From Leuctra nigra (lineage: Eukaryota; Arthropoda; Insecta; Plecoptera; Leuctridae), in assembly GCA_934045905.1 (NCBI GenBank), contig OW203770.1:27847259-27911258 (forward strand): a stretch of DNA of 64,000 nt, given 5' to 3'. Under the pieces are notes generated by a model. It ran no database searches. It was not told the DNA's origin and saw only the letters and a program-made list of their open reading frames with translations. Of this stretch, positions 1-64,000 are shown one piece after another. The translations under genes were made by a program, and so were the position numbers. The first letter of the stretch is position 1; each line of letters opens with the position of its first letter.

Positions 1-1880
1 AAGAATTCGCATGGAATCGCAGCATTCTATCACCATATCGCTGATCTTGTACACATGAGTCATCCTTTTCTTGGATCTTGAAATTGAAATATACTGGCAT
101 TTTTTAAGATTAAGGTCCAAACAATTTGTTTTACACCAGTCTTCTATGCTCAGTAAGTCTTGTTGTAGAAGCTGCACATCCTCCGGGCTTTGAATGTGTC
201 TGTATAGTGTGCAATCATCTGCATATTGACACATGGTAGAAGTTACACAGTTAGGCAGGTCTAACATGAAGATGGTAAACAGTAAAGGCCCAAGAACAGA
301 TCCCTGTGGCACTCCCGATAAAACATTTTGATCTGTTGAATGAGCCCCATCAAATATGACACGCATCTTCATACCAATCAGAAAACCACGCATCCACTGA
401 AGCAGTTCGCCCGATATATTATGAGCTTTTAGCTTTATGAGGAGTCTATTATGCTGAACCCTATCAAAAGCTTTAGCCCAGTCGAGGGATATCACATCTA
501 TTCTGGCACCTGCTACTTTATCCAGATAAAACTGCCAGTCATCAATAGCTTTTGTAAGCAAAGTGATGCAAGATCTTCGAGGAAGGAATCCATGCTGATG
601 CGAATTTATTGCATTTATCTGTTGCAAATGTAGTAAGAGTTCCCAAGACACAACTTTCTCCATAATTTTACCTACCACTGAAGTTAACGATATTGGCCTA
701 TAATTACAAATGGAACTTCGATTACCTGATTTAAATATAGGGACAACGTTGGCCTGTTTCCACTGGAAAGGTAATGCGCCAGTCCTCATAGATATATCAA
801 ACAAGACACTTAGAGATGGTGACAGTTCCCTAGCGCATTCATGCAGAATCCTTGCAGGTATATCATCAGGGCCAGTGGCAGAGTCCGGCTTCAACTTTTT
901 CAACGCTCTCTCAACAAGAATAGGATGAAAGGAAATTGTGTTTAGATGATAGGTCTGCACACCTCCTTGAGATTGAAAACTTCCGTCAGATTCTCCAAGA
1001 TCTTCGGTAAAATTAGTACGGAAATGTTGTACAAATGCTTCAGCAATCTTCTGAGAATTGTTTTCCTTGTTCCCATCCAAATCAAAATGTTTCGGTGCCG
1101 AACTTCCACTCTTACCAAGTATGTATCGCCATAACTTCTTTCCATGGTCGTCTCCATTAGCACTTAGTTTCCAAACAAATTCATCATGGGCTTGCCATGT
1201 TTTTAATTTGGTGTCATTTCTTGCTCTTCTGTATTTTTCCCAGCTTTTCTCAGAAGGGTTAATTTTCCATCTTCTATGTAGATAATCCCTCTTGTAAATC
1301 ATATGGATAATATCTTCCCCTATCCAAGGTGCTCTCCTCTTGGAACTCACAATACGACATGGAATCGTTCGGTTAACACAGCTCCAGAAAATTGTCTTCC
1401 ATTCTGACCAGGCAGACTCAACATCCAAAGACACAATATTCTGCATTTCTTGACACAGCATTTCACGTAGCAGGGGCCAATTAGCCATGCGATAGTTCCT
1501 CATTGAGCGTCGAACGATTTTCTGTTTCGGTGGTTGCCAATTAAGTTGAAAGGATACAGCCATGTGGTCACTTACCCCAGAAATAACTTCCAGATCAGTT
1601 ACTTTGGAGGGATTATTGGTCAAGACAAGATCAAGAATGGCACGAGATGTTGTGGTAATGCGTGTAGCTTCAGTCACCATCTGATAAGGCACAACATTCA
1701 GAAAGGAAGAGAGAAAGTTGTCACAGAGACTATTAGTAGCTCTCGCATAATCACGACCCCAAACAATGTCAAGATTAAAATCACCGCACAAAAATATTCC
1801 GTCGTATCTATGTTGAATCTCCTGCACCTTCTCAATTGACACCACCAAGTCATTGTTTACTACGTCCGAACTATTAGGCG
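1..1880 (-). pseudogene. LINE copy 1: endonuclease C-terminal half and reverse transcriptase, cut by window start
   Basis: The minus strand encodes the second half of an APE-type endonuclease and part of the reverse transcriptase of a CR1/Jockey-superfamily non-LTR retrotransposon. The second copy at 32939-35617 supplies the readable protein; key endonuclease blocks are GDFNLD, LDLVLTN and SDHMAV, followed by the RT blocks. In this copy the endonuclease-RT linker stays in frame near 1230-1240, reading SWEKYRRARND, where copy 2 has a frameshift. By comparison with copy 2 I see no new stop, and the frame appears to run off position 1. A frameshift near 1884-1890 separates it from the endonuclease N-terminus. 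This start is a frame boundary, not an initiation codon. Confidence 0.8.
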
Positions 1881-1882
1881 CC

Positions 1883-2281
1883 CTATATTATGACCCATAT
1901 AATCTCAGCATTGTTTTCCAGCGATGTCATTCTAGTTGGCTGTAAGAATGGTTTGACAGCTAATAAAACGCCTCCTCCTCGTCGAGACTCACCCGTTCCT
2001 ATGGATGTTCTATCTTTTCTGAAGACCAGATATTCGTCAGAAATTATTTCTAAATCATTGATGGAAGGATCAAGCCAGGTCTTGCAGACTGATATTACAG
2101 TAGGATCCAGCGCCTCCAGCCAAGCTTGGGTTTGAGGATATCTCTTCTTGTTCTTCATACTGCGAGCATTGAATGATAGGCAAGATATTTTCCCCCTTCT
2201 TCGTGTGGTCTTCCATACGTTGGAATCGGAATCATTTGTAACAGCATTTACATCAAAGAATGAACTGGAAAAATCAGGCAT
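1883..2281 (-). pseudogene. LINE copy 1: APE-type endonuclease N-terminal part
   Basis: A 132-residue minus-strand frame opens MPDFSSSFFDV and carries the first blocks of the endonuclease/exonuclease/phosphatase fold of CR1/Jockey-type LINEs: SFNARSMKNK (metal-binding Asn region), then SVCKTWLDPS, where the usual catalytic Glu of the ETWL block is Lys (copy 2 still has ETWL), then YLVFRKDR and RGGGVLLAVK. In the family this domain nicks target DNA for target-primed reverse transcription. The frame ends at a TAG inside a 1-base frameshift, after which the endonuclease continues at 1880 and below. The Glu-to-Lys change and the frameshift make this copy inactive. Confidence 0.85.
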
Positions 2282-2763
2282 AGAACAACTCCAGCACGTC
2301 CAGTGAGTTATTTTACCAGTAAGTTTGGCACAAGTTTGATGGCTTGATGTACGTCGCCTCCCAGACTTAGTTCTGGCGCCTCAGGGCACATCCCCTTGCT
2401 TGCGCCTGCAGGTTCGACAACTTTACATACATCGCAGTATGTATGTTGCCTATTAGCTATATACTTTGGGAACCACAACCGATCGATAATGATGTAAACA
2501 AATCAATCCGAATAGCACGAGTCATTGGCTCGACGTAAATAATACTTTCCAAACAGTAATGTGATGTGGTCTGAGGAAAGGAACCTTATGGTGAAATAGG
2601 TAGTTTCTAGTTATCGCTATTCAAAGTTATAATGCGTAATACACTATTTTAATTTTATAAATAATGCCTTGAACGGCCGACAAAATTATTTTATTAGACA
2701 TATCGTGTTTTCCTCTACTATTCAGTGATCTTCAGGAGTAAATTACCCTCCCACAACCTAATA

Positions 2764-2785
2764 CCCCCCCCCCCCCCCCCCCCCC
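2764..2785. repeat. Poly-C homopolymer tract
   Basis: Run of 22 C. The duplicate copy has 21 C at 36100-36120, with the bases just before it also altered, as expected for slippage or for base-calling error in a homopolymer. Confidence 0.95.
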
Positions 2786-3311
2786 GTAACCACATGATCG
2801 GATGGATTAATAGTGACACCCCGAAATCTCACAAATTCAAACAAGACAAAATTTTACATTGGGCCTAAAAAATTCCAAAGATTATTCACAAAAACATGGG
2901 CGTCGGCAGGATTTCAGCCAGAGGGGGGAGGGGAGGCCAAAGCAAGGAAAACGATTTTCCATGGATTAAGGGGGGGGGGGTGGGGGGATGTGGTGGTGCG
3001 GCCCCTCACACTGCTGGTGGTTTTTTAGGGTTTTTTGACATTTTGAAATCAATTTTGAAACGTTTTGAGGTGTATTTTGTTGAAACACATAAAGTTGACA
3101 CTTGGGTGTGGTGGGTGGTACCACCTTGCCCCGCATGGATTTTTTGTTTTTGTGACGCTTTGAAATGAAGATTTTAAGTTTTTTTGTTTACAAAATTCAA
3201 CTATACTTAAAACAGCACAAAATGTTATGTTTTCCGGACATTCCGGCACCCATACCTACACGAAGATATGAAGACGAAAGTGTAATCATACAAATTATAC
3301 ATAAACTCGTA

Positions 3312-3550
3312 AATCTTGAATAAAGAAGGTGTTAACATTAATCAAACTAGTAATGATATCTACAAGATTTGGATGAAAACGATTTAAGATCAGATAAGAA
3401 GATAAGAAGGTTAAAAATAGCTTCAATTTCACATTGACAAGCTATTTTCCACCTTCTTATCTTCTTATCTGATGTTGAATCGTTTCCATCCAAATCGTGT
3501 CGAGTTCATTACTAGTTTGATAAATGTTAACACCTTATTTTATTCAGTAT
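3312..3550. repeat. Long imperfect inverted repeat (hairpin, MITE-like)
   Basis: Two arms of about 110 bp face each other around a short centre at 3431-3443. Matching blocks include AAGGTGTTAAC, ACTAGTAATGA, GATTTGGATG and TCAGATAAGAAGATAAGAAGG on the left and their complements on the right. It looks like a foldback MITE; no target duplication could be defined. The copy at about 36645-36880 has lost part of its right arm, where ATTACTAGTTTG is repeated. Confidence 0.75.
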
Positions 3551-3790
3551 TGCCATCGTAAACTTACATCGTAACTTACAATCGGAAAACAAAAGTAGTA
3601 AGAATTATTTTAAATTATATTCTATTTTTTTAACTGTAAGCTTTCTTACTTATCCGTAGAAAAAGAAGCAGCAGTTTGAACTATAAGTATATAAATTGAT
3701 TTGCATATAAACAAGTATTTTAAACAATGTTATCTCAAAAAACACTGGTTTTCCATATTATATTAAAGTCCAGATACTCTCAATTCATCC

Positions 3791-4603
3791 GGATCGAACA
3801 AGTGGATTGTATCCGTGTTAATATGGCCGAAGGGTTAATTTTGTTAATACGTTTTATAACGTCTTATTGAGGGGTTTTCAGACGTTTGTTGCTTTTTTGA
3901 TCACGAAGTTGATTTGAGTTCCTAATGACCATGTAGTATGTATGCATGTTAAAATGGCCGAAGGCTTATTTTTGTTAATACGCTTTATAAGGTCTTATTG
4001 AATTGTTTCCAGACGTTAGTTGCTTTTTTGATCACGAAGAAGATTTGAGGTCCAAATGACCATGTGGAATGTATGCGTGTAAATATGGCCGAAGGGTTAA
4101 TTTTGTTAATACGCTATATAACGTCTTATTAAGAGGTTTCCAGATGTTAGTTTCTTTTTTGATCACGAAATTGATTTCAGGTCCAAATGACAATGTGGTA
4201 TGTATGCATGTTAGAATGGCCGAAGGGTTAATTTTGTTCATACGCTTTATAAAGTCTTATTTAGGTGTTTCCAGGCGTTTCAAACTTTTCCAATCTTAAC
4301 ATTGATTTGAGTTCCAAATTACCATATAGTATAGTATGTATGCCTGTTATAATGGCCGAAGTTTTATTATTGTTAATACGCTTTATAACGTCTTATAAAA
4401 ATGTTTCCAGACGTTTGTAGCTTTTTTGATCAAGAAGTTGATTTGAGGTTCAAATGCTCATGAGGTATGTATGCATGTTAATATTGATGAAGGGTTATTT
4501 TTGTTGATAAGCTTGATAACGTCTTATTAAACTGTTTCCAGACGTTTGGTGCTTTTTCGATCTCAAACTTTTTTTGAGTTCCATTTGAACAAGTGGATTG
4601 TAT
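3791..4603 (+). repeat. 131-bp satellite, block 1
   Basis: Tandem monomers of 131-132 bp; the block ATGGCCGA recurs at 3822, 3954, 4085 and 4216. Two monomer subfamilies are mixed: one with GATCACGAAG and AGGTCCAAATGAC, the other with GATCTCGAAG (or GATCTCAAAC), GAGTTCCA and GTGGATTGTAT. The last monomer ends in the target site of the Foldback-like element. Confidence 0.95.
4595..4603 (+). repeat. Target site duplication, left (GGATTGTAT)
   Basis: Nine bases of satellite directly before the element start, repeated at 6421-6429 directly after its end. Nine-base duplications are typical of Drosophila Foldback and of Mutator-like elements. Confidence 0.88.
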
Positions 4604-6420
4604 AGGTCCGTGAAGTTAGCACCGCCCATTAACGCACTAATTATCTTATGTGTGAGATGAATTAGTGCACAATTAGTGCGTTCGATCGGCACTAATTTTA
4701 TAATTAGTGCGTCATCCGTTTCCGAGAAAAACGCACTTTACTATGGGCGGTGCCAACTTCACGCAGCACCGCCCATTGACGCACTAATTTTCAAACCCAC
4801 ACAGGCAATTAGTGCACAATTAGTGCGTTCGATCCCCCCCATTCCCATAATTAGTGCGCACTTACTTTTCGAGTTATTCGTGAATAACCGTGGGCGGTGC
4901 AGCACCGCCCATTGAAAATTTCAAGGTTTTCAGCACGCCATGTTTTAGTGCACAATTAGTGCGTTCGATTCCCCCCATTCCCATAATTAGTGCGCACTTA
5001 CTTTTCGAGTTATTCATGAATAACCGTGGGCGGTGCAGCACCGCCCATTGAAAATTTAAGATTTTCAGCACGCCAAGTTTTAGTGCACAATTAGTGCGTT
5101 CGATCCCCCCAATTCCCATAATTAGTGCGCACTAACTTTTCGAGTTATTCGCAAATAACCTTGGGCGGTGCAGCACCGCCCATTGAAAATTTCAATGTTT
5201 TCAGTACGCCATGTTTTAGTGCACAATTAGTGCGTTAGATCCCCCCCATTCCCATAATTAGTGCGCACTTACTTTTCAAATAATTCGTAAATAACCGTGG
5301 GCGGTGCAGCACCGCCTATTGAAAATTTTAAGGTTTTCAGCATGCCATGTTTTAGTGCACAATTAGTGCGTTCGATCCCCCCCATTCCCATAATTAGTGC
5401 GCACTTACTTTTCGAGTTATTTGTGAATAACCGTGGGCGGTGCAGCACCGCCCATTGAAAATTTCAAGTTTTTCAGTACGCCATGTTTTAGTGCACAATT
5501 AGTGCGTTCGATCCCACCCATTCCCATAATTAGTGTGCACTTACTTTTCGAGTTATTCGTGAAAAACCGTGAGTGGTGCAGCACTCGAAAAGTAAGCACT
5601 CGAACTCGAAAAGTAAGTGCGCACTAATTATAGGAATAGGGGGGATCGAACGCACTAATTGTGCACTAAAACATGGCGTGCTGAAAAACTTGAAATTTTC
5701 AATGGGCGGTGCTGCACCGCCCACGGTTATTCACGAATAACTCGAAAAGTAAGTGCGCACTAATTATGGGAATGGGGGGGGGGATCGAACGCACTAATTG
5801 TGCACTAAAACATGGCATTCTGAAAACCATGAAATTTTCAATGGGCGGTGCTGCACCGCCCACGGTTATTCGCGAATAACTCGAAAAGTTAGTGCGCACT
5901 AATTATGGGAATGGGGGGGATCGAACGCACTAATTGTGCACTAAAACATGGCGTGCTGAAAATCTTAAATTTTCAATGTGCGGTGCTGCACCGCCCACGG
6001 TTATTCACGAATAACTCGAAAAGTAAGTGCGCACTAATTATGGGAATGGGGGGAATCGAACGCACTAATTGTGCACTAAAACATGGCGTGCTGAAAACCT
6101 TAAAATTTTCAATGGGCGGTGCTGCACCGCCCAAGGTTATTCACGAATATCTCGAAAAGTAAGTGCGCACTAATTATGGGAATGGGGGGGATCGAACGCA
6201 CTAATTGTGCACTAATTGCCTGTGTGGGTTTGAAAATTAGTGCGTCAATGGGCGGTGCTGCGTGAAGTTTGCACCGCCCATAATAAAGTGCGTTTTTCAC
6301 GGAAACGGATGACGCACTAATTATAAAATTAGTGCCGATCGAACGCACTAATTGTGCACTAATTCATCCTATACATGAGATAATTAGTGCGTTAATGGGC
6401 GGTGCTAACTTCACGGACCT
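4604..6420. mobile_element. Foldback-like element with long inverted arms of 136-bp subrepeats
   Basis: The element starts AGGTCCGTGAAGTTAGCACC and ends with the exact complement, between 9-bp duplications of GGATTGTAT. Its left arm (about 4604-5583) is a tandem array of about 136-bp subrepeats: GCAGCACC recurs at 4899, 5035, 5170, 5306 and 5442. At about 5584 the orientation flips and the right arm (to 6420) is the reverse complement with fewer units. Each unit has the palindrome GGGCGGTGC-A/T-GCACCGCCC, the near-palindrome GTTATTCGTGAATAAC and several AATTAGTGC motifs. No transposase is encoded, so it is non-autonomous. Long arms of subrepeats with a 9-bp duplication match Foldback/MULE-type elements by structure; family assignment is inference. 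Confidence 0.85.
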
Positions 6421-6692
6421 GGATTGTATCCGTGTAAATATGGCCGAAGACTTAATTTTGGTAATACGTTTTATAACGTCTTATTGAGGGGTTTCCAGAC
6501 GTTTGATGCTTTTTTGATCACGAAGTTGACTTGAGGTCCAAATGACAATGTGGTATGTATGCATGTGAGTATGGCCGATGGGTTAATTTTGTTAACACGC
6601 TTTTTAATGTCTTATTTAGGTGTTTCCAGACGTTTAGTGCTTTTTCGATCTCGAGGTTTTTTTGAGATCAAAATGAACAAGTGGATTGTATG
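6421..6692 (+). repeat. 131-bp satellite, block 2
   Basis: About two monomers between the Foldback-like element and the hAT MITE. The first nine bases are the right target duplication GGATTGTAT. This segment is nearly identical to the first monomer after each Foldback copy in the 44-63 kb array. Confidence 0.93.
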
Positions 6693-7236
6693 CAGACATG
6701 GGCAAAATACTCTGTTTCAATGTATTTGGAATACAAGATACTGATACATTTAATTTGGGTATCTAAAATACAAGATACAAGTTACATTTTAGAGATGTAT
6801 TTAAAATACAAGATACAAGATAGTATCTTTAGATACTTAAAAAAAGATACATTTAAAGATCCTTTTTTTATTCTCATACATATCATCCAACAGTAAAAAA
6901 TGTAGGGACTTACTTTCTAAATTAAATTTTAATTTGTTCTATTTGTAAGGCAACATACTTAACATTTTCTTGATCGATTCAATACGGTAACGTGTATTAT
7001 TTGATGCTTGTTTGAAATCAAGTAAGAGATCAAGCTATCATTGAAATTCTAGGCGCATAAAAATGTATCTTGTATTTTAAATCTTCAAAAAAGATACAAA
7101 ATACTTTAGAAATGGGTATTTAAAATACAAGATACAGATACATTTGGCTCATGTATTTAAAATACTAGATACAAGATACAAATGTATCTAAGATACGTAT
7201 CTTAAGATACAAGTATCTAGATACTGCCCATGTCTG
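6693..7236. mobile_element. hAT-type MITE (544 bp)
   Basis: Perfect 12-bp terminal inverted repeats CAGACATGGGCA / TGCCCATGTCTG, flanked by an 8-bp duplication ATTGTATG (6685-6692 and 7237-7244). An 8-bp duplication with CAG-initial ends is the hAT signature. The interior is AT-rich and made of many inverted copies of the motif GTATCTTGTATTTTAAATAC; there is no transposase. Confidence 0.9.
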
Positions 7237-9386
7237 ATTGTATGCGTTTAATATAGCCGAAGGGTTAATTTTGGTAATATGTTTTAAAACGTCTTATTGA
7301 GGGGTTTCCAGACGTTTGTTGTTTTTTTGATCACGAAGTTGATTTAAGTTCCTATTGACAATGTAGTATGTATGCATGTTAAAATGGCCGAAGGGTTATT
7401 TTTTTAATTCGCTTTATAAGGTCTTATTAAATTGCTTCCAGACGTTAGTTGCTTTTTTGATCACGAAGTAGATTTGAGGTCCAAAAGACCATGTGGTATG
7501 TATGAATGTTAATATGACTGATGGATTAATTTTGTTAATACGCATTATAATGTCATATTAATGGGTTTCCAGACGTTTGGTGCTTTTTTGATCACGAAGT
7601 TGATTTAGGTCCAAATGTCAATGTGGTATGAATGCATGTTAGTATTGCCGAAGGGTTAATTTTGTTCATACGCTTTATAAAGTCTTATTTAGGTGTTTCG
7701 TTTGTACTTGGAACTTTTGAGTTCCAAATCAACAAGTGGATATTATGCGTGTAAATATAGCCGAAGGGTTAATTTTGGTAATACGTTTTAAAACGTCTCA
7801 TTGCGGGGTTTCCAGATGTTTGTTGCTTTTTTGATCACGAAGTTGATTAGAGTTCCTAATGACCATGAAGTATGTATGCATGTTAGTATTGCCGAAGGGT
7901 TAATTTTGTTCTAACGCTTAATTAAGTCTTATTTAGGTGTTTCCAGGCGTTTAATCCTTTTTAATCTTAACATTGATTTGAGTTCCAAATGACCATGTAG
8001 TATAGTATGTATAACTGTTATAATGGCCGAAGGGATATTTTTGTTAATGCGCTTTATAACGTCTTATTAAAATGTTACCAGTCGTTTGGTGCTTTTTCGA
8101 TCTCGAAGTTTTTTTTGAGTTCCATATGAACAAGTGGACTTTATCCGTGTCAATATGGCCGAAGGGTTAATTTGGTAATACGTTTTATAATGTCTTATTG
8201 AGGGGTTTTCAGATGTTTGTTGCGTTTTTGATCACGAAGTTATTTTAAGGTCCAAATGACCATGTGCTAGGTATACATGTTAATATGGCCGAAGGGTTAT
8301 TTTTGTTAATACGCTTAATAAGGTCTTATTGAATTGCTTCCCGACGTTAGTTGCTTTTTTGATCACGAAGTAGATTTGAGGTCCAAATGACCATGTGGTA
8401 TGTATGCATGTTAATATGACCGATGGATTAATTTTGTTAATACGCTTTATAATGTCTAATTAAGGGGTTCCAGACGTTTGGTGCTTTTTTGATCACGAAG
8501 TTGATTTGAGGTCCAAATGTCAATGTGGTATGTATGCATGTCAGTATTGCCGAAGGGTTAATTTTGTTCATACGCTTTATAAAGTCTTATTTAGGTGTTT
8601 CCAGGCGTTTGAAACTTTTCCAATCTTAACATTGATTTGAGTTCCAAATTACCATGTAGTATAGTATGTATGCCTGTTATAATGGCCGAAGGGTTATTTT
8701 TGTTAATACGCTTTATAACGTCTTATAAAAATGTTTCCAGGCGTTAGTTGCTTTTTTGATCACGAAGTAGATTTGAGGTCCAAATGACCATGTGGTATGG
8801 TTGCATGTTTATATGGGCGATGGGTGAATTTTGTTAATACGCTTTATAACGTCATTTTAAGGGGTTTCCAGACGTTTGGTCCTTATTTGATCACGAAGTT
8901 GACTTGAGGTCCAAATGACAATGTGGTATGTATGCATGTTAGTATGGCCGATGGGTTAATTTTGTTAACACGCTTTATAATGTCTTATTTAGGTGTTTCC
9001 AGACGTTTGGTGCTTTTTCGATCTCGAAGTTTTTTTGAGATCAAAATTAATAAGTGAATTGTATGCGTTTAATATAGCCGAAGGGTTAATTTTAATAATA
9101 CTTTTTATAACGTCTCATTGAGGGGTTTCCAGACGTTTGTGGTTTTTTTGATCACGAAGTTGATTTGAGTTCCTATTGACCATGTCAATAAATGACATGT
9201 TAAAATTGCCGAAGGGTTATTTTTGGTAATTCGCTTTATAAGGTCTTATTAAATTGCTTCCAGACGTTAGTTGCTTTTTTGATCACGAAGTAGATTTGAG
9301 GTCCAAATGACCATGTGGTATGTATGCATGTTAGTATGGCCGATGAGTTAATTTTGTTAATACGCTTTAAAAAGTCTTATATAGGT
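7237..9386 (+). repeat. 131-bp satellite, block 3
   Basis: About 16 diverged monomers. Monomers near 7620-8140 contain the rare variants TTTCGTTTGTACTTGGAAC and CGTCTCATTGCGGGG, which recur in every unit of the higher-order array near 46.1-46.6 kb, so this segment or a relative is one source of that array. Confidence 0.93.
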
Positions 9387-9655
9387 TATTAATTCGATGT
9401 TCCTTCTTTCTTGAGGTTATATGTATAAACAATTACAATGTTAAAGACTTTTTCACCTAAGAGTTTTTAGAATTATTTATTGAAATATTTCGGCTTTTTT
9501 TACAAATGCCTTCATCAGTCAATAATACTATAAAAAACTAAACTGACAAGCAAGATCTAAACAAAATTTATAGGCTTCCTTAAAATATGTAAAACAAGGT
9601 CATGAACTTAATTTACAAAATTTCCTTATTTACTCATTATTAGATTCTCAAATTT

Positions 9656-10072
9656 CTAATTTGAATTGTGATTAAATTTATAAATAACTTGTTCTTTGAT
9701 AGTTTCAACCCAAATATTATCAAATTCTAAACTTCCCTGGCTTATAATACCAATTTTTTCTTTCTTCAAACATTCCATAACTGCACTCTCCTTAAATTTT
9801 CTCTTCTTCCAATTCTCTTCATTCATTATCCTCTTCGTTACATTCCAATCTATGTCGTGATTTAATTCAGTTGTATGTTCGGCTACTAAAGATTTTGTTA
9901 ATGATAAATTCCAAGGTTCTTTCTTTTTATTTTTAATGTTGCATTTGTGTTCTTTTAATCTCACTTCCAAAGGGCGTTTCGTTTCTCCTATATAGAAATC
10001 CCCACATTGGCATTCCAGCCCATATATCCAGTTTTTGGATTTTTGCAATAAATTTTCTGGTTTAACTTTCAT
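9656..10072 (-). pseudogene. GIY-YIG endonuclease domain of the Penelope-like element (inverted copy)
   Basis: A 138-residue frame. The GIY-YIG core is visible: WIYGLECQCG, then FYIGETKRPLEVRLKEH (Tyr, Gly-Glu-Thr, Arg and His positions of the family), then a helical Lys/Glu-rich C-terminus ending near YKFNHNSN. In Penelope elements this nuclease makes the nick that primes reverse transcription. It follows the C-terminal RT frame (10097-10596) after one in-frame TGA just above 10080. It is nearly identical to the plus-strand copy at 12149-12529, but lacks that copy's stop. Confidence 0.88.
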
Positions 10073-10096
10073 TAAAGAATTTTTAAAGGTAAACGT

Positions 10097-10596
10097 TCAT
10101 TTAAAAGTAGTTCTGATGTTATATTTAGAAAGGATCCTACTTATTTGATTTGATAGGTTAGGAATGTACTCAATTGATAATGTATTGATTGGGTCTTCTC
10201 TTCTAGTCATCGGAGATTCACAATGTTTAATAACTTTGGAAATTTGTTGATTTGAATATCCATTCATTATAAATGCTCTTCGTATTATATCCAATTCTTC
10301 AATTTTGCTTGATTCTTCTGTGCAATGTGAAGAAGCTCTGTTTATCAAGCATTTCATAGTGCTTTCCTTAATAATGTTACTGTGGTTAGATCTAAGATTG
10401 ATATATTGACCCGTATTTGTTTCTTTTCTGTATACTTTTGAAGAAAAATTTAAGTTTGAACGTTTAATAGTAAAATCCAGGAAATTTATTTGTTCTTCTT
10501 GTTCCTTCTCGATGGTTAATTTAATATGTGGATGTTCTGAGTTAGCCGCCCTAAAAAATGCTTCCATTTCTTGCTCACCATGATCCCAGATAATAA
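10097..10596 (-). pseudogene. C-terminal reverse transcriptase fragment of the Penelope-like element (inverted copy)
   Basis: The inverted copy begins just after the catalytic YVDD block: the frame reads IIWDHGEQEMEAFF, then INFLDFTIKR, then a long helical region to SKYNIRTTFK. The open frame extends upstream to 10816, but above about 10596 it only translates the opposite strand of the main copy and the AT-rich junction. It is in frame where the plus-strand copy has a 1-base deletion near 11629, so the two halves have decayed independently. Confidence 0.8.
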
Positions 10597-10660
10597 ATAA
10601 TATTGATAATATTATTATTAATATAATAGATAATAGATAACAGATAATAGATAATATTGA
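10597..10660. repeat. AT-rich junction between the two head-to-head Penelope halves
   Basis: Low-complexity run of ATAATAGATAAT-type repeats at the point where the inverted copy meets the main copy, consistent with slippage or template switching during insertion. Confidence 0.7.
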
Positions 10661-10664
10661 CAAA

Positions 10665-11627
10665 TTGGACATTATTTCGACAGTGGAAACTGGTATTGAA
10701 AAATTACTTTCAGAGGAAATCAAAAAGATTCGATATGAAATTAAACACATATTAGATAGACCTGTTAACAATTCAAGTAATTTAACAAAACATGAGTGGG
10801 CATTATTTAAAAACATAAAAGAAGATCAAACCATCATCTGTTTGCCGGCTGACAAAGGCACATCCACTGTTATCATGGATAAAATTAATTACGTTGACAA
10901 AATGACAGAAAATTTCGAGAATGATCAGTATCAACAACTTCCAAAGGATCCAACCAAGAAAGTTGAAGGAGAAATTGAAATAACCCTTAAAAAACACCTC
11001 GCGGAATTGGGGAAACAGACCAAGACCTACCTAATGCCAAGTTACTCGAAACCCCCTCATGCTTTTGGCCAACCAAAAGTTCACAAATCTAACTACCCTA
11101 TGAGACCAATTATTAGCGGCAGGAATTCACCTAATGCAAATTTATCAAAATATCTATTAAACTTCATAAGACCATTGGGAAAGACATTAAAATTTAAAAT
11201 AAAAGACTCAGTTGAGTTTTCAACAATTATTAAAAATTATAAATTACAGCCGGATGATAGAATGTACAGCTTGGACGTGATTAATATGTATCCCAATATT
11301 CCGATTAATGAAACTTTACTAATTATAGAAGAAACGTTGAACAGTAATCCACTTATTTTGGGTGATGATACACTTAAAAATTAAACCATCATAGATTTAT
11401 TGCGATCATGTTTGAAAACAAACTATTTCCAATTTGAAGATAAGTTCTTTATACAAAAGACTGGATTGCCCATGGGTAATTGCCTCTCTAGTGCCTTAAG
11501 TGATGTTTTTATGGCAAGATTTGAAGAACAATTCATAGAAAAAAGCATCATAAAGCCTAAGGTTTGATGCAGATATGTTGACGACATATTTATTATCTGG
11601 GATCATGGTGAGCAAGAAATGGAAGCA
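10665..11627 (+). pseudogene. Penelope-like reverse transcriptase, broken
   Basis: The plus-strand frame covers most of a Penelope-type RT: ADKGTSTVIMDK, GQPKVHK...MRPIISGRNSP, the motif A segment MYSLDVINMYPNIP, then motif B TGLPMGNCLSSALSD and motif C CRYVDDIFIIW with the catalytic Asp pair. TAA at 11382-11384 and TGA at 11565-11567 lie in the same frame, and a 1-base deletion near 11629 shifts the rest. The N-terminal start is uncertain; the first Met at 10665 sits next to the low-complexity junction, so the true N-terminus is probably lost. RT and the downstream GIY-YIG together form the single ORF typical of the family. Confidence 0.87.
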
Positions 11628-11629
11628 TT

Positions 11630-12148
11630 TTTAGGGCGGCTAACTCAGAACATCCACATATTAAATTTACCATCGAGAAGGAACAAGAAAAACAAATAAA
11701 TTTCCTGGATTTTACTATTAAACGTTCAAACTTAAATTTTTCTTCAAAAGTATACAGAAAAGAAACAAATACGGGTCAATATATCAATCTTAGATCTAAC
11801 CACAGTAACATTATTAAGGAAAGCACTATGAAATGCTTGATAAACAGAGCTTCTTCACATTGCACAGAAGAATCAAGCAAAATTGAAGAATTGGATATAA
11901 TACGAAGAGCATTTATAATGAATGGATATTCAAATCAACAAATTTCCAAAGTTATTAAACATTGTGAATCTCCGATGACTAGAAGAGAAGACCCAATCAA
12001 TACATTATCAATTGAGTACATTCCTAACCTATCAAATCAAATAAGTAGGATCCTTTCTAAATATAACATCAGAACTACTTTTAAATCAACGTTTACCTTT
12101 AAAAATTCTTTAATGAAAGTTAATCCAGAAAATTTAATGCAAAAATAA
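11630..12148 (+). pseudogene. C-terminal reverse transcriptase region of the Penelope-like element
   Basis: After the deletion near 11629 the protein continues in a new frame through INFLDFTIKRSNLNFSSK and MKCLINRASSHC to MKVNPENLMQK, ending at TAA 12146-12148. It matches the inverted copy almost residue for residue. The stop falls at the boundary with the GIY-YIG domain, where the inverted copy has Ser. Confidence 0.83.
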
Positions 12149-12529
12149 AAAAACTGGATATATGGGCTGGAATGCCAATGTGGGGATTTCTATATAGGAG
12201 AAACGAAACGCCCTTTGGAAGTGAGATTAAAAGAACACAAATGCATCATTAAAAATAAAAAGAAAGAACCTTGGAATTTATCATTAACAAAACCTTTAGT
12301 AGCCGAACATACAACTAAATTAAATCACGACATAGATTGGAATGTAACGAAGAGGATAATGAATGAAGAGAATTGGAAGAAGAGAAAATTTAAGGAGAGT
12401 GCAGTTATGGAATGTTTGAAGAAAGAAAAAATTGGTATTATAAGCCAGGGAAGTTTAGAATTTGATAATATTTGGGTTGAAACTATCAAAGAACAAGTTA
12501 TTTATAAATTTAATCACAATTCAAATTAG
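12149..12529 (+). pseudogene. GIY-YIG endonuclease domain of the Penelope-like element (main copy)
   Basis: In frame with the preceding RT fragment after the TAA: KNWIYGLECQCGDFYIGET, RPLEVRLKEH, then the Lys/Glu-rich tail ending YKFNHNSN. The GIY-YIG residues are kept, so the domain itself was decaying only lightly when it inserted. About 230 bp of 3' UTR follow before the target duplication at 12761. Confidence 0.87.
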
Positions 12530-12760
12530 AAATTTGAGAATCTAATAATGAGTAAATTAGGAAATTTTGTAAATTAAGTTCATGACCTTGTTTTACATAT
12601 TTTAAGGAAGCCTATAAATTTTGTTTAGATCTTGCTTGTCAGTTTAGTTTTTTATAGTATTATTGACTAATGAAGGCATTTGTAGAAAAAGCCGAAATAT
12701 TTCAATGAATAATTCTAAAAACTCTTAAGTGAAAAAGTCTTTAACTTTGTAATTGTTTAT

Positions 12761-12944
12761 TCTTATATAGGTGTTTACAGACGTTTGGTGCTTTTTCGAT
12801 CTCGAAGTTTTTTTGAGTTCCAAATCAACAAGTGGATTGTATGCGTGTAAATGAAGCCGAAATGTTAATTTTGGTAATACGTTTTATAACGTCTCTTTGA
12901 GGGGTTTCCAGATGTTTGTTGCTTTTTTGATCACGAAGTAGATA
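12761..12944 (+). repeat. 131-bp satellite, block 4
   Basis: One and a half monomers between the Penelope-like and Helentron-like elements; the first 12 bases are the right target duplication of the former. Confidence 0.9.
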
Positions 12945-14072
12945 TCCCAGAAAAAACACTCCGTGTAAAAATACCAGCCAAGTCTCTTTAACTATAAAAA
13001 AAAATAGAAGAAATCTAAAAATTCAGCACTGAAAAGGAGTGATATCAAAAAAGGAGCCAAGTCAACGAATTTTCCAAATTTTAATCGTACCATTGAAATA
13101 AAAATATCAACCCCCGAGAAATACTTAAAAAAAGGACTTGGCGCATCGTTTTTTTAAAGACACTTTTCTATCCTAAAAGTATAGGAAGAACTCTACAAGT
13201 ATATTTTCCTGAGTATATCACATTCATTATCGACGAATCATACTACGTTTTAATATAACTAGTACTCTTACCTACTGGCAGTTTTGGTATTTTGTCAATA
13301 TTCAGAGGAAATAAACGGATAAACGAATAACGAATAAACGGAAGCGGCCTAGTCTATTCGTTATTGCCACTATTTCTAGGGTCATATTAATCAATCATAC
13401 TTCTCAATATCGTGACTGAGGGAAATAGCGAAAGCGCTCATTACAAGAAGGCCGTCAATGAGATTTGTATAAGTGACTAGTGCACTGAGCCATGCTGCTC
13501 AAATAATTACTGACTAGATTTTTATCTAAAGTAATACGTTATGTAATTTATGAATTTTTTTGGTATAAAATGTTAATTAATAGCAATTAATTACACGGCG
13601 AGAAGGTTCAAAGTATAATGCTGTAGTAGGTATGTTGATGTACCCACAAAACTATAGGTACCTACCAATCACAAACACAACTGTTCTGTATTTATTGCTT
13701 GTAAGACAATGCTATGTTTCTTTGCGTACTTATATTTAAATTTAAAATATTTTAAAGAATGTTCAATATTTAATTTGAAAGTTTTGTCCCAATTTTTCTA
13801 GGCATTTCTGAACTACGTAGTATGTGAGTGGCATAAGCTTAAGAATAGAAAAATGTCTTTAAAAAAACGATGCGCCAAGTCCTTTTTTTAAGAATTTCTC
13901 GGGGGTTGATATTTTTATTTCAATGGTACGATTAAAATTTTGAAAATTCGTTGACTTGGCTCCTTTTTTGATATCACTCCTTTTCAGTGCTGAATTTTTA
14001 GATTTCTTCTATTTTTTTTATAGTTAAAGAGACTTGGCTGGTATTTTTACACGGAGTGTTTTTTCTGGGATA
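12945..14072. repeat. Long inverted repeat forming the 5' part of the Helentron-like element
   Basis: Arms of about 220-230 bp (12945-13175 and 13855-14072) end in GATATCCCAG / CTGGGATATC and share GGAGTGATATC, GCCAAGTC and GACTTGGCGCATCG blocks. The spacer (about 13180-13850) is AT-rich and has no coding sequence I recognise; the spacer of the second copy is different. Confidence 0.85.
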
Positions 14073-14259
14073 TCACTTCTTTTGTTAGTTTATTCATACA
14101 GCTTGTAGCACATGTCCGAGCAGGGACTAATTTCTTTAAAAAAATACGCCTCAACCGATTTATTTACTATGAAAAGTTGCGTTTGGTATAAGATGAAAAT
14201 GATTATCCAAGAAGAATAGCTTAAGTTTCGTTATAATCGATCCAGCCGTTTTCGATACA

Positions 14260-14860
14260 TGACGTCACTTCCGGTTTTGAAATAGCGGCCGAATTCCGGT
14301 ATAGGTAATAAGAAAACAATCTAGTTTTATCTAGTTGATACCTTCATGAACGACCATCTGAATTCCTAATCCCTATATTTCCGTAAAATCGGTCATGCCG
14401 TTTGTAATATATGACGTCACTTCCGGTTTCATTTAGTGGTTCCTGCCGCCATTTCCGGTACCATTAATTTATTTATTCATTTTTCACAATTGATTTTTCA
14501 AATAAATAGCAGAATGAATACGCAGGAGCTAGTTCAGTTGCAATCGTTACAGGCGTTTTAGATATATGACGTCACTTCCGGTTTCAGGAATGGCGGCCGA
14601 GAACACTGCTACCTTGAATATATAAATTGTATTGTCTATGTTACAATGTAAGTTAATTATGTACGTATTTTAAGTATAATTTGTTGAAATAAGTTAAATA
14701 TTGCGTATTAATGACGTCACTTCCGGTTTAGAAAATAAGAAAATAATATTTTTTTTATTGATACTTCATATAGATGACCATCTAAATCGAATGGCGCTAA
14801 TTTCGTTCTAATCGATCAAGACGTTTTTGAGTTATGACGTCACTTCCGGTTTAAAAATGG
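14260..14860. repeat. Tandem ETS-CRE repeat array, copy 1
   Basis: Five diverged units of about 120-155 bp, each with the exact block TGACGTCACTTCCGG, at 14260, 14412, 14567, 14712 and 14835. The block is a perfect cAMP-response element fused to an ETS site. Several units follow it closely with an ATGGCGGC block (YY1-like). Conserved lead sequence GATC-A-CCGTTTT precedes it. Confidence 0.85.
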
Positions 14861-15296
14861 CGGCACAAAAAATCACAAGAGGCAAGGTATCATCAGACGC
14901 CAAAAGTGCATATGTGGTAAAAGTTTCAGGTCGATCGGTTTAGCCGTTTAGGCTGTAGCGCTGTCAACAGGGTTTCCTGATATCATCAGAATCATCATCT
15001 TCAGAATCAGAAAGTGGTGTAATTTCACTGTTTTCTCGGTCCTCTAGCGCGCAAATGGCATAAACTATTGTTCCCAAATTTGGTATATGAAGTGGGGTGG
15101 GCCATAGCTCGAAATTAAGACATTTCACAACAATGTGAGATTTTCCAATTTTAAGATCCAGTAGGCCGAAAATGCCATGTTGTTGCTTACAGTAAAAGTG
15201 TTTGGTCTGCTCCTCATTTTATTAGGCACTTACGGTATGTTGAGTGACTGTGAGTGTATAGTACGACTTGGCTGGGTGGAGCGACCGCTCCACTAG

Positions 15297-16888
15297 ATGA
15301 GGTCCAAATGACTATGTGGTATATATGCGTGTAAATATGGCCGAAGGGTTAATTTTGTTAATACATTTTATAACGTCATATTAGGGGATTCCAGACGTTT
15401 AATGCTTTTTTGATCACGAAGTTGATTTGAGGTCCAAATGACAATGTGGTATGTATGCATGTTAGTATGGCCGATGGGTTTATTTTGGTAATACGTTTTA
15501 TAACGTCTTATAGAGGGGTTTCCAGACGTTTGTTGTTTTTTTGATCACGTAGTTGATTTGAGTTCCTATTGACCATGTAGTATGTATGAATGTTAAAATG
15601 GCCGAAGGGTTATTTTTGTTAATACGCTTTATAACGTCTTTTTAAGGGATTTCCAGATGTTAGTTTCTTTTTTGATCACGAAGTTTATTTGAGTTCCAAA
15701 TGACCATGTAGTATAGTATGTATGCCTGTTATAATGGCCGAAGGGTTATTTTTGTTAATACGCTTAATAACTCTTATAAAAATGTTTCCAGACGTTTGTA
15801 GCATTTTTGATCAAGAAGTAGATTTGAGGTCCAAATGCTCATGATGTATGTATGCATTTTAACATTGCCGAAGGGTTATTTTTGTTAATAAGCTTTATAA
15901 CGTCTTATTAAACTGTTTCCAGACGTTTGGTGCTTTTTCGATCTCGAATTTTTTTTGTGTTCCATATGAACCGTGTAAATATGGCCGAAGGGTTAATTTT
16001 GGTAATACGTTTTATAACGTCTTATTGAGGGGTTTCCAGACGTTTGTTGCTTTTTTGATCACGAAGTTAATTTGAGGTCCAAATGACCATGTGCTATGTA
16101 TGAATGTTGATATGACCGATGGGTTAATTTTGTTAATACGCTTTATAATGTCATATTAAGAAGTTTAAAGACGTTTGGTGCTTTTTTGATCACGAAGTTG
16201 ATTTGAAGTCCAAATGTCAATGTGGTATGTATGCATGTTAATATGGCCGAGTTTTTTTTTGTTAATACGCTTTATAAGGTCTTATAGAAATGTTTCCAGA
16301 AGTTCGTTGCTTTTTTGATCACGAAGTAGATTTGAGGTCTCAATGACCATGTGGGATGTATGCATGTTAATATGGCCGAAGGGTTAATTTTGTTAATATG
16401 CTTTATAACGTTTTATAATCTGTTTCAAGACGTTTGGTGCTTTTTCGATCTCGAATTTTTTTTTGAGTTCCATATGAACAAGTGGATTGTATCCGAGTTT
16501 ATATGACCGAAGGGTTTATTTTGGTAATACGTTTTATAACGTCTTATTGAGGGGTTTTCAGACTTTTGTTGCTTTTTTGATCACGAAGTTAATTTGAGGT
16601 CCAAATGACCATGTGCTATGTATGCATGTTAATATGACCGATGGGTTAATTTTGTTAATACGCTTTATAATGTCATATTAAGGGGTTTCCAGACGTTTGG
16701 TGCTTTTTTGATCACGAAGTTGATTTGAGGTCCAAATGTCAATGTGGTATATATGCATGTTAATATGGCTGAGTTTTTTTTTGTTAATACGCTTTATTAG
16801 GTCTTATTGAATTGTTTCCAGACGTGAGTTGCTTTTTTGATTACGAAGTAGATTTAAGGTCCAAATGACCATGTGGTATGTATGCATG
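15297..16888 (+). repeat. 131-bp satellite, block 5
   Basis: About 12 monomers, including some with a deletion giving GGCCGAGTTTTTTTTTG in place of GGCCGAAGGGTTA. No coding sequence. Confidence 0.94.
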
Positions 16889-16892
16889 TTAA

Positions 16893-17275
16893 GACGGCTG
16901 GGTAGTGAGTTTGACCTTGAAGAGTTTTTTAATCGATTATTATCAATATCTCTTTCCAGGGTAATTTTTAACAAAATAGGGCTATGGACGTGAATTCAGA
17001 ACAGTTCAATGAAAATAATTTCATAGTTTGGAATAGTTATTAGTTTTATTGTGTCCAACAGGTGTTTAGAACCCAAAAATTTAGTAATTTTCTGGTTATA
17101 AACACCTGCTGGACACAATATAACTATTAACTTATTCCAAACTATGAAATTATTTTCATTGAACTGTTCTGAATTCTTGACCATAGCCCTATTTTGTTAA
17201 CAATTACACTGGAAAAAGATATTGATAATAGTCGATTAAATAACTCGTCAAGGGCACGCTCACTACCAAGCCCTC
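16893..17275. mobile_element. TTAA-flanked hairpin MITE (383 bp)
   Basis: Flanked by TTAA at 16889-16892 and 17276-17279, an exact duplication of the TTAA in the host monomer GCATGTTAATATGG. Ends are GACGGCTGGGTAGTGAG and the complement of GAGGGCTTGGTAGTGAG. The two halves pair over nearly the whole length (for example GAACAGTTCAATGAAAAT on both arms). TTAA duplication suggests a piggyBac-mobilised MITE, although the ends do not start with the usual CCC. Confidence 0.87.
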
Positions 17276-17279
17276 TTAA

Positions 17280-18610
17280 TATGGCCGAAGGGTTAATTTT
17301 GTTGATACGCTTTATATCGTCATATTACGGGGTTTCCAGATGTTTGGTGCTTTTTTTTTATCACGATGTTGATTTGAGGTCCAAATGTCAATGTGGTATG
17401 TATGCATGTTAATATGGCCGAGTTTTTTTTTTTGGTAATACGCTTTATAAGGTCTTATTGAATTGTTTTCAGACGTTAGTTGCTCTTTTGATCACGAAAT
17501 AGATTTGAGGTCCAAATGACCATGTGGTATGTATGCATGTTAATATGACCGATGGGTTAATTTTGTTAATACGCTTTATAATGTCATATTAAGGGGTTTT
17601 CAGACGTTTGTGTTTTTTTGATCACGAAGTTGATTTGAGTTCCTAATGACCATGTAGTATGGATGCATGTTAAAATGGCCGAAGGGTTATTTTTGGTAAT
17701 ACGCTTCATAAGGTTTATTAAAATGCTTCCAGACGTTAGTTGCTTTTTTTATCACGAAGTAGATTTAAGGTCCAAATGACCATGTGGTATGTATGCATGT
17801 TAGTATGGCCGAAGGGTTAATTTTGTTCATACGCTTTATAAAGTCTTATTTAGGTGTTTCCAGGCGTTTGATACTTTTCCAATCTTAACATTGATTTGAG
17901 TTCCAAATGACCATGTGGAATGTATGCGTGTAAATATGGCCGAAGGATTAATATTGTTAATACGCTATAAAACGTCTTATTAAGGAGTTTCCAGATGTTA
18001 GTTGCTTTTTTGATCACGAAGTTGATTTCAGGTCCAAATGACAATGTGGTATGTATGCATGTTAGTATGGCCGAAGGGTTAATTTTGTTCATACGCTTTA
18101 TAACGTCATATTAAGGGGTTTCCAGACGTTTGGTGCTTTTTTGATCACGAAGTTTATTTGAGGTCCAAATGTCAATGTAGTATGTATGCATGTTAATATG
18201 GCCGAAGGGTTATTTTTGTTCATACGCTTTATAATGTCATATTAAAGGGTTTCTAGACGTTTGGTGCTTTTTTGATCACAAAGTTGATTTGAGGTCAAAA
18301 TGTCAATGTGGTATGTATGCATGTTAATATGGCCGAAGGGTTATTTTTGTTAATACGCTTTATAAGGTCTTATTGAATAGCTTCCAGACGTTAGTTGCTT
18401 TTTTGATCACGAATTAGATTTGAGGTCCAAATGTCAATGTGGTATGTATGCATGTTAATATGGCCGAAGGGTTATTTTTGTTAATACGCTTTATAAGGTC
18501 TTATTGAATTGCTTCCAGACGTTAGTTGCTTTTTTGATCACGAAGTAGATTTGAGTCCAAATGACTATGTGGTATGTATGCATGTTAATATGACCGATAG
18601 GTTAATTTTG
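17280..18610 (+). repeat. 131-bp satellite, block 6
   Basis: About ten monomers. The monomers near 17925-18130 (GAAGGATTAATATTGTTAATACGCTATAAAACG, shown here in two parts as GAAGGATTAATATTG and ACGCTATAAAACG) match one sector of each higher-order unit, marking another source of that array. Confidence 0.92.
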
Positions 18611-18614
18611 TTAA

Positions 18615-19152
18615 GGTAGCACAACTGATATCTCATATCTTCCAAATAAGCCTATTTTTATCAGAGGTATCAATAATCACTATTTACACGATATTGTGAA
18701 ATATGAACAACTTCTCGTGTCTAGATTTTGAGATATTGTAGTTTTAAATCCCTATTTTTAACATGTAGTCTTATGGGGGCCATTAAAATCATGACGATTT
18801 CCAACCTATTATTGAGTTTTAATTTTACTGAGGTTCAACGTTTTTTCAAAAAACTGAACACTAGATAGATAGTTAGACATTCTTTTAGGAAAAAATTGAA
18901 AACAATACCAACGTGTGCTATTTTTAAAGTTATCAACCAAAAACTAAATGATTTCCCTATACCTCCTGTGTTACAGTTTTGTTCATTCTCGGAAAGCTAT
19001 ATATTGAAACCTCGCTATACGACAGGGGTTGCAAGTTAAATGATATTTTTTGATTCATTTATACTTAAATATAGTTGAAATGTAGGAAAACGTTTTCTGA
19101 AGTTGTAATTTCAAGATTTTTTTTTTTGTATATGTATAATGAAGGTACTACC
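18615..19152. mobile_element. TTAA-flanked MITE (538 bp)
   Basis: Flanked by TTAA at 18611-18614 and 19153-19156; the intact host monomer reads TTTTGTTAATACGC. Short imperfect ends GGTAGCAC / GTACTACC. The AT-rich interior has no coding sequence. Probably piggyBac-type by its target duplication; unrelated in sequence to the MITE at 16893. Confidence 0.85.
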
Positions 19153-21594
19153 TTAATACGCTTTATAATGTCATGCTAAGGGGTTTCCAGACGTTTGGTG
19201 CTTTTTTGATCACGAAGTTGATTTGAGGTCCAAATGTCAATGTGGTATGTATGCATGTATGTATGGCCGATGGGTTAATTTTGTTAATACGCTTTAAAAA
19301 GTCTTATTAATGTGTTTCCAGGCGTTTGATCCTTTTCCAATCTTAACATTGATTTTCGTTCCAAATGACCATGTAGTATAGTATGTATGCCTGTTATAAT
19401 GGCCGAAGAGTTAATTTTGTTAATACGCTTTATAAAGTCTTATTAAAATGATTCCAGACGTTTGTAGCTTTTTTGATAAAGAAGTTGTTTTGAGGTTCAA
19501 ATGCCCATGAGGTATGTATGCTTGTTAATATTGACGAAGGGTTATATTTGTTAATAAGCTTTATAACGTCTTAATAAAATGTTTCCAGACCTGTTGTGAT
19601 TTTTCGATCTCGAAGTTTTTTTGAGTTCCATATGAACAAGTGGATTGTATCCGTGTAAATATGGCCGTAGGTTTATAACGGTTTATAACGTCTTATTGAG
19701 GGTTTTTTAGACGTTTATTGCTTTTTTGATCACGAAGTTAATTTGAGGTCCAAATGACCATGTGGTATGTATGCATGTTAATATGACCGATAAGTTAATT
19801 TTGTTAATACGCTTTATAATGTCATATTAGGAAGTTTCCAGACGTTTGGTGCTTTTTTGATCTCGAAGTTTTTTTGACTTCCATATGAACAAGTGGATTT
19901 TATCCGAGTTTATATGGCCGAAGGGTTAATTTTGGTAATACGTTTTATAACGTCTTATTGAGGGGTTTTCAGACGTTTGTTGCTTTTTTGATCACGAAGT
20001 AAATTTGATGTCCAAATGACTAAGTGCTATTTACGCATGTAAATATGACCGATGGGTTAATTTTGTTTATACGCTTTATAATGTCATATTAAGAAGTTTC
20101 CAGACGTTTGGTGCTTAATTGATCACGAAGTTGATTTGAGGTCCAAATGACCATGTTAATATGACCGATGGGTTAATTTTGTTTATACGCTTTATAATGT
20201 CATATTAAGAAGTTTCTAGACGTTTGGAGCTTTTTTGATCACGAAGTTGATTTGAAGTCCAAATGTCAATGTGGTATGTATGCATGTTAATATGGCCGAG
20301 TTTTTTTTGTTTATACGCTTTATTAGGTCTTATTGAATTGTTTCCAGACGTTAGTTGCTTTTTTGATCACGAAGTAGATTTAAGGTCCAAATGACCATGT
20401 GGTATGTATGCATGTTAATATGACCGAAGAGTTAATTTTGATAATACGCTTTATAACGTCTTATTCATCTGTTTCAAGACGTTTGGTGCTTTTTCGATCT
20501 TGAAGTTTTTTTGAGTTCTATATGAACAAATGGATTGTATCCGAGTTTATATGACCGAAGGGTTTATTTAGGTAATACGTTATATAACGTCTTATTGAGG
20601 GGTTTTCAGACGTTTGTTGCTTTTTTGATCACGAAGTTAATTTGAGGTCCAAATGACCATGTGCTATGTATGCATGTTAATATGACCGATAGGTTAATTT
20701 TGTTTATACGCTTTATAATGTCATATTAAGAAGTTTCCAGACGTTTGGAGCTTTTTTGATCACGAAGTTGATTTGAAGTCCAAATGTCAATGTGGTATGT
20801 ATGGATGTTAATATGGCCGATTTTATTTTTGTTAATACGCTTTATAAGGTCTTATTTAATTGTTTCCAGACGTTCGTTGCTTTTTTGATCACGAAGTAGA
20901 TTTGAGGTCTAATGACCACGTGGGATGTATGCATGTTAATATGGCCGAAGGGTTAATTTTGTTTATACGCTTTATAATGTCATATTAAGAAGTTTCCAGA
21001 CGTTTGGAGCTTTTTTGATCACGAAGTTGATTTGAAGTCCAAATGTCAATGTGGTATGTATGGATGTTAATATGGCCGATTTTTTTTTTGTTAATACGCT
21101 TTATAAGGTCTTATTTAATTGTTTCCAGACGTTCGTTGCTTTTTTGATCACGAAGTAGATTTGAGGTCGAAATGACCATGTGGTATGTATGCGTGTAAAT
21201 ATGGCCGAAGGGTTAATTTTGTTAATACGCTTTATAACGTCTTATTAAACTGTTTTCAGACGTTTGGTGCTTTTTTGATCTCGAAGTTTTTTTGACTTTC
21301 ATATGAACAAGTGGATTGTATCCGAGTTTATATGGCCGAAGGGTTAATTTTGGTAATACGTTTTATAACGTCTTATTGAGGGGTTTTCAGACGTTTGTTG
21401 CTTTTTGATCACGAAGTAAATTTGAGGTCCAAACGACCATGTGCTATTTATGCATGGTAATATGCCCGATGGGTTAATTTTGTTAATACGCTTTATAATG
21501 TCATATTAAGGGGTTTCCAGACGTTTGGTGCTTTTTTGATCACGAAGTAGATTTGAGGTCCAAATGACCATGTGCTATATATGCATGTTAGTAT
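19153..21594 (+). repeat. 131-bp satellite, block 7
   Basis: About 18-19 monomers with local duplications (for example 20690-20890 and 20950-21150 are near-identical dimers containing GATGTTAATATGGCCGATTTT). No coding sequence. Confidence 0.94.
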
Positions 21595-22015
21595 TGTCAC
21601 GATACATCGTGGTTTCACAACCCGCGATCCATCCCTGCAAGATTGGTTGCATAACCATCAGGGAGGACTGTGTATCTGTCAGTGCACTTTGTTCATGCCT
21701 GGTCAGCGGTATTGATAGCCGCCGAACCAAGAGATGATAGTCGAGGAGTCGGCGACAAGATCTAGCCAAGACAACACCTGGAAGACTCCACGGGCGGGAC
21801 GCAGGACAACGCGCGGGACGCGGGACGGACGCGGGACCACGTGGCCAATGAGATTAGTGCCAGTTTCACCCTTGTAGCTTCACTACACCATTGTTAACCT
21901 TTTCTACTTCTCTGTCTAATAAACCACTTTTAAAGTTTGTTTAATGCCTATCTGTAGCTACAACCCTCCCCCCATAACTATCAAGATCCCAACGAGAATG
22001 ATTAGTTTCGTGACA
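21595..22015 (+). repeat. 5' LTR
   Basis: Begins TGTCACGATACATCG and ends GATTAGTTTCGTGACA; the terminal TGTCACGA/TCGTGACA are inverted repeats. AATAAACCAC near 21920 is a likely polyadenylation signal. Very similar to the 3' LTR (a few substitutions and a 1-base indel), which implies a fairly recent insertion. Confidence 0.95.
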
Positions 22016-22016
22016 T

Positions 22017-22034
22017 TGGCGGAGGCGCCGAGTC
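22017..22034 (+). promoter_or_regulatory. Candidate primer-binding site
   Basis: Directly after the 5' LTR (one base apart) the sequence begins TGGCGGAGGCGCCGAG, with the TGG expected to pair to a tRNA 3' CCA. I cannot name the tRNA. Confidence 0.5.
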
Positions 22035-22143
22035 TCTTGGGTTAAATTTACTTTTAATTTCAAGAATTTTGCTTTCATTGTTTAAAATTTGCCCTCTCAC
22101 TTTATGCCAAGTTTTTCAAATTTAATTTTTAGTCACTGCTAAA

Positions 22144-22881
22144 ATGCAGGTCAAGATAAAATTAGATAAATTTAGGGTAGGTACTGATACAGTGGAGGAC
22201 TGGCTCCAGGATTTCGAGAGAAAGGCCCGAGCAAATGGCTGGACTGACCCAGACAAAGTGGCTGTTTTACCTTGTTTTTTGGATGGGGCTCCGTTAAAAT
22301 GGTTTCTAAACAAAGAGGCGACTCATAATCGTCTACACGGTCAGAACCTTCCCCCACTCCTTCTTTTATGGGCCGCGGTAAAGGCCGAATTATTGTCTGA
22401 TTTTGAGGGATCTGCCCACAAGGAAGAATGGCGTCACCACCTGAACTCTAGAGTTCAAGAGCCTCTGGAATCGACTGAGGAATTTCTCTATGACGTGTTG
22501 CATTTGTGTGAAAAAGTTGATCCGCTCATGGACGAGCTTGACAAAGTCCAGCATGTCATGTCAGGTTTACAGCCCAGCCTTTTGGAAAAAATATCTATGT
22601 TTGACAATCGCACTTTGCAAGAGCTGAAACAAAATTTAAAGCGAGCTCGATCATCTAAATTTCTATTACAACAGCGAGCGATCAAGGGTGCTGAGTGCAA
22701 GACCGCCATTGCAGGGGTATCTTCCATCCCCCAGGATGATTTCCGTGAGTTGAAAGATCAGTTGAGCGTCATTATGCATGAATTAGTAGCACAACAGGAA
22801 ACTCTCGAAAGCGTCATACAACAGCAGCAAAACGCGACTAATTTTCAAATGAAAACCCATCCCAGCAATTCGCACAATTAA
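22144..22881 (+). pseudogene. Gag, N-terminal part (retrotransposon gag domain)
   Basis: A 245-residue frame starting MQVKIKLDKFRVG, in good position about 130 bp after the LTR. It has the Retrotrans_gag pattern: VEDWLQDFERKARANGW (residues 17-33), LDGAPLKWF (46-54), a helical region with FEGSAHKEEWRHHL, and LESTEEFLYDVLHLCEKVD. The Gln-rich C-terminus around VIQQQQ may be a coiled coil. Gag forms the particle that packages element RNA. The frame ends at a TAA just before a MITE, and the zinc-knuckle part lies beyond it, so gag is split. Confidence 0.85.
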
Positions 22882-22894
22882 GATCAGCTCTGCA

Positions 22895-23392
22895 CCCTAG
22901 TGGTGGAGATGTGGTACTAGAGGAAGGGTGTACGCATGCAATTCTCCATAAGGAACGTGTAGAGTTTGGATACCTCTACTTCATACACTATTAAACATAG
23001 AACCCTGAAAAAAGTAACGAGTATAGAAAAGATGATGCTTTATCGATCTGTCACCTCAGAATTTTTCTCGGAGGTTAAATTGTAGCGTAATAATCGTTCA
23101 ATCATGTAATGCATCAGCCAATCAGAGGACAGGAAATGGTCCAACGGCCCAATCGGGCTACAGTATAAGCCGTATTTGCTTCATACGGAAAGTTATTTTA
23201 TAATTATTTAGACACAAAAAATACATTTCTGAGGTGACAGATCGAAAAAGCATAATCTTTTCAATACTCATTACAATTTTTATGGTTCTATGTTAAATAG
23301 TGTATGAAGTAGAGGTATCTAAACTCTACAGGTGCCTTATGGTGAATTGAATGCGTACACCCTTCCTCAAGTACACATTTCTACCACCAGAG
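22895..23392. mobile_element. MITE inserted in gag (498 bp)
   Basis: Long inverted repeats of about 170 bp: the left arm from 22895 (CCCTAGTGGTGGAGATGTG) pairs with the right arm ending at 23392. Shared blocks include GAGGAAGGGTGTACGC, ACCTCTACTTCATACACTAT and GATCTGTCACCTCAGA. TGCA flanks both sides (22891-22894, 23393-23396) and is a candidate 4-bp duplication, but it sits in a longer palindrome GCTCTGCAC/GTGCAGAGC, so the exact end is uncertain. Confidence 0.8.
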
Positions 23393-23414
23393 TGCAGAGC
23401 GGAAGCTTGATTTA

Positions 23415-23812
23415 GCGAATACCACCCGCGCGATGCTCTTCCAGCTGATCAGGACAACTTTCGTAAATTTTCTCCTAATGGCAAACCTATTTGTTTCCTG
23501 TGCTTCCAAGTAGGACATGTTGTTCGCCGTTGTCAACAGCTTGAGAAAGCCACGGAAGGCCTTCCCGTGTTCAGGGATGATGAGCAGGAAAGTGCACTGC
23601 ATTCGAAGATCGCATCTGTGAGAGTAATGGCTTCTGATTTTTCCAAATTACAAAATTTTCTTAGGGAACGAAAGATCGAGCGGGAGATTTATTTAGAACA
23701 TTTTCATGATTTTTACCCTCATGACCGAGATTTTCATGCCCCTACAACACAGTCAACCCCATGTGAGATCGTTGTAATACGGGAACTCGGGTCACTGCAC
23801 GTCCTTGCTTAG
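23415..23812 (+). pseudogene. Gag C-terminal part with CCHC zinc knuckle
   Basis: This frame resumes after the MITE and contains one zinc knuckle CFLCFQVGHVVRRC (23492-23533; C-x2-C-x4-H-x4-C), which binds element RNA in this family. A Glu/Asp/His-rich linker follows (RKIEREIYLEHFHDFYPHD). It ends at TAG 23810-23812; the same frame continues into the protease. An in-frame TGA just after the MITE and a frame difference from the N-terminal gag show decay. Confidence 0.82.
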
Positions 23813-24346
23813 GTCAATGGTCAAGAGGTCAAGACACTCGTAGACTCAGGAGCTGGGGTCAGTTGCATTGATCACTCATTAGTGAGTCATTTGGAGCACA
23901 TCCCCGTCCCAGGACTGAAGTTAAGGGCTGCAAATTGTTTGGAACTCCAAGTTTTTGGACGTGTTCACGTGTCCGTGGTTATAGAGGACACATCATTTTT
24001 GGTCCCCATGATTTCTGTTAAAAATCTTTCAGCCCCTTGCATCCTAGGTAATGATTTTTTCCGTCAGCACGCCACTACAATTGATTACAAAACGTGTTGT
24101 GTTTCGATTGAATCCACCAAGGGCGTTGTGTCAGTTCCATTTCACGACGACAGCCAGGACCCGACACCCCAGCAAGTGTCATTGCCGATGACACCGATTC
24201 CATCTGACACGGCCTCGTCGTTGAATCATGTTCTCATTGAAGACTGCGGCGATGTAGTTCAAATTGTTACCACGCAGGACACGGCCGTAGCTGAAGGTGT
24301 TAGTTCAGATTGTATAAAACAGACTGTACAAATTTTGACATTTTGA
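23813..24346 (+). pseudogene. Retroviral-type aspartic protease
   Basis: In frame directly after the TAG: VNGQEVKTLVDSGAGVSCID has the catalytic D-S-G-A, and ILGNDFFRQH gives the conserved second block (I-L-G-x-D-F) about 65 residues later. In LTR elements it cleaves the Gag-Pol polyprotein. About 178 codons remain before TGA. No initiation codon is expected because it is made as a fusion. The TAG immediately upstream could be a mutated Gln codon or a readthrough stop. Confidence 0.85.
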
Positions 24347-24349
24347 CCA

Positions 24350-24660
24350 TGACACAAGACATCAAGCATTTTTCCTCAAACAGTCAGGACACGACGGCTT
24401 TTGCTGACTTGGATCTCTTTCCAGAGACATTGAAAGACGAGGACTGCCAAATCTTACAGCGTTACAAACCCACTTTACGTGCCAAAACACCGTTTCATCG
24501 TACTCCGTAACGCGTTGCTGTGAAAAAACGCACATTTCAAAAACGAGTTCGAGCTGTGTTTGATAGCAAAATCATCAACTCTCCACGCTACAGCCCTCAC
24601 GCTTCAGTCAAGGAAAAGAGTTCATGGAACATCTCTGCAGATGATAGGGTGGTCAACCGC
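24350..24660 (+). pseudogene. Remnant of pol between protease and reverse transcriptase
   Basis: Short frames (24350-24510: MTQDIKHFS...LDLFPETLKDEDCQILQRYKPTLR; then a Lys/Arg-rich stretch after 24520) resemble the linker that precedes RT in Gypsy-type pol (leucine pairs before a final tyrosine block). No RT motif follows. This marks where the coding part of pol has been lost; the assignment is tentative. Confidence 0.45.
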
Positions 24661-24669
24661 TTAAAATTT

Positions 24670-24935
24670 GATGCCGCACGCCACTGGTTTCAGACGCATC
24701 TGTTTTTCTTTTTGTTGTACAGTTTCTTCGCGATTATTTCAGTGCTTCATTGTTTGCAGCCGCACGCCACTGGGTTCAGTCTTGTCCGTGTGTTTGTTTA
24801 CTTTATGCAGTCTCTGTTTGACTATTTTAGTGCTACACTGTTTGTTGCACGCCACTGGTTCCGGTCCCAGTTTTATTTGTTCCTGCTGATGTGTTTACAG
24901 GGATTCTGTAAATACATTTTGTTCATTGTTGTCTG
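24670..24935. repeat. Three tandem repeats of about 86 bp
   Basis: GCACGCCACTGG recurs at about 24675, 24761 and 24846, each followed by a T-rich, TTTGTT/TTTAGTGCT segment. Hydrophobic frames over this region only reflect the T-richness. Confidence 0.75.
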
Positions 24936-25754
24936 ATTGTTGTTCAGATTCTGTTGTGGAAAATGAACGTCCCTCATTTTCTGTTTTGTTTGCACACATG
25001 GTTGTTGTTGTTCGCTTGTGTGGGGATATTTGCTGCTCTTTGCGCTCCACACACCAGCTATTGTTCTACAGGGGTGCTAACTACCCCTGTCTGTTGTCAG
25101 TTGGGTCCGAGGTGAAGACGAGGTGTTAGCAATGTGACGCTTGTCTCCAGCTTCATGTGGCGCGATGGACGCGTTGTCGTTGACCCCTGCCCTCCGAGGT
25201 CACGGTAGCTAACGTGTCACTCTTGGAGGATGTTTTGGGAGTGTCATCCAGAACAAGGCAGTTTTCTTTGGAGCGGTTAAATCGGGCCCTTTGCAGAGAG
25301 TGCTGCACGCGAAGTACTCGAACTCCAAATAAGTTACCTTGCGGCCGGATTACACTGTGCGATGACATCGCTTATGTCCCTGCTTGGGCTATGCATGACA
25401 GTAGTCGGTGTTACATTTTGCTTATTGATTGCCTCGTCGCGACTGTCTCCGGACTTACCTGATTTTGGCCCATGTGTGTGTGTAGAAGAATGGATAGAAG
25501 AATGGAACTATCCCGACATCTGTTTATAAAAACAGATGTCGGGATAGTTCCATTCTTCTATTAAAGTTCATAGCGTGTTATGGCTATTTGTCAGAACACA
25601 CTCTTATTTCTACAGCTACAAGTGTAAGATGGCCTTACGCTGCCAGGAAATGCAATCGCACTTCATTCTTGTGAACATGCACATTGCAGTTTTGTCCTCG
25701 GATGATTGTACAGCTATCTAGTGCTAGCTTTGGATCAACGCTTAATGGATCATA
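24936..25754. other. Non-coding interior of the LTR element, part 1
   Basis: No protein or RNA gene recognised apart from a perfect hairpin at 25495-25560. Short frames on both strands have no family features. Confidence 0.65.
25495..25560. repeat. Perfect 31-bp inverted repeat with a 4-base loop
   Basis: Arms 25495-25525 and 25530-25560 are exact complements (starting TAGAAGAATGGAACTATCCC) around ATAA. The start AGAAGAATGG is also repeated just upstream at 25484. A transcript would fold into a miRNA-precursor-like stem; it may equally be a replication-slippage palindrome. Confidence 0.95.
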
Positions 25755-26136
25755 GCTTAAAACCCAACGGCTGGTGTGTTGGATACCTCGGTTCTCGTTA
25801 GATCACCGAGGTTAAGCAACATTGAGCGCGGTCAGCGGTTGGATGGGTGACCATTCAACTCTGCCTTACCAGGTTGCTGCCGTTGGGCCAGAGAGACTGG
25901 GGTGTTTGGGGGTTAGTGTGACGACCTCCCTCCACCTGTTATCAGTCTCTCGACGGCGCGGGTTGTGGAGGCCCGTGCTGTGAATGTCACACCGTCCTTC
26001 GGAAGGGACGTTAAGCCGTTGGTCCCCTTGGTATCTTTCGTCAGGAGTAGGCTACATGCCGGTACCGGGTTTCCTCTCCTCCCTTCTCTATTACATTCTC
26101 ACTAGTGGAGCCTCGGCTCCGTTGAGAATATAGGCT

Positions 26137-26163
<27 letters not shown>
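25755..26163 (+). mobile_element. 5S-rRNA-derived SINE
   Basis: The head (about 25762-25889) aligns with 5S rRNA: TCTCGTTAGATCACCGAGG, GTTAAGCAACATTGAG (A-box/intermediate region) and TTGGATGGGTGACC (C-box), ending GGTTGCTGCCGTTGGGC. The body contains CCTTCGGAAGGGACGTTAAG and GCCGTTGGTCCC, a block widespread in invertebrate SINEs, and the tail is (TAA)n at 26137-26162. A 5S-type internal RNA polymerase III promoter is the mark of SINE3-type elements. It lies in the interior of the LTR element. Confidence 0.85.
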
Positions 26164-26168
<5 letters not shown>

Positions 26169-28693
26169 TTAAGTTGGTTTCAGTTTTATTTTCGCCAAAT
26201 CATGAATTGATTTCAGTTCAATAGTAAATGAACAGTGTCTGATCTGTTAGTGATTTTACACCCAATTTTCTGGTAATTTATTGTTTTAATACCTATATTC
26301 AAATTCAACAATGTTTGATTTTCTTTGCGTGCATGCGTTGTTAAATGCACTTAGTACTCAAAGGTTGAATGACTTGGTGTCTCTTTGCCTATCTGCGGCT
26401 CTTATGCGCGGATCGGGTGACGGCTCTCAGCGATAGATGTTTCGCTGACTTCTGCAGACTTGCAATCCAAGTCATTGCTTTCAAGGAAACAAGTCATAAT
26501 TTTCATAACGTGTTTTCAAAAGTCATTCAAATTTTGGTTTTCAAAAGTGTTCGAGACAAATACAGGACATTTATTTTCTCAAATTCATTGCCGAATTTGA
26601 ACAGGAACTCTGCTACTATTTTTAAGCATTGTCGTTAATTTGTAACATTGAAGAGCAAGATTTTTATTATATTTTTTTGAGTGATTGCTAAATTCTGAAA
26701 GCAATGTTATTTTTCATCAACATTATTGTAAAATTTTATATTTCATTTTCCAAAATGTTCCAGATTCTTTTAGATTGCCATTGTTTCAGTAATTTATTGA
26801 TCATGTCATTTTTCTTTAAAAAACAATTTTTTTTACACATCTTGCTAGCGGTGTGTATTATAAATTTGCTTGTATTGTTCTTCAAGCTATGTCAAATGAA
26901 TTATATGATTTAATTTTACTCGTACATTGTACGATTTTAATTCCACTTTGAACATTTGGATTTGTGTGTTTCACAAATGTTAAATTAGTTGAGGTCGTAC
27001 CTCTTGCCACTTTAATGTTTACTTGGTCTGTTTCGTTTTAAGACTATTTAATTTTGCAATTGATCCAAAATGAATTTACATTTATTTTGAAACATTCACA
27101 ATTTTTACGGTTATTTACTAAATTTCTATAGCCTTTACTGAATTCAATGTGTAATTTTGCTAATAGTGTATCGCTTGTGCAGGATATTCTGACGGCGAAC
27201 TCTATTAATGTCGTGAGGTCAACACGAGGTCAGCTAAGCAGACGACACATGTACCTGCACCTGACGCCGTGCCGTCGCCACACGACGCCGCCGACGCCTG
27301 AGCGAGACAGACCTTGATGCCGCACACGCTGAGCTCCTGATGGACCAGATCTCAGTCCTGAGGTCATGTTGACGTCACAACACCACGTCAACTCTTTGGT
27401 CAACTCTCAGCCCTTCATCACACGACCGAGATGAAACGTTCAAGATTCAAGATCATCTTCAAGCTCCATGGGGACTTCGTGTGTGAGTGATACGTGATAA
27501 GCTAGGAAGGCATCAAGTGTCAGTGTTCTAGTTGTGAACTCGCTCAGACAAGGCAAGGCCGTCGATACACGATCTAACTACATCTCATCTTCAGATTCAT
27601 TCATTCATTCCAAGAAACGCATTGGCATTTTCTTGTACTTGTTAATATTATTTACATTCTTTGATTTTTAATTGTATGAGTATGTAATTAGATCGGCACA
27701 TGAAATGTTTATTTCGGTGTTTTTATTCACAAGTGTTTTTGATTTTGATCTTATTTGTTTCAAATAAGTAATTATTTATTTAGTTTTTAAACTCAATGTG
27801 GATGACAAATTATGTGTAATTTAACATTACTTGTGCATATTTTGCCAAGGAGCAATTGTAGCAAATTTTTTAAAAATCGACGAAAGCTGTAAAAACGCTA
27901 TAATTTTCCACAAATGTTTTGTTTGGCACAGCTGAAAATTATTCTGGTTTTCAAGTCAATTCTTTTTCGTATACTAAATTAGTATCAGATAATTTTTCCA
28001 AGAATTTATTGATGTACTTATCTGTTTGTAATTGTTAATGATTGCAAACAACTATGGTTTGAAAACAAATATTGTGTGTACTATTGATTTACTTGTGCAC
28101 TATTATTTTATGTTGTAAATTTTTTATGAAATTTGGAAATTCCTATTTGATGTCACTTGTGAAAATTTTGCAACCATATTGTCTTTGTTTGATTCAATTT
28201 TCGACAATCCTTTTTTGATTGTTCTGTTTTAATTTTTATATTTTTATCTCAAACTGGTTTGATGTTTATTTTTGAGATAAGGGTGAAACTGGGCTCGATT
28301 TTCGAACATTGTTGGACTTTATAATGCGTTCTGTGAAGACAAGACGACCTATTTCCACCCACACAAGAATATTGAAGACCCCCCCCCCCCCTATCACTAG
28401 ATATTGATGAAGAAAGACATCCCTTGGTTCGGTTACACAGTCCTGGATCGCGGTGCAAATGCAGCGGAATCAGGCACTACCTCAGCCCACTTCAGGAGAG
28501 AGCCAAGTCATACCACTCTGGAAATCGGGACGATTTCTGCTCTGAAGGGGGAGTGTCGCGATAATTTTCTAAATTTGACAACTTCTGGACCGCGTACTAT
28601 GACGCAAAATCGGGCACTTCCTTCTTCCGCTCCAAGACAGGGCAAGTCCTACAACATCGGGACTTGGCTCTGGAAATCGGGACGATTTCTGTA
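26164..28693. other. Non-coding interior of the LTR element, part 2
   Basis: About 2.5 kb, mostly AT-rich, with a GC-rich patch near 27235-27310. No RT, integrase or envelope sequence is found. A C run lies at 28380-28391. Near 28516-28562 there is a partial duplication of the polypurine tract and LTR start. Confidence 0.7.
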
Positions 28694-28705
28694 TAGAAGG
28701 GGGAG
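28694..28705 (+). promoter_or_regulatory. Polypurine tract
   Basis: AGAAGGGGGAG lies directly before the 3' LTR start TGTCACGATA, as needed for plus-strand priming. A near copy (GAAGGGGGAGTGTCGCGATA) occurs about 153 bp upstream. Confidence 0.75.
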
Positions 28706-28782
28706 TGTCACGATACATCGTGGTTTCGCAAACCGCGATCCATCCCTGCATGATTGGTTGCATAACCATCAGGGAGGACTGT

Positions 28783-29577
28783 TAAAGTTAAGTTAAGTAA
28801 GTTTATTACCAATAGACAAGGTACAAGTACAATGCATGAGACCCTTAAGCATAGATATGCTTTGTTCAGGGTGTATGGAATATCATATTGCTAAAATATT
28901 GCTAATAGTTTAAAAAAAATATATATATATATTTTTTTTTATGTTAAGAGTAGGTACAGTTTTTATGTTAAATAGTCGATCGTTCAATATACTGGTTCCA
29001 TTTATTCATTATTTCATTCATTCATATATTCTTCTAACGAATAATAAGCCTTTTGCAGTAGAAATGTCTTGAGTAAATACTTAAATCTATTAATATCTGT
29101 AATATTTTTCATGTTTTCAGGTAGTTTGTTGTACAGCTTACATTTGATATATTTTGAGTTTTATTGTGTTTGTTTTGTTCTATAGTTTGTTGTGTGAACG
29201 TGTGATTTTATTCTTGTGTCGTGTGAGTGTATATGTTCGTTGAGTGTATGTTGTTGTATGTTCTTCTTAGTATTGAGCGTGCATTCGTATATGTACAGGC
29301 TGGGTGTTGTTAGGATTTTATGTTTTATAAAGTGACTCTTGCAGTGTGGCTTTATGAAAGTACCCTTTTTATTCTTAAGCCCTAAGATTGTTCTGATTGC
29401 TCGTTTTTGAAGTTTAAATATTTTGCTAGCCTGACTTGAATTTCCCCAGTGTTCTATTGCGTATCGCAGGTGTGACTCAAAATTTGCGTAGTAGGCAATT
29501 TTTGATGTTTTCAAATTTGTTGTTTGTCTTACTACTTTAAGGGCAAAGCACGCCGAACTTAATTTATTTTTTAGAGT
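28783..29577 (-). mobile_element. 5'-truncated LINE inserted in the 3' LTR
   Basis: A minus-strand LINE fragment with its 3' end at 28783 (tail of CTTAA-like repeats) and a 5' truncation at 29577. It is not the same family as the LINE at 32558. At most a 2-base duplication (GT) is visible at the insertion site. Confidence 0.8.
29161..29577 (-). pseudogene. C-terminal LINE reverse transcriptase fragment
   Basis: About 139 codons in frame from the truncation point: KLSSACFALKVVRQ, then YYANFESHLRYAIEHWGNSS and FKLQKRAIRTILG, the thumb/C-terminal pattern of many insect LINE proteins (Y-x-x-F/x-S-x-L-R-Y-x-I-x-x-W-G ... L-Q-K-R-A-I-R). The polymerase catalytic blocks are absent because of the truncation. 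Confidence 0.8.
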
Positions 29578-29922
29578 GTATCTGTCACTGCACTTTGTTC
29601 ATGCCTGGTCAGCGGTATTGATAGCCGCCGAACCAAGAGGTGATAGTCGAGAAGTCGGCGACAAGATCAAGCCAAGACAACACCTGGAAGACTCCACGGG
29701 CGGGACGCAGGACAACGCGCGGGACGCGGGACGGACGAGGGACCACGTGGCCAATGAGATAAGTGCCAGTTTCACCCTTGTAGCTTCACTACACCATTGT
29801 TAACCTTTTCTACTTGCTCTGTCTAATAAACCACTCTTAAAGTTTGTTTAATGCCTATCTGTAGCTACAACCCTCCCCCCATAACTATCAAGATCCCAAC
29901 GAGAACGATTAGTTTCGTGACA

Positions 29923-32557
29923 ATATGACCGATGGGTTAATTTTGTTAACACGCTTTATAATGTCATATTAAGGGGTTTCCAGACGTTTGGTGCCTTTTT
30001 GATCACGAAGTTGATTTGAGGTCCAAATGTCAATGTGGTATGTATGCATGTTAATATGGCCGAGTTTTTTTGTTGTTAATACGCTTTATAAGGTCTTATT
30101 GAATTGTTTCCAGACGTTAGTTGCTTTTTTGATCACGAAGTAGATTTGAGGTCCAAATGACCATGTGGTATGTATGCATGTTAAAATGGCCGAAGGGTTA
30201 TTTTTGTTAATTCGCTTTATAAGGTCTTATTAAATTGCTTCCAGACGTTAGTTGCTTTTTTGGTCACGAAGTAGATTTGAGGTCCAAATGTAAATGTGGT
30301 ATGTATGCATGTATGTATAGCCGATGGGTTAATTTTGTTAATACGCTTTAAAAAGTCTTATTTAGGTGTTTCCAGGCGTTTGATCCTTTTCCAATCTTAA
30401 CATTGATTTTAGTTCCAAATGACCATGTAGTATAGAATGTATGCCTGTTATAATGGCCGAAGGGTTAATTTTGATAATACGCTTTATAACGTCTTATTAA
30501 AATGATTCCAGACGTTTGTAGCTTTTTTGATAAAGAAGTTGTTTTGAGGTTCAAATGCCCATGAGATATGTATGCATGTTAATATTGCCGAAGGGTTATA
30601 TTTGTTAATAAGCTTTATAACGTCTTAATAAAATGTTTCCAGACGTGTGGTGATTTTTCGATCTCGAAGTTTTTTTGAGTTCCATATGAACAAGTGGATT
30701 GTATCCGTGTAAATATGGCCGTAGGTTTATAACGGTTTATAACGTCTTATTGAGGGTTTTTCAGACGTTTATTGCTTTTTTGATCACGAAGTAGATTTGA
30801 GGTCCAAATGACCATGTGGTATGTATGCATGTTAATATGGCCGAGTTTTTTTTTGTTAATACGCTTTAAAAGGTCTTATTGAATTGTTTCCAGACGTTAG
30901 TTGCTTTTTTGATCACGAAGTTGATTTGAGGTCCAAATGACCATGTGGTATGAATGCATGTTAATATTGCCGAAGGGTTAGTTTTATTATTACGCTTTAT
31001 AACGTCATATTAAGGGGTTTTCAGACGTTTGGTGCTTTTTTGATCACGAAGATGATTTGAGGTCCAAATGACAATGTCGTATGTATGCATGTTAGTATGG
31101 CCGATGGGTAAACGTTGTTAATACGCTTTATAAAGTCTTATTTAGGGTTTCCAGACGTTTGGTGCTTTTTTGTTCTCGAATTTTTTTTTAGTTCCAAATA
31201 AATAAATAGATTGTATGCGTGTAAATATAGCTGAAGGGTTAATTTTGGTTATACGTTTTATAACGTCTTATTGATAGGTTTCCAGACGTTTGTTGCTTTT
31301 TTGATCACGAAGTATTTAGAGTTCCTAATGACCATGTAATATGTATGCATGTTAAAATGGCCGAAGGGTTATTTTTGTTAATACGCTTTATAAGGTCCTA
31401 TTGAATTGTTTCGAGACGTTAGTTGCTTTTTTGATCACGAAGTCGATTTGAGGTCCAAATGGCCATGTTGTATGTATGCATGTTAATAATGCCGAAGGGT
31501 TATTTTTGTTAATAAGCTTTATAATGTCTTATTAAAGTGTTTCCAGACGTTTGGTGCTTTTTCGATCTTGAAGTTTTTTTGAGTTCCAAATGACCATGTG
31601 GAATGTATGCGTGTAAATATGGCCGAAGGGTTAATTTTGTTAATACGCTTTATTACGTCATATTAAGGGGTTTCCAGATGTTAGTTGCTTTTTTGATCAC
31701 GAAGTTGATTTCAGGTCCAAATGACAATGTGGTATGTTTTCATGTTAGTTTGGCCGAAGGGTTATTTTGTTCATACGCTCAATAATGTCTTATTTAGGTG
31801 TTTCCAGGCGTTTGATACTTTTCCAATCTTAACATTGCCTGTTATATACCTGTTATAATGGCCGAAGGTTTTTTTTTGTTAATACGCTTTATAACGTCTT
31901 ATTAAAATGTTACCAGACGTTTGTAGCTTTTTTGATCTATAAGTTGATTTAGGTTCAAATGCCCATGAGGTATGTATGCATGTTTATATTGCCGAAGGGT
32001 TATTTTTGTTAATAAGCTTTATAACGTCTTATTAAACTGTTTCCAGACGTTTGGTGCTTTTTCGATCTTGAAGTTTTTTTGAGTTCCAAATGACCATGTG
32101 GAATGTATGCGTGTAAATATTGTCGAAGGGTTAATTTTGTTAATACGCTATATAACGTCTTATTAAGGGGTTTCCAGATGTTAGTTGCTTTTTTGATCAC
32201 GAAGTTGATTTCGGGTCCAAATGACAATGTGGTATGTATGCATGTTAGTATGGCCGAAGGGTTAATATTGTGAATACGCTTTATAAAGTCATATTAAGGG
32301 GTTTCCAGACGTTCGGTGCTTTTTTTTTATCACGAAGTTGATTTGAGGTCCAAATGTCAATGTGGTATGTATGCATGTTAATATGGCCGATGATTTTTTT
32401 GTTAATACGCTTTAAAAAGTCTTATTGAGGGGTTTCCAGACGTTTGTTGCTTTTTTGATCACGATGTTGATTTGAGTTCCTAATGACCATGTAGTATGTA
32501 TGCATGTTAAAATGGCGAAGGGTTATTTTTGTTAATAAGCTTTATAATGTCTTATTA
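29923..32557 (+). repeat. 131-bp satellite, block 8
   Basis: About 20 monomers of both subfamilies. It ends within a monomer (ATAATGTCTTATTA) where the 3' tail of LINE copy 2 begins. Confidence 0.94.
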
Positions 32558-32938
32558 TAATTATTTATTTTCAAAAACACCAAAAAATATACAGTGTTTT
32601 ACTGGTAGTGGGAATAGGACAATCCCCATAGCACAAGTGCCCCACTACCAGCTGCAAAATAAATATACTATATAAATTAAATAGCAGTAGGCATTGTAAT
32701 GGAACTATAAAGTAACATTAACTCCGAACGTAAAAATAACAACAACAAAAAAAAACTAATAAGATAACAAATTCCGCAATAAATATTTGAAAATATGAAA
32801 ATCATTCTGTTCCCTAATATTAGCTGGTAGAGTATTAAAAAATTTAGATGTTCTGCAGTAAAAACTATTTCGATAACTGACCGTCCTTGCAAATGGTGGC
32901 GTGATCATCCCAATCAGATTGGTTCTTGTTATGATCGT

Positions 32939-34570
32939 TTAATTTACAGATATACGATTAATTGGACCCATGTCCACCATTTGCAAAATAATCTTTTTTT
33001 TAAATAAAATGTCTGCTTCTTGAAAAAATTTTTGAATAGAAATTAGACTTGTAAGTTTAAGACGGTCTTTACTGCATAAATCTCTTCTACCAGTAATAAA
33101 TTTTGTCGCTTTCTTCTGTATTCTCTCCAGCTTATTGATGTTGGCAGAAGTTGTTGGATGCCAAGCTGGTATACCGTATGAAATTATCGGTCTGACGAGG
33201 CCAAGGTAAATACTTCTCTTCACTTTGGGACTTGCATGATGTAAAATTCTGGTTACAAAATTGAGGACTATGGCAGATTTACTTCTCACGATCTCCGTCT
33301 GTACATTCCACTTCAGGTCACTGCAAACTGTTATACCAAGAATTCGCATGGAATCGCAGCATTCTATCACCATATCGCTGATCTTGTACACATGAGTCAT
33401 CCTTTTCTTGGATCTTGAAATTGAAATATACTGGCATTTTTTAAGATTAAGGTCCAAACAATTTGTTTTACACCAGTCTTCTATGCTCAGTAAGTCTTGT
33501 TGTAGAAGCTGCACATCCTCCGGGCTTTGAATGTGTCTGTATAGTGTGCAATCATCTGCATATTGACACATGGTAGAAGTTACACAGTTAGGCAGGTCTA
33601 ACATGAAGATGGTAAACAGTAAAGGCCCAAGAACAGATCCCTGTGGCACTCCCGATAAAACATTTTGATCTGTTGAATGAGCCCCATCAAATATGACACG
33701 CATCTTCATACCAATCAGAAAACCACGCATCCACTGAAGCAGTTCGCCCGATATATTATGAGCTTTTAGCTTTATGAGGAGTCTATTATGCTGAACCCTA
33801 TCAAAAGCTTTAGCCCAGTCGAGGGATATCACATCTATTCTGGCACCTGCTACTTTATCCAGATAAAACTGCCAGTCATCAATAGCTTTTGTAAGCAAAG
33901 TGATGCAAGATCTTCGAGGAAGGAATCCATGCTGATGCGAATTTATTGCATTTATCTGTTGCAAATGTAGTAAGAGTTCCCAAGACACAACTTTCTCCAT
34001 AATTTTACCTACCACTGAAGTTAACGATATTGGCCTATAATTACAAATGGAACTTCGATTACCTGATTTAAATATAGGGACAACGTTGGCCTGTTTCCAC
34101 TGGAAAGGTAATGCGCCAGTCCTCATAGATATATCAAACAAGACACTTAGAGATGGTGACAGTTCCCTAGCGCATTCATGCAGAATCCTTGCAGGTATAT
34201 CATCAGGGCCAGTGGCAGAGTCCGGCTTCAACTTTTTCAACGCTCTCTCAACAAGAATAGGATGAAAGGAAATTGTGTTTAGATGATAGGTCTGCACACC
34301 TCCTTGAGATTGAAAACTTCCGTCAGATTCTCCAAGATCTTCGGTAAAATTAGTACGGAAATGTTGTACAAATGCTTCAGCAATCTTCTGAGAATTGTTT
34401 TCCTTGTTCCCATCCAAATCAAAATGTTTCGGTGCCGAACTTCCACTCTTACCATGTATGTATCGCCATAACTTCTTTCCATGGTCGTCTCCATTAGCAA
34501 TTAGTTTCCAAACAAATTCATCATGGGCTTGCCTTGTTTTTAATTTGGTGTCATTTCTTGCTCTTCTTTT
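32939..34570 (-). pseudogene. LINE reverse transcriptase, copy 2
   Basis: The uninterrupted frame gives 492 residues (32939-34417) and continues upstream to about 34570. RT blocks in order: KLKPDSATGPDDIPA, VVPIFKSG...NYRPISLTS, motif A VISLDWAKAFDRV, motif B GVPQGSVLGPLLF, motif C QYADDCTLY with both catalytic Asp, then RILGITVCSDLKW and the C-terminal ISYGIPAWHP / LERIQKKATKF. In the family it copies LINE RNA onto nicked target DNA. The RT domain looks complete. A slip in a T run near 34569-34578 breaks the join to the endonuclease. Confidence 0.93.
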
Positions 34571-34574
34571 TTTT

Positions 34575-35215
34575 CCCAGCTTTTCTCAGAAGGATTAATT
34601 TTCCATCTTCTATGTAGATAATCCCTCTTGTGAATCATGTGGATAATATCTTCCCCTATCCACGGTGCTCTCCTCTTGGAACTCACAATACGACATGGAA
34701 TAGTTCGGTTAACACAGCTCCAGAAAATTGTCTTCCATTCTGACCAGGCAGACTCAACATCCAAAGACACAATATTCTGCATTTCTTGACACAGCATTTC
34801 ACGTAGCAGGGGCCAATTAGCCATGCGATAGTTCCTCATTGAGCGTCGAACGATTATCTGTTTTGGTGGTTGCCAATTAAGTTGAAAGGATACAGCCATG
34901 TGGTCACTTACCCCAGAAATAACTTCCAGATCAGTTACTTTGGAGGGATTATTGGTCAAGACAAGATCAAGAATGGCACGAGATGTTGTGGTAATGCGTG
35001 TAGCTTCAGTCACCATCTGATAAGGCACAACATTCAGAAAGGAAGAGAGAAAGTTGTCACAGAGACTATTAGTAGCTCTCGCATAATCACGACCCCAAAC
35101 AATGTCAAGATTAAAATCACCGCACAAAAATATTCCGTCGTATCTATGTTGAATCTCCTGCACCTTCTCAATTGACTCCACCAAGTCATTGTTTACTACG
35201 TCCGAACTATTAGGC
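34575..35215 (-). pseudogene. LINE endonuclease C-terminal half and linker, copy 2
   Basis: Frame with DGIFLCGDFNLDIVWG, AILDLVLTNNPSKV and SGVSDHMAVSFQL: the GDFN, LDxxLTN and SDH blocks of APE-type LINE endonucleases, including the catalytic His. A Trp/Arg-rich linker follows (RRAPWIGEDIIHMIHKRDYLHRRWK). It is separated from the N-terminal half by the frameshift shared with copy 1 (about 35220) and from RT by the T-run slip. Confidence 0.88.
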
Positions 35216-35219
35216 GCCC

Positions 35220-35617
35220 TATATTATGACCCATATAATCTCAGCATTGTTTTCCAGCGATGTCATTCTAGTTGGCTGTAAGAATGGTTTGACAGCTAAT
35301 AAAACGCCTCCTCCTCATCGAGACTCACCCGTTCCTATGGATGTTCTATCTTTTCTGAAGACCAGATATTTGTCAGAAATTATTTCTAAATCATTGATGG
35401 AAGGATCAAGCCAGGTCTCGCAGACTGATATTACAGTAGGATCCAGCGCCTCCAGCCAAGCTTGGGTTTGAGGATATCTCTTCTTGTTCTTCATACTGCG
35501 AGCATTGAATGATAGGCAAGATATTTTCCCCCTTCTTCGTGTGGTCTTCCATACGTTGGAATCGGAATCATTTGTAACAGCATTTACATCAAAGAATGAA
35601 CTGGAAAAATCAGGCAT
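35220..35617 (-). pseudogene. LINE endonuclease N-terminal part, copy 2
   Basis: Begins MPDFSSSFFDV like copy 1 and keeps SFNARSMKNK and SVCETWLDPS with the catalytic Glu. A TGA at 35315-35317 stands where copy 1 has CGA (a CpG transition), cutting the frame after GTGESR; the remaining GGGVLLAVK segment continues in frame to the shared frameshift. Confidence 0.87.
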
Positions 35618-37116
35618 AGAACAACTCCAGCACGTCCAGTGAGTTATTTTACCAGTAAGTTTGGCACAAGTTTGATGGCTTGATGTACGTCGCCTCCCAG
35701 ACTTAGTTCTGGCGCCTCAGGGCACATCCCCTTGCTTGCGCCTGCAGGTTCGACAACTTTACATACATCGCAGTATGTATGTTGCCTATTAGCTATATAC
35801 TTTGGGAACCACAACCGATCGATAATGATGTAAACAAATCAATCCGAATAGCACGAGTCATTGGCTCGACGTAAATAATACTTTCCAAACAGTAATGTGA
35901 TGTGGTCTGAGGAAAGGAACCTTATGGTGAAATAGGTAGTTTCTAGTTATCGCTATTCAAAGTTATAATGCGTAATACACTATTTTAATTTTATAAATAA
36001 TGCCTTGAACGGCCGACAAAATTATTTTATTAGACATATCGTGTTTTCCTCTACTATTCAGTGATCTTCAGGAGTAAATTACCCACCCCCCACCTAATAC
36101 CCCCCCCCCCCCCCCCCCCCGTAACCACCTGATCGGATGGATTAATAGTGACACCCCGAAATCTCACAAATTCAAACAAGACAAAATTTAACATTGGGCC
36201 TAAAAAATTCCAAAGATTATTCACAAAAACATGGGCGTCGGCAGGATTTCAGCCAGAGGGGGGAGGGGAGGCCAAAGCAAGGAAAACGATTTTCCATGGA
36301 TTAAAGGGGGGTGGGGGGGGATGTGGTGGTGCAGCCCCTCACACTGCTGGTGGTTTTTTAGGTTTTTTGACATTTTGAAATCAATTTTGAAACGTTTTGA
36401 GGTGTATTTTGTTGAAACACATAAAGTTGACACTTTGGTGTGGTGGGTGGTCCCACCTTGCCCCGCATGGTTTTTTGTTTTTGTGACGCTTTGAAATGAA
36501 GATTTTAAGTTTTTTTGTTAACAAAATTCAACTATACGTAAAACAGCACAAAATGTTATGTTTTCCGGACATTCCGGCACCCATACCTACACGAAGATAT
36601 GAAGACGAAAGTGTAATCATACAAATTATACATAAACTCGTAAATCCTGAATAAAGAAGGTGTTAACATTAATCAAACTAGTAATGATATCTACAAGATT
36701 TGGATGGAAACGATTTAAGATCAGATAAGAAGATAAGAAGGTTAAAAATAGCTTAAATTTCACATTGACAAGCTATTTTCCACCTTCTTATCTTCTTATC
36801 TGATGTTGAATCGTTTCCATCCAAATCGTGTCGAGTTCATTACTAGTTTGATTACTAGTTTGACACCTTCTTTTATTCAGTATTGCCATCGTAAACTTAC
36901 ATCGTAACTTACAATCGGAAAACAAAAGTAGTAAGAATTATTTTAAATTATATTCTATTTTTTTAACTGTAAGCTTTGTTACTTATTCGTAGAAAAAGAA
37001 GCAGCAGTTTGAACTATAAGTATATAAATTGATTTGCATATAAACAAGTATTTTAAACAATGTTATCTCAAAAAACACTGGTTTTGCATATTATATTAAA
37101 GTCCAGATACTCTCAA
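35618..37116. other. Non-coding flank, duplicate of 2282-3790
   Basis: Same order as in the first copy: possible LINE 5' region, a 21-base C run (36100-36120), a G-rich stretch and an inverted repeat (about 36645-36880). No gene recognised. Confidence 0.75.
36645..36880. repeat. Inverted repeat, duplicate of 3312-3550, with damaged right arm
   Basis: Left arm intact; in the right arm ACTAGTTTGAT is duplicated and the GTTAACACC block is partly lost, unlike the first copy. Confidence 0.72.
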
Positions 37117-37467
37117 TTCATCCGGATCGAACAAGTGGATTGTATCCGTGTTAATATGGCCGAAGGGTTAATTTTGTTAATACGTTTTATAACGTCTTAT
37201 TGAGGGGTTTTCAGACGTTTGTTGCTTTTTTGATCACGAAGTTGATTTGAGTTCCTAATGACCATGTAGTATGTATGCATGTTAAAATGGCCGAAGGCTT
37301 ATTTTTGTTAATACGCTTTATAAGGTCTTATTGAATTGTTTCCAGACGTTAGTTGCTTTTTTGATCACGAAGAAGATTTGAGGTCGAAATGACCATGTGG
37401 TATGTATGCGTGTAAATATGGCCGAAGGGTTAATTTTGTTAATACGCTATATAACGTCTTATTAAGA
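37117..37467 (+). repeat. 131-bp satellite, block 9
   Basis: About two and a half monomers identical in phase to 3791-4136, ending abruptly at TCTTATTAAGAG where unrelated sequence begins. Confidence 0.92.
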
Positions 37468-37860
37468 GTCTACGATACTTGATGAAATCCATGTTTTATG
37501 AAGCACAAAAAGGCGGCCCCTACTTTTTTCTAAACGGCTTTACCGATTGTCTTCAAAATTTCACAGATTATAGATAAATAATAAATCTGTGCCTCTAGTG
37601 CGCCAAAAGTGTTATTTTTTGTTTAGTATTTTCAGGGCAGAGGTGCCAAAAGGACCCATATATTGCCCATATTGGCACCTCCTCAACACACGTAAAAACA
37701 TTTTTTTTAATTTTTTTGGAGCACTAGAGGCACAGATTTACTCTTTATCTCTATGCTGTAAAATTTTGAAAACAAAAGGTCAAGCAATAAAGAAAAAAGT
37801 AGGGGCCGCCTTTTTATGGTTTTGTGAGTTTTATCCAATGTCATCAGGCTCTCTAGTTCG
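37468..37860. repeat. Nested hairpin repeat (MITE-like)
   Basis: Outer arms share AAAAAGGCGGCCCCTACTTTTTT (two parts: AAAAAGGCGGCCCC and CTACTTTTTT) with its complement near 37792-37815. Inner arms share AAATCTGTGCCTCTAGTGC near 37587 with the complement near 37720-37741. The centre has short complements GAGGTGCCAA / TTGGCACCTC. No coding sequence and no clear target duplication. Confidence 0.75.
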
Positions 37861-38561
37861 AATTATTCTCAGTTACTAATGCAGATGGTATGCAAACCCG
37901 CAACACACGAACGAATTTAACAAACATCACGTAGTACTAAATATAAACAAATGTCGAAGTCGACAAAATGAGACGTGACTGACGTACTAATAGCTCCCAA
38001 ATGTTTTTACTGTTCACTGACTTCGATCTCGATTGCCAATGCTGCTTAGATGCACATTTATTTTTAATTATTAATACATTATAATTAGGGAATTAATTGT
38101 AATGATTTAGAGTAATATATTTTTTTATGAACACACTCAAAACCTTGTTTATTTATTCATTGTTTTGTTGTAAAGCAAGTAAAAGGCATTTCATGCCCAT
38201 AGATGCGGCATTTTGCACGCCATCGAGACGCCGAGCAGATAGGTATACCATTGAGTCTTACGGGAGCGAACACACGGGACGAGCAAAAGTCGCGCGTGTA
38301 AAACTCCCCAGGGCGAAAAACCGCGCGACAGAGCGGGAAAAAACGCCCTGTGTGATTGCAGCCTTACGCTGCAAAATCAAAATGATTTTACATCATTAGA
38401 CAAGGGGCACCTTATTGACCAGGGATCGACAGGTGATTCATAAAAAGTACTACGCAAAACTAAATATTTTTATTAAGGTTCGGCACGAGTTGAAATCGAC
38501 GATTTGATGCAGCCAAAGAAGTTAATTTAGTTTCAACTCAAGAGAACAGAGTCATCGGAAT
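37861..38561. other. Unassigned spacer
   Basis: No gene or repeat family recognised. A GC-rich stretch at 38255-38370 (CCCTGTGTGATTGCAGCC) could be an end of a DNA transposon, but I see no partner. Confidence 0.4.
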
Positions 38562-38854
38562 CTAGTGGAGCGGTCGCTCCACTCAGCCAAGTCTTACCGT
38601 ACACTCACAGTCACTCAACATACCGTAAATGCCTATATAAACTGAGGAGCAGACCAACTACTTTTACTGTAAGCAACAACATAGCATTTTCGGCCTACTG
38701 GATCTCAACAATGGAAAATCTCTCATTATTGTGAAATGTCTTAATTTTGAGCTATGGCCCACCTAACAACATATACATCACGCGACAACAACCAGTCATG
38801 CCGTTTACGACCTAGAGGGCAGTGAAAATCGTGAAATTACACCGCTTTCATCTG

Positions 38855-38969
38855 CTTCTTCTTCTTCTTCTTCTTCTTCTTCTTCTTCTTCTTCTTCTTC
38901 TTCTTCTTCTTCTTCTTCTTCTTCTTCTTCTTCTTCTTCTTCTTCTTCTTCTTCTTCTTCTTCTTCTTC
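38855..38969. repeat. (CTT)n microsatellite, about 38 units
   Basis: Pure CTT run of 115 bp in copy 2 of the Helentron-like element. Copy 1 has only a short impure GAATCATCATCTTCAGAATC segment at the same place (14980-15015). The poly-leucine frame across it is not a gene. Confidence 0.97.
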
Positions 38970-39109
38970 ATATGATTCCCGAAAAAGTTGCTGTCACCGC
39001 CACAGCCTAAACGGCTGAACCGATCAACCTGAAATTTTTACCACATATGCACTTTTGGCGTCTAATGATACCTTGCCTCTTATAAATTTTTTTTGCCGCA
39101 ATTTTTAAA

Positions 39110-40415
39110 CCGGAAGTGACGTCATATATAAAAAACGGCTGGACCGATTAGAACGAAATTAGCGCCATTCGATTTAGATGGTCATCTATATGAAGTATGA
39201 TGCTAAAAAACATTATTTTCTTATTTTCTAAACCGGAAGTGACGTCATAAATTCACAATATTTAGCTTATTTCATCAAATTATACTTTAAATACACATAT
39301 AATTAGCTTACATTGTAACATAGATAATACAAAATAATTATAATTTCAATACAGTGTTCTCGGTCGCCATTCCTGATACCGGAAGTGACGTCATATATCG
39401 CAAACACCTGTACCGATTGCCACTGAACTAGCTCCTGATAATGCATTCTGCAATCTTTTTGAAAAATCAATTGGGATAATTGAATAAACAAATAAACGGT
39501 ACCGGAAATGGCGGCAGGAACCACTAAATGAAACCGGAAGTGACGTCATATATTGAAAACGGCATGACCGATTTGACGGAAATTGGCGCTAAAGAATTCA
39601 GAAGGTCATTCATGAAGTATCAACTAGATAGAACTAGATTGTTTTCTTATTACCTATACCGGAAATGACGTCATAAATATGCTAAATGACGCCATTAATA
39701 TGCTAAATGACACTTAATTCCCCAATCTATACTTTTAAATAGATATTTAGTAAACATACATTGTGAATAATTATAAATTTAAGATTGCGGTGTACTCGGC
39801 CGCCATTTGCAAAAACCGGAAGTGACTTCATATATCGAAAACGGCTGTATCGATTGTAACTAAATTTTGGAATTGTGTAGGACTAATAATTATGAATTCA
39901 AGACGACATTATTTTTGGCCGCCATTGTTTAAACCGGAAGTGACGTCATATATCAAAAACGGCTGTACCGATTGCAACTAAATTATGTAATTATGTAGGA
40001 CTTATATTTTTGAATTAAAGACGAAATTATTTTCGACCGCCATTGTTAAAACCGAAAGTGACGTCATATGTCGAAAACGGCTGTACCGATTGCAACTAAA
40101 TTATCTAATTATGTTGGACTTATAATTATGAATTCAAGACAACATTATTTCTGGCCGCCATATTTAAAACAGGAAGTTACGTCATTTATAGAAAACAGAT
40201 GTACCGATTGCAACTAAATTATGTAATTATATAGCCCTTATATTTATGGATTCAAGATGACATTATTTTCGGCCGCTATTTCAAAACCGGAAGTGACGTC
40301 ATATATCGAAAACAACTGCAGAGATTGCAGCTTAATTATGCAATTATGTTGCACTTTTATGAATTCAAGGCGGCAGTATTATTGAGCGCCATTTTTTAAA
40401 CTGGAAGTGAAGTCA
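39110..40415. repeat. Tandem ETS-CRE repeat array, copy 2
   Basis: Eleven units carry CCGGAAGTGACGTCA or a 1-3 base variant, at about 39110, 39233, 39379, 39534, 39659, 39816, 39934, 40052, 40170, 40287 and 40400. The last six are spaced a regular 113-118 bp. Most units also contain GGCCGCCAT (YY1-like core) shortly before and the lead GAAAACGGCTG-ACCGATTG after. Opposite orientation to copy 1. Confidence 0.9.
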
Positions 40416-40600
40416 GATATCGAAAACGTCTGGACAGATTGTAACGAAACTTAGACTATTCTTCTTGGATAATCATTTTAAGCTTGTACCAAATGCAACT
40501 TTTCTTACTAACCAAATCGGTTGAGGCGTATTTTTTTAAAGAAATTAGTCCTTGGTAGGACATGTGCTACAAGCTGTATGAATAAACTAACAAAAGAAGT

Positions 40601-41683
40601 GATATCCCAGAAAAAAACACTCCGTGTAAAAAAGGCAGCCAAGTCTCTATACTTTAAAAAAATTCAACACCGAAAAGGAGTGATATCAAAAAAGAAGCCA
40701 AGTCAATGACATTTCCAAATATTTAATCGTATCTTTGAAATAAAAGTAAAAACACCGAGAAATACTTTACAAAAGGACTTGGCGCATCGTTTTTTTAAAG
40801 ACATTTTTCTATTCATAAGCATATGCCATTTATATACAACCGTCATTTAGAATTTTTAGAATAATAGGGACACATCTTTCAATTACATATTATACATACC
40901 TACTGTAAAATATTTTCTATTTGAATATATACGCTATGAAACTTGTTGCATATGTTTTCTATAAATACACAATAGTTATCTTCGTAATATTGTTTCGTGG
41001 TCAACATAATTAAGTCTCATGCGTTATACCTTCGCATCATGAAAGAAATTTCTATTAATCCGCATTTTATAACAATACATTTCACAAAGTACACAGAGAC
41101 GGCACATGGAATTTCTTTAAATTTTTTAACTTTATACACTTGACACTTCAAAAATATATAATAGTGTTCCATAGATAGTTAGTAATTATTTTACAACGTT
41201 TCATGATTTCCCTCAATCAAGATCAAATTATGAAAACATACCCTTCTAATATCACCATATTAACAGTGCTATAAAAATATAAATGAGCCCACTTCCAATT
41301 GTTATTAAATTCTTCCACCCTTACATTACTTATCTATTACAACATGAAATCTTTCTTCTATCGCCATTGACAAAACTATAAAATAGCCATTACTAAAAGT
41401 AGCTTGATTCATAGATACTGGCTCTAAAAAAAAGAGGAAAATGTACCTAATTGTAAATTTCTTTCCACTTATAGGATAGAATGATGTCTTTAAAAAAACG
41501 ATGCGCCAAGTCCTTTTGTAAAGTATTTCTCGGTGTTTATACTTTTATTTCAAAGATACGATTAAATATTTGGAAATGTCATTGACTTGGCTTCTTTTTT
41601 GATATCACTCCTTTTCGGTGTTGAATTTTTTTAAAGTATAGAGACTTGGCCGCCTTTTTTACACGGAGTGTTTTTTTCTGGGA
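40601..41683. repeat. Long inverted repeat of the second Helentron-like copy
   Basis: Arms 40601-40806 and about 41488-41683 have the same GATATCCCAG, GCCAAGTC and GACTTGGCGCATCG blocks as copy 1. The spacer (40810-41485) does not resemble the copy 1 spacer and has no recognised gene. Confidence 0.82.
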
Positions 41684-41777
41684 TTCTATTTCTCTCGAGT
41701 AGCAAGAACGAACCCAATTTAGACAAATTGCGTAATGTGTTTATTCAGATTTGGATTTTATTTTACAACACTGCGTT
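41684..41777. other. Short unassigned spacer
   Basis: About 94 bp between the Helentron-like copy and the Foldback right arm. Nothing recognised. Confidence 0.5.
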
Positions 41778-42783
41778 GTGTTATTCGTGAAAAACCGTGA
41801 GTGGTGCAGCACTCGAAAAGTAAGCACTCGAACTCGAAAAGTAAGTGCGCACTAATTATAGGAATAGGGGGGATCGAACGCACTAATTGTGCACTAAAAC
41901 ATGGCGTGCTGAAAAACTTGAAATTTTCAATGGGCGGTGCTGCACCGCCCACGGTTATTCACGAATAACTCGAAAAGTAAGTGCGCACTAATTATGGGAA
42001 TGGGGGGGGATCGAACGCACTAATTGTGCACTAAAACATGGCATTCTGAAAACCATGAAATTTTCAATGGGCGGTGCTGCACCGCCCACGGTTATTCCCG
42101 AATAACTCGAAGAGTAAGTGCGCACCAATTATGGGAATGGGGGGGGATCGAACGCACTAATTGTGCACTAAAACATGGCGTACTGAAAACATTGAAATTT
42201 TCAATTGGCGGTGCTGCACCGCCCAAGGTTATTTGCGAATAACTCGAAAAGTTAGTGCGCACTAATTATGGGAATGGGGGGGATCGAACGCACTAATTGT
42301 GCACTAAAACTTGGCGTGCTGAAAATCTTAAATTTTCAATGGGCGGTGCTGCACCGCCCACGGTTATTCATGAATAACTCGAAAAGTAAGTGCGCACTAA
42401 TTATGGGAATGGGGGGAATCGAACGCACTAATTGTGCACCAAAACATGGCGTGCTGAAAACCTTGAAATTTTCAATGGGCGGTGCTGCACCGCCCACGGT
42501 TATTCACGAATAACTCGAAAAGTAAGTGCGCACTAATTATGGGAATGGGGGGGATCGAACGCACTAATTGTGCACTAATTGCCTGTGTGGGTTTGAAAAT
42601 TAGTGCGTCAATGGGCGGTGCTGCGTGAAGTTGGCACCGCCCATAGTAAAGTGCGTTTTTCTCGGAAACGGATGACGCACTAATTATAAAATTAGTGCCG
42701 ATCGAACGCACTAATTGTGCACTAATTCATCCCACACATAAGATAATTAGTGCGTTAATGGGCGGTGCTAACTTCACGGACCT
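41778..42783. mobile_element. Foldback-like element, right arm only
   Basis: Starts at the arm-switch point (TTATTCGTGAAAAACC, as at 5558) and continues through the right arm to CACGGACCT at 42783, followed by the same GGATTGTAT (42784-42792). The left arm is missing. This is where homology with the first duplication copy (5555-6420) resumes. It has one more subrepeat than the first copy. Confidence 0.88.
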
Positions 42784-44230
42784 GGATTGTATCCGTGTAA
42801 ATATGGCCGAAGACTTAATTTTGGTAATACGTTTTATAACGTCTTATTGAGGGGTTTCCAGACGTTTGATGCTTTTTTGATCACGAAGTTGACTTGAGGT
42901 CCAAATGACAATGTGGTATGAATGCATGTTAGTATTGCCGAAGGGTTAATTTTGTTCATACGCTTTATAAAGTCTTATTTAGGTGTTTCGTTTGTACTTG
43001 GAACTTTTGAGTTCCAAATCAACAAGTGGATTGTATGCGTGTAAATATAGCCGAAGGGTTAATATTGGTAATACGTCTCGGTAATATAACGTCTCATTGC
43101 GGGGTTTCCAGATGTTTGTTGCTTTTTTGATCACGAAGTTGATTAGAGTTCCTAATGACCATGTAGTATGTATGCATGTTAGTATTGCCGAAGGGTTAAT
43201 TTTGTTCATACGCTTTATTAAGTCTTATTTAGGTGTTTCCAGGCGTTTGATCCTTTTTAATCTTAACATTGATTTGAGTTCCAAATGACCATGTAGTATA
43301 GTATGTATAACTGTTATAATGGCCAAAGGGATATTTTTGTTAATGCGCTTTATAACGTCTTATTAAAATGTTACCAGACGTTTGGTGCTTTTTCGATCTC
43401 GAAGTTTTTTTGAGTTCCATATGAACAAGTGGACTGTATCCGTGTAAATATGGCCGAAGGATTAATTTTGTTAATACGCTATAAAACGTCTTATTAAGGG
43501 GTTTCCAGATGTTAGTTGCTTTTTTGATCACGAAGTTGATTTCAGGTCCAAATGACAATGTGGTATGTATGCATGTTAGTATGGCCGAAGGGTTAATTTT
43601 GTTCATACGCTTTATAACGTCATATTAACGGGTTTCCATACGTTTGGTGCTTTTTTGATCACAAAGTAGATTTGAGGTCGAAATGACCATGTGGTATGTA
43701 TGCGTGTAAATATGGCCGAAGGGTTAATTTTGTTAATACGCTATATAACGTCTTATTAAGAGGTTTTCAGATGTTAGTTTCTTTTTTGATCACGAAGTTG
43801 ATTTCAGGTCCAAATGACAATGTGGTATGTATGCATGTTAGAATGGCCGAAGGGTTAATTTTGTTCATACGCTTTATAAAGTCTTATTTAGGTGTTTCCA
43901 GGCGTTTCAAACTTTTCCAACCTTAACATTGATTTGAGTTCCAAATTACCATATAGTATAGTATGTATGCCTGTTATAATGGCCGAAGTTTTATTATTGT
44001 TAATACGCTTTATAACGTCTTATAAAAATGTTTCCAGACGTTTGTAGCTATTTTGATCAAGAAATTGATTTGAGGTTCAAATGCTCATGAGGTATGTATG
44101 CATGTTAATATTGATGAAGGGTTATTTTTGTTGATAAGCTTGATAACGTCTTATTAAACTGTTTCCAGACGTTTGGTGCTTTTTCGATCTCAAACTTTTT
44201 TTGAGTTCCATTTGAACAAGTGGATTGTAT
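42784..44230 (+). repeat. 131-bp satellite, 11-monomer block before the higher-order array
   Basis: Same monomer order as the satellite part of each higher-order unit, but 1447 bp instead of about 1573: one monomer fewer near 42915. It also differs at 43070 (ACGTCTCGGTAATATAACG) and has CCGAAGGATTAA where X units have CCGAATATATTAA. It looks like an ancestral or edge unit. Confidence 0.9.
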
Positions 44231-47200
44231 AGGTCCGTGAAGTTAGCACCGCCCATTAACGCACTAATTATCTTATGTGTGGGATGAATTAGTGCACAAT
44301 TAGTGCGTTCGATCGGCACTAATTTTATAATTAGTGCGTCATCCGTTTCCGAGAAAAACGCACTTTACTATGGGCGGTGCCAACTTCACGCAGCACCGCC
44401 CATTGACGCACTAATTTTCAAACCCACACAGGCAATTAGTGCACAATTAGTGCGTTCGATCCCCCCCATTTCCATAATTAGTGCGCACTTACTTTTCGAG
44501 TTATTCGTGAATAACCGTGGGCGGTGCAGCACCGCCCATTGAAAATTTCAAGGTTTTCAGCACGCCATGTTTTAGTGCACAATTAGTGCGTTCGATTCCC
44601 CCCATTCCCATAATTAGTGCGCACTTACTTTTCGAGTTATTCATGAATAACCGTAGGCGGTGCAGCACCGCCCATTGAAAATTTAAGATTTTCAGCACGC
44701 CAAGTTTTAGTGCACAATTAGTGCGTTCGATCCCCCCCATTCCCATAATTAGTGCGCACTAACTTTTCGAGTTATTCGCAAATAACCTTGGGCGGTGCAC
44801 ACCGCCCAACACCGCCCATGGGAATGGGGGGGATCTAACGCACTAATTGTGCACTAAAACATGGCGTACTGAAAACATTGAAATAGGGGATAATAGTGCG
44901 CACTAATTATAGGAATAGGGGATATCGAACGCACTAATTGTGCACTAAAACATGGCGTGCTGAAAAACTTGAAATTTTCAATGGGCGGTGCTGCACCGCC
45001 CACGGTTATTCACGAATAACTCGAAAAGTAAGTGCGCACTAATTATGGGAATGGGGGGGGATCGAACGCACTAATTGTGCACTAAAACATGGCATTCTGA
45101 AAACCATGAAATTTTCAATAGCGGTGCTGCACCGCCCACGGTTATTCCCGAATAACTCGAAGAGTAAGTGCGCACCAATTATGGGAATGGGGGGGATCGA
45201 ACGCACTAATTGTGCACTAAAACATGGCGTACTGAAAACATTGAAATTTTCAATTGGCGGTGCTGCACCGCCCACGGTTATTCGCGAATAACTCGAAAAG
45301 TTAGTGCGCACTAATTATGGGAATGGGGGGGATCGAACGCACTAATTGTGCACTAAAACATGGCGTGCTGAAAATCTTAAATTTTCAATGTGCGGTGCTG
45401 CACCGCCCACGGTTATTCACGAATAACTCGAAAAGTAAGTGCGCACTAATTATGGGAATGGGGGGAATCGAACGCACTAATTGTGCACTAAAACATGGCG
45501 TGCTGAAAACCTTGAAATTTTCAATGGGCGGTGCTGCACCGCCCAAGGTTATTCACGAATATCTCGAAAAGTAAGTGCGCACTAATTAAGGGAATGGGGG
45601 GGATCGAACGCACTAATTGTGCACTAATTGCCTGTGTGGGTTTGAAAATTAGTGCGTCAATGGGCGGTGCTGCGTGAAGTTGGCACCGCCCATAGTAAAG
45701 TGCGTTTTTCACGGAAACGGATGACGCACTAATTATAAAATTAGTGCCGATCGAACGCACTAATTGTGCACTAATTCATCCTATACATGAGATAATTAGT
45801 GCGTTAATGGGCGGTGCTAACTTCACGGACCTGGATTGTATCCGTGTAAATATGGCCGAAGACTTAATTTTGGTAATACGTTTTATAACGTCTTATTGAG
45901 GGGTTTCCAGACGTTTGATGCTTTTTTGATCACGAAGTTGACTTGAGGTCCAAATGACAATGTGGTATGTATGCATGTGAGTATGGCCGATGGGTTAATT
46001 TTGTTAACACGCTTTATAACGTCTTATTGAGGGGTTTCCAGACGTTTGATGCTTTTTTGATCACGAAGTTGACTTGAGGTCCAAATGACAATGTGGTATG
46101 AATGCATGTTAGTATTGCCGAAGGGTTAATTTTGTTCATACGCTTTATAAAGTCTTATTTAGGTGTTTCGTTTGTACTTGGAACTTTTGAGTTCCAAATC
46201 AACAAGTGGATTGTATGCGTGTAAATATAGCCGAAGGGTTAATTTTGGTAATACGTTTTATAACGTCTCATTGCGGGGTTTCCAGATGTTTGTTGCTTTT
46301 TTGATCACGAAGTTGATTAGAGTTCCTAATGACCATGTAGTATGTATGCATGTTAGTATTGCCGAATGGTTAATTTTGTTCATACGCTTTATTAAGTCTT
46401 ATTTAGGTGTTTCCAGGCGTTTGATCCTTTTTAATCTTAACATTGATTTGAGTTCCAAATGACCATGTAGTATAGTATGTATAACTGTTATAATGGCCAA
46501 AGGGATATTTTTGTTAATGCGCTTTATAACGTCTTATTAAAATGTTACCAGACGTTTGGTGCTTTTTCGATCTCGAAGTTTTTTTGAGTTCCATATGAAC
46601 AAGTGGACTGTATCCGTGTAAATATGGCCGAATATATTAATTTTGTTAATACGCTATAAAACGTCTTATTAAGGGGTTTCCAGATGTTAGTTGCTTTTTT
46701 GATCACGAAGTTGATTTCAGGTCCAAATGACAATGTGGTATGTATGCATGTTAGTATGGCCGAAGGGTTAATTTTGTTCATACGCTTTATAACGTCATAT
46801 TAACGGGTTTCCATACGTTTGGTGCTTTTTTGATCACAAAGTAGATTTGAGGTCGAAATGACCATGTGGTATGTATGCGTGTAAATATGGCCGAAGGGTT
46901 AATTTTGTTAATACGCTATATAACGTCTTATTAAGAGGTTTTCAGATGTTAGTTTCTTTTTTGATCACGAAGTTGATTTCAGGTCCAAATGACAATGTGG
47001 TATGTATGCATGTTAGAATGGCCGAAGGGTTAATTTTGTTCATACGCTTTATAAAGTCTTATTTAGGTGTTTCCAGGCGTTTCAAACTTTTCCAACCTTA
47101 ACATTGATTTGAGTTCCAAATTACCATATAGTATAGTATGTATGCCTGTTATAATGGCCGAAGTTTTATTATTGTTAATACGCTTTATAACGTCTTATAA

Positions 47201-47405
47201 AAATGTTTCCAGACGTTTGTAGCTTTTTTGATCAAGAAATTGATTTGAGGTTCAAATGCTCATGAGGTATGTATGCATGTTAATATTGATGAAGGGTTAT
47301 TTTTGTTGATAAGCTTGATAACGTCTTATTAAACTGTTTCCAGACGTTTGGTGCTTTTTCGATCTCAAACTTTTTTTGAGTTCCATTTGAACAAGTGGAT
47401 TGTAT
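44231..47405. repeat. Higher-order unit 1 (type X)
   Basis: Foldback part 44231-45832, satellite 45833-47405; 3175 bp. The Foldback centre (about 44785-44930) is rearranged compared with the element at 4604: it has GGGCGGTGCACACCGCCC and AATAGGGGATAATAGTGCGC, and the left arm is two subrepeats shorter. Satellite marker CCGAATATATTAA. Confidence 0.95.
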
Positions 47406-50400
47406 AGGTCCGTGAAGTTAGCACCGCCCATTAACGCACTAATTATCTTATGTGTGGGATGAATTAGTGCACAATTAGTGCGTTCGATCGGCACTAATTT
47501 TATAATTAGTGCGTCATCCGTTTCCGAGAAAAACGCACTTTACTATGGGCGGTGCCAACTTCACGCAGCACCGCCCATTGACGCACTAATTTTCAAACCC
47601 ACACAGGCAATTAGTGCACAATTAGTGCGTTCGATCCCCCCCATTTCCATAATTAGTGCGCACTTACTTTTCGAGTTATTCGTGAATAACCGTGGGCGGT
47701 GCAGCACCGCCCATTGAAAATTTCAAGGTTTTCAGCACGCCATGTTTTAGTGCACAATTAGTGCGTTCGATTCCCCCCATTCCCATAATTAGTGCGCACT
47801 TACTTTTCGAGTTATTCATGAATAACCGTAGGCGGTGCAGCACCGCCCATTGAAAATTTAAGATTTTCAGCACGCCAAGTTTTAGTGCACAATTAGTGCG
47901 TTCGATCCCCCCCATTCCCATAATTAGTGCGCACTAACTTTTCGAGTTATTCGCAAATAACCTTGGGCGGTGCACACCGCCCAACACCGCCCATGGGAAT
48001 GGGGGGGATCTAACGCACTAATTGTGCACTAAAACATGGCGTACTGAAAACATTGAAATAGGGGATAATAGTGCGCACTAATTATAGGAATAGGGGATAT
48101 CGAACGCACTAATTGTGCACTAAAACATGGCGTGCTGAAAAACTTGAAATTTTCAATGGGCGGTGCTGCACCGCCCACGGTTATTCACGAATAACTCGAA
48201 AAGTAAGTGCGCACTAATTATGGGAATGGGGGGGGATCGAACGCACTAATTGTGCACTAAAACATGGCATTCTGAAAACCATGAAATTTTCAATAGCGGT
48301 GCTGCACCGCCCACGGTTATTCCCGAATAACTCGAAGAGTAAGTGCGCACCAATTATGGGAATGGGGGGGATCGAACGCACTAATTGTGCACTAAAACAT
48401 GGCGTACTGAAAACATTGAAATTTTCAATTGGCGGTGCTGCACCGCCCACGGTTATTCGCGAATAACTCGAAAAGTTAGTGCGCACTAATTATGGGAATG
48501 GGGGGGATCGAACGCACTAATTGTGCACTAAAACATGGCGTGCTGAAAATCTTAAATTTTCAATGTGCGGTGCTGCACCGCCCACGGTTATTCACGAATA
48601 ACTCGAAAAGTAAGTGCGCACTAATTATGGGAATGGGGGGAATCGAACGCACTAATTGTGCACTAAAACATGGCGTGCTGAAAACCTTGAAATTTTCAAT
48701 GGGCGGTGCTGCACCGCCCAAGGTTATTCACGAATATCTCGAAAAGTAAGTGCGCACTAATTAAGGGAATGGGGGGGATCGAACGCACTAATTGTGCACT
48801 AATTGCCTGTGTGGGTTTGAAAATTAGTGCGTCAATGGGCGGTGCTGCGTGAAGTTGGCACCGCCCATAGTAAAGTGCGTTTTTCACGGAAACGGATGAC
48901 GCACTAATTATAAAATTAGTGCCGATCGAACGCACTAATTGTGCACTAATTCATCCTATACATGAGATAATTAGTGCGTTAATGGGCGGTGCTAACTTCA
49001 CGGACCTGGATTGTATCCGTGTAAATATGGCCGAAGACTTAATTTTGGTAATACGTTTTATAACGTCTTATTGAGGGGTTTCCAGACGTTTGATGCTTTT
49101 TTGATCACGAAGTTGACTTGAGGTCCAAATGACAATGTGGTATGTATGCATGTGAGTATGGCCGATGGGTTAATTTTGTTAACACGCTTTATAACGTCTT
49201 ATTGAGGGGTTTCCAGACGTTTGATGCTTTTTTGATCACGAAGTTGACTTGAGGTCCAAATGACAATGTGGTATGAATGCATGTTAGTATTGCCGAAGGG
49301 TTAATTTTGTTCATACGCTTTATAAAGTCTTATTTAGGTGTTTCGTTTGTACTTGGAACTTTTGAGTTCCAAATCAACAAGTGGATTGTATGCGTGTAAA
49401 TATAGCCGAAGGGTTAATTTTGGTAATACGTTTTATAACGTCTCATTGCGGGGTTTCCAGATGTTTGTTGCTTTTTTGATCACGAAGTTGATTAGAGTTC
49501 CTAATGACCATGTAGTATGTATGCATGTTAGTATTGCCGAATGGTTAATTTTGTTCATACGCTTTATTAAGTCTTATTTAGGTGTTTCCAGGCGTTTGAT
49601 CCTTTTTAATCTTAACATTGATTTGAGTTCCAAATGACCATGTAGTATAGTATGTATAACTGTTATAATGGCCAAAGGGATATTTTTGTTAATGCGCTTT
49701 ATAACGTCTTATTAAAATGTTACCAGACGTTTGGTGCTTTTTCGATCTCGAAGTTTTTTTGAGTTCCATATGAACAAGTGGACTGTATCCGTGTAAATAT
49801 GGCCGAATATATTAATTTTGTTAATACGCTATAAAACGTCTTATTAAGGGGTTTCCAGATGTTAGTTGCTTTTTTGATCACGAAGTTGATTTCAGGTCCA
49901 AATGACAATGTGGTATGTATGCATGTTAGTATGGCCGAAGGGTTAATTTTGTTCATACGCTTTATAACGTCATATTAACGGGTTTCCATACGTTTGGTGC
50001 TTTTTTGATCACAAAGTAGATTTGAGGTCGAAATGACCATGTGGTATGTATGCGTGTAAATATGGCCGAAGGGTTAATTTTGTTAATACGCTATATAACG
50101 TCTTATTAAGAGGTTTTCAGATGTTAGTTTCTTTTTTGATCACGAAGTTGATTTCAGGTCCAAATGACAATGTGGTATGTATGCATGTTAGAATGGCCGA
50201 AGGGTTAATTTTGTTCATAGGCTTTATAAAGTCTTATTTAGGTGTTTCCAGGCGTTTCAAACTTTTCCAACCTTAACATTGATTTGAGTTCCAAATTACC
50301 ATATAGTATAGTATGTATGCCTGTTATAATGGCCGAAGTTTTATTATTGTTAATACGCTTTATAACGTCTTATAAAAATGTTTCCAGACGTTTGTAGCTT

Positions 50401-50580
50401 TTTTGATCAAGAAATTGATTTGAGGTTCAAATGCTCATGAGGTATGTATGCATGTTAATATTGATGAAGGGTTATTTTTGTTGATAAGCTTGATAACGTC
50501 TTATTAAACTGTTTCCAGACGTTTGGTGCTTTTTCGATCTCAAACTTTTTTTGAGTTCCATTTGAACAAGTGGATTGTAT
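47406..50580. repeat. Higher-order unit 2 (type X)
   Basis: Foldback part 47406-49007, satellite 49008-50580; 3175 bp. Private change TTCATAGGCTTTAT (ATAGG for ATACG) near 50216. Confidence 0.95.
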
Positions 50581-53500
50581 AGGTCCGTGAAGTTAGCACC
50601 GCCCATTAACGCACTAATTATCTTATGTGTGGGATGAATTAGTGCACAATTAGTGCGTTCGATCGGCACTAATTTTATAATTAGTGCGTCATCCGTTTCC
50701 GAGAAAAACGCACTTTACTATGGGCGGTGCCAACTTCACGCAGCACCGCCCATTGACGCACTAATTTTCAAACCCACACAGGCAATTAGTGCACAATTAG
50801 TGCGTTCGATCCCCCCCATTTCCATAATTAGTGCGCACTTACTTTTCGAGTTATTCGTGAATAACCGTGGGCGGTGCAGCACCGCCCATTGAAAATTTCA
50901 AGGTTTTCAGCACGCCATGTTTTAGTGCACAATTAGTGCGTTCGATTCCCCCCATTCCCATAATTAGTGCGCACTTACTTTTCGAGTTATTCATGAATAA
51001 CCGTAGGCGGTGCAGCACCGCCCATTGAAAATTTAAGATTTTCAGCACGCCAAGTTTTAGTGCACAATTAGTGCGTTCGATCCCCCCCATTCCCATAATT
51101 AGTGCGCACTAACTTTTCGAGTTATTCGCAAATAACATTGGGCGGTGCACACCGCCCAACACCGCCCATGGGAATGGGGGGGATCTAACGCACTAATTGT
51201 GCACTAAAACATGGCGTACTGAAAACATTGAAATAGGGGATAATAGTGCGCACTAATTATAGGAATAGGGGATATCGAACGCACTAATTGTGCACTAAAA
51301 CATGGCGTGCTGAAAAACTTGAAATTTTCAATGGACGGTGCTGCACCGCCCACGGTTATTCACGAATAACTCGAAAAGTAAGTGCGCACTAATTATGGGA
51401 ATGGGGGGGGATCGAACGCACTAATTGTGCACTAAAACATGGCATTCTGAAAACCATGAAATTTTCAATAGCGGTGCTGCACCGCCCACGGTTATTCCCG
51501 AATAACTCGAAGAGTAAGTGCGCACCAATTATGGGAATGGGGGGGATCGAACGCACTAATTGTGCACTAAAACATGGCGTACTGAAAACATTGAAATTTT
51601 CAATTGGCGGTGCTGCACCGCCCACGGTTATTCGCGAATAACTCGAAAAGTTAGTGCGCACTAATTATGGGAATGGGGGGGATCGAACGCACTAATTGTG
51701 CACTAAAACATGGCGTGCTGAAAATCTTAAATTTTCAATGGGCGGTGCTGCACCGCCCACGGTTATTCACGAATAACTCGAAAAGTAAGTGCGCACTAAT
51801 TATGGGAATGGGGGGAATCGAACGCACTAATTGTGCACTAAAACATGGCGTGCTGAAAACCTTGAAATTTTCAATGGGCGGTGCTGCACCGCCCAAGGTT
51901 ATTCACGAATATCTCGAAAAGTAAGTGCGCACTAATTATGGGAATGGGGGGGATCGAACGCACTAATTGTGCACTAATTGCCTGTGTGGGTTTGAAAATT
52001 AGTGCGTCAATGGGCGGTGCTGCGTGAAGTTAGCACCGCCCATAGTAAAGTGCGTTTTTCACGGAAACGGATGACGCACTAATTATAAAATTAGTGCCGA
52101 TCGAACGCACTAATTGTGCACTAATTCATCCTATACATGAGATAATTAGTGCGTTAATGGGCGGTGCTAACTTCACGGACCTGGATTGTATCCGTGTAAA
52201 TATGGCCGAAGACTTAATTTTGGTAATACGTTTTATAACGTCTTATTGAGGGGTTTCCAGACGTTTGATGCTTTTTTGATCACGAAGTTGACTTGAGGTC
52301 CAAATGACAATGTGGTATGTATGCATGTGAGTATGGCCGATGGGTTAATTTTGTTAACACGCTTTATAACGTCTTATTGAGGGGTTTCCAGACGTTTGAT
52401 GCTTTTTTGATCACGAAGTTGACTTGAGGTCCAAATGACAATGTGGTATGAATGCATGTTAGTATTGCCGAAGGGTTAATTTTGTTCATACGCTTTATAA
52501 AGTCTTATTTAGGTGTTTCGTTTGTACTTGGAACTTTTGAGTTCCAAATCAACAAGTGGATTGTATGCGTGTAAATATAGCCGAAGGGTTAATTTTGGTA
52601 ATACGTTTTATAACGTCTCATTGCGGGGTTTCCAGATGTTTGTTGCTTTTTTGATCACGAAGTTGATTAGAGTTCCTAATGACCATGTAGTATGTATGCA
52701 TGTTAGTATTGCCGAAGGGTTAATTTTGTTCATACGCTTTATTAAGTCTTATTTAGGTGTTTCCAGGCGTTTGATCCTTTTTAATCTTAACATTGATTTG
52801 AGTTCCAAATGACCATGTAGTATAGTATGTATAACTGTTATAATGGCCAAAGGGATATTTTTGTTAATGCGCTTTATAACGTCTTATTAAAATGTTACCA
52901 GACGTTTGGTGCTTTTTCGATCTCGAAGTTTTTTTGAGTTCCATATGAACAAGTGGACTGTATCCGTGTAAATATGGCGAAGGATTAATTTTGTTAATAC
53001 GCTATAAAACGTCTTATTAAGGGGTTTCCAGATGTTAGTTGCTTTTTTGATCACGAAGTTGATTTCAGGTCCAAATGACAATGTGGTATGTATGCATGTT
53101 AGTATGGCCGAAGGGTTAATTTTGTTCATACGCTTTATAACGTCATATTAACGGGTTTCCATACGTTTGGTGCTTTTTTGATCACAAAGTAGATTTGAGG
53201 TCGAAATGACCATGTGGTATGTATGCGTGTAAATATGGCCGAAGGGTTAATTTTGATTATACGCTATATAACGTCTTATTAAGAGGTTTTCAGATGTTAG
53301 TTTCTTTTTTGATCACGAAGTTGATTTCAGGTCCAAATGACAATGTGGTATGTATGCATGTTAGAATGGCCGAAGGGTTAATTTTGTTCATACGCTTTAT
53401 AAAGTCTTATTTAGGTGTTTCCAGGCGTTTCAAACTTTTCCAACCTTAACATTGATTTGAGTTCCAAATTACCATATAGTATAGTATGTATGCCTGTTAT

Positions 53501-53753
53501 AATGGCCGAAGTTTTATTATTGTTAATACGCTTTATAACGTCTTATAAAAATGTTTCCAGACGTTTGTAGCTATTTTGATCAAGAAATTGATTTGAGGTT
53601 CAAATGCTCATGAGGTATGTATGCATGTTAATATTGATGAAGGGTTATTTTTGTTGATAAGCTTGATAACGTCTTATTAAACTGTTTCCAGACGTTTGGT
53701 GCTTTTTCGATCTCAAACTTTTTTTGAGTTCCATTTGAACAAGTGGATTGTAT
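50581..53753. repeat. Higher-order unit 3 (type Y)
   Basis: Foldback part 50581-52182, satellite 52183-53753; 3173 bp. Y markers: AATAACATTGGGCGG, ATGGACGGTGCTGC, GAAGTTAGCACC in the right arm, satellite ATGGCGAAGGATTAA (2 bp shorter than X) and TTTGATTATACGC. Confidence 0.95.
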
Positions 53754-56700
53754 AGGTCCGTGAAGTTAGCACCGCCCATTAACGCACTAATTATCTTATG
53801 TGTGGGATGAATTAGTGCACAATTAGTGCGTTCGATCGGCACTAATTTTATAATTAGTGCGTCATCCGTTTCCGAGAAAAACGCACTTTACTATGGGCGG
53901 TGCCAACTTCACGCAGCACCGCCCATTGACGCACTAATTTTCAAACCCACACAGGCAATTAGTGCACAATTAGTGCGTTCGATCCCCCCCATTTCCATAA
54001 TTAGTGCGCACTTACTTTTCGAGTTATTCGTGAATAACCGTGGGCGGTGCAGCACCGCCCATTGAAAATTTCAAGGTTTTCAGCACGCCATGTTTTAGTG
54101 CACAATTAGTGCGTTCGATTCCCCCCATTCCCATAATTAGTGCGCACTTACTTTTCGAGTTATTCATGAATAACCGTAGGCGGTGCAGCACCGCCCATTG
54201 AAAATTTAAGATTTTCAGCACGCCAAGTTTTAGTGCACAATTAGTGCGTTCGATCCCCCCCATTCCCATAATTAGTGCGCACTAACTTTTCGAGTTATTC
54301 GCAAATAACCTTGGGCGGTGCACACCGCCCAACACCGCCCATGGGAATGGGGGGGATCTAACGCACTAATTGTGCACTAAAACATGGCGTACTGAAAACA
54401 TTGAAATAGGGGATAATAGTGCGCACTAATTATAGGAATAGGGGATATCGAACGCACTAATTGTGCACTAAAACATGGCGTGCTGAAAAACTTGAAATTT
54501 TCAATGGGCGGTGCTGCACCGCCCACGGTTATTCACGAATAACTCGAAAAGTAAGTGCGCACTAATTATGGGAATGGGGGGGGATCGAACGCACTAATTG
54601 TGCACTAAAACATGGCATTCTGAAAACCATGAAATTTTCAATAGCGGTGCTGCACCGCCCACGGTTATTCCCGAATAACTCGAAGAGTAAGTGCGCACCA
54701 ATTATGGGAATGGGGGGGATCGAACGCACTAATTGTGCACTAAAACATGGCGTACTGAAAACATTGAAATTTTCAATTGGCGGTGCTGCACCGCCCACGG
54801 TTATTCGCGAATAACTCGAAAAGTTAGTGCGCACTAATTATGGGAATGGGGGGGATCGAACGCACTAATTGTGCACTAAAACATGGCGTGCTGAAAATCT
54901 TAAATTTTCAATGTGCGGTGCTGCACCGCCCACGGTTATTCACGAATAACTCGAAAAGTAAGTGCGCACTAATTATGGGAATGGGGGGAATCGAACGCAC
55001 TAATTGTGCACTAAAACATGGCGTGCTGAAAACCTTGAAATTTTCAATGGGCGGTGCTGCACCGCCCAAGGTTATTCACGAATATCTCGAAAAGTAAGTG
55101 CGCACTAATTAAGGGAATGGGGGGGATCGAACGCACTAATTGTGCACTAATTGCCTGTGTGGGTTTGAAAATTAGTGCGTCAATGGGCGGTGCTGCGTGA
55201 AGTTGGCACCGCCCATAGTAAAGTGCGTTTTTCACGGAAACGGATGACGCACTAATTATAAAATTAGTGCCGATCGAACGCACTAATTGTGCACTAATTC
55301 ATCCTATACATGAGATAATTAGTGCGTTAATGGGCGGTGCTAACTTCACGGACCTGGATTGTATCCGTGTAAATATGGCCGAAGACTTAATTTTGGTAAT
55401 ACGTTTTATAACGTCTTATTGAGGGGTTTCCAGACGTTTGATGCTTTTTTGATCACGAAGTTGACTTGAGGTCCAAATGACAATGTGGTATGTATGCATG
55501 TGAGTATGGCCGATGGGTTAATTTTGTTAACACGCTTTATAACGTCTTATTGAGGGGTTTCCAGACGTTTGATGCTTTTTTGATCACGAAGTTGACTTGA
55601 GGTCCAAATGACAATGTGGTATGAATGCATGTTAGTATTGCCGAAGGGTTAATTTTGTTCATACGCTTTATAAAGTCTTATTTAGGTGTTTCGTTTGTAC
55701 TTGGAACTTTTGAGTTCCAAATCAACAAGTGGATTGTATGCGTGTAAATATAGCCGAAGGGTTAATTTTGGTAATACGTTTTATAACGTCTCATTGCGGG
55801 GTTTCCAGATGTTTGTTGCTTTTTTGATCACGAAGTTGATTAGAGTTCCTAATGACCATGTAGTATGTATGCATGTTAGTATTGCCGAATGGTTAATTTT
55901 GTTCATACGCTTTATTAAGTCTTATTTAGGTGTTTCCAGGCGTTTGATCCTTTTTAATCTTAACATTGATTTGAGTTCCAAATGACCATGTAGTATAGTA
56001 TGTATAACTGTTATAATGGCCAAAGGGATATTTTTGTTAATGCGCTTTATAACGTCTTATTAAAATGTTACCAGACGTTTGGTGCTTTTTCGATCTCGAA
56101 GTTTTTTTGAGTTCCATATGAACAAGTGGACTGTATCCGTGTAAATATGGCCGAATATATTAATTTTGTTAATACGCTATAAAACGTCTTATTAAGGGGT
56201 TTCCAGATGTTAGTTGCTTTTTTGATCACGAAGTTGATTTCAGGTCCAAATGACAATGTGGTATGTATGCATGTTAGTATGGCCGAAGGGTTAATTTTGT
56301 TCATACGCTTTATAACGTCATATTAACGGGTTTCCATACGTTTGGTGCTTTTTTGATCACAAAGTAGATTTGAGGTCGAAATGACCATGTGGTATGTATG
56401 CGTGTAAATATGGCCGAAGGGTTAATTTTGTTAATACGCTATATAACGTCTTATTAAGAGGTTTTCAGATGTTAGTTTCTTTTTTGATCACGAAGTTGAT
56501 TTCAGGTCCAAATGACAATGTGGTATGTATGCATGTTAGAATGGCCGAAGGGTTAATTTTGTTCATACGCTTTATAAAGTCTTATTTAGGTGTTTCCAGG
56601 CGTTTCAAACTTTTCCAACCTTAACATTGATTTGAGTTCCAAATTACCATATAGTATAGTATGTATGCCTGTTATAATGGCCGAAGTTTTATTATTGTTA

Positions 56701-56928
56701 ATACGCTTTATAACGTCTTATAAAAATGTTTCCAGACGTTTGTAGCTTTTTTGATCAAGAAATTGATTTGAGGTTCAAATGCTCATGAGGTATGTATGCA
56801 TGTTAATATTGATGAAGGGTTATTTTTGTTGATAAGCTTGATAACGTCTTATTAAACTGTTTCCAGACGTTTGGTGCTTTTTCGATCTCAAACTTTTTTT
56901 GAGTTCCATTTGAACAAGTGGATTGTAT
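53754..56928. repeat. Higher-order unit 4 (type X)
   Basis: Foldback part 53754-55355, satellite 55356-56928; 3175 bp. Markers as units 1 and 2; 6348 bp after unit 2. Confidence 0.95.
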
Positions 56929-59900
56929 AGGTCCGTGAAGTTAGCACCGCCCATTAACGCACTAATTATCTTATGTGTGGGATGAATTAGTGCACAATTA
57001 GTGCGTTCGATCGGCACTAATTTTATAATTAGTGCGTCATCCGTTTCCGAGAAAAACGCACTTTACTATGGGCGGTGCCAACTTCACGCAGCACCGCCCA
57101 TTGACGCACTAATTTTCAAACCCACACAGGCAATTAGTGCACAATTAGTGCGTTCGATCCCCCCCATTTCCATAATTAGTGCGCACTTACTTTTCGAGTT
57201 ATTCGTGAATAACCGTGGGCGGTGCAGCACCGCCCATTGAAAATTTCAAGGTTTTCAGCACGCCATGTTTTAGTGCACAATTAGTGCGTTCGATTCCCCC
57301 CATTCCCATAATTAGTGCGCACTTACTTTTCGAGTTATTCATGAATAACCGTAGGCGGTGCAGCACCGCCCATTGAAAATTTAAGATTTTCAGCACGCCA
57401 AGTTTTAGTGCACAATTAGTGCGTTCGATCCCCCCCATTCCCATAATTAGTGCGCACTAACTTTTCGAGTTATTCGCAAATAACATTGGGCGGTGCACAC
57501 CGCCCAACACCGCCCATGGGAATGGGGGGGATCTAACGCACTAATTGTGCACTAAAACATGGCGTACTGAAAACATTGAAATAGGGGATAATAGTGCGCA
57601 CTAATTATAGGAATAGGGGATATCGAACGCACTAATTGTGCACTAAAACATGGCGTGCTGAAAAACTTGAAATTTTCAATGGACGGTGCTGCACCGCCCA
57701 CGGTTATTCACGAATAACTCGAAAAGTAAGTGCGCACTAATTATGGGAATGGGGGGGGATCGAACGCACTAATTGTGCACTAAAACATGGCATTCTGAAA
57801 ACCATGAAATTTTCAATAGCGGTGCTGCACCGCCCACGGTTATTCCCGAATAACTCGAAGAGTAAGTGCGCACCAATTATGGGAATGGGGGGGATCGAAC
57901 GCACTAATTGTGCACTAAAACATGGCGTACTGAAAACATTGAAATTTTCAATTGGCGGTGCTGCACCGCCCACGGTTATTCGCGAATAACTCGAAAAGTT
58001 AGTGCGCACTAATTATGGGAATGGGGGGGATCGAACGCACTAATTGTGCACTAAAACATGGCGTGCTGAAAATCTTAAATTTTCAATGGGCGGTGCTGCA
58101 CCGCCCACGGTTATTCACGAATAACTCGAAAAGTAAGTGCGCACTAATTATGGGAATGGGGGGAATCGAACGCACTAATTGTGCACTAAAACATGGCGTG
58201 CTGAAAACCTTGAAATTTTCAATGGGCGGTGCTGCACCGCCCAAGGTTATTCACGAATATCTCGAAAAGTAAGTGCGCACTAATTATGGGAATGGGGGGG
58301 ATCGAACGCACTAATTGTGCACTAATTGCCTGTGTGGGTTTGAAAATTAGTGCGTCAATGGGCGGTGCTGCGTGAAGTTAGCACCGCCCATAGTAAAGTG
58401 CGTTTTTCACGGAAACGGATGACGCACTAATTATAAAATTAGTGCCGATCGAACGCACTAATTGTGCACTAATTCATCCTATACATGAGATAATTAGTGC
58501 GTTAATGGGCGGTGCTAACTTCACGGACCTGGATTGTATCCGTGTAAATATGGCCGAAGACTTAATTTTGGTAATACGTTTTATAACGTCTTATTGAGGG
58601 GTTTCCAGACGTTTGATGCTTTTTTGATCACGAAGTTGACTTGAGGTCCAAATGACAATGTGGTATGTATGCATGTGAGTATGGCCGATGGGTTAATTTT
58701 GTTAACACGCTTTATAACGTCTTATTGAGGGGTTTCCAGACGTTTGATGCTTTTTTGATCACGAAGTTGACTTGAGGTCCAAATGACAATGTGGTATGAA
58801 TGCATGTTAGTATTGCCGAAGGGTTAATTTTGTTCATACGCTTTATAAAGTCTTATTTAGGTGTTTCGTTTGTACTTGGAACTTTTGAGTTCCAAATCAA
58901 CAAGTGGATTGTATGCGTGTAAATATAGCCGAAGGGTTAATTTTGGTAATACGTTTTATAACGTCTCATTGCGGGGTTTCCAGATGTTTGTTGCTTTTTT
59001 GATCACGAAGTTGATTAGAGTTCCTAATGACCATGTAGTATGTATGCATGTTAGTATTGCCGAAGGGTTAATTTTGTTCATACGCTTTATTAAGTCTTAT
59101 TTAGGTGTTTCCAGGCGTTTGATCCTTTTTAATCTTAACATTGATTTGAGTTCCAAATGACCATGTAGTATAGTATGTATAACTGTTATAATGGCCAAAG
59201 GGATATTTTTGTTAATGCGCTTTATAACGTCTTATTAAAATGTTACCAGACGTTTGGTGCTTTTTCGATCTCGAAGTTTTTTTGAGTTCCATATGAACAA
59301 GTGGACTGTATCCGTGTAAATATGGCGAAGGATTAATTTTGTTAATACGCTATAAAACGTCTTATTAAGGGGTTTCCAGATGTTAGTTGCTTTTTTGATC
59401 ACGAAGTTGATTTCAGGTCCAAATGACAATGTGGTATGTATGCATGTTAGTATGGCCGAAGGGTTAATTTTGTTCATACGCTTTATAACGTCATATTAAC
59501 GGGTTTCCATACGTTTGGTGCTTTTTTGATCACAAAGTAGATTTGAGGTCGAAATGACCATGTGGTATGTATGCGTGTAAATATGGCCGAAGGGTTAATT
59601 TTGATTATACGCTATATAACGTCTTATTAAGAGGTTTTCAGATGTTAGTTTCTTTTTTGATCACGAAGTTGATTTCAGGTCCAAATGACAATGTGGTATG
59701 TATGCATGTTAGAATGGCCGAAGGGTTAATTTTGTTCATACGCTTTATAAAGTCTTATTTAGGTGTTTCCAGGCGTTTCAAACTTTTCCAACCTTAACAT
59801 TGATTTGAGTTCCAAATTACCATATAGTATAGTATGTATGCCTGTTATAATGGCCGAAGTTTTATTATTGTTAATACGCTTTATAACGTCTTATAAAAAT

Positions 59901-60101
59901 GTTTCCAGACGTTTGTAGCTTTTTTGATCAAGAAATTGATTTGAGGTTCAAATGCTCATGAGGTATGTATGCATGTTAATATTGATGAAGGGTTATTTTT
60001 GTTGATAAGGTTGATAACGTCTTATTAAACTGTTTCCAGACGTTTGGTGCTTTTTCGATCTCAAACTTTTTTTGAGTTCCATTTGAACAAGTGGATTGTA
60101 T
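56929..60101. repeat. Higher-order unit 5 (type Y)
   Basis: Foldback part 56929-58530, satellite 58531-60101; 3173 bp. Carries all Y markers of unit 3, at exactly 6348 bp distance. Confidence 0.95.
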
Positions 60102-63100
60102 AGGTCCGTGAAGTTAGCACCGCCCATTAACGCACTAATTATCTTATGTGTGGGATGAATTAGGGCACAATTAGTGCGTTCGATCGGCACTAATTTTATA
60201 ATTAGTGCGTCATCCGTTTCCGAGAAAAACGCACTTTACTATGGGCGGTGCCAACTTCACGCAGCACCTCCCATTGACGCACTAATTTTCAAACCCACAC
60301 AGGCAATTAGTGCACAATTAGTGCGTTCGATCCCCCCCATTCCCATAATTAGTGCGCACTTACTTTTCGAGTTATTCGTGAATAACCGTGGGCGGTGCAG
60401 CACCGCCCATTGAAAATTTCAAGGTTTTCAGCACGCCATGTTTTAGTGCACAATTAGTGCGTTCGATTCCCCCCATTCCCATAATTAGTGCGCACTTACT
60501 TTTCGAGTTATTCATGAATAACCGTAGGCGGTGCAGCACCGCCCATTGAAAATTTAAGATTTTCAGCACGCCAAGTTTTAGTGCACAATTAGTGCGTTCG
60601 ATCCCCCCCATTCCCATAATTAGTGCGCACTAACTTTTCGAGTTATTCGCAAATAACCTTGGGCGGTGCACACCGCCCAACACCGCCCATGGGAATGGGG
60701 GGATCTAACGCACTAATTGTGCACTAAAACATGGCGTACTGAAAACATTGAAATAGGGGATAATAGTGCGCACTAATTATAGGAATAGGGGATATCGAAC
60801 GCACTAATTGTGCACTAAAACATGGCGTGCTGAAAAACTTGAAATTTTCAATGGGCGGTGCTGCACCGCCCACGGTTATTCACGAATAACTCGAAAAGTA
60901 AGTGCGCACTAATTATGGGAATGGGGGGGGATCGAACGCACTAATTGTGCACTAAAACATGGCATTCTGAAAACCATGAAATTTTCAATAGCGGTGCTGC
61001 ACCGCCCACGGTTATTCCCGAATAACTCGAAGAGTAAGTGCGCACCAATTATGGGAATGGGGGGGATCGAACGCACTAATTGTGCACTAAAACATGGCGT
61101 ACTGAAAACATTGAAATTTTCAATTGGCGGTGCTGCACCGCCCACGGTTATTCGCGAATAACTCGAAAAGTTAGTGCGCACTAATTATGGGAATGGGGGG
61201 GATCGAACGCACTAATTGTGCACTAAAACATGGCGTGCTGAAAATCTTAAATTTTCAATGTGCGGTGCTGCACCGCCCACGGTTATTCACGAATAACTCG
61301 AAAAGTAAGTGCGCACTAATTATGGGAATGGGGGGAATCGAACGCACTAATTGTGCACTAAAACATGGCGTGCTGAAAACCTTGAAATTTTCAATGGGCG
61401 GTGCTGCACCGCCCAAGGTTATTCACGAATATCTCGAAAAGTAAGTGCGCACTAATTAAGGGAATGGGGGGGATCGAACGCACTAATTGTGCACTAATTG
61501 CCTGTGTGGGTTTGAAAATTAGTGCGTCAATGGGCGGTGCTGCGTGAAGTTGGCACCGCCCATAGTAAAGTGCGTTTTTCACGGAAACGGATGACGCACT
61601 AATTATAAAATTAGTGCCGATCGAACGCACTAATTGTGCACTAATTCATCCTATACATGAGATAATTAGTGCGTTAATGGGCGGTGCTAACTTCACGGAC
61701 CTGGATTGTATCCGTGTAAATATGGCCGAAGACTTAATTTTGGTAATACGTTTTATAACGTCTTATTGAGGGGTTTCCAGACGTTTGATGCTTTTTTGAT
61801 CACGAAGTTGACTTGAGGTCCAAATGACAATGTGGTATGTATGCATGTGAGTATGGCCGATGGGTTAATTTTGTTAACACGCTTTATAACGTCTTATTGA
61901 GGGGTTTCCAGACGTTTGATGCTTTTTTGATCACGAAGTTGACTTGAGGTCCAAATGACAATGTGGTATGAATGCATGTTAGTATTGCCGAAGGGTTAAT
62001 TTTGTTCATACGCTTTATGAAGTCTTATTTAGGTGTTTCGTTTGTACTTGGAACTTTTGAGTTCCAAATCAACAAGTGGATTGTATGCGTGTAAATATAG
62101 CCGAAGGGTTAATTTTGGTAATACGTTTTATAACGTCTCATTGCGGGGTTTCCAGATGTTTGTTGCTTTTTTGATCACGAAGTTGATTAGAGTTCCTAAT
62201 GACCATGTAGTATGTATGCATGTTAGTATTGCCGAATGGTTAATTTTGTTCATACGCTTTATTAAGTCTTATTTAGGTGTTTCCAGGCGTTTGATCCTTT
62301 TTAATCTTAACATTGATTTGAGTTCCAAATGACCATGTAGTATAGTATGTATAACTGTTATAATGGCCAAAGGGATATTTTTGTTAATGCGCTTTATAAC
62401 GTCTTATTAAAATGTTACCAGACGTTTGGTGCTTTTTCGATCTCGAAGTTTTTTTGAGTTCCATATGAACAAGTGGACTGTATCCGTGTAAATATGGCCG
62501 AATATATTAATTTTGTTAATACGCTATAAAACGTCTTATTAAGGGGTTTCCAGATGTTAGTTGCTTTTTTGATCACGAAGTTGATTTCAGGTCCAAATGA
62601 CAATGTGGTATGTATGCATGTTAGTATGGCCGAAGGGTTAATTTTGTTCATACGCTTTATAACGTCATATTAACGGGTTTCCATACGTTTGGTGCTTTTT
62701 TGATCACAAAGTAGATATGAGGTCGTAATGACCATGTGGTATGTATGCGTGTAAATATGGCCGAAGGGTTAATTTTGTTAATACGCTATATAACGTCTTA
62801 TTAAGAGGTTTTCAGATGTTAGTTTCTTTTTTGATCACGAAGTTGATTTCAGGTCCAAATGACAATGTGGTATGTATGCATGTTAGAATGGCCGAAGGGT
62901 TAATTTTGTTCATACGCTTTATAAAGTCTTATTTAGGTGTTTCCAGGCGTTTCAAACTTTTCCAATCTTAACATTGATTTGAGTTCCAAATTACCATATA
63001 GTATAGTATGTATGCCTGTTATAATGGCCGAAGTTTTATTATTGTTAATACGCTTTATAACGTCTTATAAAAATGTTTCCAGACGTTTGTAGCTTTTTTG

Positions 63101-63275
63101 ATCAAGAAATTGATTTGAGGTTCAAATGCTCATGAGGTATGTATGCATGTTAATATTGATGAAGGGTTATTTTTGTTGATAAGCTTGATAACGTCTTATT
63201 AAACTGTTTCCAGACGTTTGGTGCTTTTTCGATCTCAAACTTTTTTTGAGTTCCATTTGAACAAGTGGATTGTAT
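60102..63275. repeat. Higher-order unit 6 (type X)
   Basis: Foldback part 60102-61702 (one G fewer in a G run near 60697), satellite 61703-63275; 3174 bp. Private changes include TTAGGGCACAATTAG near 60161 and CACCTCCC near 60266. Confidence 0.95.
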
Positions 63276-63937
63276 AGGTCCGTGAAGTTAGCACCGCCCA
63301 TTAACGCACTAATTATCTTATGTGTGGGATGAATTAGTGCACAATTAGTGCGTTCGATCGGCACTAATTTTATAATTAGTGCGTCATCCGTTTCCGAGAA
63401 AAACGCACTTTACTATGGGCGGTGCCAACTTCACGCAGCACCGCCCATTGACGCACTAATTTTCAAACCCACACAGGCAATTAGTGCACAATTAGTGCGT
63501 TCGATCCCCCCCATTCCCATAATTAGTGCGCACTTACTTTTCGAGTTATTCGTGAATAACCGTGGGCGGTGCAGCACCGCCCATTGAAAATTTCAAGGTT
63601 TTCAGCACGCCATGTTTTAGTGCACAATTAGTGCGTTCGATTCCCCCCATTCCCATAATTAGTGCGCACTTACTTTTCGAGTTATTCGTGAATAACCGTG
63701 GGCGGTGCAGCACCGCCCATTGAAAATTTCAAGGTTTTCAGCACGCCATGTTTTAGTGCACAATTAGTGCGTTCGATTCCCCCCATTCCCATAATTAGTG
63801 CGCACTTACTTTTCGAGTTATTCATAAATAACCGTGGGCGGTGCAGCACCGCCCATTGAAAATTTTAAGGTTTTCAGCATGCCATGTTTTAGTGCACAAT
63901 TAGTGCGTTCGATCCCCCCCATTCCCATAATTAGTGC
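63276..63937. mobile_element. Broken Foldback-like element at the array edge
   Basis: Left arm only. Unlike the six units it keeps the subrepeat order of the element at 4604 (including TTTTAAGGTTTTCAGCATGCC). It stops inside CATAATTAGTGC and is fused to satellite ATGTTAATATGGCCGAG at a TGC/GTGC microhomology. Confidence 0.9.
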
Positions 63938-64000
63938 ATGTTAATATGGCCGAGTTTTTTTTTGTAAATACGCTTTATAAGGTCTTATTGAATTGTTTCC
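63938..64000 (+). repeat. 131-bp satellite, start of next block
   Basis: Satellite of the GGCCGAGTTTTTTTTTG variant type, as seen around 16.8 and 30.8 kb; continues beyond the window. Confidence 0.9.

What the first reader, a model, noticed from the sequence alone, without database searches (positions are those of the whole stretch)
44231..63937. A transposon captured as part of a 3.17-kb satellite higher-order repeat
Six full tandem units join a 1.6-kb Foldback-like palindrome to twelve 131-bp monomers, with identical insertion junctions in all units. Higher-order repeats are normally made of satellite monomers only; here half of each unit is an inverted-repeat transposon, so each unit can form a 1.6-kb hairpin. 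The palindromes could drive the amplification through breakage, fold-back priming or rolling-circle copying. Unit structure is seen directly; mechanism and any centromere role are inference.
Basis: partly seen in the sequence, partly recalled or inferred. Interest (0 to 1): 0.88.

Follow-up and report, generated by a model that had tools for sequence, protein, structure and literature searches.

The report
Transposon locked into satellite tandem units
A hairpin-shaped jumping element landed once in a chromosome's satellite DNA and was then copied six times in a row together with the twelve satellite repeats beside it, apparently by ordinary misaligned recombination in the satellite and not by the hairpin itself.

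Summary
At 44231-63275 there are six full 3,173-3,175 bp units, 99.4-100% identical, each a 1,601-1,602 bp foldback (FB) element plus twelve satellite monomers; broken units flank them. The FB is a mobile element: 320 exact 40-bp ends genome-wide; 20 of 26 dispersed copies examined have perfect 9-bp target duplications, no two alike. The copies in this satellite share one duplication, GGATTGTAT; the left junction occurs 10 times, all on this contig. An unoccupied paralogue of the site lies 76 kb downstream. So: one insertion, then copying. The founding tandem junction lies inside satellite monomer m8, in register, joining right-flank to left-flank satellite, not in the palindrome. A TE-bearing duplication on C1 carries a transposon without long palindromic arms. 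Palindrome-driven founding is therefore not supported. Unexpected: all six amplified FBs lack the palindrome centre, kept by 27 of 30 other FBs tested, and the array's left end is an FB broken at its stem-loop boundary. Most likely: satellite exchange co-amplified a passenger transposon that had lost its hairpin centre. Centromere role untested.

The parts
44231..63275 (+). Six full 3.17-kb composite units U1-U6 (FB + 12 monomers), order of variants A A B A B A'
   Evidence: starts, lengths, pairwise mismatches, variant columns
44231..45832 (.). FB element of U1 (1,602 bp): arms 44231-44799 and 45264-45832, 98% complementary, 464 nt between; palindrome centre missing
45833..47405 (+). Satellite part of U1: monomers m1-m12 (131,131,113,131,130,136,132,131,131,136,131,131 bp)
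46838..46861 (+). Founding tandem junction: switch from right-flank satellite (R8) to left-flank satellite (L2/L3) inside m8, between 46842 and 46843; present in U0-U5 exactly and in U6 with two mismatches
44222..44230 (+). Target-site duplication GGATTGTAT, left copy (right copy 45833-45841); same in all six units
41781..42783 (.). Half FB of unit U0: right arm plus centre spacer; left arm missing from the stem-loop boundary
42784..44230 (+). Satellite part of U0: m1, m3-m12 (m2 lost); carries the founding junction
63276..63937 (.). Truncated FB of unit U7: left arm with four 136-bp units, then direct junction to satellite
4604..6420 (.). Copy A of the same FB insertion outside the array (1,817 bp, centre kept)
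3808..4598 (+). Left flank of copy A: monomers L1-L6, of which L3-L6 match m9-m12 (98.5-100%)

Best explanation
A non-autonomous foldback transposon (about 205-bp unique ends, arms of 136-bp tandem units, 9-bp target duplication) inserted once into a 131-bp satellite on contig C9. [Shown: target duplication, unoccupied paralogue, single-contig distribution of the junction.] An out-of-register homologous exchange between satellite monomers right and left of the insertion (unequal sister exchange or break-induced replication; the sequence cannot tell which) made a tandem duplication whose unit is FB + 12 monomers. [Junction shown; process inferred.] One unit then lost the FB's palindromic centre, and that unit expanded to six by further out-of-register exchange at 3.17 and perhaps 6.35 kb. 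[Order inferred from U0 and U7, whose FBs are of older form.] The FB is a passenger; its hairpin was not needed to found the array, though loss of its centre may have made expansion tolerable.
For: The same target duplication at every C9 copy with both ends, and its one remaining side at U0 and U7; left junction found 10 times genome-wide, all on C9; joined flanks match an unoccupied paralogue at about window position 139.8-140.3 kb, 508 of 529 columns, no gaps, one copy of the 9-mer. Dispersed FBs: 26 examined, TSD perfect in 20, one mismatch in 4, two mismatches in 1, absent in 1. Junction: of 34 sites telling right from left flank before the switch 33 say right; of 61 after it 60 say left; monomer phase 101 on one side and 102 on the other (positions, monomer starts). 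No other m8-m9 neighbour pair at 95% or more among 465 plus-strand monomers outside the array. The junction 56-mer occurs exactly only in U0-U5, and in U6 with two mismatches, both strands of the genome searched. Interior homogeneous, end units different.
Against: The two flanks come from separate segmental copies (left from A, B, C; right from B, C), not from an unamplified ancestor, so the founding state is inferred. One satellite place (C9:27868398) matches the junction 56-mer with one mismatch and twelve more on C6, C9 and C139 with two, besides U6; at 27868398 the neighbours are not m8 and m9, the others were not examined except 27884615, which is a left-flank copy. The switch point may be uncertain by some tens of bases. 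Four of the 34 right-type sites lie at the alignment edge. Minus-strand satellite blocks and a few short ones in the 204 kb were not decomposed into monomers. Exchange and break-induced replication cannot be told apart.
Confidence: 0.82

Rival explanations
1. Palindrome-driven amplification: hairpin or cruciform breakage in the FB, fold-back priming or rolling-circle copying created and expanded the array.
For: The FB arms fold strongly (500 of 1,602 nt given, no shuffled control at this length). The left array end is an FB cut at its stem-loop boundary and the right end lies inside an FB arm, as breakage at palindromes would give.
Against: The founding junction is satellite to satellite, in register, 1,010 bp after one FB and 563 bp before the next. 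The amplified FBs are the ones that lost the palindrome centre (0 of 6 keep it), while the FBs of A, B, C and U0, which keep it, were not multiplied in short tandem. A C1 transposon without long palindromic arms was duplicated with its satellite, though only to two copies. Later expansion steps left no junction that could be mapped, so a role of the palindrome there is not excluded.
Confidence: 0.12
2. Repeated independent insertion of the FB into the same site of a pre-existing 12-mer repeat (target preference).
For: FB ends are near identical genome-wide, so insertions could be recent.
Against: All six units lack the centre in the same way and the units differ at few columns; FBs of U1, U3 and U6 are 99.7% alike. 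Dispersed copies use different 9-mers. No FB-free 12-mer with this monomer order was found among the plus-strand monomers decomposed.
Confidence: 0.02
3. Assembly artefact: one or two real units expanded by the assembler.
For: U1 and U4 are identical and U2 differs from them by one base; reads were not available.
Against: Diagnostic variants place A, B and A' units in a definite order; the broken end units are distinct; there is no N in the 204 kb.
Confidence: 0.06

Closest known systems
Tetris foldback transposon and TIR-220 satellite, Drosophila virilis (PMC4079207; outline, abstract and passages seen)
   Same: Non-autonomous foldback with an outer flanking domain and tandem units in the arms (about 220 bp there, 136 bp here), target duplications 8-10 bp there and 9 bp here; tied to satellite DNA.
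   Different: There the arm repeats themselves become the satellite; here the whole element is a passenger inside units of an unrelated satellite.
Tandem composite repeats of ape genomes (PMC11168930; three passages seen)
   Same: Tandem units of mixed repeat kinds, found by self dot plot; that they combine TEs with satellites is recalled, not in the passages.
   Different: The passages name no foldback element, no datable single insertion and no mapped founding crossover.
Unequal exchange and break-induced replication models of higher-order repeats (PMC8997354; passages seen)
   Same: Out-of-register copying gives multi-monomer units.
   Different: As described in those passages the models concern monomers; here a transposon is carried along.
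TE insertions in satellite arrays: ATHILA in Arabidopsis (secondary mention in PMC12046899, passages; primary paper not held) and Drosophila ananassae subgroup (PMC11917152, passages)
   Same: TEs invade satellite arrays and are subject to their turnover.
   Different: The passages speak of sporadic interruption or invasion and purging, not of a regular TE-bearing unit.

Membership tests
Foldback (FB) transposon | Long terminal inverted repeats with internal tandem repeats | tested here: met
   arms with 136-bp units; the copy in L025 is a 1,950-bp palindrome at 97.5%
Foldback (FB) transposon | Target-site duplication of about 8-10 bp at dispersed sites | tested here: met
   9 bp; perfect in 20 of 26, one mismatch in 4, two in 1, none in 1 (L047)
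Foldback (FB) transposon | Dispersed multicopy family | tested here: met
   166 + 154 exact 40-bp ends, reversed control 0; places listed on C1 to C5 before the list was cut
Foldback (FB) transposon | Mobilised by a Mutator-type transposase | not tested
   searches for PF10551 did not complete
Higher-order repeat of a satellite | Units far more alike than monomers within a unit | tested here: met
   99.4-100% between units; mean 78.4% within
Higher-order repeat of a satellite | Unit made of satellite monomers only | tested here: not met
   half of each unit is FB
Composite tandem repeat (TE + satellite; definition recalled) | TE and satellite in one tandemly repeated unit | tested here: met
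Centromeric array | CENP-A (CENH3) occupancy | not testable with these tools
   only position: 3,014 satellite hits, of which the 100 listed lie on C1, C4, C5, C6, C8, C9, one cluster each except one outlier on C4

The most novel reading that the evidence does not exclude
Loss of the palindrome centre licensed the expansion: an intact FB palindrome breaks at its hairpin tip and caps or shortens tandem units (U0 is an FB cut at its stem-loop boundary), whereas the one unit whose FB lost its centre could be copied to six. The array would then be a natural experiment on how long palindromes limit satellite growth.
Probability: 0.25. Interest if true: 0.72.

Novelty: new variant of a known kind. 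Interest (0 to 1): 0.5.

Why it matters
It gives a step-by-step, sequence-resolved case of a transposon becoming a regular component of a satellite higher-order repeat: unoccupied site, insertion, founding crossover, internal loss of the palindrome centre, expansion. This makes two questions testable: whether satellite homology alone suffices to amplify passengers, and whether long palindromes limit tandem growth unless their centre is lost.

Tried and rejected
Palindrome-driven founding: rejected after mapping the junction. Pre-existing FB-free 12-mer: looked for among 465 plus-strand monomers outside the array; only partial blocks found (m3-m6, m10-m12); minus-strand blocks were not decomposed. 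FB in the satellite of other contigs at the same junction: none with up to two mismatches. 'Centre loss is unique to the array': rejected, 3 of 26 dispersed FBs (L042, L044, L046, picked for being short) also lack the centre. Transposase search not answered. Paper searches for a precedent; they are word searches of one library and do not show that no precedent is in print.

Full report
What was checked. The window is contig C9:27,847,259-27,911,258 of an unnamed 536-Mb genome in 144 contigs. I stitched it with 60 kb upstream and 80 kb downstream, 204 kb in all, without N; positions above 64000 or below 1 are window coordinates carried on.

The array. Six full units begin at 44231, 47406, 50581, 53754, 56929 and 60102 and are 3,173-3,175 bp long. 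Their 15 pairwise comparisons show 0 to 20 mismatches. U1, U2 and U4 are nearly the same (0-1 mismatch), U3 and U5 form a second type (2 mismatches between them, 13-14 from the first), and U6 is a third (7-8 from the first, 20 from the second): A A B A B A'. Each unit is one FB element of 1,601-1,602 bp and twelve monomers of 113-136 bp. The twelve monomers of a unit are on average 78.4% alike (66 pairs). The array is closed on the left by U0 (a half FB at 41781-42783 and eleven monomers, m2 missing) and on the right by U7 (662 bp of FB left arm, then satellite at 63938). At the threshold used (250 bp, 96%, offset up to 12 kb, plus strand) no other array of this kind lies in the 204 kb: 9 other pairs, the longest 746 bp and inside FB copies. 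Longer segmental duplications, at least 93% alike and up to 12 kb, do occur.

The element. FB ends read AGGTCCGTGAAGTTAGC...; about 205 bp of unique end are followed in each arm by a variable number of 136-bp units, and copies with an intact middle have a short centre spacer. The exact 40-bp end occurs 320 times in the genome (166 forward, 154 reverse; reversed control 0); the places listed before the list was cut are on C1 to C5. I examined 26 dispersed copies: 18 taken from the best-scoring or first-listed ones with both ends, and 8 chosen mostly for unusual length. Of their 9-bp target duplications 20 are perfect, 4 have one mismatch, 1 has two, and 1 copy (L047) has none; the 25 are all different from one another. 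No complete open reading frame of 180 aa or more lies in the array. Structure and 9-bp duplication are those of foldback elements; Tetris of Drosophila virilis (PMC4079207, passages seen) is the closest described relative in architecture that I found. Membership of the Mutator superfamily was not tested.

One insertion. The FBs in the C9 satellite are flanked by the same GGATTGTAT, twice where both ends exist, once at the broken U0 and U7. The left junction (34 bp, up to 2 mismatches) occurs 10 times in the whole genome, all on C9: copies A (4604), B (86359), C (113062) and the seven left junctions of U1-U7. At about 140.2 kb there is a satellite stretch of the m10-m11-m12 type with one copy of the 9-mer and no FB; the joined FB flanks match it at 508 of 529 columns without gaps. 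This is the unoccupied paralogue of the site, 76 kb beyond the array.

How the tandem unit arose. In the single copies B and C the monomers right of the FB are R1-R8 = m1-m8 (95-100%), then R9 departs (88%); left of the FB in A, B and C they are L3-L6 = m9-m12 (98.5-100%), while L2 departs (86-87%). In the unit, m8 is followed by m9. Between 46593 and 46842, 33 of 34 informative sites agree with the right flank (four of them at the alignment edge); from 46843 on, 60 of 61 agree with the left flank. The two parental positions have the same monomer phase to one base. The join lies 1,010 bp after one FB and 563 bp before the next. Among 465 other plus-strand monomers no m8-m9 pair (both at 95% or more) exists (minus-strand blocks not decomposed). 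The 56-bp junction string, searched on both strands of the genome, is exact only in U0-U5; U6 has two mismatches; one satellite place on C9 (27868398), whose neighbours are not m8 and m9, has one mismatch, and twelve further places have two (six on C6, two on C9, four on C139). The founding step is thus best read as an in-register crossover between satellite monomers on the two sides of the FB. Reciprocal unequal exchange and break-induced replication, the two models laid out in PMC8997354 (passages), would leave the same join.

What happened to the FB. The centre spacer is present in copies A, B, C and in U0 (4 of 4), and in 23 of 26 dispersed copies, but in 0 of the 6 amplified units; U7 is broken before the centre would come and was not counted. 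The unit's FB has 3 left and 5 right arm units counted by one motif, and a 67-nt fragment in right-arm orientation at 44818-44884 where the left arm stops. U0 carries the founding junction and still has the centre, so the centre was lost after the tandem duplication, in the lineage that expanded (inference). U0's own FB stops where its left arm meets the centre spacer (41781). That is what cleavage at a hairpin loop would leave, but it is one case seen after the fact. Three dispersed copies lost their centre without being amplified, so centre loss is at most permissive.

A comparison on another contig. In the same satellite on C1, a 5.43-kb stretch is tandemly duplicated at 98.7% (59205710-59211128 and 59211149-59216576). 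It includes a 2.48-kb element with about 48-bp terminal inverted repeats (83% alike) at a TA site. Its left junction is found twice; its right end only once, the second copy being cut short at the edge of the duplication. A TE can thus be carried in a tandem satellite duplication without long palindromic arms. It reached two copies, not six. A satellite-only duplication of 1,985 bp at 99.3% lies nearby.

Is it a centromere? A 44-bp core of the monomer occurs 3,014 times with up to three mismatches (control 0); the 100 places listed lie on C1, C4, C5, C6, C8 and C9, in one cluster per contig but for one outlier on C4, and related places lie on C6 and C139. This fits a centromeric or pericentromeric satellite but proves nothing.

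Verdict. The captured element is a foldback by structure and target duplication, inserted once. The amplification began in the satellite, not in the palindrome. Whether losing the palindrome centre permitted the later expansion is the open and most interesting point; the data are one event.

Noticed in passing
C1:59205710-59216576 (L050, L053, L054): Second TE-bearing tandem duplication in the same satellite: 5.43 kb, 98.7%, with a 2.48-kb TIR element at a TA site.
   Followed up: partly
21670-29922: LTR retrotransposon with 347-bp LTRs 97.4% alike and a gag domain at 22144-22881 (PF03732); LTR pairs of like spacing at -13055, 67244 and 94457, in segmentally duplicated stretches.
   Followed up: partly
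25763-25888: 5S rRNA-like sequence inside that retrotransposon, 39.7 bits against a cut-off of 38.
   Followed up: no
1-4135 and 33338-37468: Segmental duplication, 98.9%; similar stretches at about 81 and 108 kb. Copies A, B and C of the FB insertion lie on such segments.
   Followed up: partly
32939-35184 (-): Reverse transcriptase (PF00078) and endonuclease (PF14529) pieces, probably of a non-LTR retrotransposon.
   Followed up: no
37469-41780: 4.3 kb of other sequence, with 118-bp tandem repeats, a TTC run and an inverted repeat, sits where U0's missing left FB arm should be; origin not resolved.
   Followed up: partly
G000:C13:51651552-51652892: Near-complete COX1 copy on a 51.7-Mb contig besides the 17.6-kb contig C144, probably a nuclear mitochondrial insert.
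   Followed up: no
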